NCBI GenBank assembly: GCA_951813575.1 | Contig: OX638375.1 | Span: forward strand, 1,527,001 to 1,591,000 | DNA: 64,000 bases | Reading direction: 5' to 3' | Source: Candidatus Binatia bacterium | GTDB taxonomy: Bacteria > Desulfobacterota > Binatia > UBA9968 > JAJDTQ01 | Part shown: positions 1-64,000 of the stretch, piece by piece | How positions within the stretch are numbered: the stretch's first letter is position 1 | How the letters are laid out: each line of letters begins with the position of its first letter | Translations under genes and position numbers: made by a program | Notes under the pieces: generated by a model | Database searches by the model: none | Told to the model about the DNA's origin: nothing | What the model saw: only the letters and a program-made list of their open reading frames with translations

Positions 1-1362
1 GAAGGCCCGGTCCAGGGTATACCCGCCGTCGGGTTCCCAGATGGGCAGCGGGTAGAGCGCGGAGTCCACCGGGATGCCGGTACGCAACAGCAGGCTCTCG
101 GCGGTGCGGTAGGACAGGTCCGCCAGTCCGGACTCGGAGGCCAGCGACAGCATCACCAGGGACAGGCGGGGGGACAGACGGTGGGCGAATCGGCGGAGTT
201 CGGCCCCCGCCCTGACGTGTTCACCCACCTGGCTCAGGGCCAGGGCACGGCGCACCGGCTGCATCGCCATCAGGGCTTCAAGGTCGGCGGCGCTGAGCCG
301 GCGCATGCCGAAATCGAGGGGTGGCTGCTTGCCCAGAGCGGTGATGGCCAGAAGCCCGTAGAACGTACGCGGATGCCGCGCGGCCGCGCGCAACATCGGC
401 GCCGCCCGCCGGGATTCGCCGGCGGCCCGGTAGGCGCGGCTGGCCCAGTAGCCGCCCGCCGATACCAACCAAGGCGTCACCGATTTCGATTCCGCCAGCA
501 CCCGAAAGTACTTCGCCGCCTCGCGATACTCGCCCAGGCGCCACGCGGCCAGTCCGCCCCACCAGTATCCCAGGGGGACCCGCTCGCCGGACCGCGCCAC
601 CGCCCGGGTGGCCGCCTTCAGCGCCTTCCGGTCCTTGTTCCAGAAGAAGTAGCCCCCGGCGATCCAGGCAAGGCTCTCATCGAAGCTCGTGGCGTCCAGC
701 AGACCGGTGCGACGCCGTCCTTCCAGGAACGCGAGCGCCTTGGTCACGTAGCCTTCCGACACCAACGCCCGGACCCGCCGCTGGACCTCCCGCACCTCCC
801 GCGACCGTGCCCTGGGACGACCCTCCGGGTCCGGCGCCGCCTGCAACCGGCCGTTCCTGCGCGGCTGCGACACCGCCGGCACCGGGTCGGACTTGACCTC
901 GGATACGAGCACGCCCCGGGCCGGAGGCCGCGGCGATTTCCCGCCGTTGGGTTGACGCCGCTTCGCCAGACGGAAGATCCGCCGTGCGCCGGGATGGTCG
1001 GCGTACCGCTCCATCCAGGTCCACAGCTCCCCGTACGAGGAACGGTAAAGGGTGGGGTGCATCAAGCGCTGAAACCGGACATGGCCCATGAGGAGACGAT
1101 TCTGTATCCGCTTGATGAGGGAGTCGGCCTCGTCCCAACGCCCTTCCTTCTGCAGCGCGAACACGCTCCCGTAGAAGGCGGCATCGCGCTTCGACAGGAG
1201 CTCCGGCAGTTTGCTCTGCGGGCGCGCCGGGACGCCCGGCGCCCGTAGAGACGCTGTCTTGACTCCCGACCGGGATTGCGCGGCCGCGGTCCAGGCGATA
1301 AGGGCAAAACCCGCCCCTAGCGCCAACGCCATGACCGCCGCGACTGATTTCTTGTGCCTCAC
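1..1362 (-). CDS. Lytic murein transglycosylase (Slt70-like), 3' end outside the window
   Basis: The reading frame runs open from a GTG start at 1362 to the left edge, giving 454 codons. It opens with a signal peptide (basic MRHKKS, then a hydrophobic stretch ending near AAAQS). A long helical region follows, with repeated A-W-R-L/Y-W-A-S-R-type helices, like the superhelical U-domain of soluble lytic transglycosylases. The last visible residues read SALYPLPIWEPDGGYTLDRA. In this family that motif (YPLPPW, G-G-F/Y-x-x-D-R-A) lies just before the catalytic goose-lysozyme-like domain, so the active site is beyond the edge. The product would cleave peptidoglycan in the periplasm. The GTG was chosen because the only nearby upstream ATG is in another frame and meets a stop at once, and a purine-rich GGGAAAG lies upstream. 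Family is secure; the exact subfamily is not. Confidence 0.8.
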   Translation of the reverse strand, partial: MRHKKSVAAVMALALGAGFALIAWTAAAQSRSGVKTASLRAPGVPARPQSKLPELLSKRDAAFYGSVFALQKEGRWDEADSLIKRIQNRLLMGHVRFQRLMHPTLYRSSYGELWTWMERYADHPGARRIFRLAKRRQPNGGKSPRPPARGVLVSEVKSDPVPAVSQPRRNGRLQAAPDPEGRPRARSREVREVQRRVRALVSEGYVTKALAFLEGRRRTGLLDATSFDESLAWIAGGYFFWNKDRKALKAATRAVARSGERVPLGYWWGGLAAWRLGEYREAAKYFRVLAESKSVTPWLVSAGGYWASRAYRAAGESRRAAPMLRAAARHPRTFYGLLAITALGKQPPLDFGMRRLSAADLEALMAMQPVRRALALSQVGEHVRAGAELRRFAHRLSPRLSLVMLSLASESGLADLSYRTAESLLLRTGIPVDSALYPLPIWEPDGGYTLDRAF

Positions 1363-1502
1363 ATTTCTTTCCCGACCGTTCCGCAAGCCCCACAAGGGGG
1401 CCACGAATTCATACCTATTTCAATTGTACGCCGGTTTCAAGCGGTTCCGAAATTCTTCGTCGACGCGTGGAAAGCCGTGCGCCCTCGGCAGCGGGCACGG
1501 GC

Positions 1503-1793
1503 CTAATCGACCGGACGCAACCGGCCCTCCGCTCGCGGCATGATGACGCCCCGGGCGGCGATGAAGTCGATCACCTGGGCTGCCACCAGCCTCGCGGCTC
1601 GGGCCTCCATGAGCGGCTTTCCCGCCGGCAAGCGCGCCGTAACCGTCCCCGCCGCGCGCCATGAAGTCACTGGTAGCCACGGTGTACGTTGCCTCCGGAT
1701 CGGCTCGGCGTGGGCGAGGCTCGCGGCCAACACGACCACGGACAGCACCAGGGCGGCCCAGGCCGGGAAGACCCGTCTCGATTCCGGTTTCAC
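1503..1793 (-). pseudogene. Decayed 5'-nucleotidase: signal peptide joined to C-terminal scrap
   Basis: One frame encodes a signal peptide (MKPESRR, hydrophobic core, cleavage near AHA-EP) and, further on, a C-terminal tail with the pattern A-x-L-V-A-x-x-x-x-x-F-I-A-A-R-G-V-I-x-P-R-x-E-G-R. The stretch between is coherent only in another frame, which reads TYTVATSDFMARGGDGYGAL. That matches the substrate-binding loop of the 5'-nucleotidase C-terminal domain (Y-x-V-A-T-x-D-x-x-x-x-G-G-D-G-Y). At least two frame changes are therefore needed, and the whole metallophosphatase domain plus most of the C-terminal domain (normally over 500 residues) is missing. A large internal deletion is the simplest explanation. 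No working product is expected. Confidence 0.65.
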
Positions 1794-1807
1794 GGGGGGT
1801 CCTTATC

Positions 1808-3001
1808 TCACCGCTGACCCTGCAGCTCTTCAAGAGCGCGGGATTCGTGCCAGCGCCGGCTCACGATCAGCTTGCCTTCCCGGGATAGCCGCTTGCGAAA
1901 ACCCAGCAAGTGGAACAGCTCGACCACGAACCACCGGGCGACGCGCGGGTCCACGACGAGCGTCCCCGGCGTATCCTGGTATCTTCGCACCCCCGGCAAC
2001 GCCGGCAGCAGGCGCTCGATGCGCAGGCGGCGCAGCCAACTGGCCAGCCGCAGCCAGAACGGCCGGACCCGTCTCACGAGGAAGAAGCCGTCGGTCCCCT
2101 GTCCCTGGTAGAGCGGCATGAGGATCTGCCCGGATTCGCCGGCGCAAATCGGTCCCCGGCGATCGCGGGCCAGGATCTGGCCGCGCTCCACGGGCTGGAA
2201 GTTCGTGAACCCGGGCTCCATGACGAATTCGTCGTCTTTCCGGATCACATGATGGTAGCGGACCTCGACCACCGGCGAAGGCGCGTCCGAGTCCGCGGCC
2301 GGGTCTTCGCTGCCATGGGCCGGCAGCGGCAGGTCTTCGGTGCGGATGCAGCCGGCGGTCGCCAGCACCGTCCGGATGGCCTCCAGGTGGATGGCCGCCG
2401 ACGACGGCGAATCATTCTGTCCTCCTTCGAAGCCCACGGCCACGTGCCCCTCTTCGCCCAGGTGGTTCAGGATGGTGCTTTCCAGGCGCTCTTCGAGGCC
2501 GAGGACCACCGGCGCGCGGAGGCGGAAGGCGAACCGGCGATTCAGCAGGGTGTCGCCGATGACCACGAACGGGGTGCCGGCGGCCGAGGTGGTGTGCAGA
2601 TCCAGGCACACCACCGGTCCCCGGCGCCGCGCCAGCTCCGCGTCCAGGGACGCCAGCAGGTCGCGCTGCTCAAGCTCCTCGGAGGTGGCGTCCGGGGTTG
2701 CCCCGCGGCCCCTCAGCCGGATGACGCGTTCGCGCGACCACGCGCGATTGAAGTCCTCGTCGATGTAACGGCAGCCGCGGGCCAAGGCGGCCCGGTTGCC
2801 GGCAAACCCGATGAAGGAACCCCGGAACGGCACCTCGGCGGCGCGCAGGGCCTCCAGCGCCTGTTGGAGCGCCAGCGCGCCCGCCGGTTCGTTGCCGTGC
2901 ATGCCGCCGATTCCGATCACGAGGGGGCCCGGGGTATCGCCGCCGTAGCGGCCCAGAATCCGCGGGAAGATGCGCCCGGCGCCGGGGAAATCAGCCGCCA
3001 T
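1808..3001 (-). CDS. Succinylglutamate desuccinylase / aspartoacylase family deacylase
   Basis: This is a zinc-dependent M14-like deacylase of the AstE/ASPA family, predicted cytoplasmic. The N-terminal half has GMHGNEPAG (H-x-x-E zinc ligands), then D-E-D-F-N-R-A-W, CLDLHTTS (third zinc-ligand His in the LDLHT motif) and F-E-G-G-Q (likely the catalytic Glu region). After a linker near residue 230, the C-terminal part has a barrel-like V-R-Y-H-H and E-P-G-F-x-N-F motif, as in AstE-like proteins. A longer TTG start at 3022 is possible, but the ATG at 3001 has GAGG about nine bases upstream. It overlaps the end of the glutamate-cysteine-ligase-like gene by 11 bases, so the two are co-transcribed and probably translationally coupled. 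Substrate is unknown; an N-acyl or gamma-glutamyl-type amide would suit the neighbour. Confidence 0.8.
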   Translation of the reverse strand: MAADFPGAGRIFPRILGRYGGDTPGPLVIGIGGMHGNEPAGALALQQALEALRAAEVPFRGSFIGFAGNRAALARGCRYIDEDFNRAWSRERVIRLRGRGATPDATSEELEQRDLLASLDAELARRRGPVVCLDLHTTSAAGTPFVVIGDTLLNRRFAFRLRAPVVLGLEERLESTILNHLGEEGHVAVGFEGGQNDSPSSAAIHLEAIRTVLATAGCIRTEDLPLPAHGSEDPAADSDAPSPVVEVRYHHVIRKDDEFVMEPGFTNFQPVERGQILARDRRGPICAGESGQILMPLYQGQGTDGFFLVRRVRPFWLRLASWLRRLRIERLLPALPGVRRYQDTPGTLVVDPRVARWFVVELFHLLGFRKRLSREGKLIVSRRWHESRALEELQGQR

Positions 3002-4922
3002 CCGCACCGTCCTCGCCGGCAAGCTGCTCCAGCAGGCGCGCCGTAAGCTGGAGGATGTCGCTCTCGGTCACGATCCCCACCAGCCGTTCCTCCTTGACCA
3101 CCAACAGGTAGTCGCTGCTTGCCTCCCGCATCCGGGCCACCGCCTCCGTGACCGTGGCCTCCGGAGCGATGGTCACCGGATCCGGCTGCATGACCTCCCG
3201 CACCGGCACCGGTTCACCGTCCGCGTCGGGCGCGGCCGGGCCCCACTGCCGCAGGGCCTCGAAGCACGAGAGCAGGCCCGCCACCTTGCCCTCCTCATCC
3301 TCCACCGGCACGTGGCGAATCCGTCGCCAGTCCATGAGCCTGATGACCAGGTCCATCGGTTCGTCGGGGTGGACCGTGATGAGGTCCGTGGTCATGAATT
3401 CCTCGATGCGCAGGGCATGGGGCTTTCCGCCGCGGCCCTCCTCGACTCTAGCCAATGGCCATTCGTGCACCGGCTTTCCCTCCCATTGCCGCGTGGCGGT
3501 TGCCGCCGTAAGCGCGCTCAACAGGGCATCCTGCGTGTCCGCGCCCTGCATGTCGGCGAGGGAGCGCAGCAGCCACGACGCCCCGTTCTGGCGCGACGCC
3601 ACGCGCTGCTCGATGACCCCCAGGTAGCGGTCCACGTCCGCGGAGTCGAGGCCGGCGGCGCGCAGCCCCTGCCATGCCAGCGGCAGCAGCTCCCGGCGGA
3701 TGAGCTCGTCGGCCGGCGCTGGCGTGCCGTCCACCCAGGTGAACTGGGCGCGGAGCCCGCGCTGCGCCGCGGCCAGGAAGTTGGCCTCGGCGTCGTGGAA
3801 GGGCATGGAGGCGCCCACGTCGCCGTACGCTTCCTGTCCGCCCCGGAGCATGCCCAGGAAGAAGGCGGCGTTGGCCACCTCGTCCAGGACCGTGGGGCCC
3901 GAGGGCAACACCCGGTTCTCGATGCGGATATGCGCCCTGCCCTCGCCGACGCCGAAACAGGGGCGGTTCCAGCGGTAGACGGTGCCGTTGTGGGTGCGCA
4001 GGGCCGGCAACGTCGGCAGCCCGCCGCGCGCCAACACCTCAAGGGAGTCCTCCTCCAGGGACACCCCCAGCAGCACCCGGAAGCGCGCCAGGTCCTCCCG
4101 GATCAGCTCCAGGATGGACTCGCGCACCCAGTTCTGGCCGAAGCTCACCCGTGCCGCGCGCTCGCGCATGTGATGGCCCGCCCGGCGCGTGTCGATGGAT
4201 TGCTGGAACAGCGGGATGCGCGTCTCGCGCCACAGCCGGCGTCCGAACAGGAGCGGCGAGTTGGCCGCCGCCGCCAGCAGCGGGGCGGTCACGAGCTGCG
4301 CGAGGTTGTAGCACTGGGCGAACTCCGCCGGCTCCACCTGGTAGTGCACCTGGAAGCTGGTGCAGCCGGATTCCAGCATCACCGAGTCGTGCCGGATGTC
4401 CAGCTCATCGGCCCCCTTGAGCCGGAACTCGTAGTCGCCGCCGCGGAGTTGGGTGAGCACCTCGTTGAGGGCCCGATAGCGCGGTCGCGGGGCCATGTGG
4501 GCAAGCGCAAGGTCGGACTTGCGCAAGGTCGGGAGGATACCGACCAGCACCACCTCGGCGCCGCGCTCATGCGCGGCCTCTCTCAACCGCTGCAACGTGG
4601 ATTGGAGCTGCTGCTCGAGCCGGCTCAGGCAGTCACCGCCGAACACCAGCGGATCGAGGTTGATCTCCAGGTTGAAGAGCCCCAGCTCCGTGGTGTAATG
4701 CGGGTCCGCCACCCGCTCCAGCAACTCCATGGCCAGCATCGCCGGCCTCCGGGCCGCATCCACCAGGAACAGCTCCTGCTCCGCGCCGATGCGGTGCACC
4801 CCGGACTCGATCATGCCCTGGGCCAGCATGCGCTCAAGCGCCTGCACATCCCGCAGCAGGTGCGAGATGAAGGAGCGCAGCTCGGCGGCGTCCTCTTCGC
4901 GTTCTACGTCCTGAGTTCCCAT
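2991..4922 (-). CDS. Glutamate-cysteine ligase-like (GCS2) protein fused to two CBS domains
   Basis: Residues 40-480 form a carboxylate-amine ligase of the GCS2 type: GAEQELFLVD near residue 46, E-L-G-L-F-N-L-E-I-N-L, a DIRHDSVMLESG-TSFQVH stretch, and R-x-E-N-R near residue 330 (nucleotide and metal sites of the family). From about residue 510 there are two CBS motifs (M-T-T-D-L-I-T-V and V-M-Q-P-D-P-V-T-I), each followed by the usual beta-alpha-beta pattern. CBS pairs bind adenine nucleotides and often regulate the enzyme they are attached to. At 643 residues it is longer than plain GCS2 proteins because of this fusion. It is the first gene of a two-gene unit with the deacylase. True gamma-glutamylcysteine synthesis is not proven; another amino-acid ligation is possible. 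Confidence 0.82.
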   Translation of the reverse strand: MGTQDVEREEDAAELRSFISHLLRDVQALERMLAQGMIESGVHRIGAEQELFLVDAARRPAMLAMELLERVADPHYTTELGLFNLEINLDPLVFGGDCLSRLEQQLQSTLQRLREAAHERGAEVVLVGILPTLRKSDLALAHMAPRPRYRALNEVLTQLRGGDYEFRLKGADELDIRHDSVMLESGCTSFQVHYQVEPAEFAQCYNLAQLVTAPLLAAAANSPLLFGRRLWRETRIPLFQQSIDTRRAGHHMRERAARVSFGQNWVRESILELIREDLARFRVLLGVSLEEDSLEVLARGGLPTLPALRTHNGTVYRWNRPCFGVGEGRAHIRIENRVLPSGPTVLDEVANAAFFLGMLRGGQEAYGDVGASMPFHDAEANFLAAAQRGLRAQFTWVDGTPAPADELIRRELLPLAWQGLRAAGLDSADVDRYLGVIEQRVASRQNGASWLLRSLADMQGADTQDALLSALTAATATRQWEGKPVHEWPLARVEEGRGGKPHALRIEEFMTTDLITVHPDEPMDLVIRLMDWRRIRHVPVEDEEGKVAGLLSCFEALRQWGPAAPDADGEPVPVREVMQPDPVTIAPEATVTEAVARMREASSDYLLVVKEERLVGIVTESDILQLTARLLEQLAGEDGADGG

Positions 4923-5015
4923 GGCTCGTCCATGTCGTGTTCGCTATTCCCGGACGCAGGGCTCGGTCCCCTGGCCGGCGCGCGGCCGGAGACATCGGCT
5001 GCAGCGCCGTGTAGT

Positions 5016-5059
5016 CATGAAAGGGGATTCCCGACAACGTTCGGGAATCCCCTTTCATG
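5016..5059. repeat. Perfect 19-bp inverted repeat (hairpin), 6-nt loop
   Basis: The arms at 5016-5034 and 5041-5059 are perfectly complementary over 19 bases, with a CAACGT loop. It lies about 30 bases past the stop of the leftward 2-hydroxyacid dehydrogenase gene and upstream of the ligase gene, so it would form in that transcript's 3' region. There is no T-run on either side, so a classic intrinsic terminator is not supported. A mobile palindromic repeat or an mRNA-stabilising stem are alternatives. Confidence 0.7.
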
Positions 5060-5088
5060 CGGGGCGGTCGGGCGTCCAGGTTAAGTTC

Positions 5089-6156
5089 TCACAGCAGGCT
5101 CTTGCCGCCGAAACGGCTCTTCCACTGCTCGATGACCTCCTTGTTGTAGACGTTGTCGGGGACCTCGCCGCGGAGCGCTGTCAGGACCGAGCTCGTGGCC
5201 CAGACCACGCCGGGGTGGAGGCCGCTGCCCTTGTTGGAAGAGACCATGTGGGGCGACATGATCACCTTGTCGCCGAGCTTCCGGAGCGGGCTGTCCATGG
5301 ACAGGGGCTCGTCCTCGAACACGTCGAGGACCGCGCCCGAGATGACGTCGTTTTCCAGCGCCTCGGTGAGTTCCGGCTCGTTGACGCAGTAGCCGCGGGA
5401 GGTGTTGATGAAGATGGCGTCCTTCTTCATTTGGGAGAACTGCGCCATTCCCATCATGTGGCGGGTGTCCTTGGTGAGGACCACGTGGAGGGTCACCACG
5501 TCGGACTCCCGCAGCAGCGTCGCCAGGTCGACCTTCTCGACGCCCGCCTCCGCGAACTTCTCGTCGGGCACGTAGGGGTCGCAGGCGATCATGCGCATGC
5601 CCCAGGGCTTCATGAGCTTGGCCACGCGGGTGCCGATGCGCCCCAGCCCGATGATGCCCAGCACGATGCCGGGGTAGCCGTCCATCTCGCGGGATCCGAC
5701 GTAGGTTCCCTGGTGGCTCAGGTCGCGCCACTCGCCGCCGCTCTTCAGGTGCCGGTCACGCTCGCGCGTGCGCTTGAGCATGGTCAGCATGCCGGTGATG
5801 GTGCCCTCGGCCACCCCGCCCCAATTGGACTCCGTGGGCGCGTGGCACACCATGATGCCCATCTCCGTGGCCGCATCCACGTCCACGTCGTCCACGCCGA
5901 TGGTGTACTTGGCCACCACCCGGAGGTCCTTGGAGGCCTTCATGATCTCCTGGCTGATGGGGGAGCTTCGGATGGAGGTCCCCACCAGCGCATGGGCGCC
6001 CTGGGCCATGGAGACCATCTCGGCCTCGTTGTCCCCCTGGGGGTTGTGCCAACCGGCCTTGCCCAGCACAAGCTCGCAGCCGTTGTCCTCGAGCTTCTTG
6101 TGGGAGTCGCCCTTTTCGTCGTTGGGAGCGAATATGAACACCTTGGCTTTGGCCAT
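5089..6156 (-). CDS. D-isomer-specific 2-hydroxyacid dehydrogenase (phosphoglycerate dehydrogenase-like)
   Basis: This is an NAD(P)-dependent oxidoreductase for D-2-hydroxyacids, 355 residues and cytoplasmic. The N-terminal catalytic lobe carries A-K-Y-T-I-G-V-D-D-V-D. The Rossmann lobe has GIIGLGRIGTRVAKLM followed by an acidic residue in A-C-D-P-Y, which favours NAD. The active site set is visible: an Arg in the INTSRG stretch, a Glu in the VFEDEP stretch and a His in SPHMVSSN. The ATG is preceded by AGGAGG at good spacing. The neighbours (ligase to the left, cupin to the right) do not fix a substrate, so phosphoglycerate is only one possibility. The gene stands alone, with a strong palindrome just downstream. 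Confidence 0.85.
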   Translation of the reverse strand: MAKAKVFIFAPNDEKGDSHKKLEDNGCELVLGKAGWHNPQGDNEAEMVSMAQGAHALVGTSIRSSPISQEIMKASKDLRVVAKYTIGVDDVDVDAATEMGIMVCHAPTESNWGGVAEGTITGMLTMLKRTRERDRHLKSGGEWRDLSHQGTYVGSREMDGYPGIVLGIIGLGRIGTRVAKLMKPWGMRMIACDPYVPDEKFAEAGVEKVDLATLLRESDVVTLHVVLTKDTRHMMGMAQFSQMKKDAIFINTSRGYCVNEPELTEALENDVISGAVLDVFEDEPLSMDSPLRKLGDKVIMSPHMVSSNKGSGLHPGVVWATSSVLTALRGEVPDNVYNKEVIEQWKSRFGGKSLL

Positions 6157-6277
6157 TGGATTCCTCCTGTGCCGTCGCGTGGTCCCGACGTGCCGTCGTT
6201 GTGTGTACGAGCCACGAAAGTTAATATGACCCGGTGGGGCGGGTCAACCAGCAGCCGGCCCCGCGGAGACCGGCCGC

Positions 6278-6937
6278 ATGCTCTTGAACACGGACATATC
6301 CCGGCGCGTGGTCATCGACACGGAGGAGATGCCCTGGATGGACTCCCCCCTGCCCGGGGTCGCGCGGCGCATGCTGGAGCGGGACGGCGAGGAGGTGGCG
6401 CGGGCCACGAGCATCGTCCGCTACGCTCCCGGAAGCGCCTTCGCGGAACACTCCCACGGGCTCGGCGAGGAGTTCCTGGTACTCGAAGGCGTGTTCTCCG
6501 ACGAGCACGGGGACTACCCGGCCGGGACCTACGTGAGGAACCCGCCGGGCTCCAGCCACCGGCCCCACAGCCGCGGCGGCTGCACCCTGTTCGTAAAGCT
6601 CCGCCAGATGGACCCGGAGGAGAGCCGGTTCGTGCGGATCGATACCGCCGGCGCGCCATGGGCTCCGGGCGGCGAACCAGGCCTGCTCGTGATGCCGCTC
6701 CACGACACGGAGAGAGAGTTCGTTGCCCTCGTGAAACTGGAGCCGGGGGCACTTCTGGAACGGCACCCTCATCCCACGGGCGAGGAGGTCTGTGTGCTCG
6801 AAGGCGTTCTCGAGGACGACGAGGGCGTCTATCCCAAGGGGACCTGGGTGCGAAACCCTCCGGGCAGCTCCCATGCGCCGCGCAGCCGCGCCGGCTGCAT
6901 CTTCTACAGCAAGACCGGACATCTGGCCGCCGGGTGA
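6278..6937 (+). CDS. Double cupin protein of the ChrR-like (anti-sigma factor C-terminal) type
   Basis: Two tandem cupin repeats make up the 219-residue protein. Each has a metal-binding motif (H-S-H-x-x-G-E-E-F-x-V-L-E-G-V-F and R-H-P-H-x-x-G-E-E-V-C-V-L-E-G-V) and ends in the same R-N-P-P-G-S-S-H signature. This is the arrangement of ChrR-like cupins that sense oxidants or act as small metalloenzymes. The zinc-binding anti-sigma N-terminus of ChrR itself is absent, and no ECF sigma factor gene is adjacent, so an anti-sigma role is unlikely. A dioxygenase or isomerase activity is open. It converges on the glutamine amidotransferase gene with a 25-base gap. Confidence 0.8.
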   Translation: MLLNTDISRRVVIDTEEMPWMDSPLPGVARRMLERDGEEVARATSIVRYAPGSAFAEHSHGLGEEFLVLEGVFSDEHGDYPAGTYVRNPPGSSHRPHSRGGCTLFVKLRQMDPEESRFVRIDTAGAPWAPGGEPGLLVMPLHDTEREFVALVKLEPGALLERHPHPTGEEVCVLEGVLEDDEGVYPKGTWVRNPPGSSHAPRSRAGCIFYSKTGHLAAG

Positions 6938-6962
6938 CCGGCGCGGTCGTAGCCGGAGCGAA

Positions 6963-7706
6963 TCAACGCGAGGGTAGCACCACCGCCCGGCGGGGCGCGC
7001 CGAGGAGGCGGATGAATCCGCCGAAGGCCCGCCCGCTCAGATACCGGAGCCGCCGGAGGTGGACCGGGGTTTCCCGCCGGATCCGCTCCGCAGTGATGCG
7101 CGGCCCGAGGCTCTTGAGCTCGGCTTTGTGCAACGGGACGTTGAGCCAGCGCTCGATCAGCGGCTCGTCCACTTCCAGGTGGAACTGGAAGCCGTAGACC
7201 CGGTCGCCGAAACGGAACGCCTGGTTGCGGCAGCCGGGCGACGTCGCCAGACGCACCGCCTTCCTGGGCATGTGGAACGTGTCCGCGTGCCACTGAAACA
7301 GCGTCTCGGTCTCCTTGAAGCGGGAGAACAGCGGGTCTTCCCTGCCCTCCTCGGTCATCGACACGCCGTACCAGCCGATCTCGGGCTTCCTGTTGGGCTT
7401 GACGTGGGCGCCGAGCGCCTTGGCGATGAGTTGGGCGCCGAGGCAGATCCCCCACACCGGCAGATCCCTGTCGAGGGCCTCGCGGATCAGCTCCACCTCC
7501 GTGGCCAGATGCCCGTGCTCCACCTCGTAGGCGCTCATGGGACCGCCGAGAATCACCAGTCCGCTGTAGCCGTCGAGCGCGGGTCGGGCGTCGGGATGGC
7601 GGCCGAAGTTCACGTAGCGCATCCTGAAACCGGCGTCCCGGAGCATGGGGTTCAGCGTGCCCAGGATCTCGAAGGGTACGTGTTGGCAGACGAGGAGCTT
7701 CTTCAT
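6963..7706 (-). CDS. Class I glutamine amidotransferase domain protein
   Basis: This is a stand-alone GMP-synthase-like glutaminase domain of 247 residues. The nucleophile elbow reads W-G-I-C-L-G-A-Q (catalytic Cys) and the His-Glu pair is in G-F-Q-F-H-L-E-V, so the triad is complete. Upstream, V-I-L-G-G-P-M-S forms the expected oxyanion strand. Many such free-standing proteins act on gamma-glutamyl compounds or pair with a synthase encoded elsewhere; no synthetase domain is encoded here. It follows the EamA transporter gene in the same direction with an 82-base gap, so the two may be one unit. Specificity is unknown. Confidence 0.85.
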   Translation of the reverse strand: MKKLLVCQHVPFEILGTLNPMLRDAGFRMRYVNFGRHPDARPALDGYSGLVILGGPMSAYEVEHGHLATEVELIREALDRDLPVWGICLGAQLIAKALGAHVKPNRKPEIGWYGVSMTEEGREDPLFSRFKETETLFQWHADTFHMPRKAVRLATSPGCRNQAFRFGDRVYGFQFHLEVDEPLIERWLNVPLHKAELKSLGPRITAERIRRETPVHLRRLRYLSGRAFGGFIRLLGAPRRAVVLPSR

Positions 7707-7788
7707 GGACGAGCGGTGGCCGGACGGGGCGCGGAAGACTTCAACGAAAAGAACTAACAGAAATCCCCACGGGCGGCGACGGGACCGC

Positions 7789-8658
7789 CTACCAGTGCCT
7801 GCCGAGGGTGACGGAGATGGCGCCCGCCACCACCAGCAACGTGCCGAAGACCACCGCCGGGGTGGTGTTCTCGATACGGCGCAGAATGATGCTGGCCATC
7901 AGCACGGTCCATACCGGCGAAGTGGCGGTGATGGGAGAGACGATCACGGTCGGCCCCGAAGCAAGGGCAAAGAACAGCAGCAGGATCGCCATGGTCTCGC
8001 CGACTCCGGAGATGGCGAAGGGGAGCAGCGCCTTCCTGTGCCACACGATGGGGTCCCGAGGCAGCGGCAGCGCCAGGTAGGTCATGAAGCAGCCCAACGA
8101 GACGATCCCTACGAGCGCCGCGAAGAACAGCGGCTCGTCGGCCATCAGCATGGCGTATCGCCGGATCGGGTGCACCGTGGAGGTCATCACGGAGGTCGCC
8201 ACCGGCAGCACCAGGTACCAGCGACGAAAGTCGGGGATCTGCTCGTCCATTCTCCACGACGTGAGCGCGGTGCCGCCGACGATCAGCACCACCCCCGCCA
8301 GATTGAGGGCATTGGTCTGCTCCCCCAGCACGGTGACGCCGATCAGCACGGTAAGCATCGGGTGCGTATTGCGCAGCGTGACGGCCCGGGATACACCCAC
8401 CTTGGAGATGGCCAGGTAGTGGCACGACCGCAGCACCGTCTGCAGCACACCGGTGATGACCACCAGATAGAGCGCCGCGCGGGGAACCGAGGGCACGCCT
8501 TGTGTGAGCAGGACGACGGTCGACAGCCCCACCGCGTGCACGGTCAGCGAGAAAAGCACGGCGGTGTTGGGGGTCGAATACCGGAGTCCCCACCGGGCCG
8601 CGATGTTCGACGTGGCGTAGGAGAACGCGGTGAGGAGGGCGAGCAGCTCGAAGGACAT
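7789..8658 (-). CDS. EamA / DMT-family transporter (10 membrane segments)
   Basis: This inner-membrane protein of 289 residues has two EamA repeats, each with about five hydrophobic helices. The first starts at S-F-E-L-L-A-L-L-T-A-F-S-Y-A-T-S-N and ends near residue 135; the second starts near V-L-P-V-A-T-S-V-M and ends at V-V-A-G-A-I-S-V-T-L-G. P-x-x-T-V-L-M-A-S-I-I-L-R in the second repeat is typical of the family. DMT carriers usually export amino acids, nucleosides or other small metabolites. The amidotransferase gene follows on the same strand. Substrate cannot be told from sequence. Confidence 0.85.
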   Translation of the reverse strand: MSFELLALLTAFSYATSNIAARWGLRYSTPNTAVLFSLTVHAVGLSTVVLLTQGVPSVPRAALYLVVITGVLQTVLRSCHYLAISKVGVSRAVTLRNTHPMLTVLIGVTVLGEQTNALNLAGVVLIVGGTALTSWRMDEQIPDFRRWYLVLPVATSVMTSTVHPIRRYAMLMADEPLFFAALVGIVSLGCFMTYLALPLPRDPIVWHRKALLPFAISGVGETMAILLLFFALASGPTVIVSPITATSPVWTVLMASIILRRIENTTPAVVFGTLLVVAGAISVTLGRHW

Positions 8659-8735
8659 TCCTTCCAGGGCCTATCCCGGATGCGGGGAAAATGCGAGCGT
8701 CGGATCGTGGACGGTGATTCCGCAACGGCCGCTTC

Positions 8736-9332
8736 GTGGAGATCATGAAGAATTTCAGGTTCGACCGCGCGTACTACGACCGATGGTACCGCAACGACGG
8801 GACGCGGACTTTCATGACGGAATATACCCCGGTCATCGTCCGCTTCGTCCTCGCCTATCTCGACTACCTGGAGGTCGAGGTGAAGACCGTGCTGGACGCC
8901 GGCTGCGGCCTCGGGCACTGGCGGACCGCGCTCAAAGACCTACGCCCGGAGGTACGTTACCACGGGCTGGAGACGAGCGATTATCTTTGCGGAGAGTTCT
9001 CATGGGAGAAGGCTTCCATCGTCGACTACCGGGCCCCGGAACCCTTCGACCTGGTGGTGTGCCAGGGCGTGCTCCAGTACCTGAACGACACGGAGTGCAA
9101 GGCCGCCATCGACAACATCGCCGGGCTGTGCTCGCAGGCCCTCTACCTGGAGGTGCTCACCCGCCGCGACGCCAGCGAGAACACCATCCCGGAGCGCACC
9201 GACACCGACGTCTACCTGCGCAAGGGGAAGTGGTATCGCAAGCGCCTCGACAGGCACTTCGTGAACCTGGGCGGCGGCCTCTTCCTGTCCAGGGCCTGCG
9301 CGGCGACCTGTTATGAGCTCTGGACGGCGTAG
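8736..9332 (+). CDS. Class I SAM-dependent methyltransferase
   Basis: This is a small Rossmann-fold methyltransferase of 198 residues. SAM-binding motif I is V-L-D-A-G-C-G-L-G-H-W, motif II follows at L-E-T-S-D-Y, and F-D-L-V-V-C-Q-G-V-L-Q-Y-L is the usual motif IV region. The start at 8736 is a GTG; an ATG three codons on (8745) is equally possible and has GGAG very close upstream. It is divergent from the EamA gene and appears monocistronic. Such short enzymes act on small molecules, but the substrate is not indicated. Confidence 0.8.
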   Translation: MEIMKNFRFDRAYYDRWYRNDGTRTFMTEYTPVIVRFVLAYLDYLEVEVKTVLDAGCGLGHWRTALKDLRPEVRYHGLETSDYLCGEFSWEKASIVDYRAPEPFDLVVCQGVLQYLNDTECKAAIDNIAGLCSQALYLEVLTRRDASENTIPERTDTDVYLRKGKWYRKRLDRHFVNLGGGLFLSRACAATCYELWTA

Positions 9333-9355
9333 GGCCGCCACCCCGCCGCTCCTGG

Positions 9356-9376
9356 ATTCCGGGTCAAGCCCGGAAT
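9356..9376. repeat. Interspersed palindromic repeat between genes
   Basis: An 8-bp stem (ATTCCGGG / CCCGGAAT) with a 5-base loop is embedded in the sequence GGATTCCGGGTCAAGCCCGG plus AATGAC. This resembles the short intergenic palindromes scattered through many GC-rich proteobacterial and related genomes. It lies between the methyltransferase and tctA. A fragment with the same flavour (GTCATTCCCGC) occurs near 27975 between fdrA and the DUF1116 gene. Confidence 0.55.
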
Positions 9377-9475
9377 GACGGAAAGTCGGGCCGCGGGGCG
9401 CACAAGTTGACACGGCACGCCGGTCATGGCAAGTCAGCACTTCGCATTCCAAGCCTATGAATTCGTGAGGATCAC

Positions 9476-11011
9476 ATGTGGGAAGCTTCCATAGAGGCCG
9501 CAGAGAAGCTCTTCTCCCTCGGGCCGATGCTGGTGATATTGCTGATGTTGCCCATCGCGCTCGTGTCGGGCCTGATGCCCGGGGGCAACCTTCCCGTCGC
9601 CGTGGTGCTGCTGGGGTTCGCGGGGTACGTGGATCCGTGGATCACGGTGACCGCGGTGGTCTTCTTCCTGGCGGCCAGCGACATCACCGAGCCGGTCCCC
9701 TCCATCCTCATGGGCATTCCCGGCGCCCGTTCGGCCCAGGCGACGATCCTCGACGGCTACCCGCTGGCGCGCAAGGGGCTCGCGGGCGTGGCCCTGGGCG
9801 CCAGCTACATGTGCACGCTGGTGGGCGGCATCATCGGCGCGATGGCGCTCCTGCTGGCGCTGCCCATCTCCCGTGAGCTGCTGAGGCTGTTCGGCGCCGC
9901 CGAATTCTTCCTGCTGTCACTGCTGGGCCTCATGTGCGTGGCCATCGTCAGCTCGGGCGCCTTCGTCAAGGGCATGCTGACGGCCTGCTTCGGGCTCGCC
10001 ATCTCCATGATCGGCTTCTCCGTCATCGGCGGCAACACCCGCACCACCTTCGGCATCGACTACCTCTGGGACGGCATCCCCCTGGCCCCGGTCGTCATCG
10101 GCCTGTTCGCCCTGCCCGAGGTGGTGGACCTGGTGGTCTCCAACACGCCCATCGCCCGCGAACGCCTGGAGACCATGCTGAAGGAGGCGGACAAGGACGT
10201 CTACAAGGGCATGAAGGAAGCCCTCAACAACAAGTGGCTGCTGGTGCGCTCGTCGCTCATCGGCACCTTCGTGGGGATGATGCCGGGCATCGGCTCCTCC
10301 GGCGCTCACTGGATCGCCTACGCCCAGGCGCGCCATACCGAGAAGGGCGCCATGGAGACCTTCGGCACGGGCGACGTGCGCGGCGTCATCGCCGCGGACT
10401 CGGCCAACAACTCGGTGGACGGGGGCGTGCTGATTCCCACGGTGGTGTTCGGGATACCGGGCAGCGGCGGCATGGCCATCCTGCTGGCGATCCTGGTGCT
10501 GTCGGGGGTCCAGCCGGGTCCCGCGATGCTGACCGAGAACCTCGACCTGACCATCAGCCTAGTCTACACCATCGTGCTGGGCAACGTCATCGTCGTGCCC
10601 ATCATGCTTTATTTCGCGCCCACCCTGACCCGGGTCGCGGCCATCTCCCCCAACATTCTCGCGCCCATCATCATCGGCCTGGTGACCCTGGCCGCCTTCC
10701 AGGCCACCTATTCCATGGAGGACCTCGGCCTGGTGCTGGCCTTCGGCGTGCTGGGCCTGTTCATGAAGCGCTACGGCTGGCCGCGCCCGCCGATCCTCAT
10801 CGCGGTGGTGCTGGCGGACATCGTGGAGAAGTACCTGTGGCTTTCGGCCAACACCTACGGCTGGTCCATGTTCGCCCGCCCGCAGTTCCTGTCCATCATC
10901 GTGGTGATGATCTTTGTGATGGTGGTGAGCCTGCGCATGCAACAGGGGGCCAAGAGGGCGGCGCAAGAGTCCACGGGCGAGAGCCAGGTACCCGGACTGG
11001 ATGACGACTGA
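9476..11011 (+). CDS. tctA: Tripartite tricarboxylate transporter large permease TctA
   Basis: This is the large integral-membrane subunit of a TctABC carrier, 511 residues with about twelve hydrophobic segments. Family signatures include M-P-G-G-N near the first helix, G-I-P-G-A-R-S-A-Q-A-T-I-L-D-G-Y-P, and in the second half M-M-P-G-I-G-S-S-G-A-H-W followed by I-A-A-D-S-A-N-N-S. It works with the small permease TctB and a periplasmic binding protein to import carboxylates using the ion gradient. The ATG has GAGGATCAC upstream. Its stop overlaps the tctB start by one base (TGATG). The ligand depends on the partner TctC. Confidence 0.92.
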   Translation: MWEASIEAAEKLFSLGPMLVILLMLPIALVSGLMPGGNLPVAVVLLGFAGYVDPWITVTAVVFFLAASDITEPVPSILMGIPGARSAQATILDGYPLARKGLAGVALGASYMCTLVGGIIGAMALLLALPISRELLRLFGAAEFFLLSLLGLMCVAIVSSGAFVKGMLTACFGLAISMIGFSVIGGNTRTTFGIDYLWDGIPLAPVVIGLFALPEVVDLVVSNTPIARERLETMLKEADKDVYKGMKEALNNKWLLVRSSLIGTFVGMMPGIGSSGAHWIAYAQARHTEKGAMETFGTGDVRGVIAADSANNSVDGGVLIPTVVFGIPGSGGMAILLAILVLSGVQPGPAMLTENLDLTISLVYTIVLGNVIVVPIMLYFAPTLTRVAAISPNILAPIIIGLVTLAAFQATYSMEDLGLVLAFGVLGLFMKRYGWPRPPILIAVVLADIVEKYLWLSANTYGWSMFARPQFLSIIVVMIFVMVVSLRMQQGAKRAAQESTGESQVPGLDDD

Positions 11012-11556
11012 TGGACGGAGGCGACAACATGAGCCCGGGCAACGATCCGGCGGGGACGGCACGGCGCGGCTTCTCCGTGGAGGTGATGGGGGAGATCGTC
11101 CTGCTGACTATCGTCGGCGCGCTCTTCGTCTACATGTTCATCGAATCCTTCTCCTGGCCCGAGGGGTCGGCCCTGATGCCGCGTATCGCCATCGTGATGG
11201 GCACGCCGTTCTGGGTCGCGCGCCTGATCAGCCTGCTCCGTAGCACCCGGGAGACCTCGTCCGAACAGATCATGGACCTGGGCTTCCGCACCGGCGAAGA
11301 TCCCCGGGGCGAACGCATGCGTTTCGCCCGCATCTGTCTCTACATCGTGGGCCTTTACACCGCCATCTGGTTGGTGGGGTTCCACATCGCCATCCCCCTT
11401 GGGGTCTTCTTCTACGTAAAGGTCTACGGCCGCGCGGGATGGATCTGGTCGACGATCCTGGGGCTGCTGTTCCTGGCCCTGATCGTGGGGGTCTACGACC
11501 GGTTCCTGAACGCCACCTGGCACGACCCGCCGCTTCTCAGGTTGTTCTGGGGTTGA
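11011..11556 (+). CDS. tctB: Tripartite tricarboxylate transporter small permease TctB
   Basis: This 181-residue small membrane subunit of the TTT carrier has about four hydrophobic segments: one after residue 25, one around L-M-P-R-I-A-I-V, and two in the C-terminal half (I-G... replaced here by Y-I-V-G-L-Y-T-A-I-W-L and I-W-S-T-I-L-G-L-L-F-L). W-P-E-G-S-A-L-M-P-R is typical of TctB (the outward loop after the first helix). Translation is coupled to tctA through a one-base overlap. An internal ATG at 11029 (M-S-P-G-N) could also serve as the start. A strong intrinsic terminator follows the gene. Confidence 0.88.
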   Translation: MDGGDNMSPGNDPAGTARRGFSVEVMGEIVLLTIVGALFVYMFIESFSWPEGSALMPRIAIVMGTPFWVARLISLLRSTRETSSEQIMDLGFRTGEDPRGERMRFARICLYIVGLYTAIWLVGFHIAIPLGVFFYVKVYGRAGWIWSTILGLLFLALIVGVYDRFLNATWHDPPLLRLFWG

Positions 11557-11565
11557 CCGAAAATG

Positions 11566-11603
11566 AAACGGCCATCCGCCGAGTGGCGGATGGCCGTTTT
11601 CTT
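11566..11603 (+). terminator. Intrinsic terminator after tctAB
   Basis: A 15-bp perfect stem (AAACGGCCATCCGCC with its complement), a GAGT loop and a following TTTTCTT tract sit ten bases after the tctB stop. The A-rich left flank could also end the convergent tctC transcript on the other strand. Confidence 0.85.
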
Positions 11604-11642
11604 ACGAACCCCTGGGGGCCTACGCTACGGTGGACCCCCGCG

Positions 11643-11664
11643 GGGGCGACCGCCGGTCGCCCCT
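11643..11664. repeat. 22-bp palindromic repeat, copy 1 (identical copy at 40558-40579)
   Basis: Two 9-base arms (GGGGCGACC / GGTCGCCCC) are separated by GCC. The same 22 bases recur exactly at 40558-40579, also between genes. This copy lies in the convergent tctB / tctC gap just left of the tctC stop. It is probably a dispersed intergenic palindrome of this genome. Confidence 0.7.
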
Positions 11665-11667
11665 AGC

Positions 11668-12768
11668 CTATTTGATGCCCATGAGCCTCTTGAGGAGTTT
11701 CTCGCCGTCGGGCGTGAGCGACTGGTAACGCTTGAGTCCGTCGTTGAAGTCTTCCGCGGTGCCGAGCGCGACCTCGTAGCCAGCGACCCCCGCGGCCTTC
11801 AGGAAACCGGCGTCCTTGGTGGTCGCCTCGAAGGCGTTCTTCCACGCGTTGTACATGTCATCCGGCACCTTGGGCTGAAGCACGTAGATGCGGCTGAACG
11901 TGTTGAAACGCTGGGCCACCAGGAAGGCGTTCTGCTGCTCCTCGGTGGACTTCACCACGTCGAACAGGTGCGGCACCTTGGTGGCGCCGAGCTTGCCGAT
12001 CCAGTCCTTGGAAGGCTCCTTCTCCCACCAGAAGACGGGCGCCACCTTCTTGTCGGTGATCCACTTCGGGAACAGCCGCGGCACGTTCTCCTCGACGCAA
12101 CGGTCGACGCCTTCCACCTCGTCCCGGTCGAAGGCCGCCATGATCTCCGAGGTGCCGCCGTAGCCATAGACCATCTTGATCGGACCGCCCATCTCCATCA
12201 CGAACTGGGGTCCGATGCCGAAGGCCGCGCCCGGAGCGTTGCCGCCGTTGGTCACGGGCGTGCCGCGCTTGACCAGATCCGCATAGGTCGTGCCGATGCT
12301 GCGGCGCACGCACCAGATGCGGGGAACCTCGCCCGCGCTGGGGCTTCCCAGCACGCGCACGGTCTTGAGGTCGAAATCGGGCACGTCCTTGCCCGCCAGC
12401 TCCCGCTGGACGAACCGGGGATGCAGCAGACCCAGGGTCATGCCGTCCGGCTTGGCCTTCATGGCCCGGCGCAGACCGCGGAGCTGACCCGCGCCCGGAA
12501 CGTTGCGGACGATAAAGGACGGGTCGCCCGGCAGGAACTTGCCCACGAAACGCGCCACCAGCCGGGAGAACGTGTCATAGCCGCCGCCAGGCGCCGAGCC
12601 GACGATGATGTTCACCGGCTTGGACTCGAAGACCTTTTTCAACTCCGCGTCCGAGCGTTGCGCCGACGCACCGGAGGGGATCAGCAACGACGTCGCCAGC
12701 ACGGCGGCGAACACACCGCCGAGGAATCGGAACGACCGGCTCTTTCTCTTTAACACCTCAAAAAACAT
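11668..12768 (-). CDS. TctC / Bug-family tricarboxylate-type substrate-binding protein
   Basis: This is a periplasmic receptor of the TTT family, 366 residues. It has a signal peptide (basic K-R-K-S-R-S, hydrophobic V-F-A-A-V-L-A-T-S-L-L, cleavage near GASA-QR), then I-I-V-G-S-A-P-G-G-G-Y-D-T-F-S-R and N-V-P-G-A-G-Q-L-R-G, the usual ligand-loop motifs of this family. The C-terminal W-K-N-A-F-E-A-T-T-K-D-A-G-F is also typical. AAGGAGG lies six bases before the ATG. It faces tctAB tail to tail across the terminator and is most likely their receptor, although it is transcribed separately. The ligand is unknown. Confidence 0.85.
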   Translation of the reverse strand: MFFEVLKRKSRSFRFLGGVFAAVLATSLLIPSGASAQRSDAELKKVFESKPVNIIVGSAPGGGYDTFSRLVARFVGKFLPGDPSFIVRNVPGAGQLRGLRRAMKAKPDGMTLGLLHPRFVQRELAGKDVPDFDLKTVRVLGSPSAGEVPRIWCVRRSIGTTYADLVKRGTPVTNGGNAPGAAFGIGPQFVMEMGGPIKMVYGYGGTSEIMAAFDRDEVEGVDRCVEENVPRLFPKWITDKKVAPVFWWEKEPSKDWIGKLGATKVPHLFDVVKSTEEQQNAFLVAQRFNTFSRIYVLQPKVPDDMYNAWKNAFEATTKDAGFLKAAGVAGYEVALGTAEDFNDGLKRYQSLTPDGEKLLKRLMGIK

Positions 12769-12869
12769 GGGAACCTCCTTCGCCGAGTAATTGTTCGTCG
12801 AACAGACTAGCCCTCATAAACCAGCCGGCAAACTAACACAAGCCCGCGTCGTTGAGAAAACCCTTCGCG

Positions 12870-14111
12870 TCACGCAGCCGGGCGGGCGGTCGCGCTCAGC
12901 CCCGCCCGGTTGACCAGCGACAGCAACAGCCCCAACCCCAGCACCCCGATCAGGCTCATGTACATGCCGCGATAGCCGGCCAAGGCAATGACGCCGCCCG
13001 ATACGGCCGATCCCAACCCCGAACCCAACGGGAAGGCCATGGAGAAAGTCGCCATGGTGACGCCCCGGCGCTTGGGGTCACCGCGCTCCATGGCCAGGGC
13101 CAGGGTGGTGGAAACCCCCAGGGCGTAGCCGAAGAAATACAACGCCCCGGCGATCATCATCACGATGACGTCACCGGCCAGCAGCACCAGGGCGATGCCG
13201 GCGATCTCCAGGACGTACGCCGCCGCCACCGCAGGGGCGCGGCCGATCCTGTCCGACACCCGGCCGAGAAGGGGCCGGCCCACCAGGCTGGCGAGTCCGA
13301 TAGCGGCGAAGTACCAGCCGAGGCTCTCGATCCCCACCTCTCGGGCGTAGAGGACGATGAAGGAGTTGAGACCCGACCAGGGCAGGTTCATGCAGAAGAG
13401 CAGCAGGGCTGTGAAAAGGATTCCCCGGTCGAAGTAGGTGCGTCCGTAGGTCCGCAGGCGTTCGCGGACCGTCCGTCTACGGGCTGGAGCCGGAGACGGA
13501 ACAGGTGACGGGGCGAGGGGCGCGGGCACCCGCCGGATTCCCCGGCCGCAGACCTGGGCCAGCACGGCGGCGAGCAGCGCAACGACGCTCGACAGCGCGA
13601 ACACCGCGACGTAGCCGCCCGCGGGAAGGCCGATGATCCACAACGCCGCCGGAGGGAAAAACAGCCCCGCGCTGCTCTGTATGCCGGAGTAATAGCCGCT
13701 GGCTTCACCGCGCCGGTCCGTGGGCACCACCGCCGCCAGCAACGCGTAGCCGCTGGTGTTGATCCCGGCCCAGCAGAAGCCCCGGAGAATGTTGGCCGTG
13801 AAGGCGCCTTCGACGTTGGGGACGACGAAAATCATCACGGTCAGGCAAAGACCGATGCAGCTCACGCTGAGCACCCGGAGCTCCCCCCCGGAATCCACCC
13901 AGGTGCCCACCAGCGGGCGGATCACCACGCTGGTGGCGCTGAAGCACGCCAGCAGCAGCCCGACCATGAAGGGCGAGCTGCCCAGATGGTCCAGGTAAAG
14001 GGGCAACGTGGGCGTCAGCACCGCGTGATGCCCATAGGCCAGGAACTGGGACGCGCTCAGCAGAATGAACGTGCGCGTCCAGAAACTCGGCCTGGCAGCC
14101 TGATCCGGCAT
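12870..14111 (-). CDS. Major facilitator superfamily transporter, 12 TM
   Basis: This 413-residue inner-membrane carrier has two six-helix halves separated by a basic loop near residue 215 (R-R-R-T-V-R-E-R-L). The loop 2-3 motif appears as R-P-L-V-G-T-W-V-D-S, and the equivalent in the second half is G-R-P-L-L-G-R-V-S-D-R-I-G-R, both good MFS signatures. The likely function is efflux or uptake of a small molecule by proton coupling. The alpha/beta hydrolase gene lies upstream on the same strand with a 57-base gap, so the two may be co-expressed. Substrate unknown. Confidence 0.85.
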   Translation of the reverse strand: MPDQAARPSFWTRTFILLSASQFLAYGHHAVLTPTLPLYLDHLGSSPFMVGLLLACFSATSVVIRPLVGTWVDSGGELRVLSVSCIGLCLTVMIFVVPNVEGAFTANILRGFCWAGINTSGYALLAAVVPTDRRGEASGYYSGIQSSAGLFFPPAALWIIGLPAGGYVAVFALSSVVALLAAVLAQVCGRGIRRVPAPLAPSPVPSPAPARRRTVRERLRTYGRTYFDRGILFTALLLFCMNLPWSGLNSFIVLYAREVGIESLGWYFAAIGLASLVGRPLLGRVSDRIGRAPAVAAAYVLEIAGIALVLLAGDVIVMMIAGALYFFGYALGVSTTLALAMERGDPKRRGVTMATFSMAFPLGSGLGSAVSGGVIALAGYRGMYMSLIGVLGLGLLLSLVNRAGLSATARPAA

Positions 14112-14168
14112 AAAGGTTCGGTGGTCCGGCTCGGAGTCGTTACCGATGGGGCGTGACCGCCGGCGCCG

Positions 14169-14996
14169 TCAACTGTGACGCTGCACCCAGGACAGGATCA
14201 CGTCGTTGGTGAGTTCCGGGTCCTGCCAGAAGAACCCGTGGGTCTGTCCTTCCAGGACCTTCAGCTCGGCGCCGGGGATGCGGTCCGCCAGCACCTGGGC
14301 CTGGGCCACGTGGTTGCTCCCCACGGTGTCGCCGTCGCCGATGAGCACCATGGTCGGGCACCGGACGTCCTGCAGACGGTGGGTGCCCTCGAAGCTGTGG
14401 CGCGCCATGACCAGGTGGACGAACTCCGGCAGCTTGGCGTGGGTCGCCCAGGCGAGCTTGTAGAAAGCCTCCACCTCGTCGCCATGGCCGGCCCGGTAGT
14501 CCGCGGTGAAGAAAGTGTCGGAGTCCACGATCTCGTCGCGGACGAACTTCTCGAAGCCCATCTCCACCAGCTCGTAGACGAGTTGGTGCGGCAGGCCCGG
14601 AACGCAGTCCGGCCCGGCCCGGCCCGCGGTGCCGGAGCCCGCGGCCGCCATGATCAGGCTCTTGATGCGACCGGGGAAGTTCTGCGCCAGGGACAACGCG
14701 ATGCGGCCGCCCATGGAGTGGCCGATGAAGTGGGCCGAAGCGCAACCGATATGGTCCATCAGCGCGACGATATCCATGGCCATGAGCTCGATGGTGTAGA
14801 CGCTCTGCTGGGCCACCGAGCGCCCGCAACCTCGCGGATCGTGAAAGATGAGGTTCAGGGAGTCCGCCAGCGGCATCTGCGAGGGCTTCCAGACCTCGCC
14901 CGAATAGGCGGTGGAAGGCACGAAGATCAGGGCCTCGCCCTGTCCGTGGGTCTCGTAATAGAGGTCGACGCCGGTGGACAGTTTCACGCTGGGCAT
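14169..14996 (-). CDS. Alpha/beta hydrolase (paralogue of the one at 18645)
   Basis: This cytoplasmic alpha/beta-fold hydrolase has about 275 residues. The oxyanion region reads H-D-P-R-G-C-G-R-S, the nucleophile elbow is G-H-S-M-G-G-R (Ser), the acid is in L-I-G-D-G-D-T, and the general-base His is in G-Q-T-H-G-F-F. The start at 14996 (M-P-S-V-K-L) was preferred over a longer frame because GAGGAGAG lies five bases upstream. It aligns end to end with the hydrolase at 18645-19445, sharing G-E-V-W-K, the D-x-R-G-x-G-R-S turn, M-D-H-x-G and G-H-S-M-G-G-R, so the two are paralogues. Esterase, lactonase or C-C hydrolase roles are all possible. Confidence 0.82.
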   Translation of the reverse strand: MPSVKLSTGVDLYYETHGQGEALIFVPSTAYSGEVWKPSQMPLADSLNLIFHDPRGCGRSVAQQSVYTIELMAMDIVALMDHIGCASAHFIGHSMGGRIALSLAQNFPGRIKSLIMAAAGSGTAGRAGPDCVPGLPHQLVYELVEMGFEKFVRDEIVDSDTFFTADYRAGHGDEVEAFYKLAWATHAKLPEFVHLVMARHSFEGTHRLQDVRCPTMVLIGDGDTVGSNHVAQAQVLADRIPGAELKVLEGQTHGFFWQDPELTNDVILSWVQRHS

Positions 14997-15110
14997 GGGT
15001 TCTCTCCTCCTCGAGCGGCCGGAAATTCGGCCCCTCACTTCTCCGCGGAATCAACTGTCCCCTTATTACATGGATTGACCCCGCACCGCGAACGGCTTGC
15101 CCCCGGCGTC

Positions 15111-15140
15111 TTGACAGGTATCCTTTATTTCAGACATATG
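15111..15140 (+). promoter_or_regulatory. Possible sigma-70 promoter upstream of topB
   Basis: A perfect TTGACA at 15111-15116 is followed 17-18 bases later by a weak CATATG/ACATAT -10. It sits about 90 bases before the topB start, in the gap between divergent genes. Only the -35 is convincing. Confidence 0.35.
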
Positions 15141-15229
15141 CACTGTTCACACGCTCACACGCTACGCCGGCCGCATGGAAGGAGCGGACGGCGTGGCCTT
15201 GCGGATTTCCGCCGAGGCAAGACATCAAC

Positions 15230-18070
<2,841 letters not shown>

Positions 18071-18086
18071 AGCCGGTCCGCGCCGG

Positions 18087-18608
18087 CTACGGTTTCCCGA
18101 ACGTAGCCACCCGGTCCACGCGGCATTCGAACAGCACGCGCTTCTCGTCGATGACGGGGTCCCTCAGGCCGTAGGGCGGCTCCTGCCCGGTGTATTTGGT
18201 CCACATGCGGTCGATGTGCTCGGCGGCCCTCTCGCCGCCCGGCTCCCCCTCCCGGACCTCGTTCACCACCGTGGCCTTGATGCTCATCCAGTGGTAGGGG
18301 TTCTGCGGGTTCACCAGCAACATCGTGAGCCGGGGATTCTTGCGGATCCAGCCGCACTTGGCCCGGTGTGAGGCCGTGTTCACCAGCACCTTGTCGCCGT
18401 CGTAGTCGAACCACATGGGCGTCATGTTCACGCGCCCGTCCGGGCCCGTCAGACCCAGCGTGACCGTGATCGGCATGTCGAGAAGCTGCTTGTGGGCGGA
18501 GTCCAGATCCGCCAGGGTTTCGGCCTTGGTGCGTTCGCCCACGGCAAACTGGCCCTCCTGCAGACCCTCCGACACATCCTTGAACTTGGCTATGGTGAAC
18601 TCCCCCAT
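18087..18608 (-). CDS. Pyridoxamine 5'-phosphate oxidase-fold flavoprotein (PPOX class)
   Basis: This 173-residue split-barrel flavin or deazaflavin-binding protein has the typical core: M-P-I-T-V-T-L-G-L-T-G-P-D-G-R-V-N-M-T-P-M-W-F, then H-R-A-K-C-G-W-I-R-K-N-P-R-L-T-M-L-L. A tail ends in the usual beta-strands. Members reduce small molecules with F420H2 or FMN; which cofactor is used here cannot be decided. A strong GGAGGAGGA ribosome site precedes the ATG. The upstream hydrolase gene ends 36 bases away on the same strand, so the two are probably one operon. Confidence 0.8.
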   Translation of the reverse strand: MGEFTIAKFKDVSEGLQEGQFAVGERTKAETLADLDSAHKQLLDMPITVTLGLTGPDGRVNMTPMWFDYDGDKVLVNTASHRAKCGWIRKNPRLTMLLVNPQNPYHWMSIKATVVNEVREGEPGGERAAEHIDRMWTKYTGQEPPYGLRDPVIDEKRVLFECRVDRVATFGKP

Positions 18609-18644
18609 CGGGATCCTCCTCCTCGAAATGGTAAGTGGTTGCCT

Positions 18645-19445
18645 CTACAGAAACTCCCGGATGGCCTTGAAGGACGCATCCGGGTTGGCGAAGAAATAAC
18701 TGTGCCGCTCGCCGGGAAGGATCACCAGGCGGGCGCCGGGGATCCCATCGGCCAGGATGTCGGCGGAGGTCCGGTGGTCCATGTCGCTGGTGACGCTACG
18801 GTCGTCCTCCCCCACCAGGACCAGCGCCGGCACCGTGATGTCCTTGAGCCGGTGGCTGGTGTCGTGTCCCTGGCGGGCGATGACGTGGCGCAGGTAGAAC
18901 TCCGGCGGGCAGGGGTTGGCCATGCGCACGTCCAGATAGGCCTGGATGCGTTCCGGGTGCTGTTCGGCAAATGCCTCGGTGAAGCCTACCGCCACGGAGC
19001 TCTCGCTTACGTAGCGCTCGTAACCCATCTCCACCATCTGCGTGGCGAGCTTGAGGGGAATCCCCTTGGTGTTGGGAAAGGAGGCGCCGCTGGACGCCAG
19101 GATCAGCCTGCTCACCTTCCCCGGATGGTCCAGGGCCAGGAGCTGCGCCACCCGGCCGCCCATGGAGTGCCCGCAAACCACGGCGTCCCTGGCGCCGACG
19201 TGGTCCATGATGGCGGCCACGTCCTCCGCGAACATGTCGGTGGTGTACGGGATGGACGGCTTCCCGGAGCGGCCGGTGCCGCGGTAGTCGAAGGTGATGC
19301 ACTGGTGGTCCCTGGAGAACTCCGGCACCGGGTACATCTTCCACACCTCGCCGTCGCAGGCAGTCTCGCTGATGAAGACGAAGGGGCGACCCTCGCCGGC
19401 CACCTCGTAGTAGAGCTCTACGTCATCGCGTTGCAGGAATGGCAC
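18645..19445 (-). CDS. Alpha/beta hydrolase (paralogue of the one at 14169)
   Basis: This 266-residue alpha/beta-fold hydrolase begins with a GTG start preceded by AGGAGG. The nucleophile elbow is C-G-H-S-M-G-G-R, the oxyanion turn Y-R-G-T-G-R-S, the acid in V-G-E-D-D-R-S and the His in G-E-R-H-S-Y-F-F. It shares overall order and many short motifs with the hydrolase at 14169-14996. Its partner on the same transcript is the PPOX flavoprotein, so it may act on a product of a flavin-dependent step. Substrate is not apparent. Confidence 0.82.
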   Translation of the reverse strand: MPFLQRDDVELYYEVAGEGRPFVFISETACDGEVWKMYPVPEFSRDHQCITFDYRGTGRSGKPSIPYTTDMFAEDVAAIMDHVGARDAVVCGHSMGGRVAQLLALDHPGKVSRLILASSGASFPNTKGIPLKLATQMVEMGYERYVSESSVAVGFTEAFAEQHPERIQAYLDVRMANPCPPEFYLRHVIARQGHDTSHRLKDITVPALVLVGEDDRSVTSDMDHRTSADILADGIPGARLVILPGERHSYFFANPDASFKAIREFL

Positions 19446-19522
19446 GTTCGGACCTCCTGTCGTGAAGCTGGATCATGGAACCACGTCCGCTCCGGGCGTC
19501 GAGGCAACCGGCGGGCGGCGAT

Positions 19523-20605
19523 TCACGATATGCCGTACAAGGCCGCCGGGTTGTCGTTCAGGATCTTCTCGGCCTGACCGCCGGTGATGAAGCCCTCCTC
19601 GCCCATCTCCCTCAACACGCTGAGGGTGCGGATCTCGGCGGACTGGTCGGCGTGGCTATAGTCGGTTCCGGCCACGAGATTGTCCTCGCCGCAGTGCTGG
19701 ATGATGTAGGGCAGATCCTCCACCGTCTGGCAGGCCACGTAGAACCGGGACTCCTTGAGCAGGCTCCTGGTCAGGTCGAAAGAGAACATCCAGCGGGAAC
19801 GCTCGTGGCGCGCCCGCAGCTCCGACAGCGCGAACGGGACCCACGAGGCCATGGCCTCGATGAAACCCACCCTCAACTTGGGAAATTTCGCCGGCACCTC
19901 GGCCATGACCAGCGAGGTGAAGGCGTCGATGACCGGCGCGGTAATGTTATGAAGACTCAGGATCGTGGCGTCGGCGTCGGTGAGGGCCGGGTCGCCCGTG
20001 CCCGTATGGATGCACACGGCCATATCGAGGGCCTCCGCCTCCTGGTAGAGCGGAAAGAAGTAGGAGTCGCCCGCGCGCTTGCTGCCGCACTCGATCCCCT
20101 TCTTCATCAACCCGCAGGCCCCGTTCTCGCGGGCGAAGCGCAGCTCCTTCACCGCCTCGTCCAAGTCGCCCATGGGCAGGAGACAGACCCAGCGCAGGCG
20201 GTTGTCGCTGAGCTTCCACCGGTCCGCCATCCAGCGGTTGTAGGACTTGCGCAGCGCGTGCTCGATGTCGTCCCGCGGACTCCAGCGCAGCAGGAACGTG
20301 GTCGGATAGCACACCTGGACGTCGATTCCGAGCTCGTCCATGTGGCGCAGCCGGGCCGCGACATCGAGCAGCTCCCGTGTCTCCACCGTCGTCTCCGTGC
20401 GCTTGTCGTCACGTATGCGACGCACCAGAAAACGGCCGTCCACGCACCAGTAGCGGTTGTAGCCCTGCGGCTGCGTACCCCCGGAGCTGGCGGGGTCCTG
20501 CATCACCGTGACCGGGGTGTACCGCTTGTAGGCCTCGTCGATGTACCCCCAGGTATCCTCGGTTTCGTCCACGTGCGCGTCTGCGTCGATGACTGGCATG
20601 GGCAT
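19523..20605 (-). CDS. Amidohydrolase 2 family metal-dependent hydrolase / decarboxylase
   Basis: This TIM-barrel amidohydrolase (PF04909-like, ACMSD relatives) has about 360 residues. The first strand reads V-I-D-A-D-A-H-V-D-E, where the usual second His of H-x-H is Asp. Other expected sites are C-I-H-T-G-T-G (His), F-I-E-A-M-A-S-W-V and G-T-D-Y-S-H-A-D (Asp). The open frame extends to 21244, but the extension has no family similarity and crosses into the oppositely coded protease gene, so the start is placed at M-P-M-P-V-I-D (20605). Further candidates are 20623 and 20599. A TTGACA / TATGTA promoter overlaps this point, which would suit a leaderless start at 20599. Substrates in this family include hydroxylated aromatic acids and lactones. 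Confidence 0.82.
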   Translation of the reverse strand: MPMPVIDADAHVDETEDTWGYIDEAYKRYTPVTVMQDPASSGGTQPQGYNRYWCVDGRFLVRRIRDDKRTETTVETRELLDVAARLRHMDELGIDVQVCYPTTFLLRWSPRDDIEHALRKSYNRWMADRWKLSDNRLRWVCLLPMGDLDEAVKELRFARENGACGLMKKGIECGSKRAGDSYFFPLYQEAEALDMAVCIHTGTGDPALTDADATILSLHNITAPVIDAFTSLVMAEVPAKFPKLRVGFIEAMASWVPFALSELRARHERSRWMFSFDLTRSLLKESRFYVACQTVEDLPYIIQHCGEDNLVAGTDYSHADQSAEIRTLSVLREMGEEGFITGGQAEKILNDNPAALYGIS

Positions 20606-20635
20606 TACATAGGATTGCTGCATGATGGGTGTCAA
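20606..20635 (-). promoter_or_regulatory. Sigma-70-like promoter at the amidohydrolase start
   Basis: On the minus strand TTGACA (20635-20630) is followed after 18 bases by TATGTA (20611-20606). The expected transcription start is about seven bases on, at the ATG at 20599 (M-P-V-I-D-A-D). A leaderless mRNA is therefore plausible; no Shine-Dalgarno is seen for any of the candidate starts. Confidence 0.5.
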
Positions 20636-20791
20636 GTAGTGCGGTTGAAGAAAGGAACCGGTGTCGCAGTGGACTTCGGACGGCCTGACGTCTAAATTAC
20701 CGGAGAACTGTTGAGCGGGTCCATCTGCATCCAGGTCGACTGAGAGCGAAGACAACGGACCCCCGAGATGTCGTCGCAAGGAGCGATTTGA

Positions 20792-21166
20792 ATGGGCACA
20801 ACCTACGTGGACGTCACCATACGGAATCCTGGCGACCGGCGACGAAACTGGACCGGTAAATTCCTGGTCGACACCGGGGCATTCGACTCGCTGGTGCCAC
20901 GGGGACGCCTCGAAGAAATCGGGCTCCAACCGGTAGGACAGCGCGACTACGTACTTGCGGACGGGAGATCCATCGCATTGGAAATCACTGTCGCCGAGAT
21001 TGAATTCGAAGGGGAGATCGTCGGCAGCACTGTCGTGTACGGCGAAGAAAACGCAGAGCCGCTGCTTGGCGTGACTGCCCTGGAGTCTGGCGGTTTCGAG
21101 GTTGACCCCCGCAACGAGGAATTGAAGCGGTTGCCGGCGGTCCTGTTGAAGAAGCTCGTTCCTTGA
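20792..21166 (+). CDS. Clan AA (retropepsin-like) aspartic protease
   Basis: This 124-residue single-domain aspartic protease has its catalytic motif in L-V-D-T-G-A (Asp27) and an A-D-G-R loop. The second hydrophobic-hydrophobic-Gly is in L-L-G-V-T-A-L-E, the pattern of bacterial clan AA proteins that dimerise like retropepsins. AAGGAG lies eight bases before the ATG. Small proteins of this type are often found singly or near toxin-antitoxin and mobile loci. Directly downstream sits IS630 copy 1, whose insertion may have cut a following small gene. Function unknown beyond the protease fold. Confidence 0.78.
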   Translation: MGTTYVDVTIRNPGDRRRNWTGKFLVDTGAFDSLVPRGRLEEIGLQPVGQRDYVLADGRSIALEITVAEIEFEGEIVGSTVVYGEENAEPLLGVTALESGGFEVDPRNEELKRLPAVLLKKLVP

Positions 21167-21218
21167 GACGTGGAGTGCGTACGCCCCCGCACGGGGGGCG
21201 ACACCGATACCGTAACTA

Positions 21219-22307
21219 TTGAGCCTCGTATAATATAGTGACACTAGAACAGGCTGGCCTGCTTCCAGAATGCGGCAACGAGTCGAGGCCGGCGTTGCAT
21301 TCGGCGAAGGGCACGACGAGCATGTTGGCTGAGTTGACCGAAGTCCTTGGGACAGAAGTTGGGCAGTTCATGGTGCTTCCAGTACCCCCAGAGGTATTCC
21401 ACCGGATTGAGCTCCGGGGCATAGGCCGGCAACCGTTCCAGGACCAACGCGCCCTCGGTGTCGGCAACAAACTGCCGAACCAACCGGCTCCGGTGGCTGG
21501 GCAGGCCGTCCCAGACCACCAGCAGCGGCCCGGGAACCTGCCGCCTCAAGTGCTTCAGGAATTCGATGATCTGGGGACTCTTGATGGCTCCCGGATACAG
21601 TCGAAAGTAAAAGCGCCACCACGTGACTCCAGCGATGGCCGACAGACTCTTCCAGTTGAAGTGATATTGCAGCACCGGTGTCTGTCCTCGCGGCGACCAG
21701 GTACGATACCGATTCGGCCGTTCGCTCAGCCCGCTCTCGTCCACAAACACTATGGTCCGCCCCTCGTTTCGGGCTTTTTTTTATCCGCTGGCCAGCGCTT
21801 CTTCTTCCACTGCCGGATCGCCTCCTCATTCCGTTCCAACGCACGTCCTGTCGGCCGCTGGCAACTCCACCCCAACTGCCGGCGAATCCGCCAAACATGC
21901 CCAGGATGGTAGCTGACCCCACAGCTCTCCCCTATCAAGTGGGCCACTCGCTGGGCCGTCCACAGGCTCGTGTCGTACCCCAGGGCTTCGGGGCCCCGTT
22001 TCAAACCACCCTCGATCTTTTTCAGATCCGCCGGGCTCAGTCGCGGCTTGCGTCCCGCACGCCCCGCTTGCTTGAGCCCTGCTCTACCGCTCTCGGCCAA
22101 CTGCCGCGCCCATCGATTCACCGACTGGCGGTGCACTCCCACCCGACGCGCCACCTCCGCCTCCGACAGCCCTCGCTTCAACAGCTTCCCCGCCTCCATA
22201 CGCCGCCGCTCCAAGGCTTCAAAGGCCCGCCGAACTCCAAGTGGATTTCCCATGCCAACTACTATCTCTCGTTCTTATCCGATTTCACTATATTTTACGG
22301 CTCCCAA
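21219..22307 (-). mobile_element. IS630-family insertion sequence, copy 1 (1089 bp)
   Basis: This element is bounded by TA on both sides (21217-21218 and 22308-22309), the target duplication expected for IS630/Tc1-like transposons. Its terminal inverted repeats begin TTGAGCCTCGTATAATATAG (left) and, on the other strand, TTGGGAGCCGTAAAATATAG (right). It carries one transposase gene split by a frameshift at an A8 run. It has exactly the same length as copy 2 at 23124-24212 and lies in the opposite orientation, but differs at scattered positions, so the two are not recent identical copies. Confidence 0.9.
21244..22253 (-). CDS. IS630-family transposase, two frames joined by -1 frameshift
   Basis: The first frame (22253 down to about 21750) encodes a helix-turn-helix DNA-binding region with L-S-E-A-E-V-A-R-R-V-G-V-H-R-Q-S-V. 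It is followed by a second winged-helix-like region with H-P-G-H-V-W-R. The second frame (to 21244) encodes the DDE catalytic domain: F-V-D-E-S-G (first Asp), V-W-D-G-L-P-S-H (second Asp), and L-N-P-V-E-Y-L-W-G (Glu). Between them lies T8 (A8 in the coding strand, 21775-21782). A -1 slip there fuses the frames as K-K-A-R-N-E-G-R-T-I-V-F-V-D-E. Such A-runs support programmed frameshifting or transcriptional slippage. All catalytic residues are present, so activity is possible. The promoter region looks weaker than that of copy 2. Confidence 0.88.
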
Positions 22308-22309
22308 TA

Positions 22310-22515
22310 ATATAGACTATTATGCCTCCCTTACTTTCGAAGGGAATCGGGCTAGAACGTGGTCGGTCGTGCATGACGGATATCCTACGCACACATTTGC
22401 CGTGAACGACATCACGTTGCATGAGTACGCGCCGAAGCGTCAGTTTGACATTCACCACTTGAAGGGCTGCTGCGATGTCCGGGCAAACGGCAAAGTCGGC
22501 GTACAGGATGAATAA
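22310..22515 (+). pseudogene. Possible 3' remnant of a small gene cut by IS630 copy 1
   Basis: From the IS right end an open frame continues to a TAA at 22515, reading N-I-D-Y-Y-A-S-L-T-F-E-G and later T-F-A-V-N-D-I-T-L-H-E-Y. If the IS and one TA are removed, this frame joins without a stop to the bases left of the IS. It then begins at a GTG (21170) two codons after the aspartic protease stop, giving an ORF of about 84 codons. I recognise no family, and the opposite strand is also open here, so this is only a candidate. The rest of the gap up to 22669 shows nothing I can identify. Confidence 0.3.
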
Positions 22516-22669
22516 TGCAAGAACACCCATCTCAGCCGATCACCCCCACTGTGCGATCTTCAACCTGGCGGTTCTCGTGATACGAGGTCGTTGAGCCCAC
22601 TGTTGGCGTATTGAGTGAGTTGCGCGTTCGAATAGGACGATTACGTACCGAAGCAATGAAGAACTCGAC

Positions 22670-23089
22670 ATGCTACGACAGATAGTACTTGGAATTGGTT
22701 TGATACTTTGGCTTTTGCTTCACCTGCTTGTTGTTGTCTTCGGGGAAGTCGACTTGGGAATAAGCTTGTTACTATGGTTTCTGATTCTTCTTGTCGTCGT
22801 TACTGTCGCATACATTGAAGCGGTAAATGCTGCCTCTCGTCCTGTCGTTCACGCAACAGCCCTTGCAATCCTCCATGGATCCAATGCTATCATGGCCTTA
22901 CCAGACTACAACTCTGCACCGAACACGTGGATAATAACCTACACGAGTGGATTGTTGTTGGCCGGACCTACATTGTTCATTACTCACGTTCTACCGTTTT
23001 ACCTAGTCTATTATTTCCTGTACTTCAGGACAGCTACGAAGAAGTATTCGGTCGTAGAGAAATATGAAACCTGCGGCGGTGATCAGTGA
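22670..23089 (+). CDS. Small membrane protein of unknown function, paralogue 1
   Basis: This 139-residue, very hydrophobic protein has three or four predicted membrane helices: residues 5-25, 30-50, a weaker one near 65-80, and 90-115. Key conserved points are S-R-x-V-V-H-x-T-A-L-x-I-L, P-N-T-W-I-I-T-Y and T-H-V-L-P-F-Y. The same features occur in the protein at 24460-24771, so the two are diverged paralogues. Codon use and base composition are clearly less GC-rich than in the surrounding chromosome, which suggests transfer. It lies between the two inverted IS630 copies. No recognised domain; the ribosome site is weak. Confidence 0.6.
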   Translation: MLRQIVLGIGLILWLLLHLLVVVFGEVDLGISLLLWFLILLVVVTVAYIEAVNAASRPVVHATALAILHGSNAIMALPDYNSAPNTWIITYTSGLLLAGPTLFITHVLPFYLVYYFLYFRTATKKYSVVEKYETCGGDQ

Positions 23090-23142
23090 AGGACAGGGTG
23101 ATTCTGAGTGTCAGGGGGACTTATTGAGCACCGTAAAATATA

Positions 23143-23171
23143 GTGACATTGAATAAGAACGATGGTATAGT
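23143..23171 (+). promoter_or_regulatory. Promoter inside the left terminal repeat of IS630 copy 2
   Basis: GTGACA (23143-23148, within the inverted repeat), a 17-base spacer and TATAGT (23166-23171) place the transcription start at about 23178, the first base of the transposase ATG. The corresponding -10 in copy 1 has shifted to a poorer ATAGTA. Confidence 0.45.
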
Positions 23172-23177
23172 GTGTTT

Positions 23178-24187
23178 ATGGGGAATCCACTTGGAGTACG
23201 ACGGGACTTTGAGGCATTGGAGCGGCGGCGGATGGAGGCGGGGAAGCTGTTGAAGCGAGGGCTGTCGGAGGCGGAGGTGGCGCGTCGGGTGGGAGTGCAC
23301 CGCCAGTCGGTGAATCGCTGGGCGCGGCAACTGGCCGAGAGCGGCAGAGCCGGGCTCAAGCAGGCGGGGCGTGCGGGACGCAAGCCGCGACTGAGCCCGG
23401 CGGATCTGAAGAAGATCGAGGGCGGCTTGAAACGGGGACCGGAAGCGTTGGGGTACGACACGAGCCTGTGGACCGCAAGGCGTGTGGCGCACTTGATCGA
23501 GGAGGCCTGCGGCGTCACGTACCATCCGGGCCATGTTTGGCGGCTCTTGCGGCAGTTGGGATGGAGTTGCCAGCGACCGACGGGGCGTGCGTTGGAACGG
23601 GATGAAGAGGCGATCCGGCAGTGGAAGAAGAAGCGCTGGCCGGAGCTTAAAAAAAAGCCTGCGACGAGGGTCGAACCATAGTGTTCGTGGACGAAGGCGG
23701 GCTGAGCGAGCGGCCGAACCGGTATCGCACGTGGTCGCCGCGGGGACAGACGCCGGTGCTGCAATATCACTTCAACTGGAAGAGTCTGTCGGCCATCGCC
23801 GGAGTCACCTGGTGGCGCTTCTACTTTCGACTGTATCCGGGAGCCATCAAGAGCCCCCAGATCATCGAGTTCCTGAAGCACTTGATGCGTCATGTTTCCG
23901 GGCCGCTGCTGGTGGTGTGGGACGGGCTGCCCAGCCACCGGAGCCGGTTGGTTCGAGACTTTGTTGCCACGACCGAAGGCGCCTTGGTGCTGGAACGGTT
24001 GCCGGCCTATGCGCCGGAGCTGAATCCGGTCGAATATCTCTGGGGATACTGGAAGCATCATGAACTGCCCAACTTCTGTGCCAGGGACTTCGCTCAACTC
24101 AGCCGCCATGCTCGCCGAGCCCTTCAACGAATGCGCCGAAGACCCCGTCTCGTTACCGCTTTCTGGAAACAGGCAAGCCTATTTTAA
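23178..24187 (+). CDS. IS630-family transposase, two frames joined by -1 frameshift
   Basis: This has the same architecture as the copy 1 transposase. An N-terminal helix-turn-helix half runs to a stop at 23681. The DDE half then reads F-V-D-E-G-G, V-W-D-G-L-P-S-H and L-N-P-V-E-Y-L-W to 24187. The coding-strand A8 run at 23649-23656 is the slip point; a -1 shift gives K-K-A-C-D-E-G-R-T-I-V-F-V-D-E. The frame could begin with GTG at 23172, but the ATG at 23178 matches copy 1 and coincides with the predicted transcript start. Residue differences from copy 1 are spread through both halves. The catalytic triad is intact. Confidence 0.88.
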
Positions 24188-24212
24188 TGTCACTATGTTA
24201 TACGGTTCTCAA

Positions 24213-24459
24213 TAGGAGTCTGCGCCGCAGGAAGTCTCAGTAGGACATAAAATGGATCTGCCGCTTCATAGTCGCGTGTTGGTACCGCTGAGAACAGAGA
24301 GGATTCGGAGGTGGCGGCAGCTGCGGATGCTCGTGTGCCGCGGTTAGAGCGAGTGCGTTGAAGCTTGGGGCCGAGGCCGAAGAGGCTTCGTCGCGTCGGG
24401 AAGGGGGGCGTGCCATGGTGCTGACTGGCCACACATGATCCGGAAGACAAACGGAGTTT
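24213..24459. other. Gap without a recognisable gene
   Basis: Between IS630 copy 2 and the second small membrane protein I see no gene or RNA. A stretch at 24359-24387 (GAAGCTTGGGGCCGAGGCCG and following) resembles one at 24859-24885 (GAACTTGGGACCGAAGCCAA and following). The two lie on either side of the second membrane protein gene and may be a degenerate repeated element. Confidence 0.4.
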
Positions 24460-24771
24460 ATGTTGAATTCGATACTAGTGATTCTGCTTCTCATAGTTGC
24501 GCTTGTTTCGGGTTATTTTGAAGGGCGCTGGCGAACGTCGCGTGTGGTTCTTCACGAGACGGCGCTATGGATACTTCTTGTATCGATCGGAGTGTTTAAT
24601 CAGCCTTTCAGTACGGTGGATCCCGCGACATGGATTGCGACGTATTTGGATGGAATGCCCAGCGTGGTGATAATATCCGTTCTTATCCACGTTCTGCCGT
24701 TTTATTCGATTCAAGCGATCGTTGCCACGAGGGTTCGACAATCCTCGGGGAAGTGTGAGGCGTGTTCCTGA
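24460..24771 (+). CDS. Small membrane protein of unknown function, paralogue 2
   Basis: This 103-residue hydrophobic protein starts with a strong membrane helix (M-L-N-S-I-L-V-I-L-L-L-I-V-A-L-V). It continues with T-S-R-V-V-L-H-E-T-A-L-W-I-L, P-A-T-W-I-A-T-Y and I-H-V-L-P-F-Y. These segments align in order and spacing with the protein at 22670-23089. It is shorter by one N-terminal helix and lacks the long charged tail. CGGAG lies a few bases before the ATG. Composition is again less GC-rich than the host. No family is recognised. Confidence 0.55.
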   Translation: MLNSILVILLLIVALVSGYFEGRWRTSRVVLHETALWILLVSIGVFNQPFSTVDPATWIATYLDGMPSVVIISVLIHVLPFYSIQAIVATRVRQSSGKCEACS

Positions 24772-24806
24772 TGAGATCGTGGGTTGTTTTATTTTAGTGG
24801 CTGCGC

Positions 24807-25070
24807 TTAGAGCCGCGTATAGTAGTTGTACGACATTGAGAAAACGGACCGCTTCCGCGAACTTGGGACCGAAGCCAAGAAACCTAGTTTCGGAATCTGC
24901 AACGCTAAGCGTTCAGTCAAGGCGCTTGTCTCACCACCATTCACACCGTTCGCCAGACCTGCGTGGTGACCGGCGATGCCGAACGTGAGCATCCTGCCGA
25001 TCTTCGGCCCGTAGCGCTCCAGCGCCACCTGGGCACCGCGCGTAGTATTCCACCATGCCGCAATTCTTCT
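24807..25070 (-). pseudogene. cas3 fragment (HD-nuclease domain) remnant
   Basis: An uninterrupted minus-strand frame after the amidohydrolase stop reads R-G-A-Q-V-A-L-E-R-Y-G-P-K-I-G-R, then T-F-G-I-A-G-H-H-A-G-L-A-N-G and L-T-E-R-L-A-L-Q-I-P-K-L. The sequence A-I-A-G-H-H-A-G-L-x-N-G and the A-G-A-Q helix before it are characteristic of the HD domain of Cas3, especially type I-C-like proteins. Only about 60 residues match. The preceding H-D metal motifs, the helicase domain and the C-terminus are all missing, and the tail after residue 60 does not match. No cas gene or CRISPR array is nearby. It is interpreted as a fossil of a lost CRISPR-Cas locus. Confidence 0.55.
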
Positions 25071-26294
25071 TCACGGCGCCGTTTCCGCCTGCAACACCCT
25101 GCCGCTACGTATGACATACACCGGCGCCCGGTGCTCGCGCAGGGCTTCCAGCACCGATGGGGCCTCCAGCACGACCATGTCCGCCGGGGCGCCCACCTCC
25201 AGGCCGAAGCCGTCGAGGCCCATGGCGCGGGCGGCGTCCACGGTGATCATGTCGTAGAGGCGCTCCATGTCTTCCTCGGTGGTCATCCACAGGAGGTGTG
25301 AGGCCAGGAACGCGACCTCCAGCATGTTGTTACGGCCGAAGGGGTAGTAGGCGTCGGAGATGTCGTCCTGCCCCAGGCAGACGCGGACGCCGGCAGCCAG
25401 GAGCTCGCGCACCCGGGCGTGGAGCGGGCCGGTGTGGGGATCGGTGACCACGGGCATGCCGGCCTGCCGCAAGAGCGCCGCCAGCTTCTGGAAATAGGGC
25501 TCGGGGTAGAGCGCCATGGCGCGGGCGTGATGGGCCAGGACCCGTCCCTGCCAGCCGGTCTCGATGGCGCTGACCGCCATCATCTCCAGGGTGCGGAGGC
25601 CGGGGTCGCCGGCGTCGTCCACCAGCATGGAAACCGGCCGGTCGTTGGCCACGGCGACCTCGAACATCTGGCGCACGTGCTCGCGGGCCGCGTCATCCGT
25701 GTACTCGATCCACGGGATGCCACCCACGACGTCCGCGCCCAGGGCCACCGCCTCCCGTACCAGGTCGGCCGCTCCGGGCTCGCGCACGACCCCGTCCTGG
25801 GGAAACGCCACGACCTGCAACTCCACCACGCCGCGGAATTCCTCCTTCAACAGGAGCAACGCCTTGACGCCCTCGAGACGCGCCTTGGTGTCCACGTCGG
25901 CAAATGCCCGGATGTGGGTGTTGCCGTGGACCGCGGCCGCGTGAAGCGCCCGCCTGGCATTCTCCACGATCCAGTCCTGGCTGTAGCCCTCCTTGACCCG
26001 CGACGCCGCCTCGATGGCCTTCATGGCGCTGCCCATGCCCTCGCCATGGTAGGCGCGCAGGGATGCCTCCTCGTCCAGGCGTTGCAGGGTGTAGACCTTG
26101 TCGAGGTGCAGGTGGGGGTTGACGAAGGGCTCGGTCACGAGGCCCCCGGCGGCATCCACGACCACCGCGGCCGCCGACTCCGCCGACTCCTCGATGGCCT
26201 CGATCCGTCCGCCGCGGACGGCGATGTCGTACAACGCGTCCGGCCTGCGCCGCAGCCGCGCCCTCCGGATCGAGAGATCGAATGATTCACTCAT
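25071..26294 (-). CDS. Cytosine-deaminase-like amidohydrolase with altered active-site residues
   Basis: This 407-residue TIM-barrel amidohydrolase aligns along its length with CodA/AtzC-type enzymes: N-P-H-L-H-L-D-K (H-x-H), V-A-F-P-Q-D-G, L-G-A-D-V-V-G-G-I-P, V-L-A-H-H-A-R-A-M (His) and L-G-Q-D-D-I-S-D-A-Y-Y-P (Asp). Where CodA has V-H-C-D-E with metal-ligand His214 and catalytic Glu217, this protein has M-L-V-D-D, so Leu224 and Asp227 occupy those places. It may therefore not be an ordinary deaminase. It diverges from fdrA with only 64 bases between the starts, so the two are probably co-regulated. GGGAG precedes the ATG. Confidence 0.82.
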   Translation of the reverse strand: MSESFDLSIRRARLRRRPDALYDIAVRGGRIEAIEESAESAAAVVVDAAGGLVTEPFVNPHLHLDKVYTLQRLDEEASLRAYHGEGMGSAMKAIEAASRVKEGYSQDWIVENARRALHAAAVHGNTHIRAFADVDTKARLEGVKALLLLKEEFRGVVELQVVAFPQDGVVREPGAADLVREAVALGADVVGGIPWIEYTDDAAREHVRQMFEVAVANDRPVSMLVDDAGDPGLRTLEMMAVSAIETGWQGRVLAHHARAMALYPEPYFQKLAALLRQAGMPVVTDPHTGPLHARVRELLAAGVRVCLGQDDISDAYYPFGRNNMLEVAFLASHLLWMTTEEDMERLYDMITVDAARAMGLDGFGLEVGAPADMVVLEAPSVLEALREHRAPVYVIRSGRVLQAETAP

Positions 26295-26358
26295 GGTTGC
26301 TCCCAGCGGCCTGGATTTAAGGGCGAGTTTCAGTGATATTCAACGAAAATCCAACCGA

Positions 26359-27915
26359 ATGGCCTCCATGATCACTCTCACCAAAGTCATCCGCAATTGC
26401 TATCGCGATTCCCTGTCGCTCATGCAGATGTCGGCCGGGTTGGCGGAGGCCTCGGGCGTGGACGCTTCGGCGGTGGTGATGGCCACCGACGGAAACCTGG
26501 GACTGTTGCGGGACGCCGGGCTGCTGACCGGGGATGCCGGCGCCGGCGCGTCCGACGTGCTCGTGGTCATCCGCGGCCAAGACACCCGCATCCTGGAGCA
26601 GGCCTTCGCCGAGATCGAGGAAGAACTGCACCGGGACCCGCCCGCGGCCCGGTCCGGCGGCAACGCGGCCGACATTCTGCCCCGCAGCCTGGCCATGAGC
26701 CTGCGGGACGCCGACCCCAACCTGGCGCTGATCTCGGTGCCGGGGGAATACGCGGCGGCCGAGGCGTTGAAGGCCTTGCGCCTGGGGCTCCACGTCATGC
26801 TGTTCAGCGCCGGCGTGTCCGAAGCCGACGAGGTCGCGCTCAAGCGCTACGCCGGCGCCAACGGCCTGCTGGTCATGGGTCCGGACTGCGGCACGGCCAT
26901 CATCAACGGCGTTCCGCTGGGTTTCGCCAACGTGGTGCGGCGCGGCGACATCGGCTGCGTCGGCGCCTCAGGCACCGGCCTCCAGGAAGTGACCACGCTC
27001 ATCCATCGACACGGCGCGGGCGTGTCCCAGGTCATCGGCACCGGCGGACGGGACCTCTCCCGCGCCGTCGGCGGCCGCTCGACCCTGCAGGCGCTGGACG
27101 CCCTGGCCCTGGACCCGGCGACGCGCGTCATCGTGCTGGTCTCCAAACCGCCGGAGCCGGAGGTGGCGGCCCGGGTCCTCGAGCGGGCCGGACGCGCCGG
27201 CAAACCCGTGGTGGTGCATTTCCTCGGCGCGGCTTCTGACACCGGACCTGGGTCGGGAATCGTTTCGGCGTGCACACTGGAGGAGGTGGCCGGCCGGGCC
27301 GCGGCCCTGTCCCGGGGAGTTCCGTTCTCGCCGGACGTCCCACCCGAAGGCACACCGGGGATGAGGCTGCCGGACACCGGCCCCCCAAGGGCGTCCGGCC
27401 AGCGGTTCATCCGCGGACTCTACAGCGGCGGCACGCTGGCCGCCGAGGCGGTGCTGCTCATGCGCGAGGCGGCGGGGCCGGTCTACAGCAATACTTCCCT
27501 GCCGCCCTCCCTGGATGATATCTGGAAGAGTCAAGGGCACAGCGTGGTGGACCTGGGCGATGCCCGGCTCACCCGCGGACGCCCGCATCCGATGATCGAT
27601 CCGCGGCTGCGGAACGAACGCATTCTGCTCGAAGCCGCCGACCCGGAGGTGGCGGTCATACTCCTCGACGCGGTGCTGGGTTACGGCGCCCACGGCGATC
27701 CCGCGGGCGCCCTGACTCCGGTCATCCGGGAAGCGCGGCAGACAACGGCGCGGGCCGGGAGACGGCTCTCGTTCGTCGCCTCCGTGTGTGGAACACCGGA
27801 GGACCCACAAAACGCGCCGCAGCAGGAACGCAGGCTGAAGGATGCAGGCGTGGTCCTGGCCCGCAGCAACGCGGAGGCCACCCGGATCGCGCTGGAGCTG
27901 GCGCGCGGCGAGTGA
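26359..27915 (+). CDS. fdrA: FdrA-type protein (acyl-CoA-synthetase-like; oxamate carbamoyltransferase subunit family)
   Basis: This 518-residue protein is related to the succinyl-CoA synthetase alpha/beta fold. Matches to FdrA include V-M-G-P-D-C-G-T-A-I-I-N-G-V-P-L, G-A-S-G-T-G-L-Q-E-V and G-G-R-D-L-S-x-A-V-G-G, the binding loops where succinyl-CoA synthetase has its phospho-His region. In E. coli the FdrA/YlbE/YlbF set (AllFGH) was reported to form an oxamate carbamoyltransferase making carbamoyl phosphate. Here it is followed by the DUF1116 partner and a ring-opening amidohydrolase, so its carbamoyl donor may be a ring-opened product instead. The frame is open far upstream, but similarity begins at this ATG, just beyond the divergent gene's start. 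Another ATG lies at 26368. Confidence 0.85.
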   Translation: MASMITLTKVIRNCYRDSLSLMQMSAGLAEASGVDASAVVMATDGNLGLLRDAGLLTGDAGAGASDVLVVIRGQDTRILEQAFAEIEEELHRDPPAARSGGNAADILPRSLAMSLRDADPNLALISVPGEYAAAEALKALRLGLHVMLFSAGVSEADEVALKRYAGANGLLVMGPDCGTAIINGVPLGFANVVRRGDIGCVGASGTGLQEVTTLIHRHGAGVSQVIGTGGRDLSRAVGGRSTLQALDALALDPATRVIVLVSKPPEPEVAARVLERAGRAGKPVVVHFLGAASDTGPGSGIVSACTLEEVAGRAAALSRGVPFSPDVPPEGTPGMRLPDTGPPRASGQRFIRGLYSGGTLAAEAVLLMREAAGPVYSNTSLPPSLDDIWKSQGHSVVDLGDARLTRGRPHPMIDPRLRNERILLEAADPEVAVILLDAVLGYGAHGDPAGALTPVIREARQTTARAGRRLSFVASVCGTPEDPQNAPQQERRLKDAGVVLARSNAEATRIALELARGE

Positions 27916-28023
27916 CACGAAAGGCATTGTCGTGTGTGATTCATCAGGTCCGGGGGCGCCGACGCCTCCAATACGTCATTCCCGCACAAGCAAAATGGCG
28001 ATACGGTTGGGTGCGGGGAAGGC

Positions 28024-29469
28024 ATGACCGAGCGTCTGTTCCGCGACGAGCTCCGTGTCGTCAACGTCGGCCTGGACGTCTTCGCGGACTCCATCGACGC
28101 CTCCGGCGGCGCCGTGCAACGGACCGACTGGCAGCCGCCCGCCGGCGGAGACAAACAGATCGGCGCGGCATTGGCCTCCCTCGTGAACCTTCCCGACGTG
28201 AAGCAGGCCAACGCGCGGGCGTTCGCCGCCTACCTGGACGCCCAGCCGGTGCTGGAGGGAATCGGTACGGCCAGGGACGACATCCCCGGGATGGGCGAGC
28301 GCATGATCCTCCACGCCGGTCCGCCGGTGGCGTGGGAGCGCATGTGCGGCCCCATGCAGGGCGCGGTGACCGGGGCGATCCTGCTCGAGGGCTGGGCGGA
28401 GGACCCGGAGGGCGCCCGGGCGCTGGCGGCGGGCGGCGGGTTCGTGTTCGAGCCGAACCACCACCACGCCTGCGTCGGCCCCATGGCCGGCGTCACCAGC
28501 CCGTCCATGCCGGTGTGGATCGTGCGCGATTCCGAGCACGGTCACACCACTTACTGCAACCTCAACGAGGGGCTGGGAAAGGTCCTGCGCATGGGCGCCT
28601 ATGATCCGGCCGTGCTGGAGCGGCTCCGGTGGATGGAGCGCGTGCTGGCGCCGACCCTGAAGACGGCGTTGGAGAAACGCGAGGAACTCCCGCTCAAGCC
28701 CCTGATGGCGCAGGCGCTGCACATGGGCGACGAGGTCCACAACCGTAACGTCGCGGCCTCTTCCCTGCTGCTGCGAGCGCTGCTTCCCGCTCTGCTGAAA
28801 ACCGGCGCGCCGCAGGCCCGCATCGCCGAGACCGTACGCTTCATCACCGGTAACGACCACTTCTTCCTCAACCTCTCCATGGCCGCCTGCAAGGCCATGC
28901 TGGACGCGGCCCACGGCGTCCCGGGCAGCAGCATGGTCACCGCCATGGCGCGCAACGGGGTGGAGTTCGGCATCCGGGTCAGCGGCACGGGAGACGCTTG
29001 GTTCACGACCCCGGCGCCGCGGGTCCAGGGGCTCTTCTTCACCGGATACAGCGTGGACGACGCAGCGCCCGACCTGGGCGACAGCGCCATCACGGAGACC
29101 GCCGGCATCGGCGGCTTCGCCATGGCCGCGTCCCCGGCCATCGTGAAGTTCGTCGGCGGGTCCGCCGCCGACGCCCTCGGCGCCACCGCCGAGATGAGGC
29201 ACATCACCCTGGGAAGCAACCCGGCGTGGACCCTGCCGGTCCTGGACTTCCAGGGCACGCCCGCCGGCATCGACGTACGCAAGTGCGTGGACACCGGCAT
29301 CGCGCCGGTCATCAACACCGGCATCGCCCACCGCGAAGCCGGCATCGGCCAGATCGGCGCGGGGGTCACCCGGGCGCCGCTGGCATGCATGGAGCAGGCG
29401 ATCACCGCATTGGCTCGCCAGCTTCGGGAAGACGGCCGGCTCACAACCCGACAAGGAGTCCTCTCATGA
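28024..29469 (+). CDS. DUF1116 protein (YlbE/AllG family)
   Basis: This 481-residue protein of the DUF1116 family is the usual partner of FdrA. Recognisable stretches are G-P-M-Q-G-A-V-T-G-A-I-L-L-E-G-W-A, F-E-P-N-H-H-H-A-C-V-G-P-M-A-G-V, A-L-H-M-G-D-E-V-H-N-R-N and F-F-L-N-L-S-M-A-A-C-K. In E. coli YlbE is reported as a subunit of oxamate carbamoyltransferase. A 108-base gap separates it from fdrA and holds only a scrap of an intergenic repeat. Its stop overlaps the ATG of the next gene by four bases (ATGA). The third E. coli component (DUF2877, YlbF) and carbamate kinase are not in this window. Confidence 0.85.
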   Translation: MTERLFRDELRVVNVGLDVFADSIDASGGAVQRTDWQPPAGGDKQIGAALASLVNLPDVKQANARAFAAYLDAQPVLEGIGTARDDIPGMGERMILHAGPPVAWERMCGPMQGAVTGAILLEGWAEDPEGARALAAGGGFVFEPNHHHACVGPMAGVTSPSMPVWIVRDSEHGHTTYCNLNEGLGKVLRMGAYDPAVLERLRWMERVLAPTLKTALEKREELPLKPLMAQALHMGDEVHNRNVAASSLLLRALLPALLKTGAPQARIAETVRFITGNDHFFLNLSMAACKAMLDAAHGVPGSSMVTAMARNGVEFGIRVSGTGDAWFTTPAPRVQGLFFTGYSVDDAAPDLGDSAITETAGIGGFAMAASPAIVKFVGGSAADALGATAEMRHITLGSNPAWTLPVLDFQGTPAGIDVRKCVDTGIAPVINTGIAHREAGIGQIGAGVTRAPLACMEQAITALARQLREDGRLTTRQGVLS

Positions 29470-30581
29470 AGGTAAGCGCATTCAAGGTGGGCATGGGCGC
29501 TCCCGACGACGTGTCGGAAGGGCGGAAGCTGCTGGAGGCCGGGGCGTTCAAGGCCGAGCACGTGGCGGCGATCCTGGGCAAGACCGAGGGTAACGGCGGG
29601 GTCAACGACTACACCCGGGCGCTGGCCACCCAGTGCTTTCAGTTGCTGATCGCGGAGAAGTCGGGGCTCACCATGGACGACATCGCGAGGAAGGTGCCGA
29701 TCATCTGGTCGGGCGGCACCGAGGGGCTGATGAGCCCCCACGCCACCATCTTCGTGAAGGACCCGGACGGCGGCGGCCACGGCCAGAAGGGCTCTAACGC
29801 GGGGGGCTTCACCGTGGGCACCGCCTACACCCGCGACATGACGCCCGAGGAGTTCGGCACCATGGCGCATGTGCAGTCCGCCGCCGAAGGCGTGAAGGCG
29901 GCCATCGAGGACGCCGGCATCGACGATCCCGCGGACATTCACTTCGTCCAGATCAAGACCGGCGCCCTGACCACCGAGCGGATCAAGGACGCCTACTCGC
30001 GCAACGCCCGGGTCGTCACCACCGACACCTACAAGTCCATGTCCTACGCCAGGAGCGTGGCCGCCCTGGGCATCGGCATGGCCACCGGCGAGATCGACGA
30101 GGGCAACGTCAGCGAAGCGGTCATCGGCCTGGACACGGCGATCTTCTCGAACGTGGCCTCGGCCTCTTCCGGCATCGAGCTGATGAACTGCGAGATCATC
30201 GTGCTCGGGAACTCCCCGCGCTCCGCCAGCGACCTCATCATCGACCACGCGGTGATGAAGGACGCCATCGACGCATCCGCGGTGCGGGAAGCGCTCCGAA
30301 AGGTGGGCCTCGAGGTCGACGGCGAACTGGCGGAACGCGACCAGGGCCGGCTGGTGAACATGTTCGTGAAGTGCGAGCCGGATCCATCCGGCAACACCCG
30401 CGGGCGGCGGCACGTCATGTTCGAGGACTCGGACATCAACTACACGCGGCACATCCGCGGCGCGGTCAACGCGGTGGTGGCCTCGGTGACCGGGGACACC
30501 ATGTGCTACATCTCCGCGGGCGCCGAGCACCAGGGGCCGGCCAGCGGCGGCGTGGTGGCCGCGCTGGCGCGCAAGGCCTGA
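29466..30581 (+). CDS. Ring-opening amidohydrolase (barbiturase / cyanuric acid hydrolase family)
   Basis: This 371-residue protein has the three-repeat fold unique to the AtzD/barbiturase family. Each repeat supplies a Lys, an Arg and a Ser: first I-L-G-K-T-E-G with Y-T-R-A-L and I-W-S-G-G-T-E-G; second V-Q-I-K-T-G with S-Y-A-R-S-V and A-S-A-S-S-G; third F-V-K-C-E with R-G-R-R-H and Y-I-S-A-G-A-E-H-Q-G-P. These match the three Lys-Ser dyads and Arg clamps around the ring substrate. Such enzymes hydrolyse barbiturate or cyanurate. I cannot tell which from the motifs. It is translationally coupled to the DUF1116 gene and is followed after 33 bases by the LVIVD gene. Confidence 0.88.
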   Translation: MKVSAFKVGMGAPDDVSEGRKLLEAGAFKAEHVAAILGKTEGNGGVNDYTRALATQCFQLLIAEKSGLTMDDIARKVPIIWSGGTEGLMSPHATIFVKDPDGGGHGQKGSNAGGFTVGTAYTRDMTPEEFGTMAHVQSAAEGVKAAIEDAGIDDPADIHFVQIKTGALTTERIKDAYSRNARVVTTDTYKSMSYARSVAALGIGMATGEIDEGNVSEAVIGLDTAIFSNVASASSGIELMNCEIIVLGNSPRSASDLIIDHAVMKDAIDASAVREALRKVGLEVDGELAERDQGRLVNMFVKCEPDPSGNTRGRRHVMFEDSDINYTRHIRGAVNAVVASVTGDTMCYISAGAEHQGPASGGVVAALARKA

Positions 30582-30614
30582 CGGCACACCGCTTCACCCT
30601 CACGGAGGATCGTC

Positions 30615-31751
30615 ATGACAGAACGCGAACCTTACGGCACCAGCAAAGGTTTCAGGCAATTGGGGCGCATCGACGTTCCCGGCGGCGGACAGGTGGTGGT
30701 GCAGGGAGACTACGCCTACGTCGGGCACCTGGAACCGCCCCACGGAACTTCCATCGTGGACATTTCCGATCCCGCGAACCTCAAGGTGGTATCACACATC
30801 GAGGTCCCCGAAAGCACCCACTCGCACAAGGTCCGGGTCCACGGCGACGTCATGCTGGTGAACAACGAACGCTACGGCGTGGCGAAGAACGGCTTCCAGG
30901 GCGGGCTCAAGATCTACGACGTGGCCGACAAGGCCCATCCCCGCGAGATCGGCTTCTACCGGGCCGCGGGCACCGGCGTCCACCGCTTCGATTTCGACGG
31001 CGACTACGTCTACTTCTCGCCGCAGGTGGAGGGCTACGTCGGCAACATCATGATGATCCTGGACCTGAAGGACCCGACCCGGCCCGAGGAGGTGTCGCGG
31101 TGGTGGATGCCCGGACAGTGGACCGCGGGCGGCGAAACCCCGACCTGGAAAGGCGTCCGGCACCGCTGCCACCACCCGCTCCGGCTCGGCGACCGTTTGT
31201 ACACCAGCTATTGGCACGGCGGCTTCGTCATCCTCGACATATCGGACATGGCCCGGCCGCGGAGCGTCGGCGGCCTCGACTGGAGCCCGCCCTACCCCTG
31301 CCCCACCCACACGGCGCTGCCGATTCCCCAGACCATCCAGGGGCGGAGACTGCTGGTGGTCACCGACGAGGAAGTGGTGGACCGGCTGACGCCGGCGCCC
31401 AACGCCTTCATGTGGATCGTCGACATCACCGAGGAGACCCGGCCCGTGCCCATCGCCACCTTCCGCGTGCCCAACGACGAGCCGTTCAATGTCGACGAAT
31501 GGTTCGGCTCCCATCAGCCGCAGGAACAGGTGGACGGCAACACCATCTTCGTCACCTGGTTCGCCGGCGGGCTCCGTGCCGTGGACATCAGCGATCCCTA
31601 TCGTCCCACCGAAATCGGCTACTACATGCCCGAACCCGGCCAGGGGGAGTCCATCGTCCAGAGCAACGACGTCTTCCTTGACCGCTCCAACGGCCGGTTG
31701 TACCTGTTGGACCGCCTGGCGGGGCTCGATGTCCTCGAGTTTACCGGCTAG
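30615..31751 (+). CDS. LVIVD-repeat beta-propeller protein
   Basis: This 378-residue protein is built of repeated four-stranded blades with the motif (I/L)-(V/Y)-D-(I/V)-(S/T)-D-P/x: S-I-V-D-I-S-D-P-A-N, K-I-Y-D-V-A-D-K-A, V-I-L-D-I-S-D-M-A-R, W-I-V-D-I-T-E-E-T and A-V-D-I-S-D-P-Y-R. No signal peptide is seen, so it would be cytoplasmic unless exported another way. LVIVD proteins have no firmly assigned catalytic role; some may bind ligands or act as lactonase-like propellers. Its place right behind the ring-opening hydrolase, with GGAGG before the ATG, argues for a part in the same pathway. Confidence 0.82.
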   Translation: MTEREPYGTSKGFRQLGRIDVPGGGQVVVQGDYAYVGHLEPPHGTSIVDISDPANLKVVSHIEVPESTHSHKVRVHGDVMLVNNERYGVAKNGFQGGLKIYDVADKAHPREIGFYRAAGTGVHRFDFDGDYVYFSPQVEGYVGNIMMILDLKDPTRPEEVSRWWMPGQWTAGGETPTWKGVRHRCHHPLRLGDRLYTSYWHGGFVILDISDMARPRSVGGLDWSPPYPCPTHTALPIPQTIQGRRLLVVTDEEVVDRLTPAPNAFMWIVDITEETRPVPIATFRVPNDEPFNVDEWFGSHQPQEQVDGNTIFVTWFAGGLRAVDISDPYRPTEIGYYMPEPGQGESIVQSNDVFLDRSNGRLYLLDRLAGLDVLEFTG

Positions 31752-31772
31752 GTAGCGTCCGGCGGACGGTCC

Positions 31773-31802
31773 TTGACAAGCTTTCCGCGTTGCGAGTAAC
31801 GT
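31773..31802 (+). promoter_or_regulatory. Putative sigma-70 promoter of the TRAP transporter genes
   Basis: TTGACA (31773-31778), an 18-base spacer and TAACGT (31797-31802) lie about 50 bases before the binding-protein start. The -35 is perfect and the -10 weak. Confidence 0.4.
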
Positions 31803-31849
31803 CGTGCGCTCTTACCGGATCTACCGGGATGCAGCGAGGAGGTATCGCC

Positions 31850-32829
31850 ATGAAACGTTCAAAGGTCTTCGTACCAGGATTGATCCTGGCCGTATTGCTG
31901 GGGTTCTCGGGCTGGAGTTCGGCCGTGGCCGAAACCATTACGTTGAAGCTGGCCACCTATGACCCGAAGACGGCGGTCACCGTTTCCGCGATACCCAAGC
32001 TCATCAAGCTGGTGGAGGAGAAGTCCAAGGGCAAGCTCAAGATCGACTGGATCGGGGGCCCGGAGATTACGCCCGGGCGGAAGCAACCCGCCGCGGTCCA
32101 AAGGGCGTGCTGGACATGAGCGTGGCCTGGGCCTACGTGCTTCATGTCAAGGCGGCTCAGGCGATGCATCTCTCCCGCCTCACCCCGCCCGAGGAGCGTA
32201 AGAGCGGGCTCTACGACCTGCTCGTCGAAGAGTTCGCCAAGGCCGGGTTCCGCTATCTCGGACGCACCACCACGGCAACCCCCTACGTGCTCGTTTCCAC
32301 CAAGAAGGCAGAGAAGCCCGAGGATATGAAGGGCCTGGGTTTCCGGACGTCCGGGATCTACGAGCCCATCATCGAGCGGGCCGGCGGCCGCAAGGTGCGG
32401 GTGGCCAGCCCCGAGGTCTATTCCGCCCTGCAGCGGGGCCTCATCGACGTCAGGCCGGCGCCCATGGGGACGGTGGTGGACGGGAAGCTCTACGAGGTCC
32501 TCAAATACTGGGTGGGGCCGGGCTTCTTCCCGGCGCAGAACACCGTGCTTTGCGTGAACCTCAAGAAGTTCAACAGCCTGCCCGCGGACCTCCAGAAGGT
32601 CTTGGTGGATGCCATGGCGGAGACCGAGAAGGGCCTCACGAGCCTCAAGACGAAAGAGTTCGACGCCGCCTGGCAGGTTGCCCAGAAGAACGGCATGGTG
32701 CGCAACGAATGGCCCAAGGACGTCACCGAGAGTTTCTACAACGACGTCATGAAGAAGTCCTGGGAACGGGTCGAGAAGGGGCTCGGCAAGGAGCTCATCG
32801 ACAAGATGCTGCCGTTGATGGGCGGATGA
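31850..32829 (+). pseudogene. TRAP transporter solute-binding protein (DctP family), single-base frameshift
   Basis: The gene starts with a good ribosome site (GAGGAGG) and a signal peptide ending near V-A-E, then T-L-K-L-A-T-Y-D-P-K-T-A. It runs in one frame to A-A-V-Q near 32101. DctP similarity continues (K-G-V-L-D-M-S-V-A-W-A-Y-V) one frame over, to 32829. The expected CAA-AAG codons read CCAAAGGG, so one A is missing in the run at 32100-32102. As written, the first frame stops after 90 codons from the ATG. The downstream part keeps family features, including F-R-T-S-G-I-Y and a ligand-binding Arg candidate in I-D-V-R-P-A-P. Either a recent mutation or a sequencing error explains it. It would be the receptor for the dctQM genes that follow. 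Confidence 0.8.
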
Positions 32830-32859
32830 TTCCGACCCGCGCGGACATCTGACACGGGA

Positions 32860-32905
32860 GCATTCCCCGGCGCCGCCGGCAACGACCGGACCGCCCGGGG
32901 AATGC
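32860..32905 (+). promoter_or_regulatory. Intercistronic hairpin between dctP-like and dctQ-like genes
   Basis: Arms GCATTCCCCGG (32860-32870) and CCGGGGAATGC (32895-32905) pair perfectly over 11 bases around a GC-rich loop that can itself form a small stem. There is no following T-run. Such a stem in a binding-protein transcript can stabilise the upstream mRNA and keep receptor levels above those of the permeases. Confidence 0.5.
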
Positions 32906-32966
32906 CTCCGCTCTCCGCTCACGCTTTCACGCAAGCTCACATTCCCACCGGAAGGGTCAGGACGCG

Positions 32967-33497
32967 GTGAAGGTCATCCTCACAAAGCTAGGTGTCGCCT
33001 GGGACCGTTTCCTGGACGTTTCCATGGTGATCTCCGCCGCGGCGGTGGTCCTGGCCTCGCTGCTCACCCTCTCCGACATCGCCAGCCGGCAGTTCTTCGC
33101 CTCGGCCCAGGGCTGGGCCATCGAGATCTCCGAGTATTGCCTCCTCTACCTGGCCTTCTTCGGCGCGGCCTGGCTGCTGCGCGAGGACGGCCACGTGAAG
33201 GTGGAAGTGGTGGTGGAAGTGCTGGGCCCGAGGAAACAGGCGCTGCTGGGAGTGGTGACCTCGGTGGTCGGGGTGCTGGTGACCGGGGTGCTGGCCTACT
33301 ACGCCACCACCACCACCGTCATGGAGTACCTGGCCGGCACCAAGATGTACGAGAGTCCGCTCAAGCCTCCGCTGTATCCCCTGCTGATCCCCATCCCCGT
33401 GGGCGCGGCGTCGCTGTGCATCCAGTTCATGCGCAGGACCTGCGGCTACTACCGGCGCTGGCAAGACGCCGGCGTGGCGCCGGAGGGCGGGGAATGA
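32967..33497 (+). CDS. TRAP transporter small permease (DctQ family)
   Basis: This 176-residue, four-helix membrane protein starts with GTG. Helices lie near residues 18-40, 52-72 (E-I-S-E-Y-C-L-L-Y-L-A-F-F-G-A-A-W), 88-110 and 130-150. The R-E-D-G-H-V-K-V-E motif after the second helix is diagnostic of DctQ. It forms the membrane complex with DctM, which uses the sodium gradient to move organic acids handed over by DctP. The dctM-like gene begins 39 bases after its stop. Located inside the N-heterocycle island, it is the likely uptake system for an anionic ring compound or its product. Confidence 0.87.
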   Translation: MKVILTKLGVAWDRFLDVSMVISAAAVVLASLLTLSDIASRQFFASAQGWAIEISEYCLLYLAFFGAAWLLREDGHVKVEVVVEVLGPRKQALLGVVTSVVGVLVTGVLAYYATTTTVMEYLAGTKMYESPLKPPLYPLLIPIPVGAASLCIQFMRRTCGYYRRWQDAGVAPEGGE

Positions 33498-33536
33498 ACA
33501 CGCGGTTCTCCGCCGCCACCATGAGCCGGTGACGCC

Positions 33537-34847
33537 ATGGATTGGCCGCTCCTGCTGCTGACCTTTTTCTCGGTCATCGTCGTGCTGCTGATGACCGGGC
33601 TGCCCATCGCCTTCGTCTTCATGCTGGTGACCGCCGGCGGCGCGCTCACCCTTTGGGGCGGCGGTCCCGGCATGGAGCTGGTGGTGCTCAACATGCAGAC
33701 CGCGTTGTCCACGTTCACGCTGCTGGCGATCGTGGAATTCACGCTCATGGGCATGGTGATCTTCCACTCCGGTATGGGCACCACCATGCTCAGGGTGCTG
33801 GGCGACTGGCTGGGAAGCGTACCGGGACGGCTGTCCATCCTCGGCATCGCCTTCGCCACCCTGTTCGCCACCATGAGCGGCTCCTCCCTGGCCAGCTCCA
33901 CGGTCATGGCCACGGTGCTCACCCCGGAGATGGAAAAGCAGGGCTACAAGAAGCCCATGAGCCTGGGCCCCATCCTGGGCGGCGGCGGCCTCGCCATGAT
34001 GATCCCGCCCAGCGGCCTCGCCATCATCCTCGCCGCCATCGCCAAGATTTCCGTGGCCAAGATCCTCATCGGCGGAGCGATCCCGGGGCTCATGCTGGCG
34101 GCCCTCTACATGATCTACATTGTCACCCGGGCGGCGATCCAGAAGGATCTGGCTCCCGCGTACGCGGTGGAGCGGCCGCCGATGGCACGCCGCGTGCAGG
34201 ATACCATGCTGTACGTCGTGCCCCTGGGCCTGATCGTCTTCCTCACCCTGGGCCTGATCTTTCTCGGCGTGGCGACCCCGTCCCAGTCCGCCGTCACCGG
34301 CGCCCTGGGAGCGTTCATCCTCGCCGGCCTGTACGGCAAACTCGACTGGAACCTGGTGCTGGTGTCGCTCCGCGGCACCGTCCGGGTGTCCACCATGATC
34401 CTGATGATCTTCGCCTCCTCCGCCACCTTCAGCCAGATCATGGCCTTTGCGGGCATCACCCGGGGGATCAGCGGTTTCGTCGCCGGCCTCGACGTGGCCC
34501 CCATCCTGATCATCATCGGCATGATGATCGTGGTGCTCATCCTGGGGATGATCATGGAAGTGGTGACCATCTTCATGGTCACCATCCCGATCTTCATGCC
34601 GGTGGTCGTGGCCCTGGGCTACGACCCCGTGTGGTTCGGCCTGCTGATGCTCCTCAACGCGGAGATGGCCCTGACCTCGCCGCCCTTCGGCACCAGCCTC
34701 TTCGCCGTCAAGGCCGCGGCGCCGCCCGACACCACCATGCGCGACGTCTACGTCTCCGCGCTGCCGTTCCTGGCCTGCGACCTGGTGGTGCTGGTGCTGC
34801 TGATCGCCTTCCCGGCCATCGCGTTGTGGCTGCCGAATCTCTTGTGA
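33537..34847 (+). CDS. TRAP transporter large permease (DctM family)
   Basis: This 436-residue, roughly twelve-helix membrane protein has family motifs F-A-T-M-S-G-S-S-L-A-S-S-T in the first half, then G-G-G-G-L-A-M-M-I-P-P-S-G-L-A-I-I. In the second half it has G-M-I-M-E-V-V-T-I-F-M-V-T-I-P-I-F and S-P-P-F-G-T-S-L-F. These form the ion and substrate pathway. It is the last gene of the TRAP unit. If the upstream binding protein is truly broken, this permease pair would have to use another receptor. Confidence 0.9.
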   Translation: MDWPLLLLTFFSVIVVLLMTGLPIAFVFMLVTAGGALTLWGGGPGMELVVLNMQTALSTFTLLAIVEFTLMGMVIFHSGMGTTMLRVLGDWLGSVPGRLSILGIAFATLFATMSGSSLASSTVMATVLTPEMEKQGYKKPMSLGPILGGGGLAMMIPPSGLAIILAAIAKISVAKILIGGAIPGLMLAALYMIYIVTRAAIQKDLAPAYAVERPPMARRVQDTMLYVVPLGLIVFLTLGLIFLGVATPSQSAVTGALGAFILAGLYGKLDWNLVLVSLRGTVRVSTMILMIFASSATFSQIMAFAGITRGISGFVAGLDVAPILIIIGMMIVVLILGMIMEVVTIFMVTIPIFMPVVVALGYDPVWFGLLMLLNAEMALTSPPFGTSLFAVKAAAPPDTTMRDVYVSALPFLACDLVVLVLLIAFPAIALWLPNLL

Positions 34848-34932
34848 GCGGGAGCGGCTCGGGTGGAAACGCAATTTCTCAGGCGTGTCGGCGGATGGCA
34901 CTCATAGCAAATATGCGATACAGTGACGGGAC

Positions 34933-35258
34933 ATGGATTGGACCGTCGAGACCCTCAACGAAACCGTGGACGCGGAGGTGCGCGCGTTGCCGCACGAGAT
35001 GCGGGCGCGCTTCGCCCGCATCTGTCAGTTGATCGCCGCGGTCGGTCTCGAACGCATGGACGCGCCCCATGTCCGGCATCTCACCGGCCCGCTCTGGGAA
35101 ATGCGCATGAGCGGCCGTGCAGGCACATCGCGAGCGCTCTATGTCACCGCCAGGGACAGACGGGTGGTTGTGGTCGCGTGTTCCTCAAGAAGACGCGAAG
35201 GACACCACAACGGGAGATTGCATTGGCGCTCAGGCGCGCCGGGGAGATATCGCCATGA
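34933..35258 (+). pseudogene. RelE/HigB-like toxin with single-base frameshift
   Basis: The first frame encodes a Gp49/RelE-type toxin N-terminal part (L-P-H-E-M-R-A-R-F-A-R-I, then L-T-G-P-L-W-E-M-R-M-S-G and S-R-A-L-Y-V-T-A-R-D-R-R-V-V-V-V). The expected ending (R-V-F-L-K-K-T-R-R-T-P-Q-R-E-I-A-L-A-L-R-R) is in another frame and ends in a TGA overlapping the antitoxin ATG. One base is missing around 35173-35176 (GTCGCGTG where about GTNCGCGTG is expected). In the written sequence the toxin would be misread and inactive. It would normally be a ribosome-dependent mRNA endonuclease. Sequencing error is an alternative. Confidence 0.75.
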
Positions 35259-35533
35259 CCAAGGTATCGGAGTTGCATCGGGAATGGAGCAAGGACCCGG
35301 AGTACCGGGAAGCCTATGATCGTCTTGAGCCGGAATTCGCGTTGTCGCGCATGCTGATCGAGGCCCGCACGCGTGCCGCACTGACGCAGGCGGAGTTGGC
35401 CGAACGCATGGAGACGACACAATCGGTCGTAGCCCGCCTGGAGAGCGGCCGCATCCATCCGTCCACACGGACACTGGAGAGGATCGCTCGCGCCACGGGG
35501 ACCAGGCTTCGGATCAGTTTCGATCCCGCGTGA
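35255..35533 (+). CDS. XRE-family antitoxin (HigA-like)
   Basis: This 92-residue DNA-binding protein has a helix-turn-helix (L-T-Q-A-E-L-A-E-R-M-E-T-T-Q-S-V-V-A-R-L-E-S-G) in its C-terminal half and a charged N-terminal helix. Its ATG overlaps the toxin's stop (ATGA), the toxin-first order typical of higBA. It would neutralise the RelE-like toxin and repress the pair's promoter. A longer frame from 35117 exists, but the overlap and family length favour this start. Its own stop overlaps the start of the following amidohydrolase. Confidence 0.82.
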   Translation: MTKVSELHREWSKDPEYREAYDRLEPEFALSRMLIEARTRAALTQAELAERMETTQSVVARLESGRIHPSTRTLERIARATGTRLRISFDPA

Positions 35534-36996
35534 TGCGCCTGGCTGCCCCCGACGCCAAGAGCATCCTGGCGGGAACGCTGCTCACGTCGGCTTCCGAGCC
35601 CGTGCTCAAGGACCGGCTCATCCGGATCCGCGGAGGGCTCATCGAGAGCGTCGAGCCCATGCCCGCCGCGCCACCGGAAGCCTCCAATGAGGCCCAGGTC
35701 ATCGACGCCCGCGACAAGGTCGTCATCCCCGGCCTGGTCAACGCCCATTGCCATCATACCGAGGCCTTCCAGCGGAGCCTCCGGGACCGGGTGCCCTTCG
35801 AGCTGTGGCTCCCGGAAAGACGTGCCATCGAGGACATCCTCGACCCCGGTTACGAGGACCTGCTGGCGGCCAACCACATCGCCCTGCTGGAGAACCTGAA
35901 GCACGGCACCACCACCGTGCTGCATCACCTCTCGCGGCGCGGCGCCATCGACCTGCAGGAGATCCGGGCGTGTATCGACGCCGCGGAACGGATCGGTCTC
36001 CGCACGTTCATCGCACCCTCGGTAGCCGACGCGGGCTGGCATCACGTAGTCCCGGCGCACGAGATGTCCGCCGCGGCCCGCGAAGAACTCGACCGTCTGG
36101 GCCAGGCCCTGGAGCTGGTCGCCGCCGGACCCGCCACCGTCAAGGGCGTGGTCGCGCCCAGCTCGCCGCACACCTGCACGGACGATTTCCTCAGCCGGTG
36201 CCTTGCCATGGCCGAGGAAAGAGATCTGCTCATGCACACCCATTTCCTCGAGACCCGGGCGGAAGCCATGCAGCGTACCGGCACCGGTGAAACGACCGTC
36301 GAACGGGCGGTACGGCTCGGTCTCCTCAGGTCCGACACCTCCCTGGCCCACGCCGTGCACCTCACCGACCGGGAGCTCGACGTCCTCAAGGAGAACCAGT
36401 CGGCGGTAGTGCACAACCCGTGCAGCAACGCCAAGCTGGGCAGCGGCCTCGCGCGCATCCGCGAGATGCTGGACCGCGGCATCACCGTGGCGCTAGGCTC
36501 GGACGGCGGAGACACGAGCGACGGCTACTCCATGTTCGACCAGATGAAGATGGCGGCCGTGATGCGGCGCTGCAGCGAACCCGACTTCAATACCTGGATC
36601 ACCGCAACGGAATGCCTGGCCATGGCCACCACCGGCGGCGCCCAGGCGCTCGGCCTCCGTGCCGGCAGGATCGCGCCGGGCCATCTCGCCGACATCTGCA
36701 TCCTGAAACCGGGCACGCGGATGTGGCCGGCCGCGGACCTTGCGCAGGCTCTCGTCTATTCGGAGAACGGCAGCAGCGTCGACACCATGCTCGTGGGAGG
36801 CGACGTCGTGTTGGAGAACGGCGAGAGCCCTCGCATCGACGAGGCGGCGTTGGGCCGTCAGGCCGGAGAACTGGCCGAAAGAGTCGAGCGGGCGAGAAGC
36901 GAAAGGGCTGCGCACAAACTCACGCCGGAGATCGCCGACCGCCTCCAGGCCGCGGAGCTTGAGTATCGCGAAGCCGCCTCAATGCCCAGGAAGTAA
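35533..36996 (+). CDS. Amidohydrolase of the AtzA/TrzN/guanine-deaminase type
   Basis: This 487-residue enzyme of the chlorohydrolase / ring-deaminase group has all mononuclear metal ligands: N-A-H-C-H-H (H-x-H), H-T-H-F-L-E-T (His and catalytic Glu), L-A-H-A-V-H-L (His) and A-L-G-S-D-G-G-D (Asp). An H-N-P-C-S-N-A-K-L-G loop typical of the group is also present. Members deaminate or dechlorinate purine, pyrimidine or s-triazine rings. With the ring-opening hydrolase 5 kb upstream, a preparatory step on an N-heterocycle is a natural guess. The start is either GTG at 35530 or ATG at 35533, both overlapping the antitoxin stop, so expression may be coupled to it. Confidence 0.85.
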   Translation: MRLAAPDAKSILAGTLLTSASEPVLKDRLIRIRGGLIESVEPMPAAPPEASNEAQVIDARDKVVIPGLVNAHCHHTEAFQRSLRDRVPFELWLPERRAIEDILDPGYEDLLAANHIALLENLKHGTTTVLHHLSRRGAIDLQEIRACIDAAERIGLRTFIAPSVADAGWHHVVPAHEMSAAAREELDRLGQALELVAAGPATVKGVVAPSSPHTCTDDFLSRCLAMAEERDLLMHTHFLETRAEAMQRTGTGETTVERAVRLGLLRSDTSLAHAVHLTDRELDVLKENQSAVVHNPCSNAKLGSGLARIREMLDRGITVALGSDGGDTSDGYSMFDQMKMAAVMRRCSEPDFNTWITATECLAMATTGGAQALGLRAGRIAPGHLADICILKPGTRMWPAADLAQALVYSENGSSVDTMLVGGDVVLENGESPRIDEAALGRQAGELAERVERARSERAAHKLTPEIADRLQAAELEYREAASMPRK

Positions 36997-37011
36997 GCAA
37001 ACGCGAGCACG

Positions 37012-38235
37012 TTACACCAGCCCGACCGGGACGGCATTGACAGACTCGTCCAAGGGGACCGGCTGATCACAGAGACACACGACCGCCCCTTCGCCCACCG
37101 GTATGTCCAGCCGCCGCAGAGCAGCGAAGGCCGGCAACCAGGATCTCCTGGGCGAAGCCGACTTCTTTATCTCGACCGGATAAAGGGTCCCATCGGCGAC
37201 GAACAGCAGGTCCACCTCCCTGCCGTCCTTGTCGCGGTAGTAATATAACTGCGGCCTTCTCCCCCTGTGCCACCAACTCTTCAGGACCTCGGCCACCACG
37301 TGGGTCTCGAACATGGCTCCCGACATGGCGCCGGCCTCCAGCGTCTCGGGGGAAGTCCACTCCGTCAGGTACGCGCACAAGCCGGTGTCGAGGAAGTACA
37401 GCTTCGGCCGTTTGACCAAACGTTTCGTGACGTTGGCATGATACGGCTGAAGCAGCTCGACCTGGAGGCTCGCCTGCAGGATCGAGAGCCAGTTCTTGGC
37501 GGTGTTGACGCTTACGTCGGCGTCGCGGGCCAGGTCGGACAGATTGAGCATCTGAGCGGTTCGCGCCGCGCATGCCTTCAGAAAGCGGAGGAATGCCATT
37601 TCATTGCCGACCTGTGACAGGGCGCGGAGGTCTCGTTCAAGGTACGTCTGCAAGTAGGAACTGTGGAACAACTCGCGGTCGTGGATCGGGCCGGCAACAA
37701 GTCCGGGAAATCCACCGGTCCAGATATCGCGGTACACCTCGTCGAGGCCGCTCACGCGAAGCGCCGGCTGGCGCTCGGCCAGAATGGGCAACGTCGGCAG
37801 AAAAGGAGACACGGCGGCATCGCGTTGATGTCGCTCGCGGGAGGAGAAGCCCAGCAGGTTGATGATCCCGACCCGCCCCGCCAAGGACTCGGAAACGCCC
37901 CTCATCGCCTGGAACTGTTGCGACCCCGTCAGCCAGAACAGCCCCGGCTGGCGGCTGTCGTCCACGATCACCTTGATCAGCGGCAACAGTCCGGGAGCAT
38001 GCTGAATTTCGTCGATGAGCACCGGCGGCTCGTACCGCTGCAAGAAGAGCGCGGGATCGTCATTCGCCAGATCGCGCAGCACCGGATTGTCGAGGGAAAC
38101 ATAACGACGAGCATCTTCCGCAAGGTGCCGCAGAAGGGTGGTCTTCCCGACTTGGCGTGGGCCGGTCAGCAGCAGCACGGGGAATTGCCGCGAAACCTCC
38201 AGCCAGTACGATTCGAGAGTGCGGGCGTAGTACAT
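37012..38235 (-). CDS. AAA+ ATPase with DUF4143 C-terminus (first of two)
   Basis: This 407-residue protein has Walker A L-L-T-G-P-R-Q-V-G-K-T-T, Walker B V-L-I-D-E-I-Q-H-A-P, sensor L-T-G-S-Q-Q-F and a C-terminal DUF4143 nuclease-like part with R-E-V-D-L-L-F and P-V-E-I-K. This family is common as solitary genes in environmental bacteria and archaea, and its role is not settled; links to DNA, mobile elements or toxin-antitoxin-like behaviour have been suggested. It lies convergent to the AtzA-like gene (15-base gap) and is related to the second copy at 49304-50560. The ATG has no clear ribosome site. Confidence 0.82.
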   Translation of the reverse strand: MYYARTLESYWLEVSRQFPVLLLTGPRQVGKTTLLRHLAEDARRYVSLDNPVLRDLANDDPALFLQRYEPPVLIDEIQHAPGLLPLIKVIVDDSRQPGLFWLTGSQQFQAMRGVSESLAGRVGIINLLGFSSRERHQRDAAVSPFLPTLPILAERQPALRVSGLDEVYRDIWTGGFPGLVAGPIHDRELFHSSYLQTYLERDLRALSQVGNEMAFLRFLKACAARTAQMLNLSDLARDADVSVNTAKNWLSILQASLQVELLQPYHANVTKRLVKRPKLYFLDTGLCAYLTEWTSPETLEAGAMSGAMFETHVVAEVLKSWWHRGRRPQLYYYRDKDGREVDLLFVADGTLYPVEIKKSASPRRSWLPAFAALRRLDIPVGEGAVVCLCDQPVPLDESVNAVPVGLV

Positions 38236-38359
38236 CGGCCAACTTGCAGTAATATCACAAATGGCCGGGTTTGCAGCGTCTAACGATTACGGAATCAGGC
38301 GGGCGGGTCGTCCTGCGGTCTGGTACCACTCACGGCTGAGGAAGTGCGCCCGCCTACTC

Positions 38360-40504
38360 CTACCCCGGCTGTGCCTCCGCGGCCGCGATCTCCGAATCGA
38401 GCAGCACGCCGCACCCGGGGCAGTACCAACGCTGGAACTCGTACTGGTCCAACAGCAGATCCATCAGGGGACCGGCCTCGGTGGGCGGAGCCGAACCCAG
38501 GGAGCAGGCTTCCCGCCAGTCGGCGTCGCTTTCGCACAGGATATGGTCGCACCGGGCGCATTGGACCCAGGTGTGTTCGCCGAGGTCACACAGAACGAGA
38601 GACTCCTGGAGAGGATGGCGGACGGCGCCCGTTCCCGTGCCGGGAGGCTCGGCAACGGCCGTGGCGCGGGTGACCGCCGCCTGCCGCTCACGCTTGAGGG
38701 ACTCGCGCTTCTCCCGGGTGCCGGCGCCGTCCACGCCATCAGTCCCGGCGAACACGACGCCGTAGATGGACTCCGCGGCTTCCCGCGACACAAGACCGTC
38801 CACCACGTCCTGGGCCACTCTCTCCGGGTCCCGCTCCAACGGATCGCCGTAGCCGCCGCCGTTGGCGCACCTGAGGTAGAGCAGATCGTCGACGCTCAGC
38901 CGCAGGTCGCGGTAGCCCAGCAGGTTGTGGGTGCCGCCGGCCTCTGCCAGCTCGTCCGGAAGGGTCTTGGCGGCCACGGCCTCGCGCACGTCGCTGTCCT
39001 CCACGTGCACCAGGATGCTGGGGGCGCCGGGGTGGCCGCCGTAGATGCCGAACCCCGAATTCCTCAGTCCGGCGACGCCCAGGGCGACGATCTGGATGTT
39101 CGCCTCCGGGGCGTCGTGGGGCATGATGAGGGATTCCTCGCCGGCGCCGCCGCGGAACTTGCCCGCGCCGGCGCCGTCCTGGAGATGGCGGCGGTAGAGG
39201 TAGAGCAGCGGGAAGTTGGCCTCCACCCACTCGACGTTGTGGACCGTGGAGGGCCGGCCCATCTCGATGCCGGCGGAGTTGATGCCGTCGCCCCAGGAAC
39301 GGGCGCCGATGCCGCCCAGGCCCACCAGCGTCGACACGTAGTAGCCGCCGGTCTGGTTCACCCCGGCGTGCCGCGCCAAACGGGTGCCCAGGGTCTGGGC
39401 GGTGACTTCCTTCGACCACTTCTCGCTGGTGCCGATCATCTGGATCAGCGTGCTGCCGGCCAGGAAACGGGCCACCGCCCCGCCGGAGGTGGTGTTGAGC
39501 GATACCGGCGCGGGATAAGTGGGGTTCACGATGGTGCCCTCGGGCGCCATCACCTCCATGACCCGGAACAGGCCGTGGTTCTTGGGCAGGTCGTAGCCCA
39601 GGGTCTGGAGCAACGACTCGAAGCAGGCGCCCACGGTGGCGTGATAGGGCAGGTTGATCCCCACCGGCGCCTGTTGGTCGGTGCCGGCAAAGTCGAAGGT
39701 CAGGAGGTCCCGCTCCTTCGTCAGCTCCACCTGCATCTTCCACAGCTTGTCGCCGGCCTCGATGTTGCCGTGGGCGCGCCAGACCCCGTCGGGCACCTCC
39801 AGGAGACGCTTCCGCAACAGGCTGGCGGTGTGGTCGAGCATCTCGCCGGTGACCTTCTCCATGAGCTCGACGCCGTAGTGCCGGTACAGCTCCTGCATCC
39901 TGGCCCGGCCGACGTTGTTGGCGGCGATCTCGCACTTGAAATCCAGCCCCACCATGACCGGCTGGCGGGTCATGTTGGTGATGGTGTCGAACACGTCCCG
40001 GCGGATCTTGCCGCGCTCGATGAGCTTGATGCCGGGGATGCGGATGCCCTCGTGGCAGATCTCGGTGGCCCCCGGCGAGTTCCCGCCCGGGGACATGGCG
40101 CCGACGTCCGCCACGTGCACGAACGTGGCGCTCCAGCCGATCAGGCGCTCGTCCACGTGGATCGGCGAGACCACGTACATGTCCGGCTGGTGAATTGCCG
40201 CCAGGTAGGGGTCGTTGATCAGGAACATGTCGCCGGGGAAGATCCCACCCTCGTCGGTGAAGCGCTCGATGATACGGCGCACCGCCACGCCGGCGCAGCC
40301 CACGTGCCAAGCCATGGCGTCGCCGGCGCACAGCACGTCGCCGTTGGGCTGGTAGAGGCCCGCCAGGTAGTCCCGCATCTGGGTCGTGTTGACGGTGCCG
40401 CCGACCCGCTCCAGGGTGGTGCCGATCTCCTGGGTGATCTGATAGAGCCGGTGCGAGAGGATCTCGAAGGTCACCGGATCGACCGACAGCTTGGGTTCAG
40501 ACAT
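38360..40504 (-). CDS. hyuB: Hydantoinase B / oxoprolinase B subunit with C-terminal zinc-ribbon-like tail
   Basis: This 714-residue protein has the HyuB core in the first 560 residues or so: D-P-V-T-F-E-I-L-S-H-R-L, F-L-I-N-D-P-Y-L-A-A-I-H-Q-P-D, W-S-A-T-F-V-H-V-A-D-V-G and N-T-T-S-G-G. With HyuA it would hydrolyse a cyclic amide at the cost of ATP. The last 120 residues add two Cys pairs (C-A-R-C-D-H and Y-C-P-G-C-G-V-L-L-D) with an acidic ending. That tail resembles the small gamma subunit of acetone/acetophenone-type carboxylases, which share the HyuA/B fold. The complex could thus be a carboxylase rather than a hydantoinase. The ATG at 40504 was chosen for GGAGCC upstream and the family N-terminus. 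It follows hyuA. Confidence 0.86.
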   Translation of the reverse strand: MSEPKLSVDPVTFEILSHRLYQITQEIGTTLERVGGTVNTTQMRDYLAGLYQPNGDVLCAGDAMAWHVGCAGVAVRRIIERFTDEGGIFPGDMFLINDPYLAAIHQPDMYVVSPIHVDERLIGWSATFVHVADVGAMSPGGNSPGATEICHEGIRIPGIKLIERGKIRRDVFDTITNMTRQPVMVGLDFKCEIAANNVGRARMQELYRHYGVELMEKVTGEMLDHTASLLRKRLLEVPDGVWRAHGNIEAGDKLWKMQVELTKERDLLTFDFAGTDQQAPVGINLPYHATVGACFESLLQTLGYDLPKNHGLFRVMEVMAPEGTIVNPTYPAPVSLNTTSGGAVARFLAGSTLIQMIGTSEKWSKEVTAQTLGTRLARHAGVNQTGGYYVSTLVGLGGIGARSWGDGINSAGIEMGRPSTVHNVEWVEANFPLLYLYRRHLQDGAGAGKFRGGAGEESLIMPHDAPEANIQIVALGVAGLRNSGFGIYGGHPGAPSILVHVEDSDVREAVAAKTLPDELAEAGGTHNLLGYRDLRLSVDDLLYLRCANGGGYGDPLERDPERVAQDVVDGLVSREAAESIYGVVFAGTDGVDGAGTREKRESLKRERQAAVTRATAVAEPPGTGTGAVRHPLQESLVLCDLGEHTWVQCARCDHILCESDADWREACSLGSAPPTEAGPLMDLLLDQYEFQRWYCPGCGVLLDSEIAAAEAQPG

Positions 40505-40557
40505 GGAAGGCTCCTTGTTCACGGTCCAGCGCGGGCAGGCTATGGTGCATCCCCCCT

Positions 40558-40579
40558 GGGGCGACCGCCGGTCGCCCCT
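40558..40579. repeat. 22-bp palindromic repeat, copy 2 (identical to 11643-11664)
   Basis: This is the same 22 bases with 9-base arms and a GCC centre as at 11643. It lies in the 131-base gap between hyuA and hyuB, where it would form a hairpin in the shared transcript, about 55 bases before the hyuB start. Confidence 0.7.
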
Positions 40580-40635
40580 ACAGTCGATTAACCGGACGGG
40601 CTCCCATGGCGCTGCGCCATACACTGCGCCGGCCG

Positions 40636-42738
40636 TCAGGCCTGTACGTGCATCCTGATATTCCGGTACTCGTCCATCTCCGCGGCATCGCCCGGCCCCA
40701 CGACGATGGTGGTCACCGGGCTCTCGACGATACAGGGCCCCTGGATTGCCATTCCCGGCACGAGCCGGTCGAAATCGTAGATGTCGGCGGGCAGGAAATC
40801 CCGTTCCTGCTCGAAGTAGGCGTCTCGCTTGCCCTTCCGGGCATCCGCGGGATCCGCGGGCCCCCTGGCATGACGCTTGATGTTGGGATGCTGGATCTTG
40901 CCCACCGCGCGGAGCCGGAAGGTGATGATCTCCTTGCCCGCCTCCCGGTAGCCCGATCCCGGACCGTAGGACTGCTCGTAGAGCTCGTCGAAAGCCTGGT
41001 CGAGCCACCGGAAGTCCTCCATGCCCAGCTCGGCGGTGCCCTGCGGCAACTCGGCGTTGAGCTCGTGGCACTGGAAGCGGTAGCGCATGTCCAGGCTGCG
41101 GATGACGGCGATCTCCTCGCCCGCGAACCCCATCTTCTCCAGGTCCGCGCGGGCCTTGTCCAGGAGCCCCGCGAAGGTCGCGTTGACGACCTTGGGGTCG
41201 GGCGGATACACCAGCCGCTCCGCCTTGCCGTACTCGAACACCACGTCGGAGGCCAGCAGGCCCAGGCCGCCGTGGACCGAGGAGGTCATGGGCACCACCA
41301 CCTCCTTGATCCCCAGCTCCGCGGCGTACCGGCCGCAATGCACCGGACCGGCCCCGCCTTCCACGAACAGCACGAAGCTCCGGGGATCATGGCCGCGCTC
41401 CACCGTCGCCCGCCGGATCAGGTCCGCCATCTGCGCGTTGGTGATGCGGTAGAGTCCGCTGGCCGCCTCGGTCAGGCTCATTCCCAGGGGGTCCGCAACC
41501 TTCTCCTGGATCGCCCGCACCGCCGCCTCCCGGTCCAGCCGCATGCGCCCGCCCAGGAAATAATCCGGGTTCAGGTACCCCAGCACCAGGTCGACGTCCG
41601 ACACGGTGGGCTCGGTGCCGCCGAGACCGTAGCTCGCCGGCCCGGGCTTGGCGCCCGCCCCCTGGGGCCCGATCTTCAGCAGCCCCTTCTCCTCGTCCAC
41701 CCAGCCGATGCTGCCGCCGCCGGCGCCGATGGACTCCACCCAGATCTTGGTGGCCAGCACGGCGTGACGCAGGATCACCGGGCTGTAGTTCTTCTCGATG
41801 CGGCCGTCCCGCACCAGGCCCACCTTGAATGTGGTGCCGCCCATGTCGGTGACCAGAATGTTGGGTTCGTCGATCTTGTCGCAGAAATACTGGCCGCCCA
41901 CCACGCCCGCCGCCGGACCCGACTCCACCAGGCCCACGCCGCGCCGCACGCAGGCGTCGCTGTCCAGCACGCCGCCGTAGGCCTGCATGATCAGTGGCGC
42001 GTTGGGCAGTCCCTTGGCCGCCAGGGACCCGCCCAGATCGGCGAGGTACGACGAGATGGTGGGGCCGATGTAGGCGTTGAAGATGGTGGTAATGGTGCGT
42101 TCGTACTCGCCCAGGTAGGGCGCCACCTCCGACGACAGGCTCACGAACAGGTCCGGATGGCGCGACTTGATGAGCTCCTCCAGGGCCCTTTCGTGGCTGT
42201 CGTTGGCGATGGACCACAGCAGCGAGACGGCCACCGCGGTGACGCCCTCGGCCACCAGCCGGTCCACCACGGCCGCGGCCTCGTCGAGGTCCAGCTCCAC
42301 TACCACCGCGCCCTTGTAGTCCACGCGCTCCTTCACCTCTCCGATCAGGCTCCGCGGCACCAGCGGGTCGGGTTTGGTCAGGGCGTAGAAGTGGGCGGTC
42401 TCGGCCTCGGTGAGCCCCTCGGTCATCCGCCCCCGCATCATGTAGATGCTGTCGGCGAAGCCCTTGGTGGTGATGAGCCCGGTCCGGGCTCCCGAGCGGG
42501 TGAGCAGCGTGTTGTCCCCCACCGTGCAGCCGTGGAAGAACAGCTTGGCGGCGTGCAACAGCGCCTCTTCGCCGGTCATGCCCAGGTGCTCCGCCGCATT
42601 GCGCACCGCGTTGAGGACGCCCATGGCGAAATTGTCCGGCGTGGACAACGCCTTGCCCACGGTGAGCTCACCGGCTTCGTCCACCACCACGCAGTCGGTG
42701 AACGTGCCGCCGATATCCACCCCCAGGTTGTACTCCAT
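40636..42738 (-). CDS. hyuA: Hydantoinase A / oxoprolinase A subunit
   Basis: This 700-residue ATP-using subunit belongs to the hydantoinase / acetone-carboxylase superfamily. It has the actin-like ATPase signatures V-D-I-G-G-T-F-T-D-C near the N-terminus and V-T-D-M-G-G-T-T-F-K-V in the middle. Also present are G-A-G-G-G-S-I-G-W and F-V-E-G-G-A-G-P-V-H, which bind phosphate and substrate. It forms a complex with HyuB encoded next. GGAG lies six bases before the ATG. It is the third gene of the leftward amidase - carbon-nitrogen hydrolase - hyuA - hyuB unit. Substrates could be hydantoins, 5-oxoproline analogues or a carboxylation acceptor. Confidence 0.88.
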   Translation of the reverse strand: MEYNLGVDIGGTFTDCVVVDEAGELTVGKALSTPDNFAMGVLNAVRNAAEHLGMTGEEALLHAAKLFFHGCTVGDNTLLTRSGARTGLITTKGFADSIYMMRGRMTEGLTEAETAHFYALTKPDPLVPRSLIGEVKERVDYKGAVVVELDLDEAAAVVDRLVAEGVTAVAVSLLWSIANDSHERALEELIKSRHPDLFVSLSSEVAPYLGEYERTITTIFNAYIGPTISSYLADLGGSLAAKGLPNAPLIMQAYGGVLDSDACVRRGVGLVESGPAAGVVGGQYFCDKIDEPNILVTDMGGTTFKVGLVRDGRIEKNYSPVILRHAVLATKIWVESIGAGGGSIGWVDEEKGLLKIGPQGAGAKPGPASYGLGGTEPTVSDVDLVLGYLNPDYFLGGRMRLDREAAVRAIQEKVADPLGMSLTEAASGLYRITNAQMADLIRRATVERGHDPRSFVLFVEGGAGPVHCGRYAAELGIKEVVVPMTSSVHGGLGLLASDVVFEYGKAERLVYPPDPKVVNATFAGLLDKARADLEKMGFAGEEIAVIRSLDMRYRFQCHELNAELPQGTAELGMEDFRWLDQAFDELYEQSYGPGSGYREAGKEIITFRLRAVGKIQHPNIKRHARGPADPADARKGKRDAYFEQERDFLPADIYDFDRLVPGMAIQGPCIVESPVTTIVVGPGDAAEMDEYRNIRMHVQA

Positions 42739-42804
42739 ATGGTTCTCCGTGACGTATGGAACGGGACCTCTGTGGGCGACAGGCTCGCGCCCCGGGCCGC
42801 CCGC

Positions 42805-43647
42805 TCACCGCCTGATGGCAGTGTATTGGTCGGGCCTCCGGTCCGCGAAGAAGAGCCAGTTCTTCCGCAGGCGCTCCAGCAGGTCGAGGTCCAGGTCGGC
42901 CCACACCACGTCTTCCTCGGTGGCGCTAGCATGGGCGACCACCTCGCCCCGCGGGTTGATGATCAGGCTCTCGCCGAAATAGAACTCCTCCGCCCCGCCC
43001 TGATCCACGCCGACGCGGTTGGGGGCGGCCACGTACATGACGTTCTCCACCGCCCTTGCGCACAGCAGCATCTCCCAGCGCGAGCGCGCCCGCTGGGTGC
43101 TGGTCACCGGCACGCACAACAGCTCGGCGCCGTTCAGGGCGGCGCACCGGGCCGGTTCCGGCAGGTTTCGGTCGTAGCAGATGTTCAGACCCAGCTTGAC
43201 CCCCAGGTCGGTCTGGACGACAGGGAATCCAAGGTCGCCGGGGCGGAAATAGTACTCCTCGCTGCCGCTGGTGCCCACCAGCCGTCCCAGGCCGCGGGGG
43301 ATCGTGTTCTTGCGGTACTTGCTAAGCCGCCCACCATCGCGGCCGAACACGACGGCGCTGTTGTAGAAATGGTCTCCCTCCCGCTCGAAGAACGGATAGA
43401 CCAGCGACAGGCCCGCCTCCCGGGCGATGGTCCGGGCCTCGGTCACCGACGGACCGTCCTCCGGCTCGGCCAGCCGGAAGAACTCGGGGTCGTTGGTGAA
43501 CGCGGGGTAGATGGTGCTGGCCACCTCGTGGAAGCAGACGAGGTCCGCGCCCGCCCCGGCCGCGCGCTGTGCCAGACGGCGGACCGCGGCGATATTCTCC
43601 CGCCAATCCACGTTCCCGCTGAACTGTGCCACCGCCACGCGCGCCAT
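42805..43647 (-). CDS. Carbon-nitrogen hydrolase (N-carbamoylase / beta-ureidopropionase-like nitrilase family)
   Basis: This 280-residue nitrilase-superfamily enzyme has a complete Glu-Lys-Cys triad: F-H-E-V-A-S (Glu), K-Y-R-K-N-T-I-P (Lys) and N-I-C-Y-D-R-N-L-P-E (Cys). The R-N-L-P-E stretch after the Cys resembles N-carbamoyl amino acid amidohydrolases and beta-ureidopropionases, which act on ureido acids and release CO2 and ammonia. The ATG is preceded by GGGAGG and lies two bases after the amidase stop, so translation is coupled. Together with hydantoinase-type genes it would take a ring-opened ureide one step further. Confidence 0.85.
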   Translation of the reverse strand: MARVAVAQFSGNVDWRENIAAVRRLAQRAAGAGADLVCFHEVASTIYPAFTNDPEFFRLAEPEDGPSVTEARTIAREAGLSLVYPFFEREGDHFYNSAVVFGRDGGRLSKYRKNTIPRGLGRLVGTSGSEEYYFRPGDLGFPVVQTDLGVKLGLNICYDRNLPEPARCAALNGAELLCVPVTSTQRARSRWEMLLCARAVENVMYVAAPNRVGVDQGGAEEFYFGESLIINPRGEVVAHASATEEDVVWADLDLDLLERLRKNWLFFADRRPDQYTAIRR

Positions 43648-43649
43648 GG

Positions 43650-45116
43650 TCACCTCCCAACCCCTGGTGTCCTGTCCCGCAGGTCCGGTTTCCTTTCGTA
43701 CCACCCGGCGGCCCGCTCGTAGGCATGGCCGACCCGCAGGACCGTCTCCTCGTCGAAGGGCCTGCCGACGATCTGCATGCCGATGGGCAGCCCCGACGGG
43801 GAAAAGCCGCAGCATACGCTGAGGGCGGGCAGCCCGGTCTGGTTGAACGGGATCGTGCACAGCGTGAACAGGTTGCCGCGGTGGTCCGAAAGCCTGACCT
43901 CCCGGCCGTCGATGACGGTGCGGCCGCGGTCCAGATCCTCGATAGCGGGCGCGGGAAAGGAGATGGTGGGGACCACGATCACCTGGACGCGCTCGAAGGC
44001 CCGCTCGAACCCCTCGTAGACCAGTCGCCGGACCCGGTGCGCGGCGTTGACCGCGCTGCCCGGTATCAGCAGCGAGCCGATGAGGTTCCTCAGCATCCCC
44101 GGACTGTAGTCCCGGGGCCGGGTGCGCAGGTAGCGGTCGTGGTCCGGCATGTCCTCCACCCGGGCAATGCAGGCCTGGGCCGCCGGCAGCAGCTCCATGT
44201 GCGGGACCGCCACCTCCTCGGTCTCGATACCGAGGGAACCGAGAAAACGCACCGCCTCGGTGAACACCTGCCGGACCTCGTCGAACATCAACGCGTCGAA
44301 GTAGCCCTGGACGAGCCCGACCTTCATGCCGCCGATGCCGTCGGCGAGGGCCCGGGTGTAGTCCGGCACCGCCACGTCGGCGCTGTAGGGATCCTCCGGA
44401 TCCGCTCCGGCGATGCAGTTCAGCACCAGCGCCGAGTCCTCCACCGTTTTGGCCAGCACGCCGAAGTGGTTGATGGCGCCGGGCCCGGTTCCGGGCACGC
44501 CGCCGGACAGGCTCACGCGCCCGTGGGTGGGCTTCAGGCCCGCGATGCCGCAGAGCGCCGCGGGGTTCCGTACCGAGCCGGCGCTGTCGGTGCCGATGGA
44601 GGCCAGGCACAGGCTCGCCGCCACCGCCGCGGCGGAGCCGCCGCTCGATCCGCCGGTGGCCCGGGTCACGTCCCAGGGATTGCGGCTGGGGCCGTAGAAC
44701 ACGTTGTTGGTGTGGCTCGACTTGGCCCACTCGTGCATGTGGGTCTTGCCCAGGATCACCGCGCCCGCGTCCCGGAGCCGGCGCACCACGGTGGCGTCGT
44801 GGTCGGGGATCCATTCCGCGAGGGTCCTGGACCCGGCGGTGGCGGGTACGCCCTTGACCGCGATGTTGTCCTTGATGGCGACGGGGATCCCGTGGAGCGG
44901 CCCGCGGCGGTGCCCGGCGGCGAACTCCTGCCGCGCCCGCTCGGCAGCGGCAAGCGCCTGGTCCCGCATCACGGTGACGTAGGCATTGAGGACCGGATTC
45001 AGCCGCTCGATCCGCGCCAGCACGAGGCGGGTCAACGCCACCGGCGATACCGCGCCGCTGCTGACCTCGTGTGAGACTCGAGAAATCGTAAGCTTTTCGA
45101 GCTCGTGCTCGTCCAT
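43650..45116 (-). CDS. Amidase signature family enzyme
   Basis: This 488-residue amidase has the Ser-cisSer-Lys triad: V-A-I-K-D-N-I-A-V-K (Lys), A-T-G-G-S-S-G-G-S-A-A (cis-Ser) and T-D-S-A-G-S-V-R-N-P (nucleophile Ser). The family includes AtzE/AtzF, allophanate hydrolase and GatA. The domain specific to allophanate hydrolases is absent, so a simple amide, biuret-like or carboxamide substrate is more likely. The frame reaches GTG at 45158, but the ATG at 45116 has GGAG eight bases upstream and matches the family start. It is first in the leftward operon. Confidence 0.85.
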   Translation of the reverse strand: MDEHELEKLTISRVSHEVSSGAVSPVALTRLVLARIERLNPVLNAYVTVMRDQALAAAERARQEFAAGHRRGPLHGIPVAIKDNIAVKGVPATAGSRTLAEWIPDHDATVVRRLRDAGAVILGKTHMHEWAKSSHTNNVFYGPSRNPWDVTRATGGSSGGSAAAVAASLCLASIGTDSAGSVRNPAALCGIAGLKPTHGRVSLSGGVPGTGPGAINHFGVLAKTVEDSALVLNCIAGADPEDPYSADVAVPDYTRALADGIGGMKVGLVQGYFDALMFDEVRQVFTEAVRFLGSLGIETEEVAVPHMELLPAAQACIARVEDMPDHDRYLRTRPRDYSPGMLRNLIGSLLIPGSAVNAAHRVRRLVYEGFERAFERVQVIVVPTISFPAPAIEDLDRGRTVIDGREVRLSDHRGNLFTLCTIPFNQTGLPALSVCCGFSPSGLPIGMQIVGRPFDEETVLRVGHAYERAAGWYERKPDLRDRTPGVGR

Positions 45117-45340
45117 CCCGGTCACTCCATCGGCCGTTACGGGCCCTGACACGGCCACTAGTGCCTATACGCGCGGGGCTGGGCAAAAAGCAAGCTCACG
45201 CCGGGGTCCACCGGCGGCACTCCCATTGTTGACACTCCGCCGTCCTCTCTGACAGAGTCGGCGGGGCAGCGCGGGCGTCCGCCGGACGCTGGGACGGGCA
45301 AGCCGATGCGCCGAGGGCATCGAACGGGAGCATACAGTCC
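45117..45340. promoter_or_regulatory. Divergent control region between the amidase and TAXI operons
   Basis: The 224 bases hold two small hairpins (CCGCCG...CGGCGG around 45237-45264, and GCGTCC-GCC-GGACGC at 45275-45289) and a TTGACA at 45229 with no convincing -10. Both operons must start here, but I cannot place their promoters. Confidence 0.4.
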
Positions 45341-46327
45341 ATGGTTGAACGAGATGACAACGGTTACATCCTCCGGATCGCGTCCCACTCGCCGTCCCAC
45401 CCCTGGTGGCGCATTACCGACGAGCTCGCGGAGGGCCTGAACGGCTATCGCGAAACGCCCGGGCCGATCTCGAGCGTCGGCGTCTTTACCGGACGGTTCG
45501 GGCTGGGCTCGCTGGAGAACCCCAAGACCGTGGGCGCCGGGCTGGCGGACGTGGGCATCACCAACCCGCCGGCCAACGCGAGAATGGCCAGCGAGGGAAT
45601 AGGACGGTTCCAGGCCAGCGTCGGCGAGCTCAGGGCCATCGCCCGGTTCCCCGAGCCCGACTACATCTTCTGGCTGGTAGCGGAGGAGTTGAACATCCAC
45701 TCCATGGATGAGATCGCGGCGCGCAAGCCGGCCATGACCCTGGTGTCGGGCCGGGTGGGGCCGACGGGCCCGGACACGCTGACGTGGACCGTGGAGCAGG
45801 TGATGAAGTGGTACGGCTTCAGCTACGACGACGTCAACGCGTGGGGCGGAAAAGTGCTGTTCCCCGGACCCGCCATCGTCGGCGTGCCCATGGTGCGGCG
45901 CGGCGAGGGCAACGCGGTCTTCCAGGAGGGCGTCCACGACGAGTGCTGGGAGGAGTTGGCCGAAGCGAGGCCCATGCGCGCCCTGCCGCTGGACCCGCAA
46001 GCCGTCGCACACATGAAGGATTCCTACGGTTTCAGCCAGGCCGTCATCCCCAAGGGCCGTCTCAAGGGGATCGAGAGCGACCTCCTGACGGTGGACTTCG
46101 GCGGTTGGCTGCTGTTCTCGCGGGCGGACCTGCCGGACGAGCTCGCCTACCTGCTGGCGCGGACCAGCATGGAGCGGCGAGACCGCATCGCCGCGCCCTA
46201 CGCGCCGTTGGCGCCGCACCTGAGGGACCTGGAAGTACCCATCCTTCCGGAGCGGTTGTGCACCGAGACCGGGGTGCCGCTGCATCCCGGCGCCGAGCGC
46301 TACTACAAGGAGTTCGGCTGCCTGTGA
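45341..46327 (+). CDS. TAXI-family TRAP solute-binding protein without a signal peptide
   Basis: This 328-residue protein resembles TAXI receptors: S-H-P-W-W-R-I-T-D-E-L-A-E-G-L-N near the start, L-E-N-P-K-T-V-G-A-G-L-A-D-V-G-I-T-N-P, then V-E-Q-V-M-K-W-Y-G-F-S-Y-D-D-V. The product begins directly at the mature fold with no hydrophobic leader, and the bases before the ATG encode none in frame. No 4TM-12TM fused TAXI permease lies nearby. It may therefore be a cytoplasmic ligand-binding or sensing protein rather than a transporter part. It heads a rightward unit with the dihydropyrimidinase-like and UbiD-like genes. Confidence 0.75.
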   Translation: MVERDDNGYILRIASHSPSHPWWRITDELAEGLNGYRETPGPISSVGVFTGRFGLGSLENPKTVGAGLADVGITNPPANARMASEGIGRFQASVGELRAIARFPEPDYIFWLVAEELNIHSMDEIAARKPAMTLVSGRVGPTGPDTLTWTVEQVMKWYGFSYDDVNAWGGKVLFPGPAIVGVPMVRRGEGNAVFQEGVHDECWEELAEARPMRALPLDPQAVAHMKDSYGFSQAVIPKGRLKGIESDLLTVDFGGWLLFSRADLPDELAYLLARTSMERRDRIAAPYAPLAPHLRDLEVPILPERLCTETGVPLHPGAERYYKEFGCL

Positions 46328-46375
46328 GTCGATTCCGCTGCCAGCCCTCCTCCTTGAACCGGAAAGGAGTTTCCG

Positions 46376-47845
46376 ATGGAACGCGTGGATCTCCTGATTA
46401 CGAACGGGAACGTCGTTTTTCGTGAAGGGACCCGTCCGGCGGACTTGGCCATCAGCGGCGGCAAGGTCGTCGCCATCCTGCAACCGGGTTTCGAGATCGA
46501 TGCGTCCCGCGTCATCGATGCCACGGGGAAGCATGTGCTGCCGGGTCTCGTCGATCCCGAAGGCCATCCGGGCCACTCCTTCCCGCTCGACATCGATCTC
46601 GAAACCGAGTCGCCGGCCGCGGCCGCCGGAGGCGTCACCACCTGGGGCATCCAGGACCCGAGTCCGCGCATGGGCAAGAAGCCCTTCAAGCGGGACACGG
46701 AGCCGGAGGACGTGGTCTCGTTCCACGATGTCATGGATATCGCGATCCAGACCGGACACGAGAACTGCATCACGGATTTCTATTTCACGCCGCAGCTCGA
46801 GACCGACCAGCAGGCCGAGGAGGTGGGCGAATACGCCGACAAGTACGGCGTCACCTCCTACAAGTTCTACTGCCACGCGAAGCACCCGGAAATCGCCGCC
46901 AAGCTCTGGTACGTGTACCGCTCCGGGCTGGCCACCGGCTTTGACGACGGGGTCGTCTTCAAGACGCTGGAGAACGTCGCCAGGATCGGGCCGCCGGGTA
47001 TCGTTTCCTTTCATCCGGAGAACTTCGAGATCGTGCGGGTCTTTTCCCAGCGCCTGATGGACGCCGGCCGCATGGACATGGAGGCTTGGACGGATCGCTC
47101 GCCGGACTTCGTGGAGGCCCATCACATACGCCAGTACGCCTACCTGGCCAAGGTCGCGAAGTGTCCGATGTATGTCCAGCATACGACCACCGGGGAATCG
47201 CTGCTGGCAATCCGCCAGGCCAAGGAGGAGGGCGTCGAGATCTATGCCCAGAGCAACCCCGTGTATCTCTGTCTTCCCGCGGGGACCTGGAAGATCAACG
47301 TGCCGCTCCGGTATCCCGAGACCATGGAGCGGCTGTGGGAGGCCGCCGCCAACGGCGAAATCGACGCCCTGGGCTCGGACCACGTGGTCTCGCACGGTTC
47401 CCGCGCGGAGATGGAGGTGCCGGGCGACGTGTGGAAGACCACCAGCGGGTTCCCTTCGAGGGTGGAGATGATGCTGCCGTTGATGCTCGACGAGGGCATC
47501 AACAAGGGGAGGATCACGCTGCAAAGGCTGGTGGAGATGATGTGCGAGGCTCCCGCCAGGATCTTCGGCCTCTATCCACGCAAGGGATGCCTGCAGGTCG
47601 GTTCCGACGGCGACGTGGTGCTCGTCGATCTCAAGCGGACCGAAATCATCACCAACGACATGGTCCACACGCGTCCCAAGTGGACGATTCTCGAAGGGCG
47701 TGAGCTCACAGGCTGGCCTGTCATGACCATTCTCAGAGGCGAGGTTCTGACGGAATGGCCGGAAGGAGAACCCAGGTCGCGCATCGTCGCCACCGGGAAG
47801 GGTCAATATATCCCGCGGACGCCGGGCAGTCGGTTCCTGTTCTGA
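46376..47845 (+). CDS. Dihydropyrimidinase / hydantoinase-like amidohydrolase with altered metal motif
   Basis: This 489-residue cyclic-amidohydrolase-fold enzyme has most binuclear ligands as in D-hydantoinase: candidate carbamylated Lys in T-S-Y-K-F-Y-C, His in F-H-P-E-N, His in V-Q-H-T-T-T-G and Asp in G-S-D-H-V-V. The first motif, normally D-x-H-x-H, here reads D-P-E-G-H (residues 60-64), so the first metal His is replaced by Glu62. A second His follows at residue 67. The enzyme may therefore bind one metal or use a Glu ligand. An ideal AAAGGAG ribosome site precedes the ATG. Its placement next to hydantoinase-type genes supports a ring-amide substrate. Confidence 0.82.
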   Translation: MERVDLLITNGNVVFREGTRPADLAISGGKVVAILQPGFEIDASRVIDATGKHVLPGLVDPEGHPGHSFPLDIDLETESPAAAAGGVTTWGIQDPSPRMGKKPFKRDTEPEDVVSFHDVMDIAIQTGHENCITDFYFTPQLETDQQAEEVGEYADKYGVTSYKFYCHAKHPEIAAKLWYVYRSGLATGFDDGVVFKTLENVARIGPPGIVSFHPENFEIVRVFSQRLMDAGRMDMEAWTDRSPDFVEAHHIRQYAYLAKVAKCPMYVQHTTTGESLLAIRQAKEEGVEIYAQSNPVYLCLPAGTWKINVPLRYPETMERLWEAAANGEIDALGSDHVVSHGSRAEMEVPGDVWKTTSGFPSRVEMMLPLMLDEGINKGRITLQRLVEMMCEAPARIFGLYPRKGCLQVGSDGDVVLVDLKRTEIITNDMVHTRPKWTILEGRELTGWPVMTILRGEVLTEWPEGEPRSRIVATGKGQYIPRTPGSRFLF

Positions 47846-47863
47846 ACGCCGGAGTGTCAGCCG

Positions 47864-49291
47864 ATGGCCATCAACGATCTGCGTGACTGGATCGACCGCA
47901 TCGACGGACTGGGGCAGGTCCGCCGCGTGGACGGGGCCGATTGTGACGAGGGCATCGGCGGTCTCACCGACCTCTACATGGAAAAGGTGGGACGCCCGGC
48001 GCTGCTCTTCGACCGCATACCCGGCTATCCGCCGGGCTTTCGCGTGCTCTCCAACGTGACCACCTCGCCCGAACGCGTGGCCGTGACCCTGGGCATCCCG
48101 CGGGACCTGTCGCTTCGGGAAATGGTGGAGCACTGCCGCCGCTTCCACGGCGCCTTGCCGGGCATCGAGCCGCGGGTGCTGGACGCCGGACCGCTGCTGG
48201 AGAACGTGGCCACGGGCGGTGACATCGACATGCTCCGGTTCCCGACCCCCACGTGGCACGAGGACGACGGCGGGCGCTATCTGGGAACCGGCTGCGCCGT
48301 CATCATGCAGGACCCGGACTCCGACTGGATCAACGTGGGCTGCTACCGGGTCGTGGTCCATGACCGGAACACCCTGGGGATCATGATCACCGGCGGCAAG
48401 CAGGGCCGCCTGATCATGGAGAAATACTGGCGCCGGAACCAAGCCTGCCCGGTGGCGGTATCCTTCGGGCACGACCCGTTGATCTACCTGATGGCCGGAC
48501 TCCACGCGGCCTCCGGGGTCTGCGAGTACGACGTGGCCGGCGGCATACGCGGCGAGCCCGTGGACGTGGTCCGGGGCGCGGTCACGAACCTGCCCCTTCC
48601 GGCCACGGCCGAAATCGCCGTGGAAGGTTACATACCCCCGGGACGTTTCAAGCCCGAAGGACCCTTCGGAGAGTGGACCGGCTACTACGCGGGGGGCCGC
48701 GAGAAACAGCCGGTCATCGAGGTCGCGTCGCTGATGTACCGGAACGATCCGATCATCCTCGGCACCGTGCCGCGCAGGCCTCCCAGCGACGACACCTACA
48801 TTTCCAGCTTCCTCAGCAGCTCCGCCATCTGGGAACAGATGGAAGCCGGCGGCGTTCCCGGAATCGAGGGCGTATGGAACCATGAAGGCTGCGGCAGCCA
48901 GATGTTCATCACCATCGCCATCAGCCAGATGTACCAGGGCCACTCGAAACAGGCGGCCATGGCCGCCGCGGGTTCCTACGCGGGCTCCTACCTCAACAAG
49001 ATGATCGTCATCGTCGACGACGACATCGACCCCACAGACGCCGACGCGGTGTTGTGGGCCATGTGCACGCGCCTGGACCCCGACCTGGATCTCGACATCG
49101 TCCGCAATTGCTGGAGCAGCCCGCTGGATCCCATGGCCTATCCCGACGACCGCAGAAACCTCAACAAGAGGATGCTCATCGACGCCTGCCGCCCCTGGAA
49201 CCAGCGGGACACGTTCCCCAAGGTCGTGGAGGCCGGCGCCGCGCTAAAGGAGCGCATCCGCAAGCGCTGGCCCGATCTCTGCGACCTATGA
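47864..49291 (+). CDS. UbiD-family decarboxylase
   Basis: This 475-residue protein is of the UbiD type, the prenylated-FMN-dependent (de)carboxylases. It carries G-R-F-K-P-E-G-P-F-G-E-W-T-G-Y-Y, the family's E-x-P-x-G-E-x-x-G-Y signature containing catalytic Glu, and V-N-V-G-C-Y-R-V-V-V-H with the downstream Arg-rich binding site. A UbiX-like flavin prenyltransferase would be needed and is not in this window. It starts 18 bases after the hydantoinase-like gene and ends the unit. In context it could decarboxylate a heteroaromatic or unsaturated acid made in the same pathway. Confidence 0.88.
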   Translation: MAINDLRDWIDRIDGLGQVRRVDGADCDEGIGGLTDLYMEKVGRPALLFDRIPGYPPGFRVLSNVTTSPERVAVTLGIPRDLSLREMVEHCRRFHGALPGIEPRVLDAGPLLENVATGGDIDMLRFPTPTWHEDDGGRYLGTGCAVIMQDPDSDWINVGCYRVVVHDRNTLGIMITGGKQGRLIMEKYWRRNQACPVAVSFGHDPLIYLMAGLHAASGVCEYDVAGGIRGEPVDVVRGAVTNLPLPATAEIAVEGYIPPGRFKPEGPFGEWTGYYAGGREKQPVIEVASLMYRNDPIILGTVPRRPPSDDTYISSFLSSSAIWEQMEAGGVPGIEGVWNHEGCGSQMFITIAISQMYQGHSKQAAMAAAGSYAGSYLNKMIVIVDDDIDPTDADAVLWAMCTRLDPDLDLDIVRNCWSSPLDPMAYPDDRRNLNKRMLIDACRPWNQRDTFPKVVEAGAALKERIRKRWPDLCDL

Positions 49292-49303
49292 CGGACCGGC
49301 TGC

Positions 49304-50560
49304 CTATCGCGTCCACAACGCGTTCAGCGGCACCGCGAGCATTCGTTTGTCGCCCAGGGGAAGAATGTCCTGCCCGGTATAGAGGAGTAATCCGCGCTGG
49401 AAATCGTCGCCGCAACGATCCGCCAGCCGCTTGAGGCCTTTACCGTCCCCGTCCGTCAACGACGCGGCGGCCTTGACCTCGACTCCCCAAGTCTTCGAGC
49501 CCCGTGTCATGACGATGTCCACCTCGATCTGGTCGCTGTCCCGGTAATGCCAGAAACGCAGATCAGGGTCGGTCCAAGCGGCTTGTGCGACGAGTTGCTG
49601 GACTACGAACGACTCCAGGAGTAGTCCCATGCGTTCCCGCTGATGAAGCCAGTCCACGGCGGTAAGGTCGCAGAGCGCCGCGGCGAGACCGCTGTCGAGC
49701 AAATGGACTTTCGGCGTTTTAACAAGGCGCTTGGACGCGTTGCCGTGCCAAGCCGGCAAGCGTCGCACCAGGAAGAGCCGTTCGAGCACGGCCAAGTAGT
49801 GATCTATCGTCGGCCTGCGCAGGCCAAGATCTCCGGCCAAAGCACTTGCGTTGACCAACTGCGCGCTACGCAGCGCGAGTAGCTCAAGGACTCGGGCCAG
49901 TTTCTGCGCATCTCTCACCCTGGCGATGTCCTGAACGTCACGCTCGACGATGATGCGCAGGTACTGGCGGTACCATTGCCGGGCACGTCGCGGAGATCGG
50001 CCAAGAGGCTCCGGATAGCCTCCCGCAACCAGTCTTTCGGCCAATCCGGTTCCCGCCGTGACCGTTACACCCTTGATCTCGGGGCGTAGAGTTCCTTCCA
50101 GCAGAGCGTTGAGAAACCTGCCCGGCTTACACTCCTTCTCCACTTCCGTGAGGGGGTACAACTGCGCGATCTCCATGCGCCCGGCCAGGGATTCGGTGAC
50201 TTTCGGGACGAACAACAAATTGGCGGAGCCGGTCAGCAGAAACCGCCCGGGTCGACGATTCTTGTCGACGGCCAGCTTGATGGCGGGGAGTACGGCTGGA
50301 GCCCGTTGAACCTCGTCCAGGGTGACGGCATCCGGAAGGCTTGAAATGAAGCCCTCGGGATCATCAACAGCCGTCCGGTAGTAGTTGTTCTCGTCCAGAC
50401 TGATGTAGGCCCGCTCAGGGACCAGCCGCTGGACCAGCGTGGTCTTGCCGGACTGCCTGGGACCCAGAACGCAGACCACCGGCGTATCCGCCAGTGCTTC
50501 CCGTATCACCGGCTCGAGCAGACGAGGATAGATGGTTTCGTTGTCGGTCATTATGGCCAT
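49304..50560 (-). CDS. AAA+ ATPase with DUF4143 C-terminus (second of two)
   Basis: This roughly 418-residue protein has the same layout as the ATPase at 37012. Walker A is V-L-G-P-R-Q-S-G-K-T-T-L, Walker B A-V-T-L-D-E-V-Q-R-A-P, sensor L-L-T-G-S-A-N and the C-terminal Q-I-E-V-D-I-V-M with V-E-V-K-A-A. The start is M-A-I-M-T-D-N at 50560 or M-T-D-N at 50551. A TTTACA / TATACT promoter overlaps these codons, so the mRNA may be leaderless from 50551. It converges on the UbiD-like gene with a 12-base gap. The role of the family is unsettled. Confidence 0.82.
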   Translation of the reverse strand: MAIMTDNETIYPRLLEPVIREALADTPVVCVLGPRQSGKTTLVQRLVPERAYISLDENNYYRTAVDDPEGFISSLPDAVTLDEVQRAPAVLPAIKLAVDKNRRPGRFLLTGSANLLFVPKVTESLAGRMEIAQLYPLTEVEKECKPGRFLNALLEGTLRPEIKGVTVTAGTGLAERLVAGGYPEPLGRSPRRARQWYRQYLRIIVERDVQDIARVRDAQKLARVLELLALRSAQLVNASALAGDLGLRRPTIDHYLAVLERLFLVRRLPAWHGNASKRLVKTPKVHLLDSGLAAALCDLTAVDWLHQRERMGLLLESFVVQQLVAQAAWTDPDLRFWHYRDSDQIEVDIVMTRGSKTWGVEVKAAASLTDGDGKGLKRLADRCGDDFQRGLLLYTGQDILPLGDKRMLAVPLNALWTR

Positions 50561-50561
50561 C

Positions 50562-50652
50562 AGTATACCGTGTATTTGTCTCCTGTAAAGGCGTGAGATT
50601 GTACGGTTAGAATGCGTGGAATTGTACGTTCCAGGTACGCATGATGGTACGG
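50562..50652 (-). promoter_or_regulatory. ATPase promoter with upstream direct repeats
   Basis: On the minus strand TTTACA (50589-50584), a 16-base spacer and TATACT (50567-50562) form a good promoter ending one base before the first ATG. Upstream lie 18-base imperfect direct repeats, GCGTGAGATTGTACGGTT (50591-50608) and GCGTGGAATTGTACGTTC (50614-50631), 23 bases apart, plus a partial third, GCATGATGGTACGG (50639-50652). They look like tandem operator sites. Confidence 0.5.
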
Positions 50653-50727
50653 AGCGGGCTGGAGACCCCATACCCCTGGTTGACCACTCCCCCGCATGCG
50701 CTGTACGGTGCCCACGGAGCAAAGCAT

Positions 50728-53025
50728 ATGGCTGACGACTATCGTGTAATCGGCACGCCTGTGGTGCGTCCGGACGGCGCCGAGATGATCTCGGGCCAGG
50801 CCGTCTACGGACCGGACGTGACCCAGCCGGGGATGCTATGGGGCAAGATCCTCCGGAGCCCGCTGCCCCACGCGAGGATCCGGTCCATCGACGTGGAGAA
50901 GGCCCGGGCGCTTCCCGGCGTCACCGTGATCACGGCGCGGGACGTCCCGGACCGGCGCTACGGCTACGCCATCGAGGACGAGCAGATCTTCGCGGTGGAC
51001 AAGGTGCGCTACGTCGGCGAGCCCGTGGCGGCGGCGGCGGCGCCGGACGAGGAACGGGCGCTGGAGGCGCTTTCCCTTATCACCGTGGACTACGAGGAGC
51101 TGCCGGCGGTCTTTACCGCCGCGGAGGCTGCGCGGGACGGCGCGCCCCTGGTCCACGACGAGCTGGGCCCGGCCCGTTCGGTGTACCTGGCCTCGTGGAA
51201 CCCCGTCCACGGAACCAACATCATCCACCAGGCATCCCACCATCGCGGCGACGTGGACGCGGCGCTGGCACGGGCGGACTACGTGTTCGAGGACACGTTC
51301 CACGCCAGCCAGATCCATCACAGCTACATGGAGCCCCACGCCACCCTGGCCGCGGCCCGGAGCAACGCGGTGACGGTGTGGACCTGCAGCCAGGAGGTGT
51401 TCCAGCTCCGCACCCTGCTGGCCGGGCTGTTCGCCATTCCGGAAAGCCGCATGCGGGTGATCAACACCAAGGTGGGCGGCGGTTTCGGCGGCAAGATCGA
51501 GCCGCGGCTGGAGCCCGTGGCGGTGGCGCTGTCCGTGCATAGCCGCAAGCCCGTGAAGATCGTCATGACCCGCGCGGAGGAGTTCACCGCCGCGGCCGGC
51601 TCGACCCCGGCCACGGTGACGGTCAAGACCGGGGTCACGAAAGACGGGACGTTGACGGTCCGGGACATCGACTTTCTCTGGGACACCGGCGCCCACGCCG
51701 AGGGCCTGCCCCCCAGCAACCGCGCCATGAAGGACGGCAACGGCCCCTACCGCGTCCACGACCTGCGGATCTCGTCCACCCTCGTCTACACCAACAAGAT
51801 GCGCGGCACGCAGTTGCGCGGTCTGGGAGTGCCCGAGGGCGCCTTCGCCATCGAGTCGCAAATGGACATGATCGCGGAGCGCCTGGGCATGGATCCGCTG
51901 GAGCTGCGCCTCAAGAACATCCTCGAGGAAGGCGACATCAACTCCATCGACGACGTGGTGCAGAGCATCGGCCTCCGGGAGTGCCTCGTGAGCGTGGCCA
52001 AGGAAATAGGCTGGGGCGAGCCCAAGCCCGCCAACGTGGGCCGGGGCCTCTCCGTTATCGCCAAGTCCCCCACCACCCATTCGAGCATCTCCAGCGCCTA
52101 CGTCCAGTTCAACGAGGACGGCAGCGCGCAGGTGCTGGTGGGGGCCTCCGAAATCGGCCAGGGCATGTCCGTGGTCATGTGCCAGATCGCCGCCGAGGTG
52201 CTGGGGCTTCCGGTGGAGGCGGTGGGCATCGCCAGCGCGGACACCGGCACCACGCCCTACGACCGCGGCACGTTCTCGAGCCGGGTGACGTTCTACACCG
52301 GCATGGCGGTGAAGCTCGCCGCCGAGGATGCGAGAAAACAGCTCCTGGAAGTGGCTTCCCGGATGGTGGAGATCCCCCAGGACGATCTCGCGGCGGCGGA
52401 GGAGCGCGTCGTGTCGCCCGCCCATCCGGAACTCTCGCTGCCGTTTCGCGAGGTCCTGGAACGCGCCCACAGCTACGAACGGCCGATCCTGGGCCGAGGC
52501 ACCTACGGCGGCAAGGGCGACTACCCGACACTGCCTCACAAGGCCCAGCGCAAGGAGTACGTCCCCGGCTGGAAGTACGCGGCCCAGGCCGTGGAGGCGG
52601 AGATCGACGAAGAGACCGGCATCGTCCGGGTCCGCCGCATCGCCTCGGCCCACGACGTGGGCAAGAGCCTGAACCCCGTGAGCGTCGACGGCCAGATCAT
52701 CGGCGGTGTGGTCATGGGCCTGGGCTACGCCCTGCACGAACGGCTCCAGTTCGACCAGGGCCGGATCGTCAACCCGTCGTTCATGGACTACAAGATCCCG
52801 TCGAGCCAGGAGATCCCGGAGATCAAGCCCATCGCGGTGGAGGTGCCGCTGCCGGAGGGTCCGTTCGGCGCCAAGGGCATCGGCGAGCTGGCCATCGTGG
52901 GCATCGCGCCCGCCATCGGCAACGCCATCCACGAGGTCCTGGGCGTCAGGCTGAAGGAACTGCCGCTACATCCCGAACGGGTGCTGGACGCGGTGGAGAG
53001 TCAACGCAAGCGCAACGGCGGATAA
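50728..53025 (+). CDS. Molybdenum hydroxylase large subunit (xanthine dehydrogenase / CoxL family)
   Basis: This 765-residue molybdopterin-cytosine-dinucleotide-type subunit has K-V-G-G-G-F-G-G-K near the Mo-cofactor dioxo loop, the active-site arch L-R-G-L-G-V-P-E-G-A, and the C-terminal catalytic Glu in G-A-K-G-I-G-E. The CO dehydrogenase form I loop A-Y-x-C-S-F-R is not seen, so this is not a CO-oxidising CoxL. The open frame starts at 50641, but the ATG at 50728 has GGAG eight bases upstream and the usual V-I-G-x-P-V-V-R-x-D N-terminus. It begins a four-gene unit with the FAD and iron-sulfur subunits and an exporter. N-heterocycle hydroxylation is the commonest activity of such enzymes. 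Confidence 0.88.
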   Translation: MADDYRVIGTPVVRPDGAEMISGQAVYGPDVTQPGMLWGKILRSPLPHARIRSIDVEKARALPGVTVITARDVPDRRYGYAIEDEQIFAVDKVRYVGEPVAAAAAPDEERALEALSLITVDYEELPAVFTAAEAARDGAPLVHDELGPARSVYLASWNPVHGTNIIHQASHHRGDVDAALARADYVFEDTFHASQIHHSYMEPHATLAAARSNAVTVWTCSQEVFQLRTLLAGLFAIPESRMRVINTKVGGGFGGKIEPRLEPVAVALSVHSRKPVKIVMTRAEEFTAAAGSTPATVTVKTGVTKDGTLTVRDIDFLWDTGAHAEGLPPSNRAMKDGNGPYRVHDLRISSTLVYTNKMRGTQLRGLGVPEGAFAIESQMDMIAERLGMDPLELRLKNILEEGDINSIDDVVQSIGLRECLVSVAKEIGWGEPKPANVGRGLSVIAKSPTTHSSISSAYVQFNEDGSAQVLVGASEIGQGMSVVMCQIAAEVLGLPVEAVGIASADTGTTPYDRGTFSSRVTFYTGMAVKLAAEDARKQLLEVASRMVEIPQDDLAAAEERVVSPAHPELSLPFREVLERAHSYERPILGRGTYGGKGDYPTLPHKAQRKEYVPGWKYAAQAVEAEIDEETGIVRVRRIASAHDVGKSLNPVSVDGQIIGGVVMGLGYALHERLQFDQGRIVNPSFMDYKIPSSQEIPEIKPIAVEVPLPEGPFGAKGIGELAIVGIAPAIGNAIHEVLGVRLKELPLHPERVLDAVESQRKRNGG

Positions 53026-53035
53026 GGGATCGACC

Positions 53036-53920
53036 ATGGAATGCAAGCTGATCCGGCCCGCCGACCTGGACGAAGCGCTGGCGGCGCGGGAACAGTACAC
53101 ACACGACGCCCTGCCCATCGCCGGCGGGCAATCGCTGCTGGTGATGATGCGGAACCGGCTGGTGGCGCCCGCGGCCTTGATCGACCTCGAGCCGATCGAG
53201 GCGCTTCGCGGCGTCGAAGTGAGTTCCGCCGGTATTTCCATCGGCGCCATGAATACCTGCCGCCAGTTGATCGCGTCGCCGGTGCTGGGCGAAGAGGTCG
53301 GCGTCCTGCCGGTAGCGGCACGGCAGGTAAGCTCCACCGCGGTGCGCAACCTCGGCACCATCGGCGGCAACGTGTGCCACAACGAGCCCGGCGCCGACCT
53401 GCCGCCGGCGCTGCTGGCGCTGAACGCACGCGCCGCGGTGCGGCGGCGCGCCAACGCCCGTGAAGTCCCGCTGGCGGAGTTCTTCACGGGCTACTTCGAG
53501 ACCGTGCTGGAGCCGGACGAGATCCTCTGCCGCATCGACATCGAACATCCGCCCGCGGGGGCGGCCGGAGTCTATCTGAAGCACGCCATCAGCCCCGAGG
53601 ACCTGGCGATGGTGGGTGTCGCCGCCGTGGTGGTGCCGGACGGCAAGCAGACCGGCGGCGTGGCGGAGGTGCGGATCGGCATCGGCGGAGCGGCGCCGGT
53701 TCCGCTCCGGGCCGCCCGGACCGAGGCGGCCCTCAAAGGAGCGGTGCTCGACGCGGAAACGGCCCGGGCGGCGGGAGAGACGGCCGCCACGGAAGTGGAC
53801 CCCCCTTCCGACCCGCACGCCGGCGCCGATTACCGCCGCAAGATGGTGTCGGTCTTCGTCCGCCGGGCGCTGCTCCAGGCGGCGCGCCAAATCGAGGAGA
53901 ACGGTCATGGCGCTGCTTGA
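53036..53920 (+). CDS. Molybdenum hydroxylase FAD-binding medium subunit (CoxM family)
   Basis: This 294-residue FAD subunit has P-I-A-G-G-Q-S-L-L-V-M-M near residue 28 (FAD pyrophosphate loop) and T-I-G-G-N-V-C-H-N-E-P-G-A-D-L (second FAD motif), followed by the CO_deh_flav_C-type tail. It passes electrons from the iron-sulfur subunit to the acceptor. It starts ten bases after the large subunit stop and overlaps the small subunit start by 14 bases, so the three subunits are translated together. The order large-medium-small is one of several common ones. Confidence 0.9.
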   Translation: MECKLIRPADLDEALAAREQYTHDALPIAGGQSLLVMMRNRLVAPAALIDLEPIEALRGVEVSSAGISIGAMNTCRQLIASPVLGEEVGVLPVAARQVSSTAVRNLGTIGGNVCHNEPGADLPPALLALNARAAVRRRANAREVPLAEFFTGYFETVLEPDEILCRIDIEHPPAGAAGVYLKHAISPEDLAMVGVAAVVVPDGKQTGGVAEVRIGIGGAAPVPLRAARTEAALKGAVLDAETARAAGETAATEVDPPSDPHAGADYRRKMVSVFVRRALLQAARQIEENGHGAA

Positions 53921-54368
53921 GCTCAAGGTCAACGGCCAGGAGGTCCGGGTGGAGGCACCGGACACGGCGCTGCTGCTGGACGTGTTGCGGGAACGGCTGG
54001 CCCTGACCGGCGCCAAGCGCGGGTGCGAGACCAGCCACTGCGGCTGCTGCACCGTGCGGGTGGACGGCATGGCGGTCCACAGTTGCGTGGTGCTGGCCGT
54101 GCGCTGCGAGGGAAAAGCGATCGCTACCGTGGAGGGATGCGGCGACGGCATGGAGCTCGACCGGCTCCAGCGATTGTTCCTGGAGCACGGCGCCGTCCAG
54201 TGCGGCTATTGCGGACCGGGAATGCTCATGGCCGCCCAGGCCCTGCTGGAGCAGAACCCCGCCCCGACCCTCGACGAAGTGAAGAAGGGACTGGACGGCA
54301 ATCTGTGCCGCTGCACGGGATACACCCCGATCTTCGACGCCATCCTGGCATACGGCCGCGGTGAGTAG
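53907..54368 (+). CDS. Molybdenum hydroxylase [2Fe-2S] small subunit (CoxS family)
   Basis: This 153-residue iron-sulfur subunit has a plant-ferredoxin-type cluster motif C-E-T-S-H-C-G-C-C and its fourth Cys in V-H-S-C. The C-terminal helical cluster has C-G-Y-C-G-P-G-M and C-R-C-T-G-Y. Both [2Fe-2S] sites are complete. ATG at 53907 is inside the end of the medium-subunit gene; a longer frame from 53616 is a shadow. Its stop overlaps the GTG start of the transporter gene by eight bases. Confidence 0.92.
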   Translation: MALLELKVNGQEVRVEAPDTALLLDVLRERLALTGAKRGCETSHCGCCTVRVDGMAVHSCVVLAVRCEGKAIATVEGCGDGMELDRLQRLFLEHGAVQCGYCGPGMLMAAQALLEQNPAPTLDEVKKGLDGNLCRCTGYTPIFDAILAYGRGE

Positions 54369-55896
54369 CGCACCACAGCACACCGCCCCCGCATCCAACA
54401 GAGCCCCCGTCGCCGTCGCCGGGGTGATGGTGGCGGTCTTTCTCTTCGCCATCGACGCCACCATCGTGAGCAGCGCCATGCCCACGGTGGTCTCCCAACT
54501 CGGCGGCCTCGACCTCTACAGTTGGGTCTTCTCCGTCTATATGCTCACCTCGGCACTGGCCACGCCGATCTTCGGCAAGCTCTCGGACCTCTACAGCCGG
54601 CGCACCCTGATATTGCTTGCCATCGGGACCTTCGTCCTGGGCTCGGTGGCGTGCGGCGCGGCCCAGAGCATGACGCAGCTCATCGTCTTCCGCGCCGTGC
54701 AAGGCATGGGCGGCGGCGCGGTGTACGCCCTCGCGTTCATCATCGTGGGGGTGGTTTTCCCCGCCGAACAGCGCGCGCGGATGCAGGGGCTCATCGCCAG
54801 CGTCTGGGGCGTTGCCTCCGTGCTCGGCCCGGCCGGCGGCGGGTTCATCGCCGAGTACTGGGACTGGCGCTGGATCTTCTGGATCAATCTGCCCCTCGGA
54901 GTCACCGCGGCCGGGCTCATCATCGCCGGTTTTCGGGAGCAGCGCACCGAAGGCGCGCGCCGGTCGCTGGATCTGGCGGGCGCCGCGATCCTCCTCTCCA
55001 CCCTGATGCTGCTGTTTTACGGCCTTCTGGTAGCCGCCAACCAGGTCGACCTCGTCACCGCGGAGTCCTTCGTCGTGGTGGCGGGGGTCGTCGTGCTGCT
55101 GGCGCTCTTCATCGCCATTGAAGGCAAGACCAGGGACCCGTTGCTGCCCATGGCGCTGTTCCGCATGCCCAGCTACAGCCGGCCCACCTACCTCAGCCTG
55201 CTTGCCGCCATGGGCATCTTCGGCGTCATCGGGTTCCTGCCGTTGTACGTCCAGGGCGCCCTGGGCGGCAGCGCCACGCAGGCCGGTCTCACCCTCCTGC
55301 CCTTGAGCGTGGGGTGGACAGCCGGAAGCCTTACCGCCGGCCGGGTCGCTCCCGTCTGGGGGTACCGCAACGTCTGCGCCACGGGAATGGCCCTGATGGT
55401 CACGGGCTACATCCCGTTCATGGTGCTGGAAGAGGCCGGCGGCATGATCGTCATGCTGATCGCGACCAGCGCGGCCGGCACGGGCATGGGGATGACCAAC
55501 GTCACCGCGCTGGTGGCCGCCCAGAACGCGGTGCCGTTCGGGAATCTCGGAGTCGCCACCTCCACGGTCATGCTGTTCCGCACCATCGGCGGCGCCCTCA
55601 TCCTCAGCATCATGGGCAGCATCCTGCTGCAACGCATGAACGCCACCTTCACGGTCATCGCCGCGGACCTGAAGGCCTCTGTACCGGAATCGGTGCTTCA
55701 AAAGCTCCTGAACCCGCAGAACCTCCTCGATCCCGCCACCCGCACGCAGATACCCGCCGATATCATGCCCACGCTCATCGGCGCCCTCGTGAACGCGCTG
55801 TGGTGGGCCTTTCTGGTGGGGCTGGCGGCCGCGGTGGCAGGGCTGGTGCTGAGCTGCTTCCTGGAGGGCAAGCGGACGGCGCAAGCTGATAGTTAG
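54361..55896 (+). CDS. MFS transporter, DHA2 (EmrB/QacA) type, 14 TM
   Basis: This 511-residue membrane protein has about fourteen helices. The DHA2 signatures are F-A-I-D-A-T-I-V-S-S-A-M-P (motif D1) near residue 25, G-K-L-S-D-L-Y-S-R-R (loop 2-3) and G-P-A-G-G-G-F-I-A-E (motif C, antiporter). It would export a hydrophobic or amphiphilic compound by proton antiport. It starts with GTG inside the end of the iron-sulfur subunit gene and is therefore coupled to the molybdenum hydroxylase. A substrate or product of that enzyme is the likely cargo, or it gives protection from it. Confidence 0.87.
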   Translation: MSSAPQHTAPASNRAPVAVAGVMVAVFLFAIDATIVSSAMPTVVSQLGGLDLYSWVFSVYMLTSALATPIFGKLSDLYSRRTLILLAIGTFVLGSVACGAAQSMTQLIVFRAVQGMGGGAVYALAFIIVGVVFPAEQRARMQGLIASVWGVASVLGPAGGGFIAEYWDWRWIFWINLPLGVTAAGLIIAGFREQRTEGARRSLDLAGAAILLSTLMLLFYGLLVAANQVDLVTAESFVVVAGVVVLLALFIAIEGKTRDPLLPMALFRMPSYSRPTYLSLLAAMGIFGVIGFLPLYVQGALGGSATQAGLTLLPLSVGWTAGSLTAGRVAPVWGYRNVCATGMALMVTGYIPFMVLEEAGGMIVMLIATSAAGTGMGMTNVTALVAAQNAVPFGNLGVATSTVMLFRTIGGALILSIMGSILLQRMNATFTVIAADLKASVPESVLQKLLNPQNLLDPATRTQIPADIMPTLIGALVNALWWAFLVGLAAAVAGLVLSCFLEGKRTAQADS

Positions 55897-55974
55897 CCTA
55901 CATACAACACGTACCGGGTGTGGCTTTTGGCTCCCTTGGCGAACTGTTTCAAAGACTCGACCGCACCATCCTTG

Positions 55975-56502
55975 TTAGTCCTGCCCCGCGAGCAATTCCT
56001 CCAATGCATACAGCGTCTTCTGTGGGAATTGTTCCAACGGGTAGTAGCGGGTCACGATATCCAGCGCCGCTCGATAGTCGGTGAGGTTGAGGTAGCGGAG
56101 AAGAAAACGCACGTCGTCTTCGTCATGAAATACCTCACCGAGACGCATCGCGAGGCACTTCATGGCCAACAGGTACTCGGGGGCGGCGGTCAAGACGCGC
56201 AGGTTGGAAGATTCCAGGTATGGGTGGAAATCGCCCTTGTCGCTCAGGTAGCCCTTGACGGCGTGATTGAGCCAATCGGGGGGCAACCCGGACGCGGCGG
56301 CAATGCGTTGGGCGGCTTCGCGTACCTGCCTGGCCGGCATGAAGAACGCGTCGATATCCTTCGTGGATCGGCGCGCGTCGAAAACGAGGCACATGACCGC
56401 GCCTCCCACGAGGTACAACTCCCCGGTAACTCCCTTGCGGGAGAGTTCATCGTTCAGTTGCCGGAAGAGCCGTTCGATGTCCCGTTTGGAGTACTCCACC
56501 AT
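55975..56502 (-). CDS. Nucleotidyltransferase-fold protein (DUF6036-like), toxin candidate
   Basis: This 175-residue protein has a minimal nucleotidyltransferase motif: L-V-G-G-A-V-M-C-L near residue 30, then R-R-S-T-K-D-I-D-A-F-F (the D-x-D/E acidic pair with the T-K-D-I-D signature). A helical half contains D-E-D-D-V-R-F-L-L. The DUF6036 / AbiEii-like families transfer nucleotides to tRNA or proteins and often act as toxins. Its ATG overlaps by one base the stop of a ribbon-helix-helix gene, the arrangement of type II/VII toxin-antitoxin pairs. Whether it is toxic is not shown by sequence. Confidence 0.75.
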   Translation of the reverse strand: MVEYSKRDIERLFRQLNDELSRKGVTGELYLVGGAVMCLVFDARRSTKDIDAFFMPARQVREAAQRIAAASGLPPDWLNHAVKGYLSDKGDFHPYLESSNLRVLTAAPEYLLAMKCLAMRLGEVFHDEDDVRFLLRYLNLTDYRAALDIVTRYYPLEQFPQKTLYALEELLAGQD

Positions 56503-56993
56503 CAGATCCGCTGCCCGACGCTGCTGTCGACGAACAGATTTCGACGCCGAAAAGGCGCCGGCGAGTTGGTCAAGAGGTACAAGCGCAAGCTCTTCAACGA
56601 CGAGGCGAACCAGGGCCGCTCCAACGCGCGGACCGTGTTTGTCCAGGCGGGAGGAACGGCTCCCTTATACATCGCTGTGTGCTCGATCATCGCTGCAAGG
56701 TAGTTGGCTTCGAACGACGGCAGACTGAATTCCGGGGCGTGCTGGACGGCTTGCTCGAAGTCCTTCCGATTCAGCCTTTCGAGCAGGTCCTGGACCTCCG
56801 CGAGTATGTACGCGCGAGCATGAGAACGGATCGAGAGCTCCCGGCAGAGATCTTGAAACTGTCGCTCGACGGGCGGGAGCACCAGGTTCAGCACCCAATT
56901 GGACACGTCCATGCCTGCGCTTGCCGCGCGTTCCTGGATACGAGCCTTGTCTTCCGCGCTGATTCGGATCTGAAGCTGCCGGTTCTTGCTCAC
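56502..56993 (-). CDS. Ribbon-helix-helix protein with conserved C-terminal domain, antitoxin candidate
   Basis: This roughly 163-residue protein has an N-terminal ribbon-helix-helix (R-Q-L-Q-I-R-I-S-A-E-D-K-A-R-I, then M-D-V-S-N-W-V). About 110 residues of helical domain follow, ending P-A-P-F-R-R-R-N-L-F-V-D-S-S-V. I recall this F-R-R-R-N-x-F-x-D ending in proteins encoded before nucleotidyltransferase genes, which supports the pairing. Starts are GTG at 56993, 56999 or 57002; none has a clear ribosome site, and 56993 is chosen for domain fit. Its promoter contains a perfect palindrome, so autorepression is likely. Confidence 0.7.
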   Translation of the reverse strand: MSKNRQLQIRISAEDKARIQERAASAGMDVSNWVLNLVLPPVERQFQDLCRELSIRSHARAYILAEVQDLLERLNRKDFEQAVQHAPEFSLPSFEANYLAAMIEHTAMYKGAVPPAWTNTVRALERPWFASSLKSLRLYLLTNSPAPFRRRNLFVDSSVGQRI

Positions 56994-57024
56994 TGACACC
57001 ACGGTAGCGGGCACCGAACAAACT

Positions 57025-57043
57025 GTCAATACGATGTATTGAC
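57025..57043 (-). promoter_or_regulatory. Palindromic operator over the toxin-antitoxin promoter
   Basis: GTCAATAC-GAT-GTATTGAC on the plus strand is a perfect 8+8 inverted repeat. Read on the minus strand it contains TTGACA (57029-57024), the probable -35 of the ribbon-helix-helix gene, so binding there would block RNA polymerase. Confidence 0.65.
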
Positions 57044-57072
57044 GTAAGGACGGAAACAGGCTCAAGTCCACA

Positions 57073-57101
57073 TTGACGTTCCCGGCACTCTTGTCTATGC
57101 T
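57073..57101 (+). promoter_or_regulatory. Sigma-70 promoter for the hydrolase / LLM monooxygenase unit
   Basis: TTGACG (57073-57078), a 17-base spacer and TATGCT (57096-57101) lie 46 bases before the hydrolase GTG. Spacing is ideal and both boxes are close to consensus. Confidence 0.55.
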
Positions 57102-57147
57102 GCACGCAGCCCGACACCCATCTTGAAACGCCAGACCGGAGGAGCCA

Positions 57148-57942
57148 GTGACAACAACGCCCGCCTTCACCGAAGAGACCCTCGACATAGCCGGTACATC
57201 CCTGCAACTGCGGCGCGGAGGCTCGGGAGAGCCGTTGCTTATCCTCCACGGTGAGTTGGGCGTACCCGACTGGCTGCAGGCCCACGAGCTTCTGGCCAAG
57301 CATTACTCCGTATATGTTCCGTCCCTGCCGGGATTCGGCACCTCGTCGTTTCCGGATTGGTTGATGTCGGTCCGGGACCTGTCCACGTGGGTGAGCTGGT
57401 TCGTGCGGGCCCACGGCCTGTCGACTCCGCTCAATGTCATCGGGTTTTCCCTGGGAGGCTGGATCGCCGCCGAGCTTGCCACCGCCAACAGCCACATCTT
57501 CTCCAAAATGGTTCTGGTGGGCGCGGGCGGCATCAAGCCGCGGGAGGGGGAGATCTGGGACTACTTCCTGCACTCCGCCAAGGAGGCTTTTCAACAGTCC
57601 TTTCACGACCACGAATCGGCCGAATACCTGAAATACTACGGCAAGGACTGGACCCCGGACGAGGCCGACCAGGTCGAGACCAACCGGGAGGCGGCCATCC
57701 GCTACCTCTGGCGTCCCTACATGCACAGCATCACGTTGCCGGACCTCCTCCCGGCCATCGCGACTCCGACCCTGCTCGTATGGGGCAGGCAGGACGGCAT
57801 TGTCCCCATCAGTAGTTGCGAGCTCTACAAGGAAGGAATACCCGGTGCCCGTGCCGCTGTCCTCGAAGAGTGCGGACATATGCCCGAGATGGAGAAACCG
57901 GAAGAGTTCACCAAGACGGTCCTTGAATTCCTGGGAGGTTGA
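57148..57942 (+). CDS. Alpha/beta hydrolase preceding two LLM monooxygenases
   Basis: This 264-residue alpha/beta-fold hydrolase has L-H-G-E-L-G-V-P-D as the oxyanion stretch (the usual H-G-G replaced by H-G-E), nucleophile elbow I-G-F-S-L-G-G-W, acid in W-G-R-Q-D-G-I-V-P and His in E-E-C-G-H-M-P-E-M-E-K-P. It starts with GTG after a GGAGGAG site and ends five bases before the first LLM gene, so the three are one operon. Hydrolases beside luciferase-like monooxygenases usually open the ester or lactone formed by oxidation. The exact reaction is unknown. Confidence 0.83.
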   Translation: MTTTPAFTEETLDIAGTSLQLRRGGSGEPLLILHGELGVPDWLQAHELLAKHYSVYVPSLPGFGTSSFPDWLMSVRDLSTWVSWFVRAHGLSTPLNVIGFSLGGWIAAELATANSHIFSKMVLVGAGGIKPREGEIWDYFLHSAKEAFQQSFHDHESAEYLKYYGKDWTPDEADQVETNREAAIRYLWRPYMHSITLPDLLPAIATPTLLVWGRQDGIVPISSCELYKEGIPGARAAVLEECGHMPEMEKPEEFTKTVLEFLGG

Positions 57943-57947
57943 TATCG

Positions 57948-59183
57948 ATGTTCATAGGCCATTTTACGGAGCAACCCTGGCAGAAGGAAGACTGGCCCGC
58001 GGCCTGGGGGTCCGGCGTCATGGAGGTGAGCAACAGCGAGTACGACCCGCTTCGTGCTTCCGGCCTCTACAACCGCTACCTGGACGAGAAGGTCTACGCC
58101 GAGGAGATGGGCTTCGACGGGATCATGGTCAACGAGCACCACAGCGCCCCGTTCTGCATGAACAGCGTGGCCAACGTGACCTCCTCCATTCTCGCCCGCA
58201 TCACCCAGAAGGCCAAGATCCTGATCCTCGGCAACATCCTGCCCATCCACGACGACCCCCTGTGGCTGGCCGAGCAGATCGCGATGATCGACGTGATTTC
58301 CAAGGGCCGCCTGATCCCCGGCGTGGTACGCGGCGGCGGCAGCGAGAGCCTGACCCACAACGTGCCGCCGCACTTCAACCGGGAGCGCTTCGAGGAGGCC
58401 CACGACTTCCTGGTCAAGACATGGACCACCCCCGGCCCGTTCCGCTGGGAGGGCAAGCACTTCCACTACCGGTACGTGAACCCCTGGGCGGTGCCGTTGC
58501 AGAAGCCCTACCCGCCCATCTGGGTGCCCGGCACTTCCAGCCGGGAGACCGTGGAGTGGGCGGCCCGCCATCGTTATCCCTACATCATGCTGGCCAGCCA
58601 GATCGATCTGACCCAGCAGATGTACAAGATCTACTATGATACCGCCCGGGAAGAGGGTTACGAAGCCGGGCCCCAGCATCTCGGCTTCATGTTCTTCTTC
58701 CACGTGGAGGAAACGGAGAAACGGGCCATGGAGGTGGGCCGGACCCTGACTCAAGGCGTGCGGAGCCCTTACGATCCCGGTGCGCAGAGGCCGCGGCCCT
58801 ATATCGCGGGCCCCCCGGGAATCGCCACGCGCAGCGCCCGGGCCCTCCGGCGCAAGATGACGGCCGCGGACTCGTCCGGCCGCACCCGAGCGGGCGCCAG
58901 GGCGACCTTCGAAGACCAGGTGGCCACCCACGGCATGGTCGTCGGCACTCCCGACAGCGTCATCCCCAAGGTGCGCTACATCATGGAACAACTGCGGCCG
59001 GGGACCATCATCTTCCGCACCGGCGACGGCGCCATGGACCACGAGTCGCAGATGCGCACCCTGAAGCTCATGGGCGAAGAGGTCATGCCCAAGCTTCGGG
59101 AGATCGCCGACGAGCTGGGCCTCCCCGGCCCTTACGATATCGACCCCAGGACCAACGAGCCGCTGGCCGCCATGGCTTCATAG
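57948..59183 (+). CDS. LLM-class flavin-dependent oxidoreductase 1
   Basis: This 411-residue bacterial-luciferase-like TIM-barrel enzyme has E-E-M-G-F-D-G-I-M-V-N-E-H-H near residue 55, L-I-L-G-N-I-L-P-I-H-D-D-P, G-R-L-I-P-G-V-V-R-G-G-G (flavin phosphate region) and P-P-I-W-V-P-G-T-S-S. It would use reduced FMN (or F420) to oxygenate or reduce a small organic substrate. The start at ATG 57948 follows GGGAGG of the upstream gene's end; a TTG at 57939 is a less likely alternative. It is a close tandem paralogue of the next gene, and the two may form a heterodimer as in luciferase. Confidence 0.88.
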   Translation: MFIGHFTEQPWQKEDWPAAWGSGVMEVSNSEYDPLRASGLYNRYLDEKVYAEEMGFDGIMVNEHHSAPFCMNSVANVTSSILARITQKAKILILGNILPIHDDPLWLAEQIAMIDVISKGRLIPGVVRGGGSESLTHNVPPHFNRERFEEAHDFLVKTWTTPGPFRWEGKHFHYRYVNPWAVPLQKPYPPIWVPGTSSRETVEWAARHRYPYIMLASQIDLTQQMYKIYYDTAREEGYEAGPQHLGFMFFFHVEETEKRAMEVGRTLTQGVRSPYDPGAQRPRPYIAGPPGIATRSARALRRKMTAADSSGRTRAGARATFEDQVATHGMVVGTPDSVIPKVRYIMEQLRPGTIIFRTGDGAMDHESQMRTLKLMGEEVMPKLREIADELGLPGPYDIDPRTNEPLAAMAS

Positions 59184-59212
59184 CGGCCCTGCTGCAGCCC
59201 GGGAGGTACCTG

Positions 59213-60448
59213 ATGTTCATCGGCCACTTCACCGAAGAGCCCTGGCAGGTAGACAACTGGCCCGACGAATGGGGCACCGGCATCCACAAGGTCAGCAACG
59301 CCGAGTACGACCCCAAACGCGCCGCCAACCTGTACAACCGCTACCTCGACGAGAAGATCTACGCGGAGGAGGTGGGTTTCGACGGGCTGATGGTCAACGA
59401 GCACCACAGCGCGCCCTTCTGCATGAACGGCGTCGCCAACGTACAGGCGTCGATCCTCGCCCGCATCACCAGCAAGGTGAAGATCCTGCTGCTCGGCAAC
59501 ATCCTGCCCATCCACGACGACCCGCTGTGGCTGGCCGAGCAGCTCGCCATGATCGACGTCATCTCCCGCGGCCGGCTGATCCCGGGAATCGTGCGGGGCT
59601 CCGGCGGCGAGAGCATCAGCCACAACATCCCGCCCCACTACAACCGCGAGCGCTTCGAGGAGGCCCACGACTTCCTCATCAAGACCTGGACCACGCCCGG
59701 TCCCTTCCGCTGGGAGAGCAAGCACTACCAATACCGCTACGTCAATCCGTGGGCAGTCCCGTATCAGAAGCCTCATCCGCCCATCTGGGTGCCAGGCACC
59801 TCCAGCCGGGAGACCGTGGAGTGGTGCGCCCGGCACCGCTATCCCTACGTCATGCTCTCGACGCAGCTCGAGCTCACCCGCGAGATGTTCAAGGTCTACT
59901 ACGAGACGGCGGAGGAGGAAGGCTACGCGGCCGGCCCGCAGCACATGGGCTACATGTTCTTCGTGCACGTGGAGGAGACGAAGGCCAGGGCCATGGAGGT
60001 TGGGCGCACCCTGACTCAGGGGGTCCGGAGCCCCTTCGACCCGGGCGTCCAGAGGCCCATCCCGTGGATCATGAGCCCTCCGGGCCTGAACAGCCGGAAG
60101 GCGGTGGCCCTGCGCCGGCAGATGACGGCGCCCGACGCCACGGGGAAGACCCGGGCCGGCGCGCTGGCCTCCTTCGAAGACCAGGTCGCCACCCGGGGCA
60201 TGATCGTCGGCACCCCCGAGCAATGCGTCGAGGACATACGCTACATCATGGAGTACCTGCGCCCCGGCATCATCATCTTCCGCACCGGAGACGGCGCCAT
60301 GGACCACGAGTCGCAGATGCGCACACTGAAACTCATGGGCGAGGAGGTCCTGCCGGCCATGCGCGAGATCGCCAAGGAGTTGGACCTGCCCGGACCTTAC
60401 GAAGTGGACCCCGCCACCAACGAGGCGGTGGAGGCGTTGGCGTCCTGA
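59213..60448 (+). CDS. LLM-class flavin-dependent oxidoreductase 2
   Basis: This 411-residue protein is colinear with the preceding gene product without large gaps. It keeps V-N-E-H-H-S-A-P-F-C-M-N, L-L-L-G-N-I-L-P-I-H-D-D-P, G-R-L-I-P-G-I-V-R-G-S-G and I-I-F-R-T-G-D-G-A-M-D-H-E-S. Differences cluster in surface helices and around residue 300. GGGAGG lies six bases before the ATG, 29 bases after the first gene. The pair arose by tandem duplication. It may be the second subunit of a heterodimer or an enzyme of shifted specificity. Confidence 0.88.
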   Translation: MFIGHFTEEPWQVDNWPDEWGTGIHKVSNAEYDPKRAANLYNRYLDEKIYAEEVGFDGLMVNEHHSAPFCMNGVANVQASILARITSKVKILLLGNILPIHDDPLWLAEQLAMIDVISRGRLIPGIVRGSGGESISHNIPPHYNRERFEEAHDFLIKTWTTPGPFRWESKHYQYRYVNPWAVPYQKPHPPIWVPGTSSRETVEWCARHRYPYVMLSTQLELTREMFKVYYETAEEEGYAAGPQHMGYMFFVHVEETKARAMEVGRTLTQGVRSPFDPGVQRPIPWIMSPPGLNSRKAVALRRQMTAPDATGKTRAGALASFEDQVATRGMIVGTPEQCVEDIRYIMEYLRPGIIIFRTGDGAMDHESQMRTLKLMGEEVLPAMREIAKELDLPGPYEVDPATNEAVEALAS

Positions 60449-60515
60449 CGCACAGGGTGGACGCGATCTAGCGTGTTGACGCCTCGTCGGATTTCATCCC
60501 GAAGGCAACCTCGGC

Positions 60516-61670
60516 ATGCGTGGCGACACCTTCGATGCCCTGGTCATCGGCGGCGGAATCAACGGTCTTTCCGCGCTCTACCACCTCGCCCGCCTGGGCG
60601 CAAAACGGCTCGGACTGGTCGAGCGCTTCTCCATCGGACATGATCGCGGCAGCTCGCACGGCGCAGCCCGCATCACGCGCAGCGCCTACGGCGCGCCGGA
60701 GTACGTCCGCCTCATGCAGTGGGTGCACGCGGAAGAGTGGCCCCGGCTCGAAAGAGACGCCGGCAGGCGCCTCCTGTACCCGAATCGCGGGCTTTTCATC
60801 GGCCCCCCTTGCGAATACTTCAACAAGTACATTCAGGCGGTGCAGCAAGAGGGCGTGGATGTGGAAGCCATCACGCCAGGCGAGGCGCGGGCGTCGTATC
60901 CCCAGTTCACCTTCGAGAACGTCGAAACCGTCCTGCTCGACAAGACCTCGGCCATCGTCTCCGCCAAGGAGACCGTGGAGTCACTGGCCGCGTTGGCCCG
61001 AGATAACGACGTGCGGCTGCTCGAGAATACCGTCGTCCACGAGATCGACCCGGTTACCGACCCCATCACCGTGGCGACCAGCGCAGGGAGCCTCAGGGCC
61101 GAGCGCATGGTCGTGGCCGCGGGCGCCTGGGCCCGGGACCTGCTGCCGTTCCTCGCGTCCAGGCTCACCGTGGCCCGTCAGACGGTAGGATACTTCACAC
61201 CCGCCGGAAGTCCGGATGCCTACCAACCCGGCCCTTTTCCGGTGTGGATGTATATGGGGGAAGAGAACGACGTGTTCTACGGGATGCCGGAATTCGGCCG
61301 CGCCGGCGTCAAGGTGGCGCGCCACATAAGATACGGAACGGACGACGATCCCGACACCGCGCCGGATTCCGTCCAGGAAGACAAGATCGACGATCTGGAC
61401 CGCTTCATTTCGGGGTTCTTCTCTTCCACGGCATGGACCCTCGCCGACGCCGAGCATTGCCTCTACACGGTTTCGCCGAACGAGGACTTCATCATCGACC
61501 TGCATCCCGACAACCCGCGCATCGCCATCGGGGCCGGCTTCTCGGGCCACGGGTTCAAGTTCGGCCCCCTCACCGGAAGGCTGCTGGCTGAACTGGCGTG
61601 GGACGGGCAAATGTCCATCCCCGAAGCCGCAACGGCCCGACGGCTTTTCTCGCTGGCAGACAAGGGTTAG
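60516..61670 (+). CDS. Sarcosine-oxidase-like FAD-dependent amine oxidase (MSOX/MTOX family)
   Basis: This 384-residue flavoenzyme of the DAO family has a dinucleotide fold at the N-terminus (L-V-I-G-G-G-I-N-G-L-S) and R-G-S-S-H-G-A-A-R-I-T-R, typical of monomeric sarcosine and N-methyltryptophan oxidases. The C-terminal G-A-G-F-S-G-H-G-F-K-F-G-P closes the FAD site. Cys at about residue 315 (E-H-C-L-Y-T-V-S-P) matches the Cys that covalently binds FAD in MSOX. It would oxidise secondary amines or N-methyl amino acids to aldehyde or imine and hydrogen peroxide. It is 67 bases after the LLM pair and may be co-transcribed. Confidence 0.88.
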   Translation: MRGDTFDALVIGGGINGLSALYHLARLGAKRLGLVERFSIGHDRGSSHGAARITRSAYGAPEYVRLMQWVHAEEWPRLERDAGRRLLYPNRGLFIGPPCEYFNKYIQAVQQEGVDVEAITPGEARASYPQFTFENVETVLLDKTSAIVSAKETVESLAALARDNDVRLLENTVVHEIDPVTDPITVATSAGSLRAERMVVAAGAWARDLLPFLASRLTVARQTVGYFTPAGSPDAYQPGPFPVWMYMGEENDVFYGMPEFGRAGVKVARHIRYGTDDDPDTAPDSVQEDKIDDLDRFISGFFSSTAWTLADAEHCLYTVSPNEDFIIDLHPDNPRIAIGAGFSGHGFKFGPLTGRLLAELAWDGQMSIPEAATARRLFSLADKG

Positions 61671-61679
61671 CGCCCCCGC

Positions 61680-62159
61680 TCATGACGTGAAGTCGACTTC
61701 GTACAGGTCGTAGTGCGACTTGTGCATGCCCAGGCTGTCGTAGGTCTGTTGGGCGATGGTGTTGGTGCGCTCCACATACAGCCTTATGCCGCAGACGTCG
61801 CCGCGGGCGCCCGCAAGGCTCAGCACATGGCCGTACATCGCGCGATATACGCCCCGACGCCGCCAGCCGGCATCGACATAAACGCTCTGGATCCACCAGA
61901 AGGTGGCGTTGCGCCAATCGCTCCACTCACAGGTGATGAGCAGACTTCCCACGACCGGGGCGGTGCCGCCTTCCGCGGCGTCGGCAACGGCCACCAGGTA
62001 GAAGCCCTTCTGCGGCGCATCGAACACGCCGGCTATACCCTGCCGCAGCGTCGTCGCATCCAGCGTTTTGCCTTCCGTCTCCAGTGCCATCGCCTGCTGG
62101 AACGCTGCGATGCGTTCTACGTCTGCCAAGGTTGCATTTCGCACGCGTAGGCCGGTCAT
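61680..62159 (-). CDS. GNAT-family N-acetyltransferase
   Basis: This 159-residue acetyltransferase has a typical first strand R-V-R-N-A-T-L-A-D-V-E-R-I, a central I-Q-S-V-Y-V-D-A-G-W-R-R-R-G-V-Y (acetyl-CoA loop of motif A) and L-Y-V-E-R-T-N-T-I-A-Q-Q-T-Y-D-S-L-G-M (motif B). Acceptor unknown; resistance or protein modification roles are possible. It converges on the sarcosine-oxidase-like gene and ends nine bases after it. The arylesterase gene lies upstream on the same strand with a 13-base gap, so the two may share a transcript. Confidence 0.85.
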   Translation of the reverse strand: MTGLRVRNATLADVERIAAFQQAMALETEGKTLDATTLRQGIAGVFDAPQKGFYLVAVADAAEGGTAPVVGSLLITCEWSDWRNATFWWIQSVYVDAGWRRRGVYRAMYGHVLSLAGARGDVCGIRLYVERTNTIAQQTYDSLGMHKSHYDLYEVDFTS

Positions 62160-62172
62160 GGCATTTGACCCC

Positions 62173-62838
62173 TCAATCCGCCTCCAACAGCGGCTCCAGC
62201 ACGGGCCAGACGTTGTCCAGCAGCAGCGGCTGCGCCCGGGCGCTGGGATGGATGCCGTCCCGCTGCATCATCTCCTCGTTGGTGGCGACCCCTTCGAGCA
62301 GGAACGGCACCAGCGCGGCGCCGGTTTCGGCCGCTACGTCCGGGTACATCCCGCGGAACGCTTCCGTGTAGCGCGGCCCCAGATTGGGCGGCATCTGCAT
62401 GCCGGCCAACAACGGTTTTGCGCCGGCGGCGAGGACGGCCTCGGTCATGGCCAGCAGGTTGGCGCGGATAGATGTTACCGGGTAGCCGCGTAGACCATCG
62501 TTTCCGCCCAACTCGATGATGACGATATCGGGTTTGTGGACCGCCATTGTCTTGGGCAGGCGGGCCAGCCCGCCCACGGTGGTGTCACCGCTGATGCTGG
62601 CGTTGACCACGCGATGGCGCGGGCCCAAGCGCTGCCGCAGTAGTTGCACCCAGCCGGGCTCACCGGCCTGTGTTTGAAGTCCGTACGCGGCGCTGATACT
62701 GTTTCCCATGACCAGCACGGTCTTGCCGGCATCCGCCGCCGGCGCCTCGCCGAACGCAGCGAGGGCGGCCAAGAGCAGCAAACCCCGCAACAACGCCTTC
62801 AGGGAAACCCACGGCCGTCTAATCGGGAAGCGATTCAT
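62173..62838 (-). CDS. tesA: Arylesterase / lysophospholipase, SGNH family (TesA-like)
   Basis: This 221-residue periplasmic SGNH hydrolase has a signal peptide (basic F-P-I-R-R-P, hydrophobic L-L-R-G-L-L-L-L-A-A-L-A-A, cleavage near APAA-D). Block I reads V-M-G-N-S-I-S-A-A-Y-G-L, where the usual G-D-S is G-N-S; the Ser is kept. Block III is L-G-G-N-D-G-L-R-G and block V D-G-I-H-P-S, so the Ser-Gly-Asn-His set is present. The start at 62838 gives the signal peptide directly. It is divergent from an ABC transporter gene pair, the same tesA / ybbA-ybbP layout as in E. coli and many other bacteria; the two starts nearly touch. Confidence 0.88.
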   Translation of the reverse strand: MNRFPIRRPWVSLKALLRGLLLLAALAAFGEAPAADAGKTVLVMGNSISAAYGLQTQAGEPGWVQLLRQRLGPRHRVVNASISGDTTVGGLARLPKTMAVHKPDIVIIELGGNDGLRGYPVTSIRANLLAMTEAVLAAGAKPLLAGMQMPPNLGPRYTEAFRGMYPDVAAETGAALVPFLLEGVATNEEMMQRDGIHPSARAQPLLLDNVWPVLEPLLEAD

Positions 62839-62854
62839 GTCGGGACGCAGCCTC

Positions 62855-63540
<686 letters not shown>

Positions 63541-63544
<4 letters not shown>

Positions 63545-64000
63545 CCCTGTCGCTGGCCCTGCGTTTCGCGACCCGCGACTGGCGCGCCGGGGAGCTGCGT
63601 CTGTTGCTCGCCGCGCTGGTACTGGCGGTGGCCGCGGTGACCGCCATCAGCCTGTTCGTCGACCGCCTGCAGCGGGCCCTGGTGGCCGAGTCGGCGGCGT
63701 TGCTGGGGGCCGACCGCGTCATCGATTCCTCGCGGGCGATCCCTCAACGTTTCCGCGAGCTCGCGGCCGCGCGCGGACTTGCGCTGGCGGACCTGGTCCG
63801 TTTTCCCTCCATGGTGTTCGCGGCCGGCTCGGAGCGGAGCCTGTTGGCCAGCGTCAAGGCGGTGACCGACGGCTATCCCCTGCGCGGTACGCTGCGGGTG
63901 GCGGCTGAGCCGTTCGGCGGCGGTCGGCGCACCGACGGTGTGCCCGCCCGAGGCGAGGTCTGGCTGGAATCGCGCCTGTTCCCGGCGCTGGGCGTCAAGG
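63541..64000 (+). CDS. ybbP: FtsX-like ABC permease (YbbP-like), 5' part only
   Basis: The first 153 residues are seen before the window ends. They contain a first membrane helix (L-L-L-A-A-L-V-L-A-V-A-A-V-T-A-I-S-L-F-V) after the R-F-A-T-R-D-W-R amphipathic start. A periplasmic region begins L-L-G-A-D-R-V-I-D-S-S-R, as in YbbP (where it reads close to G-A-D-L-V). Full-length members have about 800 residues and ten helices. The ATG overlaps the ybbA stop (ATGA). Confidence 0.85.

Follow-up and report, generated by a model that had tools for sequence, protein, structure and literature searches.

A Binatia operon linking FdrA/AllF and AllG to an AtzD/barbiturase-family amidohydrolase, and its possible role in phosphorolysis of ring-opened N-acylureas

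The window analysed here covers 64,000 nucleotides (bases 1527001-1591000) of the one-contig, 4.21 Mb genome of a Candidatus Binatia bacterium, which is 98.1% complete. Four genes follow one another on the plus strand in the order fdrA (allF), allG (DUF1116), an AtzD/barbiturase-family gene and an LVIVD gene. The first (26359..27915) encodes a putative carbamoyltransferase subunit of 518 aa, FdrA/AllF, with Pfam Ligase_CoA and CoA_binding domains, and starts at the ATG at 26359 or 26368. The second (28024..29469) encodes AllG/DUF1116, 481 aa, the other predicted carbamoyltransferase subunit, and the third (29466..30581) a probable ring-opening amidohydrolase of 371 aa. The 108-base gap between fdrA and allG is a looser packing than that of allG and atzD, whose stop and start overlap in ATGA. 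The LVIVD-repeat protein (PF08309) is encoded at 30615..31751. Coordinates and profile matches thus confirm what the initial annotation had described, namely three consecutive genes on one strand, the ATGA overlap and the LVIVD gene next in line. The LVIVD neighbour is kept at the loci of five Binatia relatives (88-99% identity) and was not seen beside AtzD outside Binatia at the surveyed loci. This protein also has a 61% paralogue in the same genome, at 2609081.

Divergent from fdrA lies a cytosine deaminase/AtzC-like amidohydrolase gene (25071..26294, minus strand; Pfam Amidohydro_3). The 64 bases between the two genes (26295..26358) are a probable promoter region, in which a promoter scan found no sigma-70-like site. 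The best PDB sequence matches of the amidohydrolase are AtzC 5akq (8.7e-56) and cytosine deaminase 4r7w (1.3e-55), and the gene is kept beside the operon in other Binatia, with 87-91% identity at two loci. It is the probable maker of the ring substrate. The whole genome holds a single AllG and a single AtzD, and the closest relatives of the AtzD locus are Candidatus Binatia MAGs.

Profile scores place the first two proteins in the oxamic transcarbamylase family. FdrA reaches 493 bits against the NCBIfam FdrA model NF004760 (cut-off 433), as a predicted AllF subunit, and the DUF1116 protein matches PF06545 at 337 bits, as a predicted AllG subunit. Solved structural relatives are available for the AllF (3dmy, FdrA), AllG (3clq) and AtzD proteins. 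Both subunits are full length and share about 41% (AllF) and about 51% (AllG) identity with their E. coli counterparts. Residues 7-53 of AllG match the end of the FdrA model, the segment of about 47 aa that ends E. coli FdrA. In E. coli, AllFGH is a proven oxalurate/oxamate carbamoyltransferase that needs all three of AllF, AllG and AllH, and oxalurate/oxamate is its sole tested substrate (PMC11326118).

The absence of DUF2877 and carbamate kinase, which the initial annotation had reported, holds genome-wide at profile cut-offs, within the limits of a 98% complete assembly. Profile search of the whole genome gave no match to AllH (DUF2877, PF11392), while the E. coli control was detected, and the best carbamate kinase match was 21.7 bits against a cut-off of 358. 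The same genome-wide searches found no allophanate hydrolase AtzF over its cut-off and no match to its C-terminal domain among the matches listed, only 97 bits for the biuret hydrolase BiuH (cut-off 370) and 25 bits for urease alpha (cut-off 680). Since AtzF, BiuH and urease are missing, AllF-AllG is left as the obvious next step after ring opening.

AllH is missing from the whole genomes of Binatia, of three of the four Rokubacteria and of one alphaproteobacterium, and these bacteria appear to run AllF-AllG without it. Given that E. coli needs all three subunits, two-subunit operation is the weakest step of the proposal. It is also the ground for an alternative that we consider unlikely, in which AllF-AllG without AllH would not be a carbamoyltransferase and would have another activity, for example an acyl-CoA ligase-like one on the acid released after ring opening; the kinship of FdrA to succinyl-CoA synthetase alpha chains agrees with such a role. 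However, both proteins are full length with 41-51% identity to those of E. coli, and elsewhere the AtzD pairing comes with AllH and carbamate kinase, pointing to carbamoyl phosphate.

The linkage was surveyed by scanning AtzD relatives in one genome per species, which gave 17 loci from Binatia, Rokubacteria, an alphaproteobacterium and Acholeplasmataceae. FdrA and/or AllG adjoin AtzD in 15 of them, and the remaining two are contigs cut at AtzD. Altogether the gene set occurs in at least five phyla (Binatia, Rokubacteria, Acholeplasmataceae, Pseudomonadota and Actinomycetota) and in at least six gene orders, the order changing in nearly every group. On the Citrobacter plasmid pE51_002, the cluster runs DcuC-like permease, AtzD, nucleobase symporter, AllH, FdrA, AllG, carbamate kinase and LysR, and K. 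pneumoniae pHS08204 has the same set plus atzF across an IS26. Plasmids of K. quasipneumoniae and Aminobacter sp. SR38 carry FdrA-AllG-AtzD-carbamate kinase-cytosine-deaminase-like-ABC transporter-AllH. A 22 kb region of an Embleya megaplasmid holds AllG, FdrA, AllH, PucR, a Xan/Ura permease, CoxM/S/L-type Mo-hydroxylase genes, a CN-hydrolase, AtzD and carbamate kinase. In Rokubacteria, a Mo-hydroxylase large subunit lies beside FdrA-AllG-AtzD at all four loci.

Chance adjacency could be entertained because AtzD and AllG are both patchy in distribution, AtzD being present in just one of 297 genomes of the phylum sample. The survey refutes it, with 15 of 17 related loci linked, five phyla, many gene orders and conflicting trees (see below), so that accidental neighbourhood, which the initial annotation had named as a refuting condition, is practically excluded. 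FdrA, AllG and AtzD form a recurrent functional unit. Another part of the initial annotation does not stand: the ring-opening hydrolase was thought to take the place of DUF2877 and carbamate kinase, but most relatives' clusters carry AtzD and AllH side by side. AtzD as a stand-in for AllH was likewise rejected, since AtzD, AllF, AllG, AllH and carbamate kinase co-occur in Citrobacter, Klebsiella, Aminobacter, Acholeplasmataceae and Embleya.

The trees of the two partners add a second line of evidence. The AtzD tree groups Binatia with Rokubacteria (100/99), whereas the AllG tree groups Binatia with the alphaproteobacterium, Citrobacter, Photobacterium and a ColV plasmid (100/100), apart from Rokubacteria. 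The AU test rejects a Binatia plus Rokubacteria clade for AllG (p-AU 0.000175) and, for AtzD, a clade uniting Binatia with the alphaproteobacterium and Citrobacter (p-AU 2e-43); for AllF alone, the Binatia plus Rokubacteria clade is not rejected (p-AU 0.124). Because the AtzD and AllG trees conflict, the pair is best read as having been assembled more than once, independently. This repeated assembly is the strongest evidence in the analysis for the proteins working together.

For two of the linked ring openers, the ring is known or strongly implied. Across its 370 residues, the AtzD of the Klebsiella and Aminobacter fdrA-allG-atzD-arcC operons does not differ at any position from the printed TrzD sequence (PDB 5t13); TrzD is the cyanuric acid hydrolase characterised from Acidovorax citrulli (PMC5366886). 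In the atrazine degrader Aminobacter (Chelatobacter) SR38, trzD persists in cyanuric acid medium (PMC6892810). The Embleya AtzD is 75% identical to barbiturase 5hwe and carries N-H-K-V-A, the barbiturase specificity set; its gene lies less than 20 kb from AllF, AllG and AllH, and carbamate kinase adjoins it. The TrzD identity and the Embleya match therefore link AllFGH modules to both a cyanurate opener and a barbiturase. Carboxybiuret and ureidomalonate, the respective products, are both N-acylureas shaped like oxalurate, on which AllFGH is proven to act. In strain ADP, carboxybiuret is a genuine substrate of an enzyme (PMC6219798). These anchors weigh on the idea that AllF-AllG is solely an oxalurate/oxamate enzyme and that the AtzD homologue opens another ring (e.g., parabanate, giving oxalurate) or works for an adjacent pathway. 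The single tested substrate of AllFGH and the residue set of the window clade, outside all six published groups, are in keeping with it, but neither TrzD nor the barbiturase, both AllFG-linked, yields oxalurate, and we regard it as quite unlikely.

AtzD genes without AllFG have AtzG/E/H/F or isochorismatase-family hydrolases as neighbours, and AtzE was not seen in any AllFG-bearing cluster; the pattern is that of an alternative downstream arm formed by AllFG. Photobacterium and ColV plasmids, which have no AtzD, carry a biuret-hydrolase-like gene, AllH, FdrA, AllG, carbamate kinase and a free allophanate-hydrolase C-terminal domain. On the atrazine plasmids pADP-1 and pSR8, an allG remnant stands just before arcC, followed by atzC; an operon of the allF-allG-arcC type is therefore the probable source from which atzC was acquired. 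In nitrifiers, allFGHK is reported beside trtA/biuH/atzF, and comammox contigs are reported to be without the carboxybiuret decarboxylase trtB and to have allFGHK instead; the authors of that study read allFGH as oxalurate degradation (PMC12625717). AtzD/barbiturase joined with FdrA/DUF1116 as a pathway was not found in the literature searched, and relative to it the combination is new.

Which ring the window enzyme opens is a separate question. Its AtzD belongs to the family by PF09663 (448 bits) and by three aligned Ser-Lys pairs, the residues being the Lys of GKTEGN, the Ser of SGGTEG, the Lys of VQIK, Ser233, Lys296 and Ser344. Its identity is 52% to Moorella CAH, 49% to TrzD and 44% to barbiturase 5hwe. 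At the specificity positions 195, 321, 325, 345 and 346, cyanuric acid hydrolases have R-T-R-G-G and barbiturases N-H-K-V-S/A (PMC3758960). The window protein, like those of Binatia and Rokubacteria, has R-T-R-A-G, a set that fits none of the six published groups. Four of its five residues (R195, T321, R325 and G346) are of the cyanurate type, and A345 alone departs from the cyanuric acid hydrolase set; N195, H321, K325, V345 and S/A346 of barbiturases are all replaced. The window protein scores 462 bits with NCBIfam NF052395, the cyanuric acid hydrolase equivalog (cut-off 360), but the Embleya barbiturase also passes (486), and the NCBIfam name 'cyanuric acid amidohydrolase' was therefore rejected as an identity, since the model also names a barbiturase.

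The main rival to a barbiturate-like ring is cyanuric acid. AtzD would then form 1-carboxybiuret, which AllF-AllG would catch before its decay and convert with phosphate to carbamoyl phosphate and allophanate, while the AtzC-like gene product would make cyanurate from ammelide-type rings. Besides the four cyanurate-type residues, this reading draws on TrzD itself being encoded in such an operon, on atzF in or beside the enterobacterial clusters, on carboxybiuret as an enzyme substrate, on the comammox contigs and on the tie of the AtzC family to these operons, down to the allG remnant before arcC-atzC. Against it, the tree does not place the window AtzD among the cyanuric acid hydrolases, its loop SAGAEHQGPASGGV breaks the CAH motif SGGxExQGPxGGGP (PMC9118981) at three positions, and the genome is without urease and without allophanate hydrolase over the cut-off. 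We consider cyanuric acid possible but somewhat unlikely.

The Binatia plus Rokubacteria AtzD clade is instead sister to the barbiturases (99/97), a placement that joins two long branches and was flagged by the program, and the motifs GNGGVNDY, WSGGT and KCE are common to the window AtzD and barbiturases. In the oxidative pyrimidine route, uracil is oxidized to barbiturate, for which a Mo-hydroxylase is expected, and the Mo-hydroxylase beside the Rokubacterial FdrA-AllG-AtzD fits this step as expected. Sister placement, common motifs and this neighbour together make us lean to barbiturate or a close relative as the ring in the window. No Mo-hydroxylase adjoins the operon in Binatia. Two Binatia candidates were considered and dropped: a genome Mo-hydroxylase as uracil dehydrogenase, as there are dozens of paralogues at similar identity, and the window's own Mo-hydroxylase (50641-53920), which is just 31% identical to the Rokubacterial one.

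From these observations, we propose that the AtzC/cytosine-deaminase-like enzyme would deaminate an aminated ring and that the AtzD-family enzyme would use its Ser-Lys pairs to break an amide bond in the six-membered cyclic ureide and so open the ring. By analogy with AllFGH, AllF-AllG would then catalyse a phosphorolysis in which phosphate accepts the N-acylurea's terminal carbamoyl group, so that carbamoyl phosphate is formed and an amide (malonamate or allophanate) is left. In the favoured sequence, barbiturate would be opened to ureidomalonate, which would be split into carbamoyl phosphate and malonamate; the ureidomalonate reaction is exactly one CH2 longer than the known conversion of oxalurate to carbamoyl phosphate and oxamate. 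As no carbamate kinase was found in the genome, pyrimidine and arginine synthesis would be the outlets for the carbamoyl phosphate. Phosphorolysis of the ring-opened product, the core of the initial proposal, would be the simplest reading and is well supported by gene context.

That AllF-AllG acts on the ring-opened product, whichever the ring, is fairly probable, and barbiturate specifically as the ring is a tentative choice. On balance, we slightly favour the view that the operon would serve as a short energy-conserving branch for the N-acylurea from ring opening. A wider idea, which seems plausible but falls a little short of probable, is that AllF-AllG may be a general N-acylurea phosphorylase module behind varied openers (barbiturase, cyanuric acid hydrolase, triuret/biuret hydrolases and allantoin enzymes), from which the carbamoyl leaves as carbamoyl phosphate and not as urea or ammonia; Binatia and Rokubacteria would make do with two subunits, lacking AllH, and an AtzD clade of new ring specificity would supply the substrate.

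To our knowledge, pyrimidine and s-triazine catabolism has been described as purely hydrolytic after ring opening, the ureide nitrogen being lost as urea or ammonia. If the proposal is true, carbamoyl phosphate would retain part of the ureide energy, which carbamate kinase turns into ATP, and the next step would be supplied for TrzD and for an actinobacterial barbiturase. It would also explain atzC after arcC and an allG remnant on atrazine plasmids, and allFGHK in place of carboxybiuret decarboxylase in comammox Nitrospira. The two-subunit systems offer a way to ask what AllH does.

Among known systems, E. coli AllFGH with AllK (EC 2.1.3.5, allantoin degradation; PMC11326118) resembles the window in its AllF and AllG homologues, which stand in the same order, and in the predicted N-acylurea phosphorolysis. 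The window differs in having neither AllH nor carbamate kinase, in the ring-opening hydrolase within the operon and in an AllF/AllG boundary shifted by about 47 residues. The fdrA-allG-trzD-arcC operon of Aminobacter sp. SR38 pSR8 and K. quasipneumoniae pKqs_SB610_3 shares the FdrA-AllG-AtzD order and a nearby AtzC/cytosine-deaminase-like gene, but unlike the window it has carbamate kinase, AllH, an ABC transporter, atzF (in Klebsiella) and a cyanurate-specific TrzD. The barbiturase of oxidative pyrimidine degradation (PDB 5hwe) has motifs in common with the window AtzD and is placed as its sister, across the two long branches noted above, but has N-H-K-V-S/A in place of R-T-R-A-G. The classical form of that pathway ends with ureidomalonase, which releases urea. 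Finally, cyanurate catabolism by AtzDGEHF (strain ADP) or AtzD-BiuH-AtzF (Rhizobium) starts with the same AtzD-family ring opening, whereas the window genome is without BiuH and AtzF and has no AtzE after AtzD, and AllF-AllG stands in that place.

Outside the window, the Acidithiobacillus caldus megaplasmid (locus L051, 1845-12235) carries an AtzD of the unassigned Group IV, with T345 and R346 at the specificity positions, and it is accompanied by xanthine-dehydrogenase-type subunits, ureidoglycolate lyase, XdhC, AtzE, HpxZ and gamma-glutamyltransferase. This gene neighbourhood supplies context for the substrate question of the Group IV AtzD. The NCBIfam equivalog model for 'cyanuric acid amidohydrolase', NF052395, gives the Embleya barbiturase, a megaplasmid protein of the AtzD family, a score of 486 bits, which is above its cut-off. 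Therefore, NF052395 mislabels barbiturases.

An AllFGH cluster was located on the E. coli plasmid pAPEC-O2-ColV (L031, 5809-11771), which encodes a biuret-hydrolase-like protein, AllH, FdrA, AllG, carbamate kinase, an allophanate-hydrolase C-domain and a cytosine permease. The first three of these genes look broken, because each of them was matched in two pieces. In the Rokubacteria genome G299, a solitary AllH-like gene (L055) is located apart from the AtzD-AllFG locus, with neither AllF nor AllG near it. On the atrazine plasmids pADP-1 (L070, 6220-8704) and pSR8 (L068, 30066-34146), the carbamate kinase gene and a shortened copy of allG lie ahead of atzC, which suggests that an operon of the allFG-arcC type was the source from which atzC was recruited.

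In the window, the LVIVD gene is followed on its 3' side by a TRAP solute-binding protein gene (31790-32829), whose frame is missing the first third of the profile, and a short ORF lies upstream in a different frame. This gene is possibly broken or mis-sequenced. The region further along (35530-49291) is rich in related activities: it encodes amidohydrolases and hydantoinase/oxoprolinase, together with a UbiD-type decarboxylase, a dihydropyrimidinase-like enzyme and an amidase of the AtzE/GatA kind. The whole 4.2 Mb source genome has 54 matches to the molybdenum-hydroxylase large subunit, a striking expansion.

The window AllG begins with ~50 residues (28024-28190) that match positions 508-554 of the E. 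coli FdrA model, its C-terminal end; the allF/allG gene boundary is displaced between the window and E. coli. The window-type boundary is common to most relatives, with E. coli as the exception.
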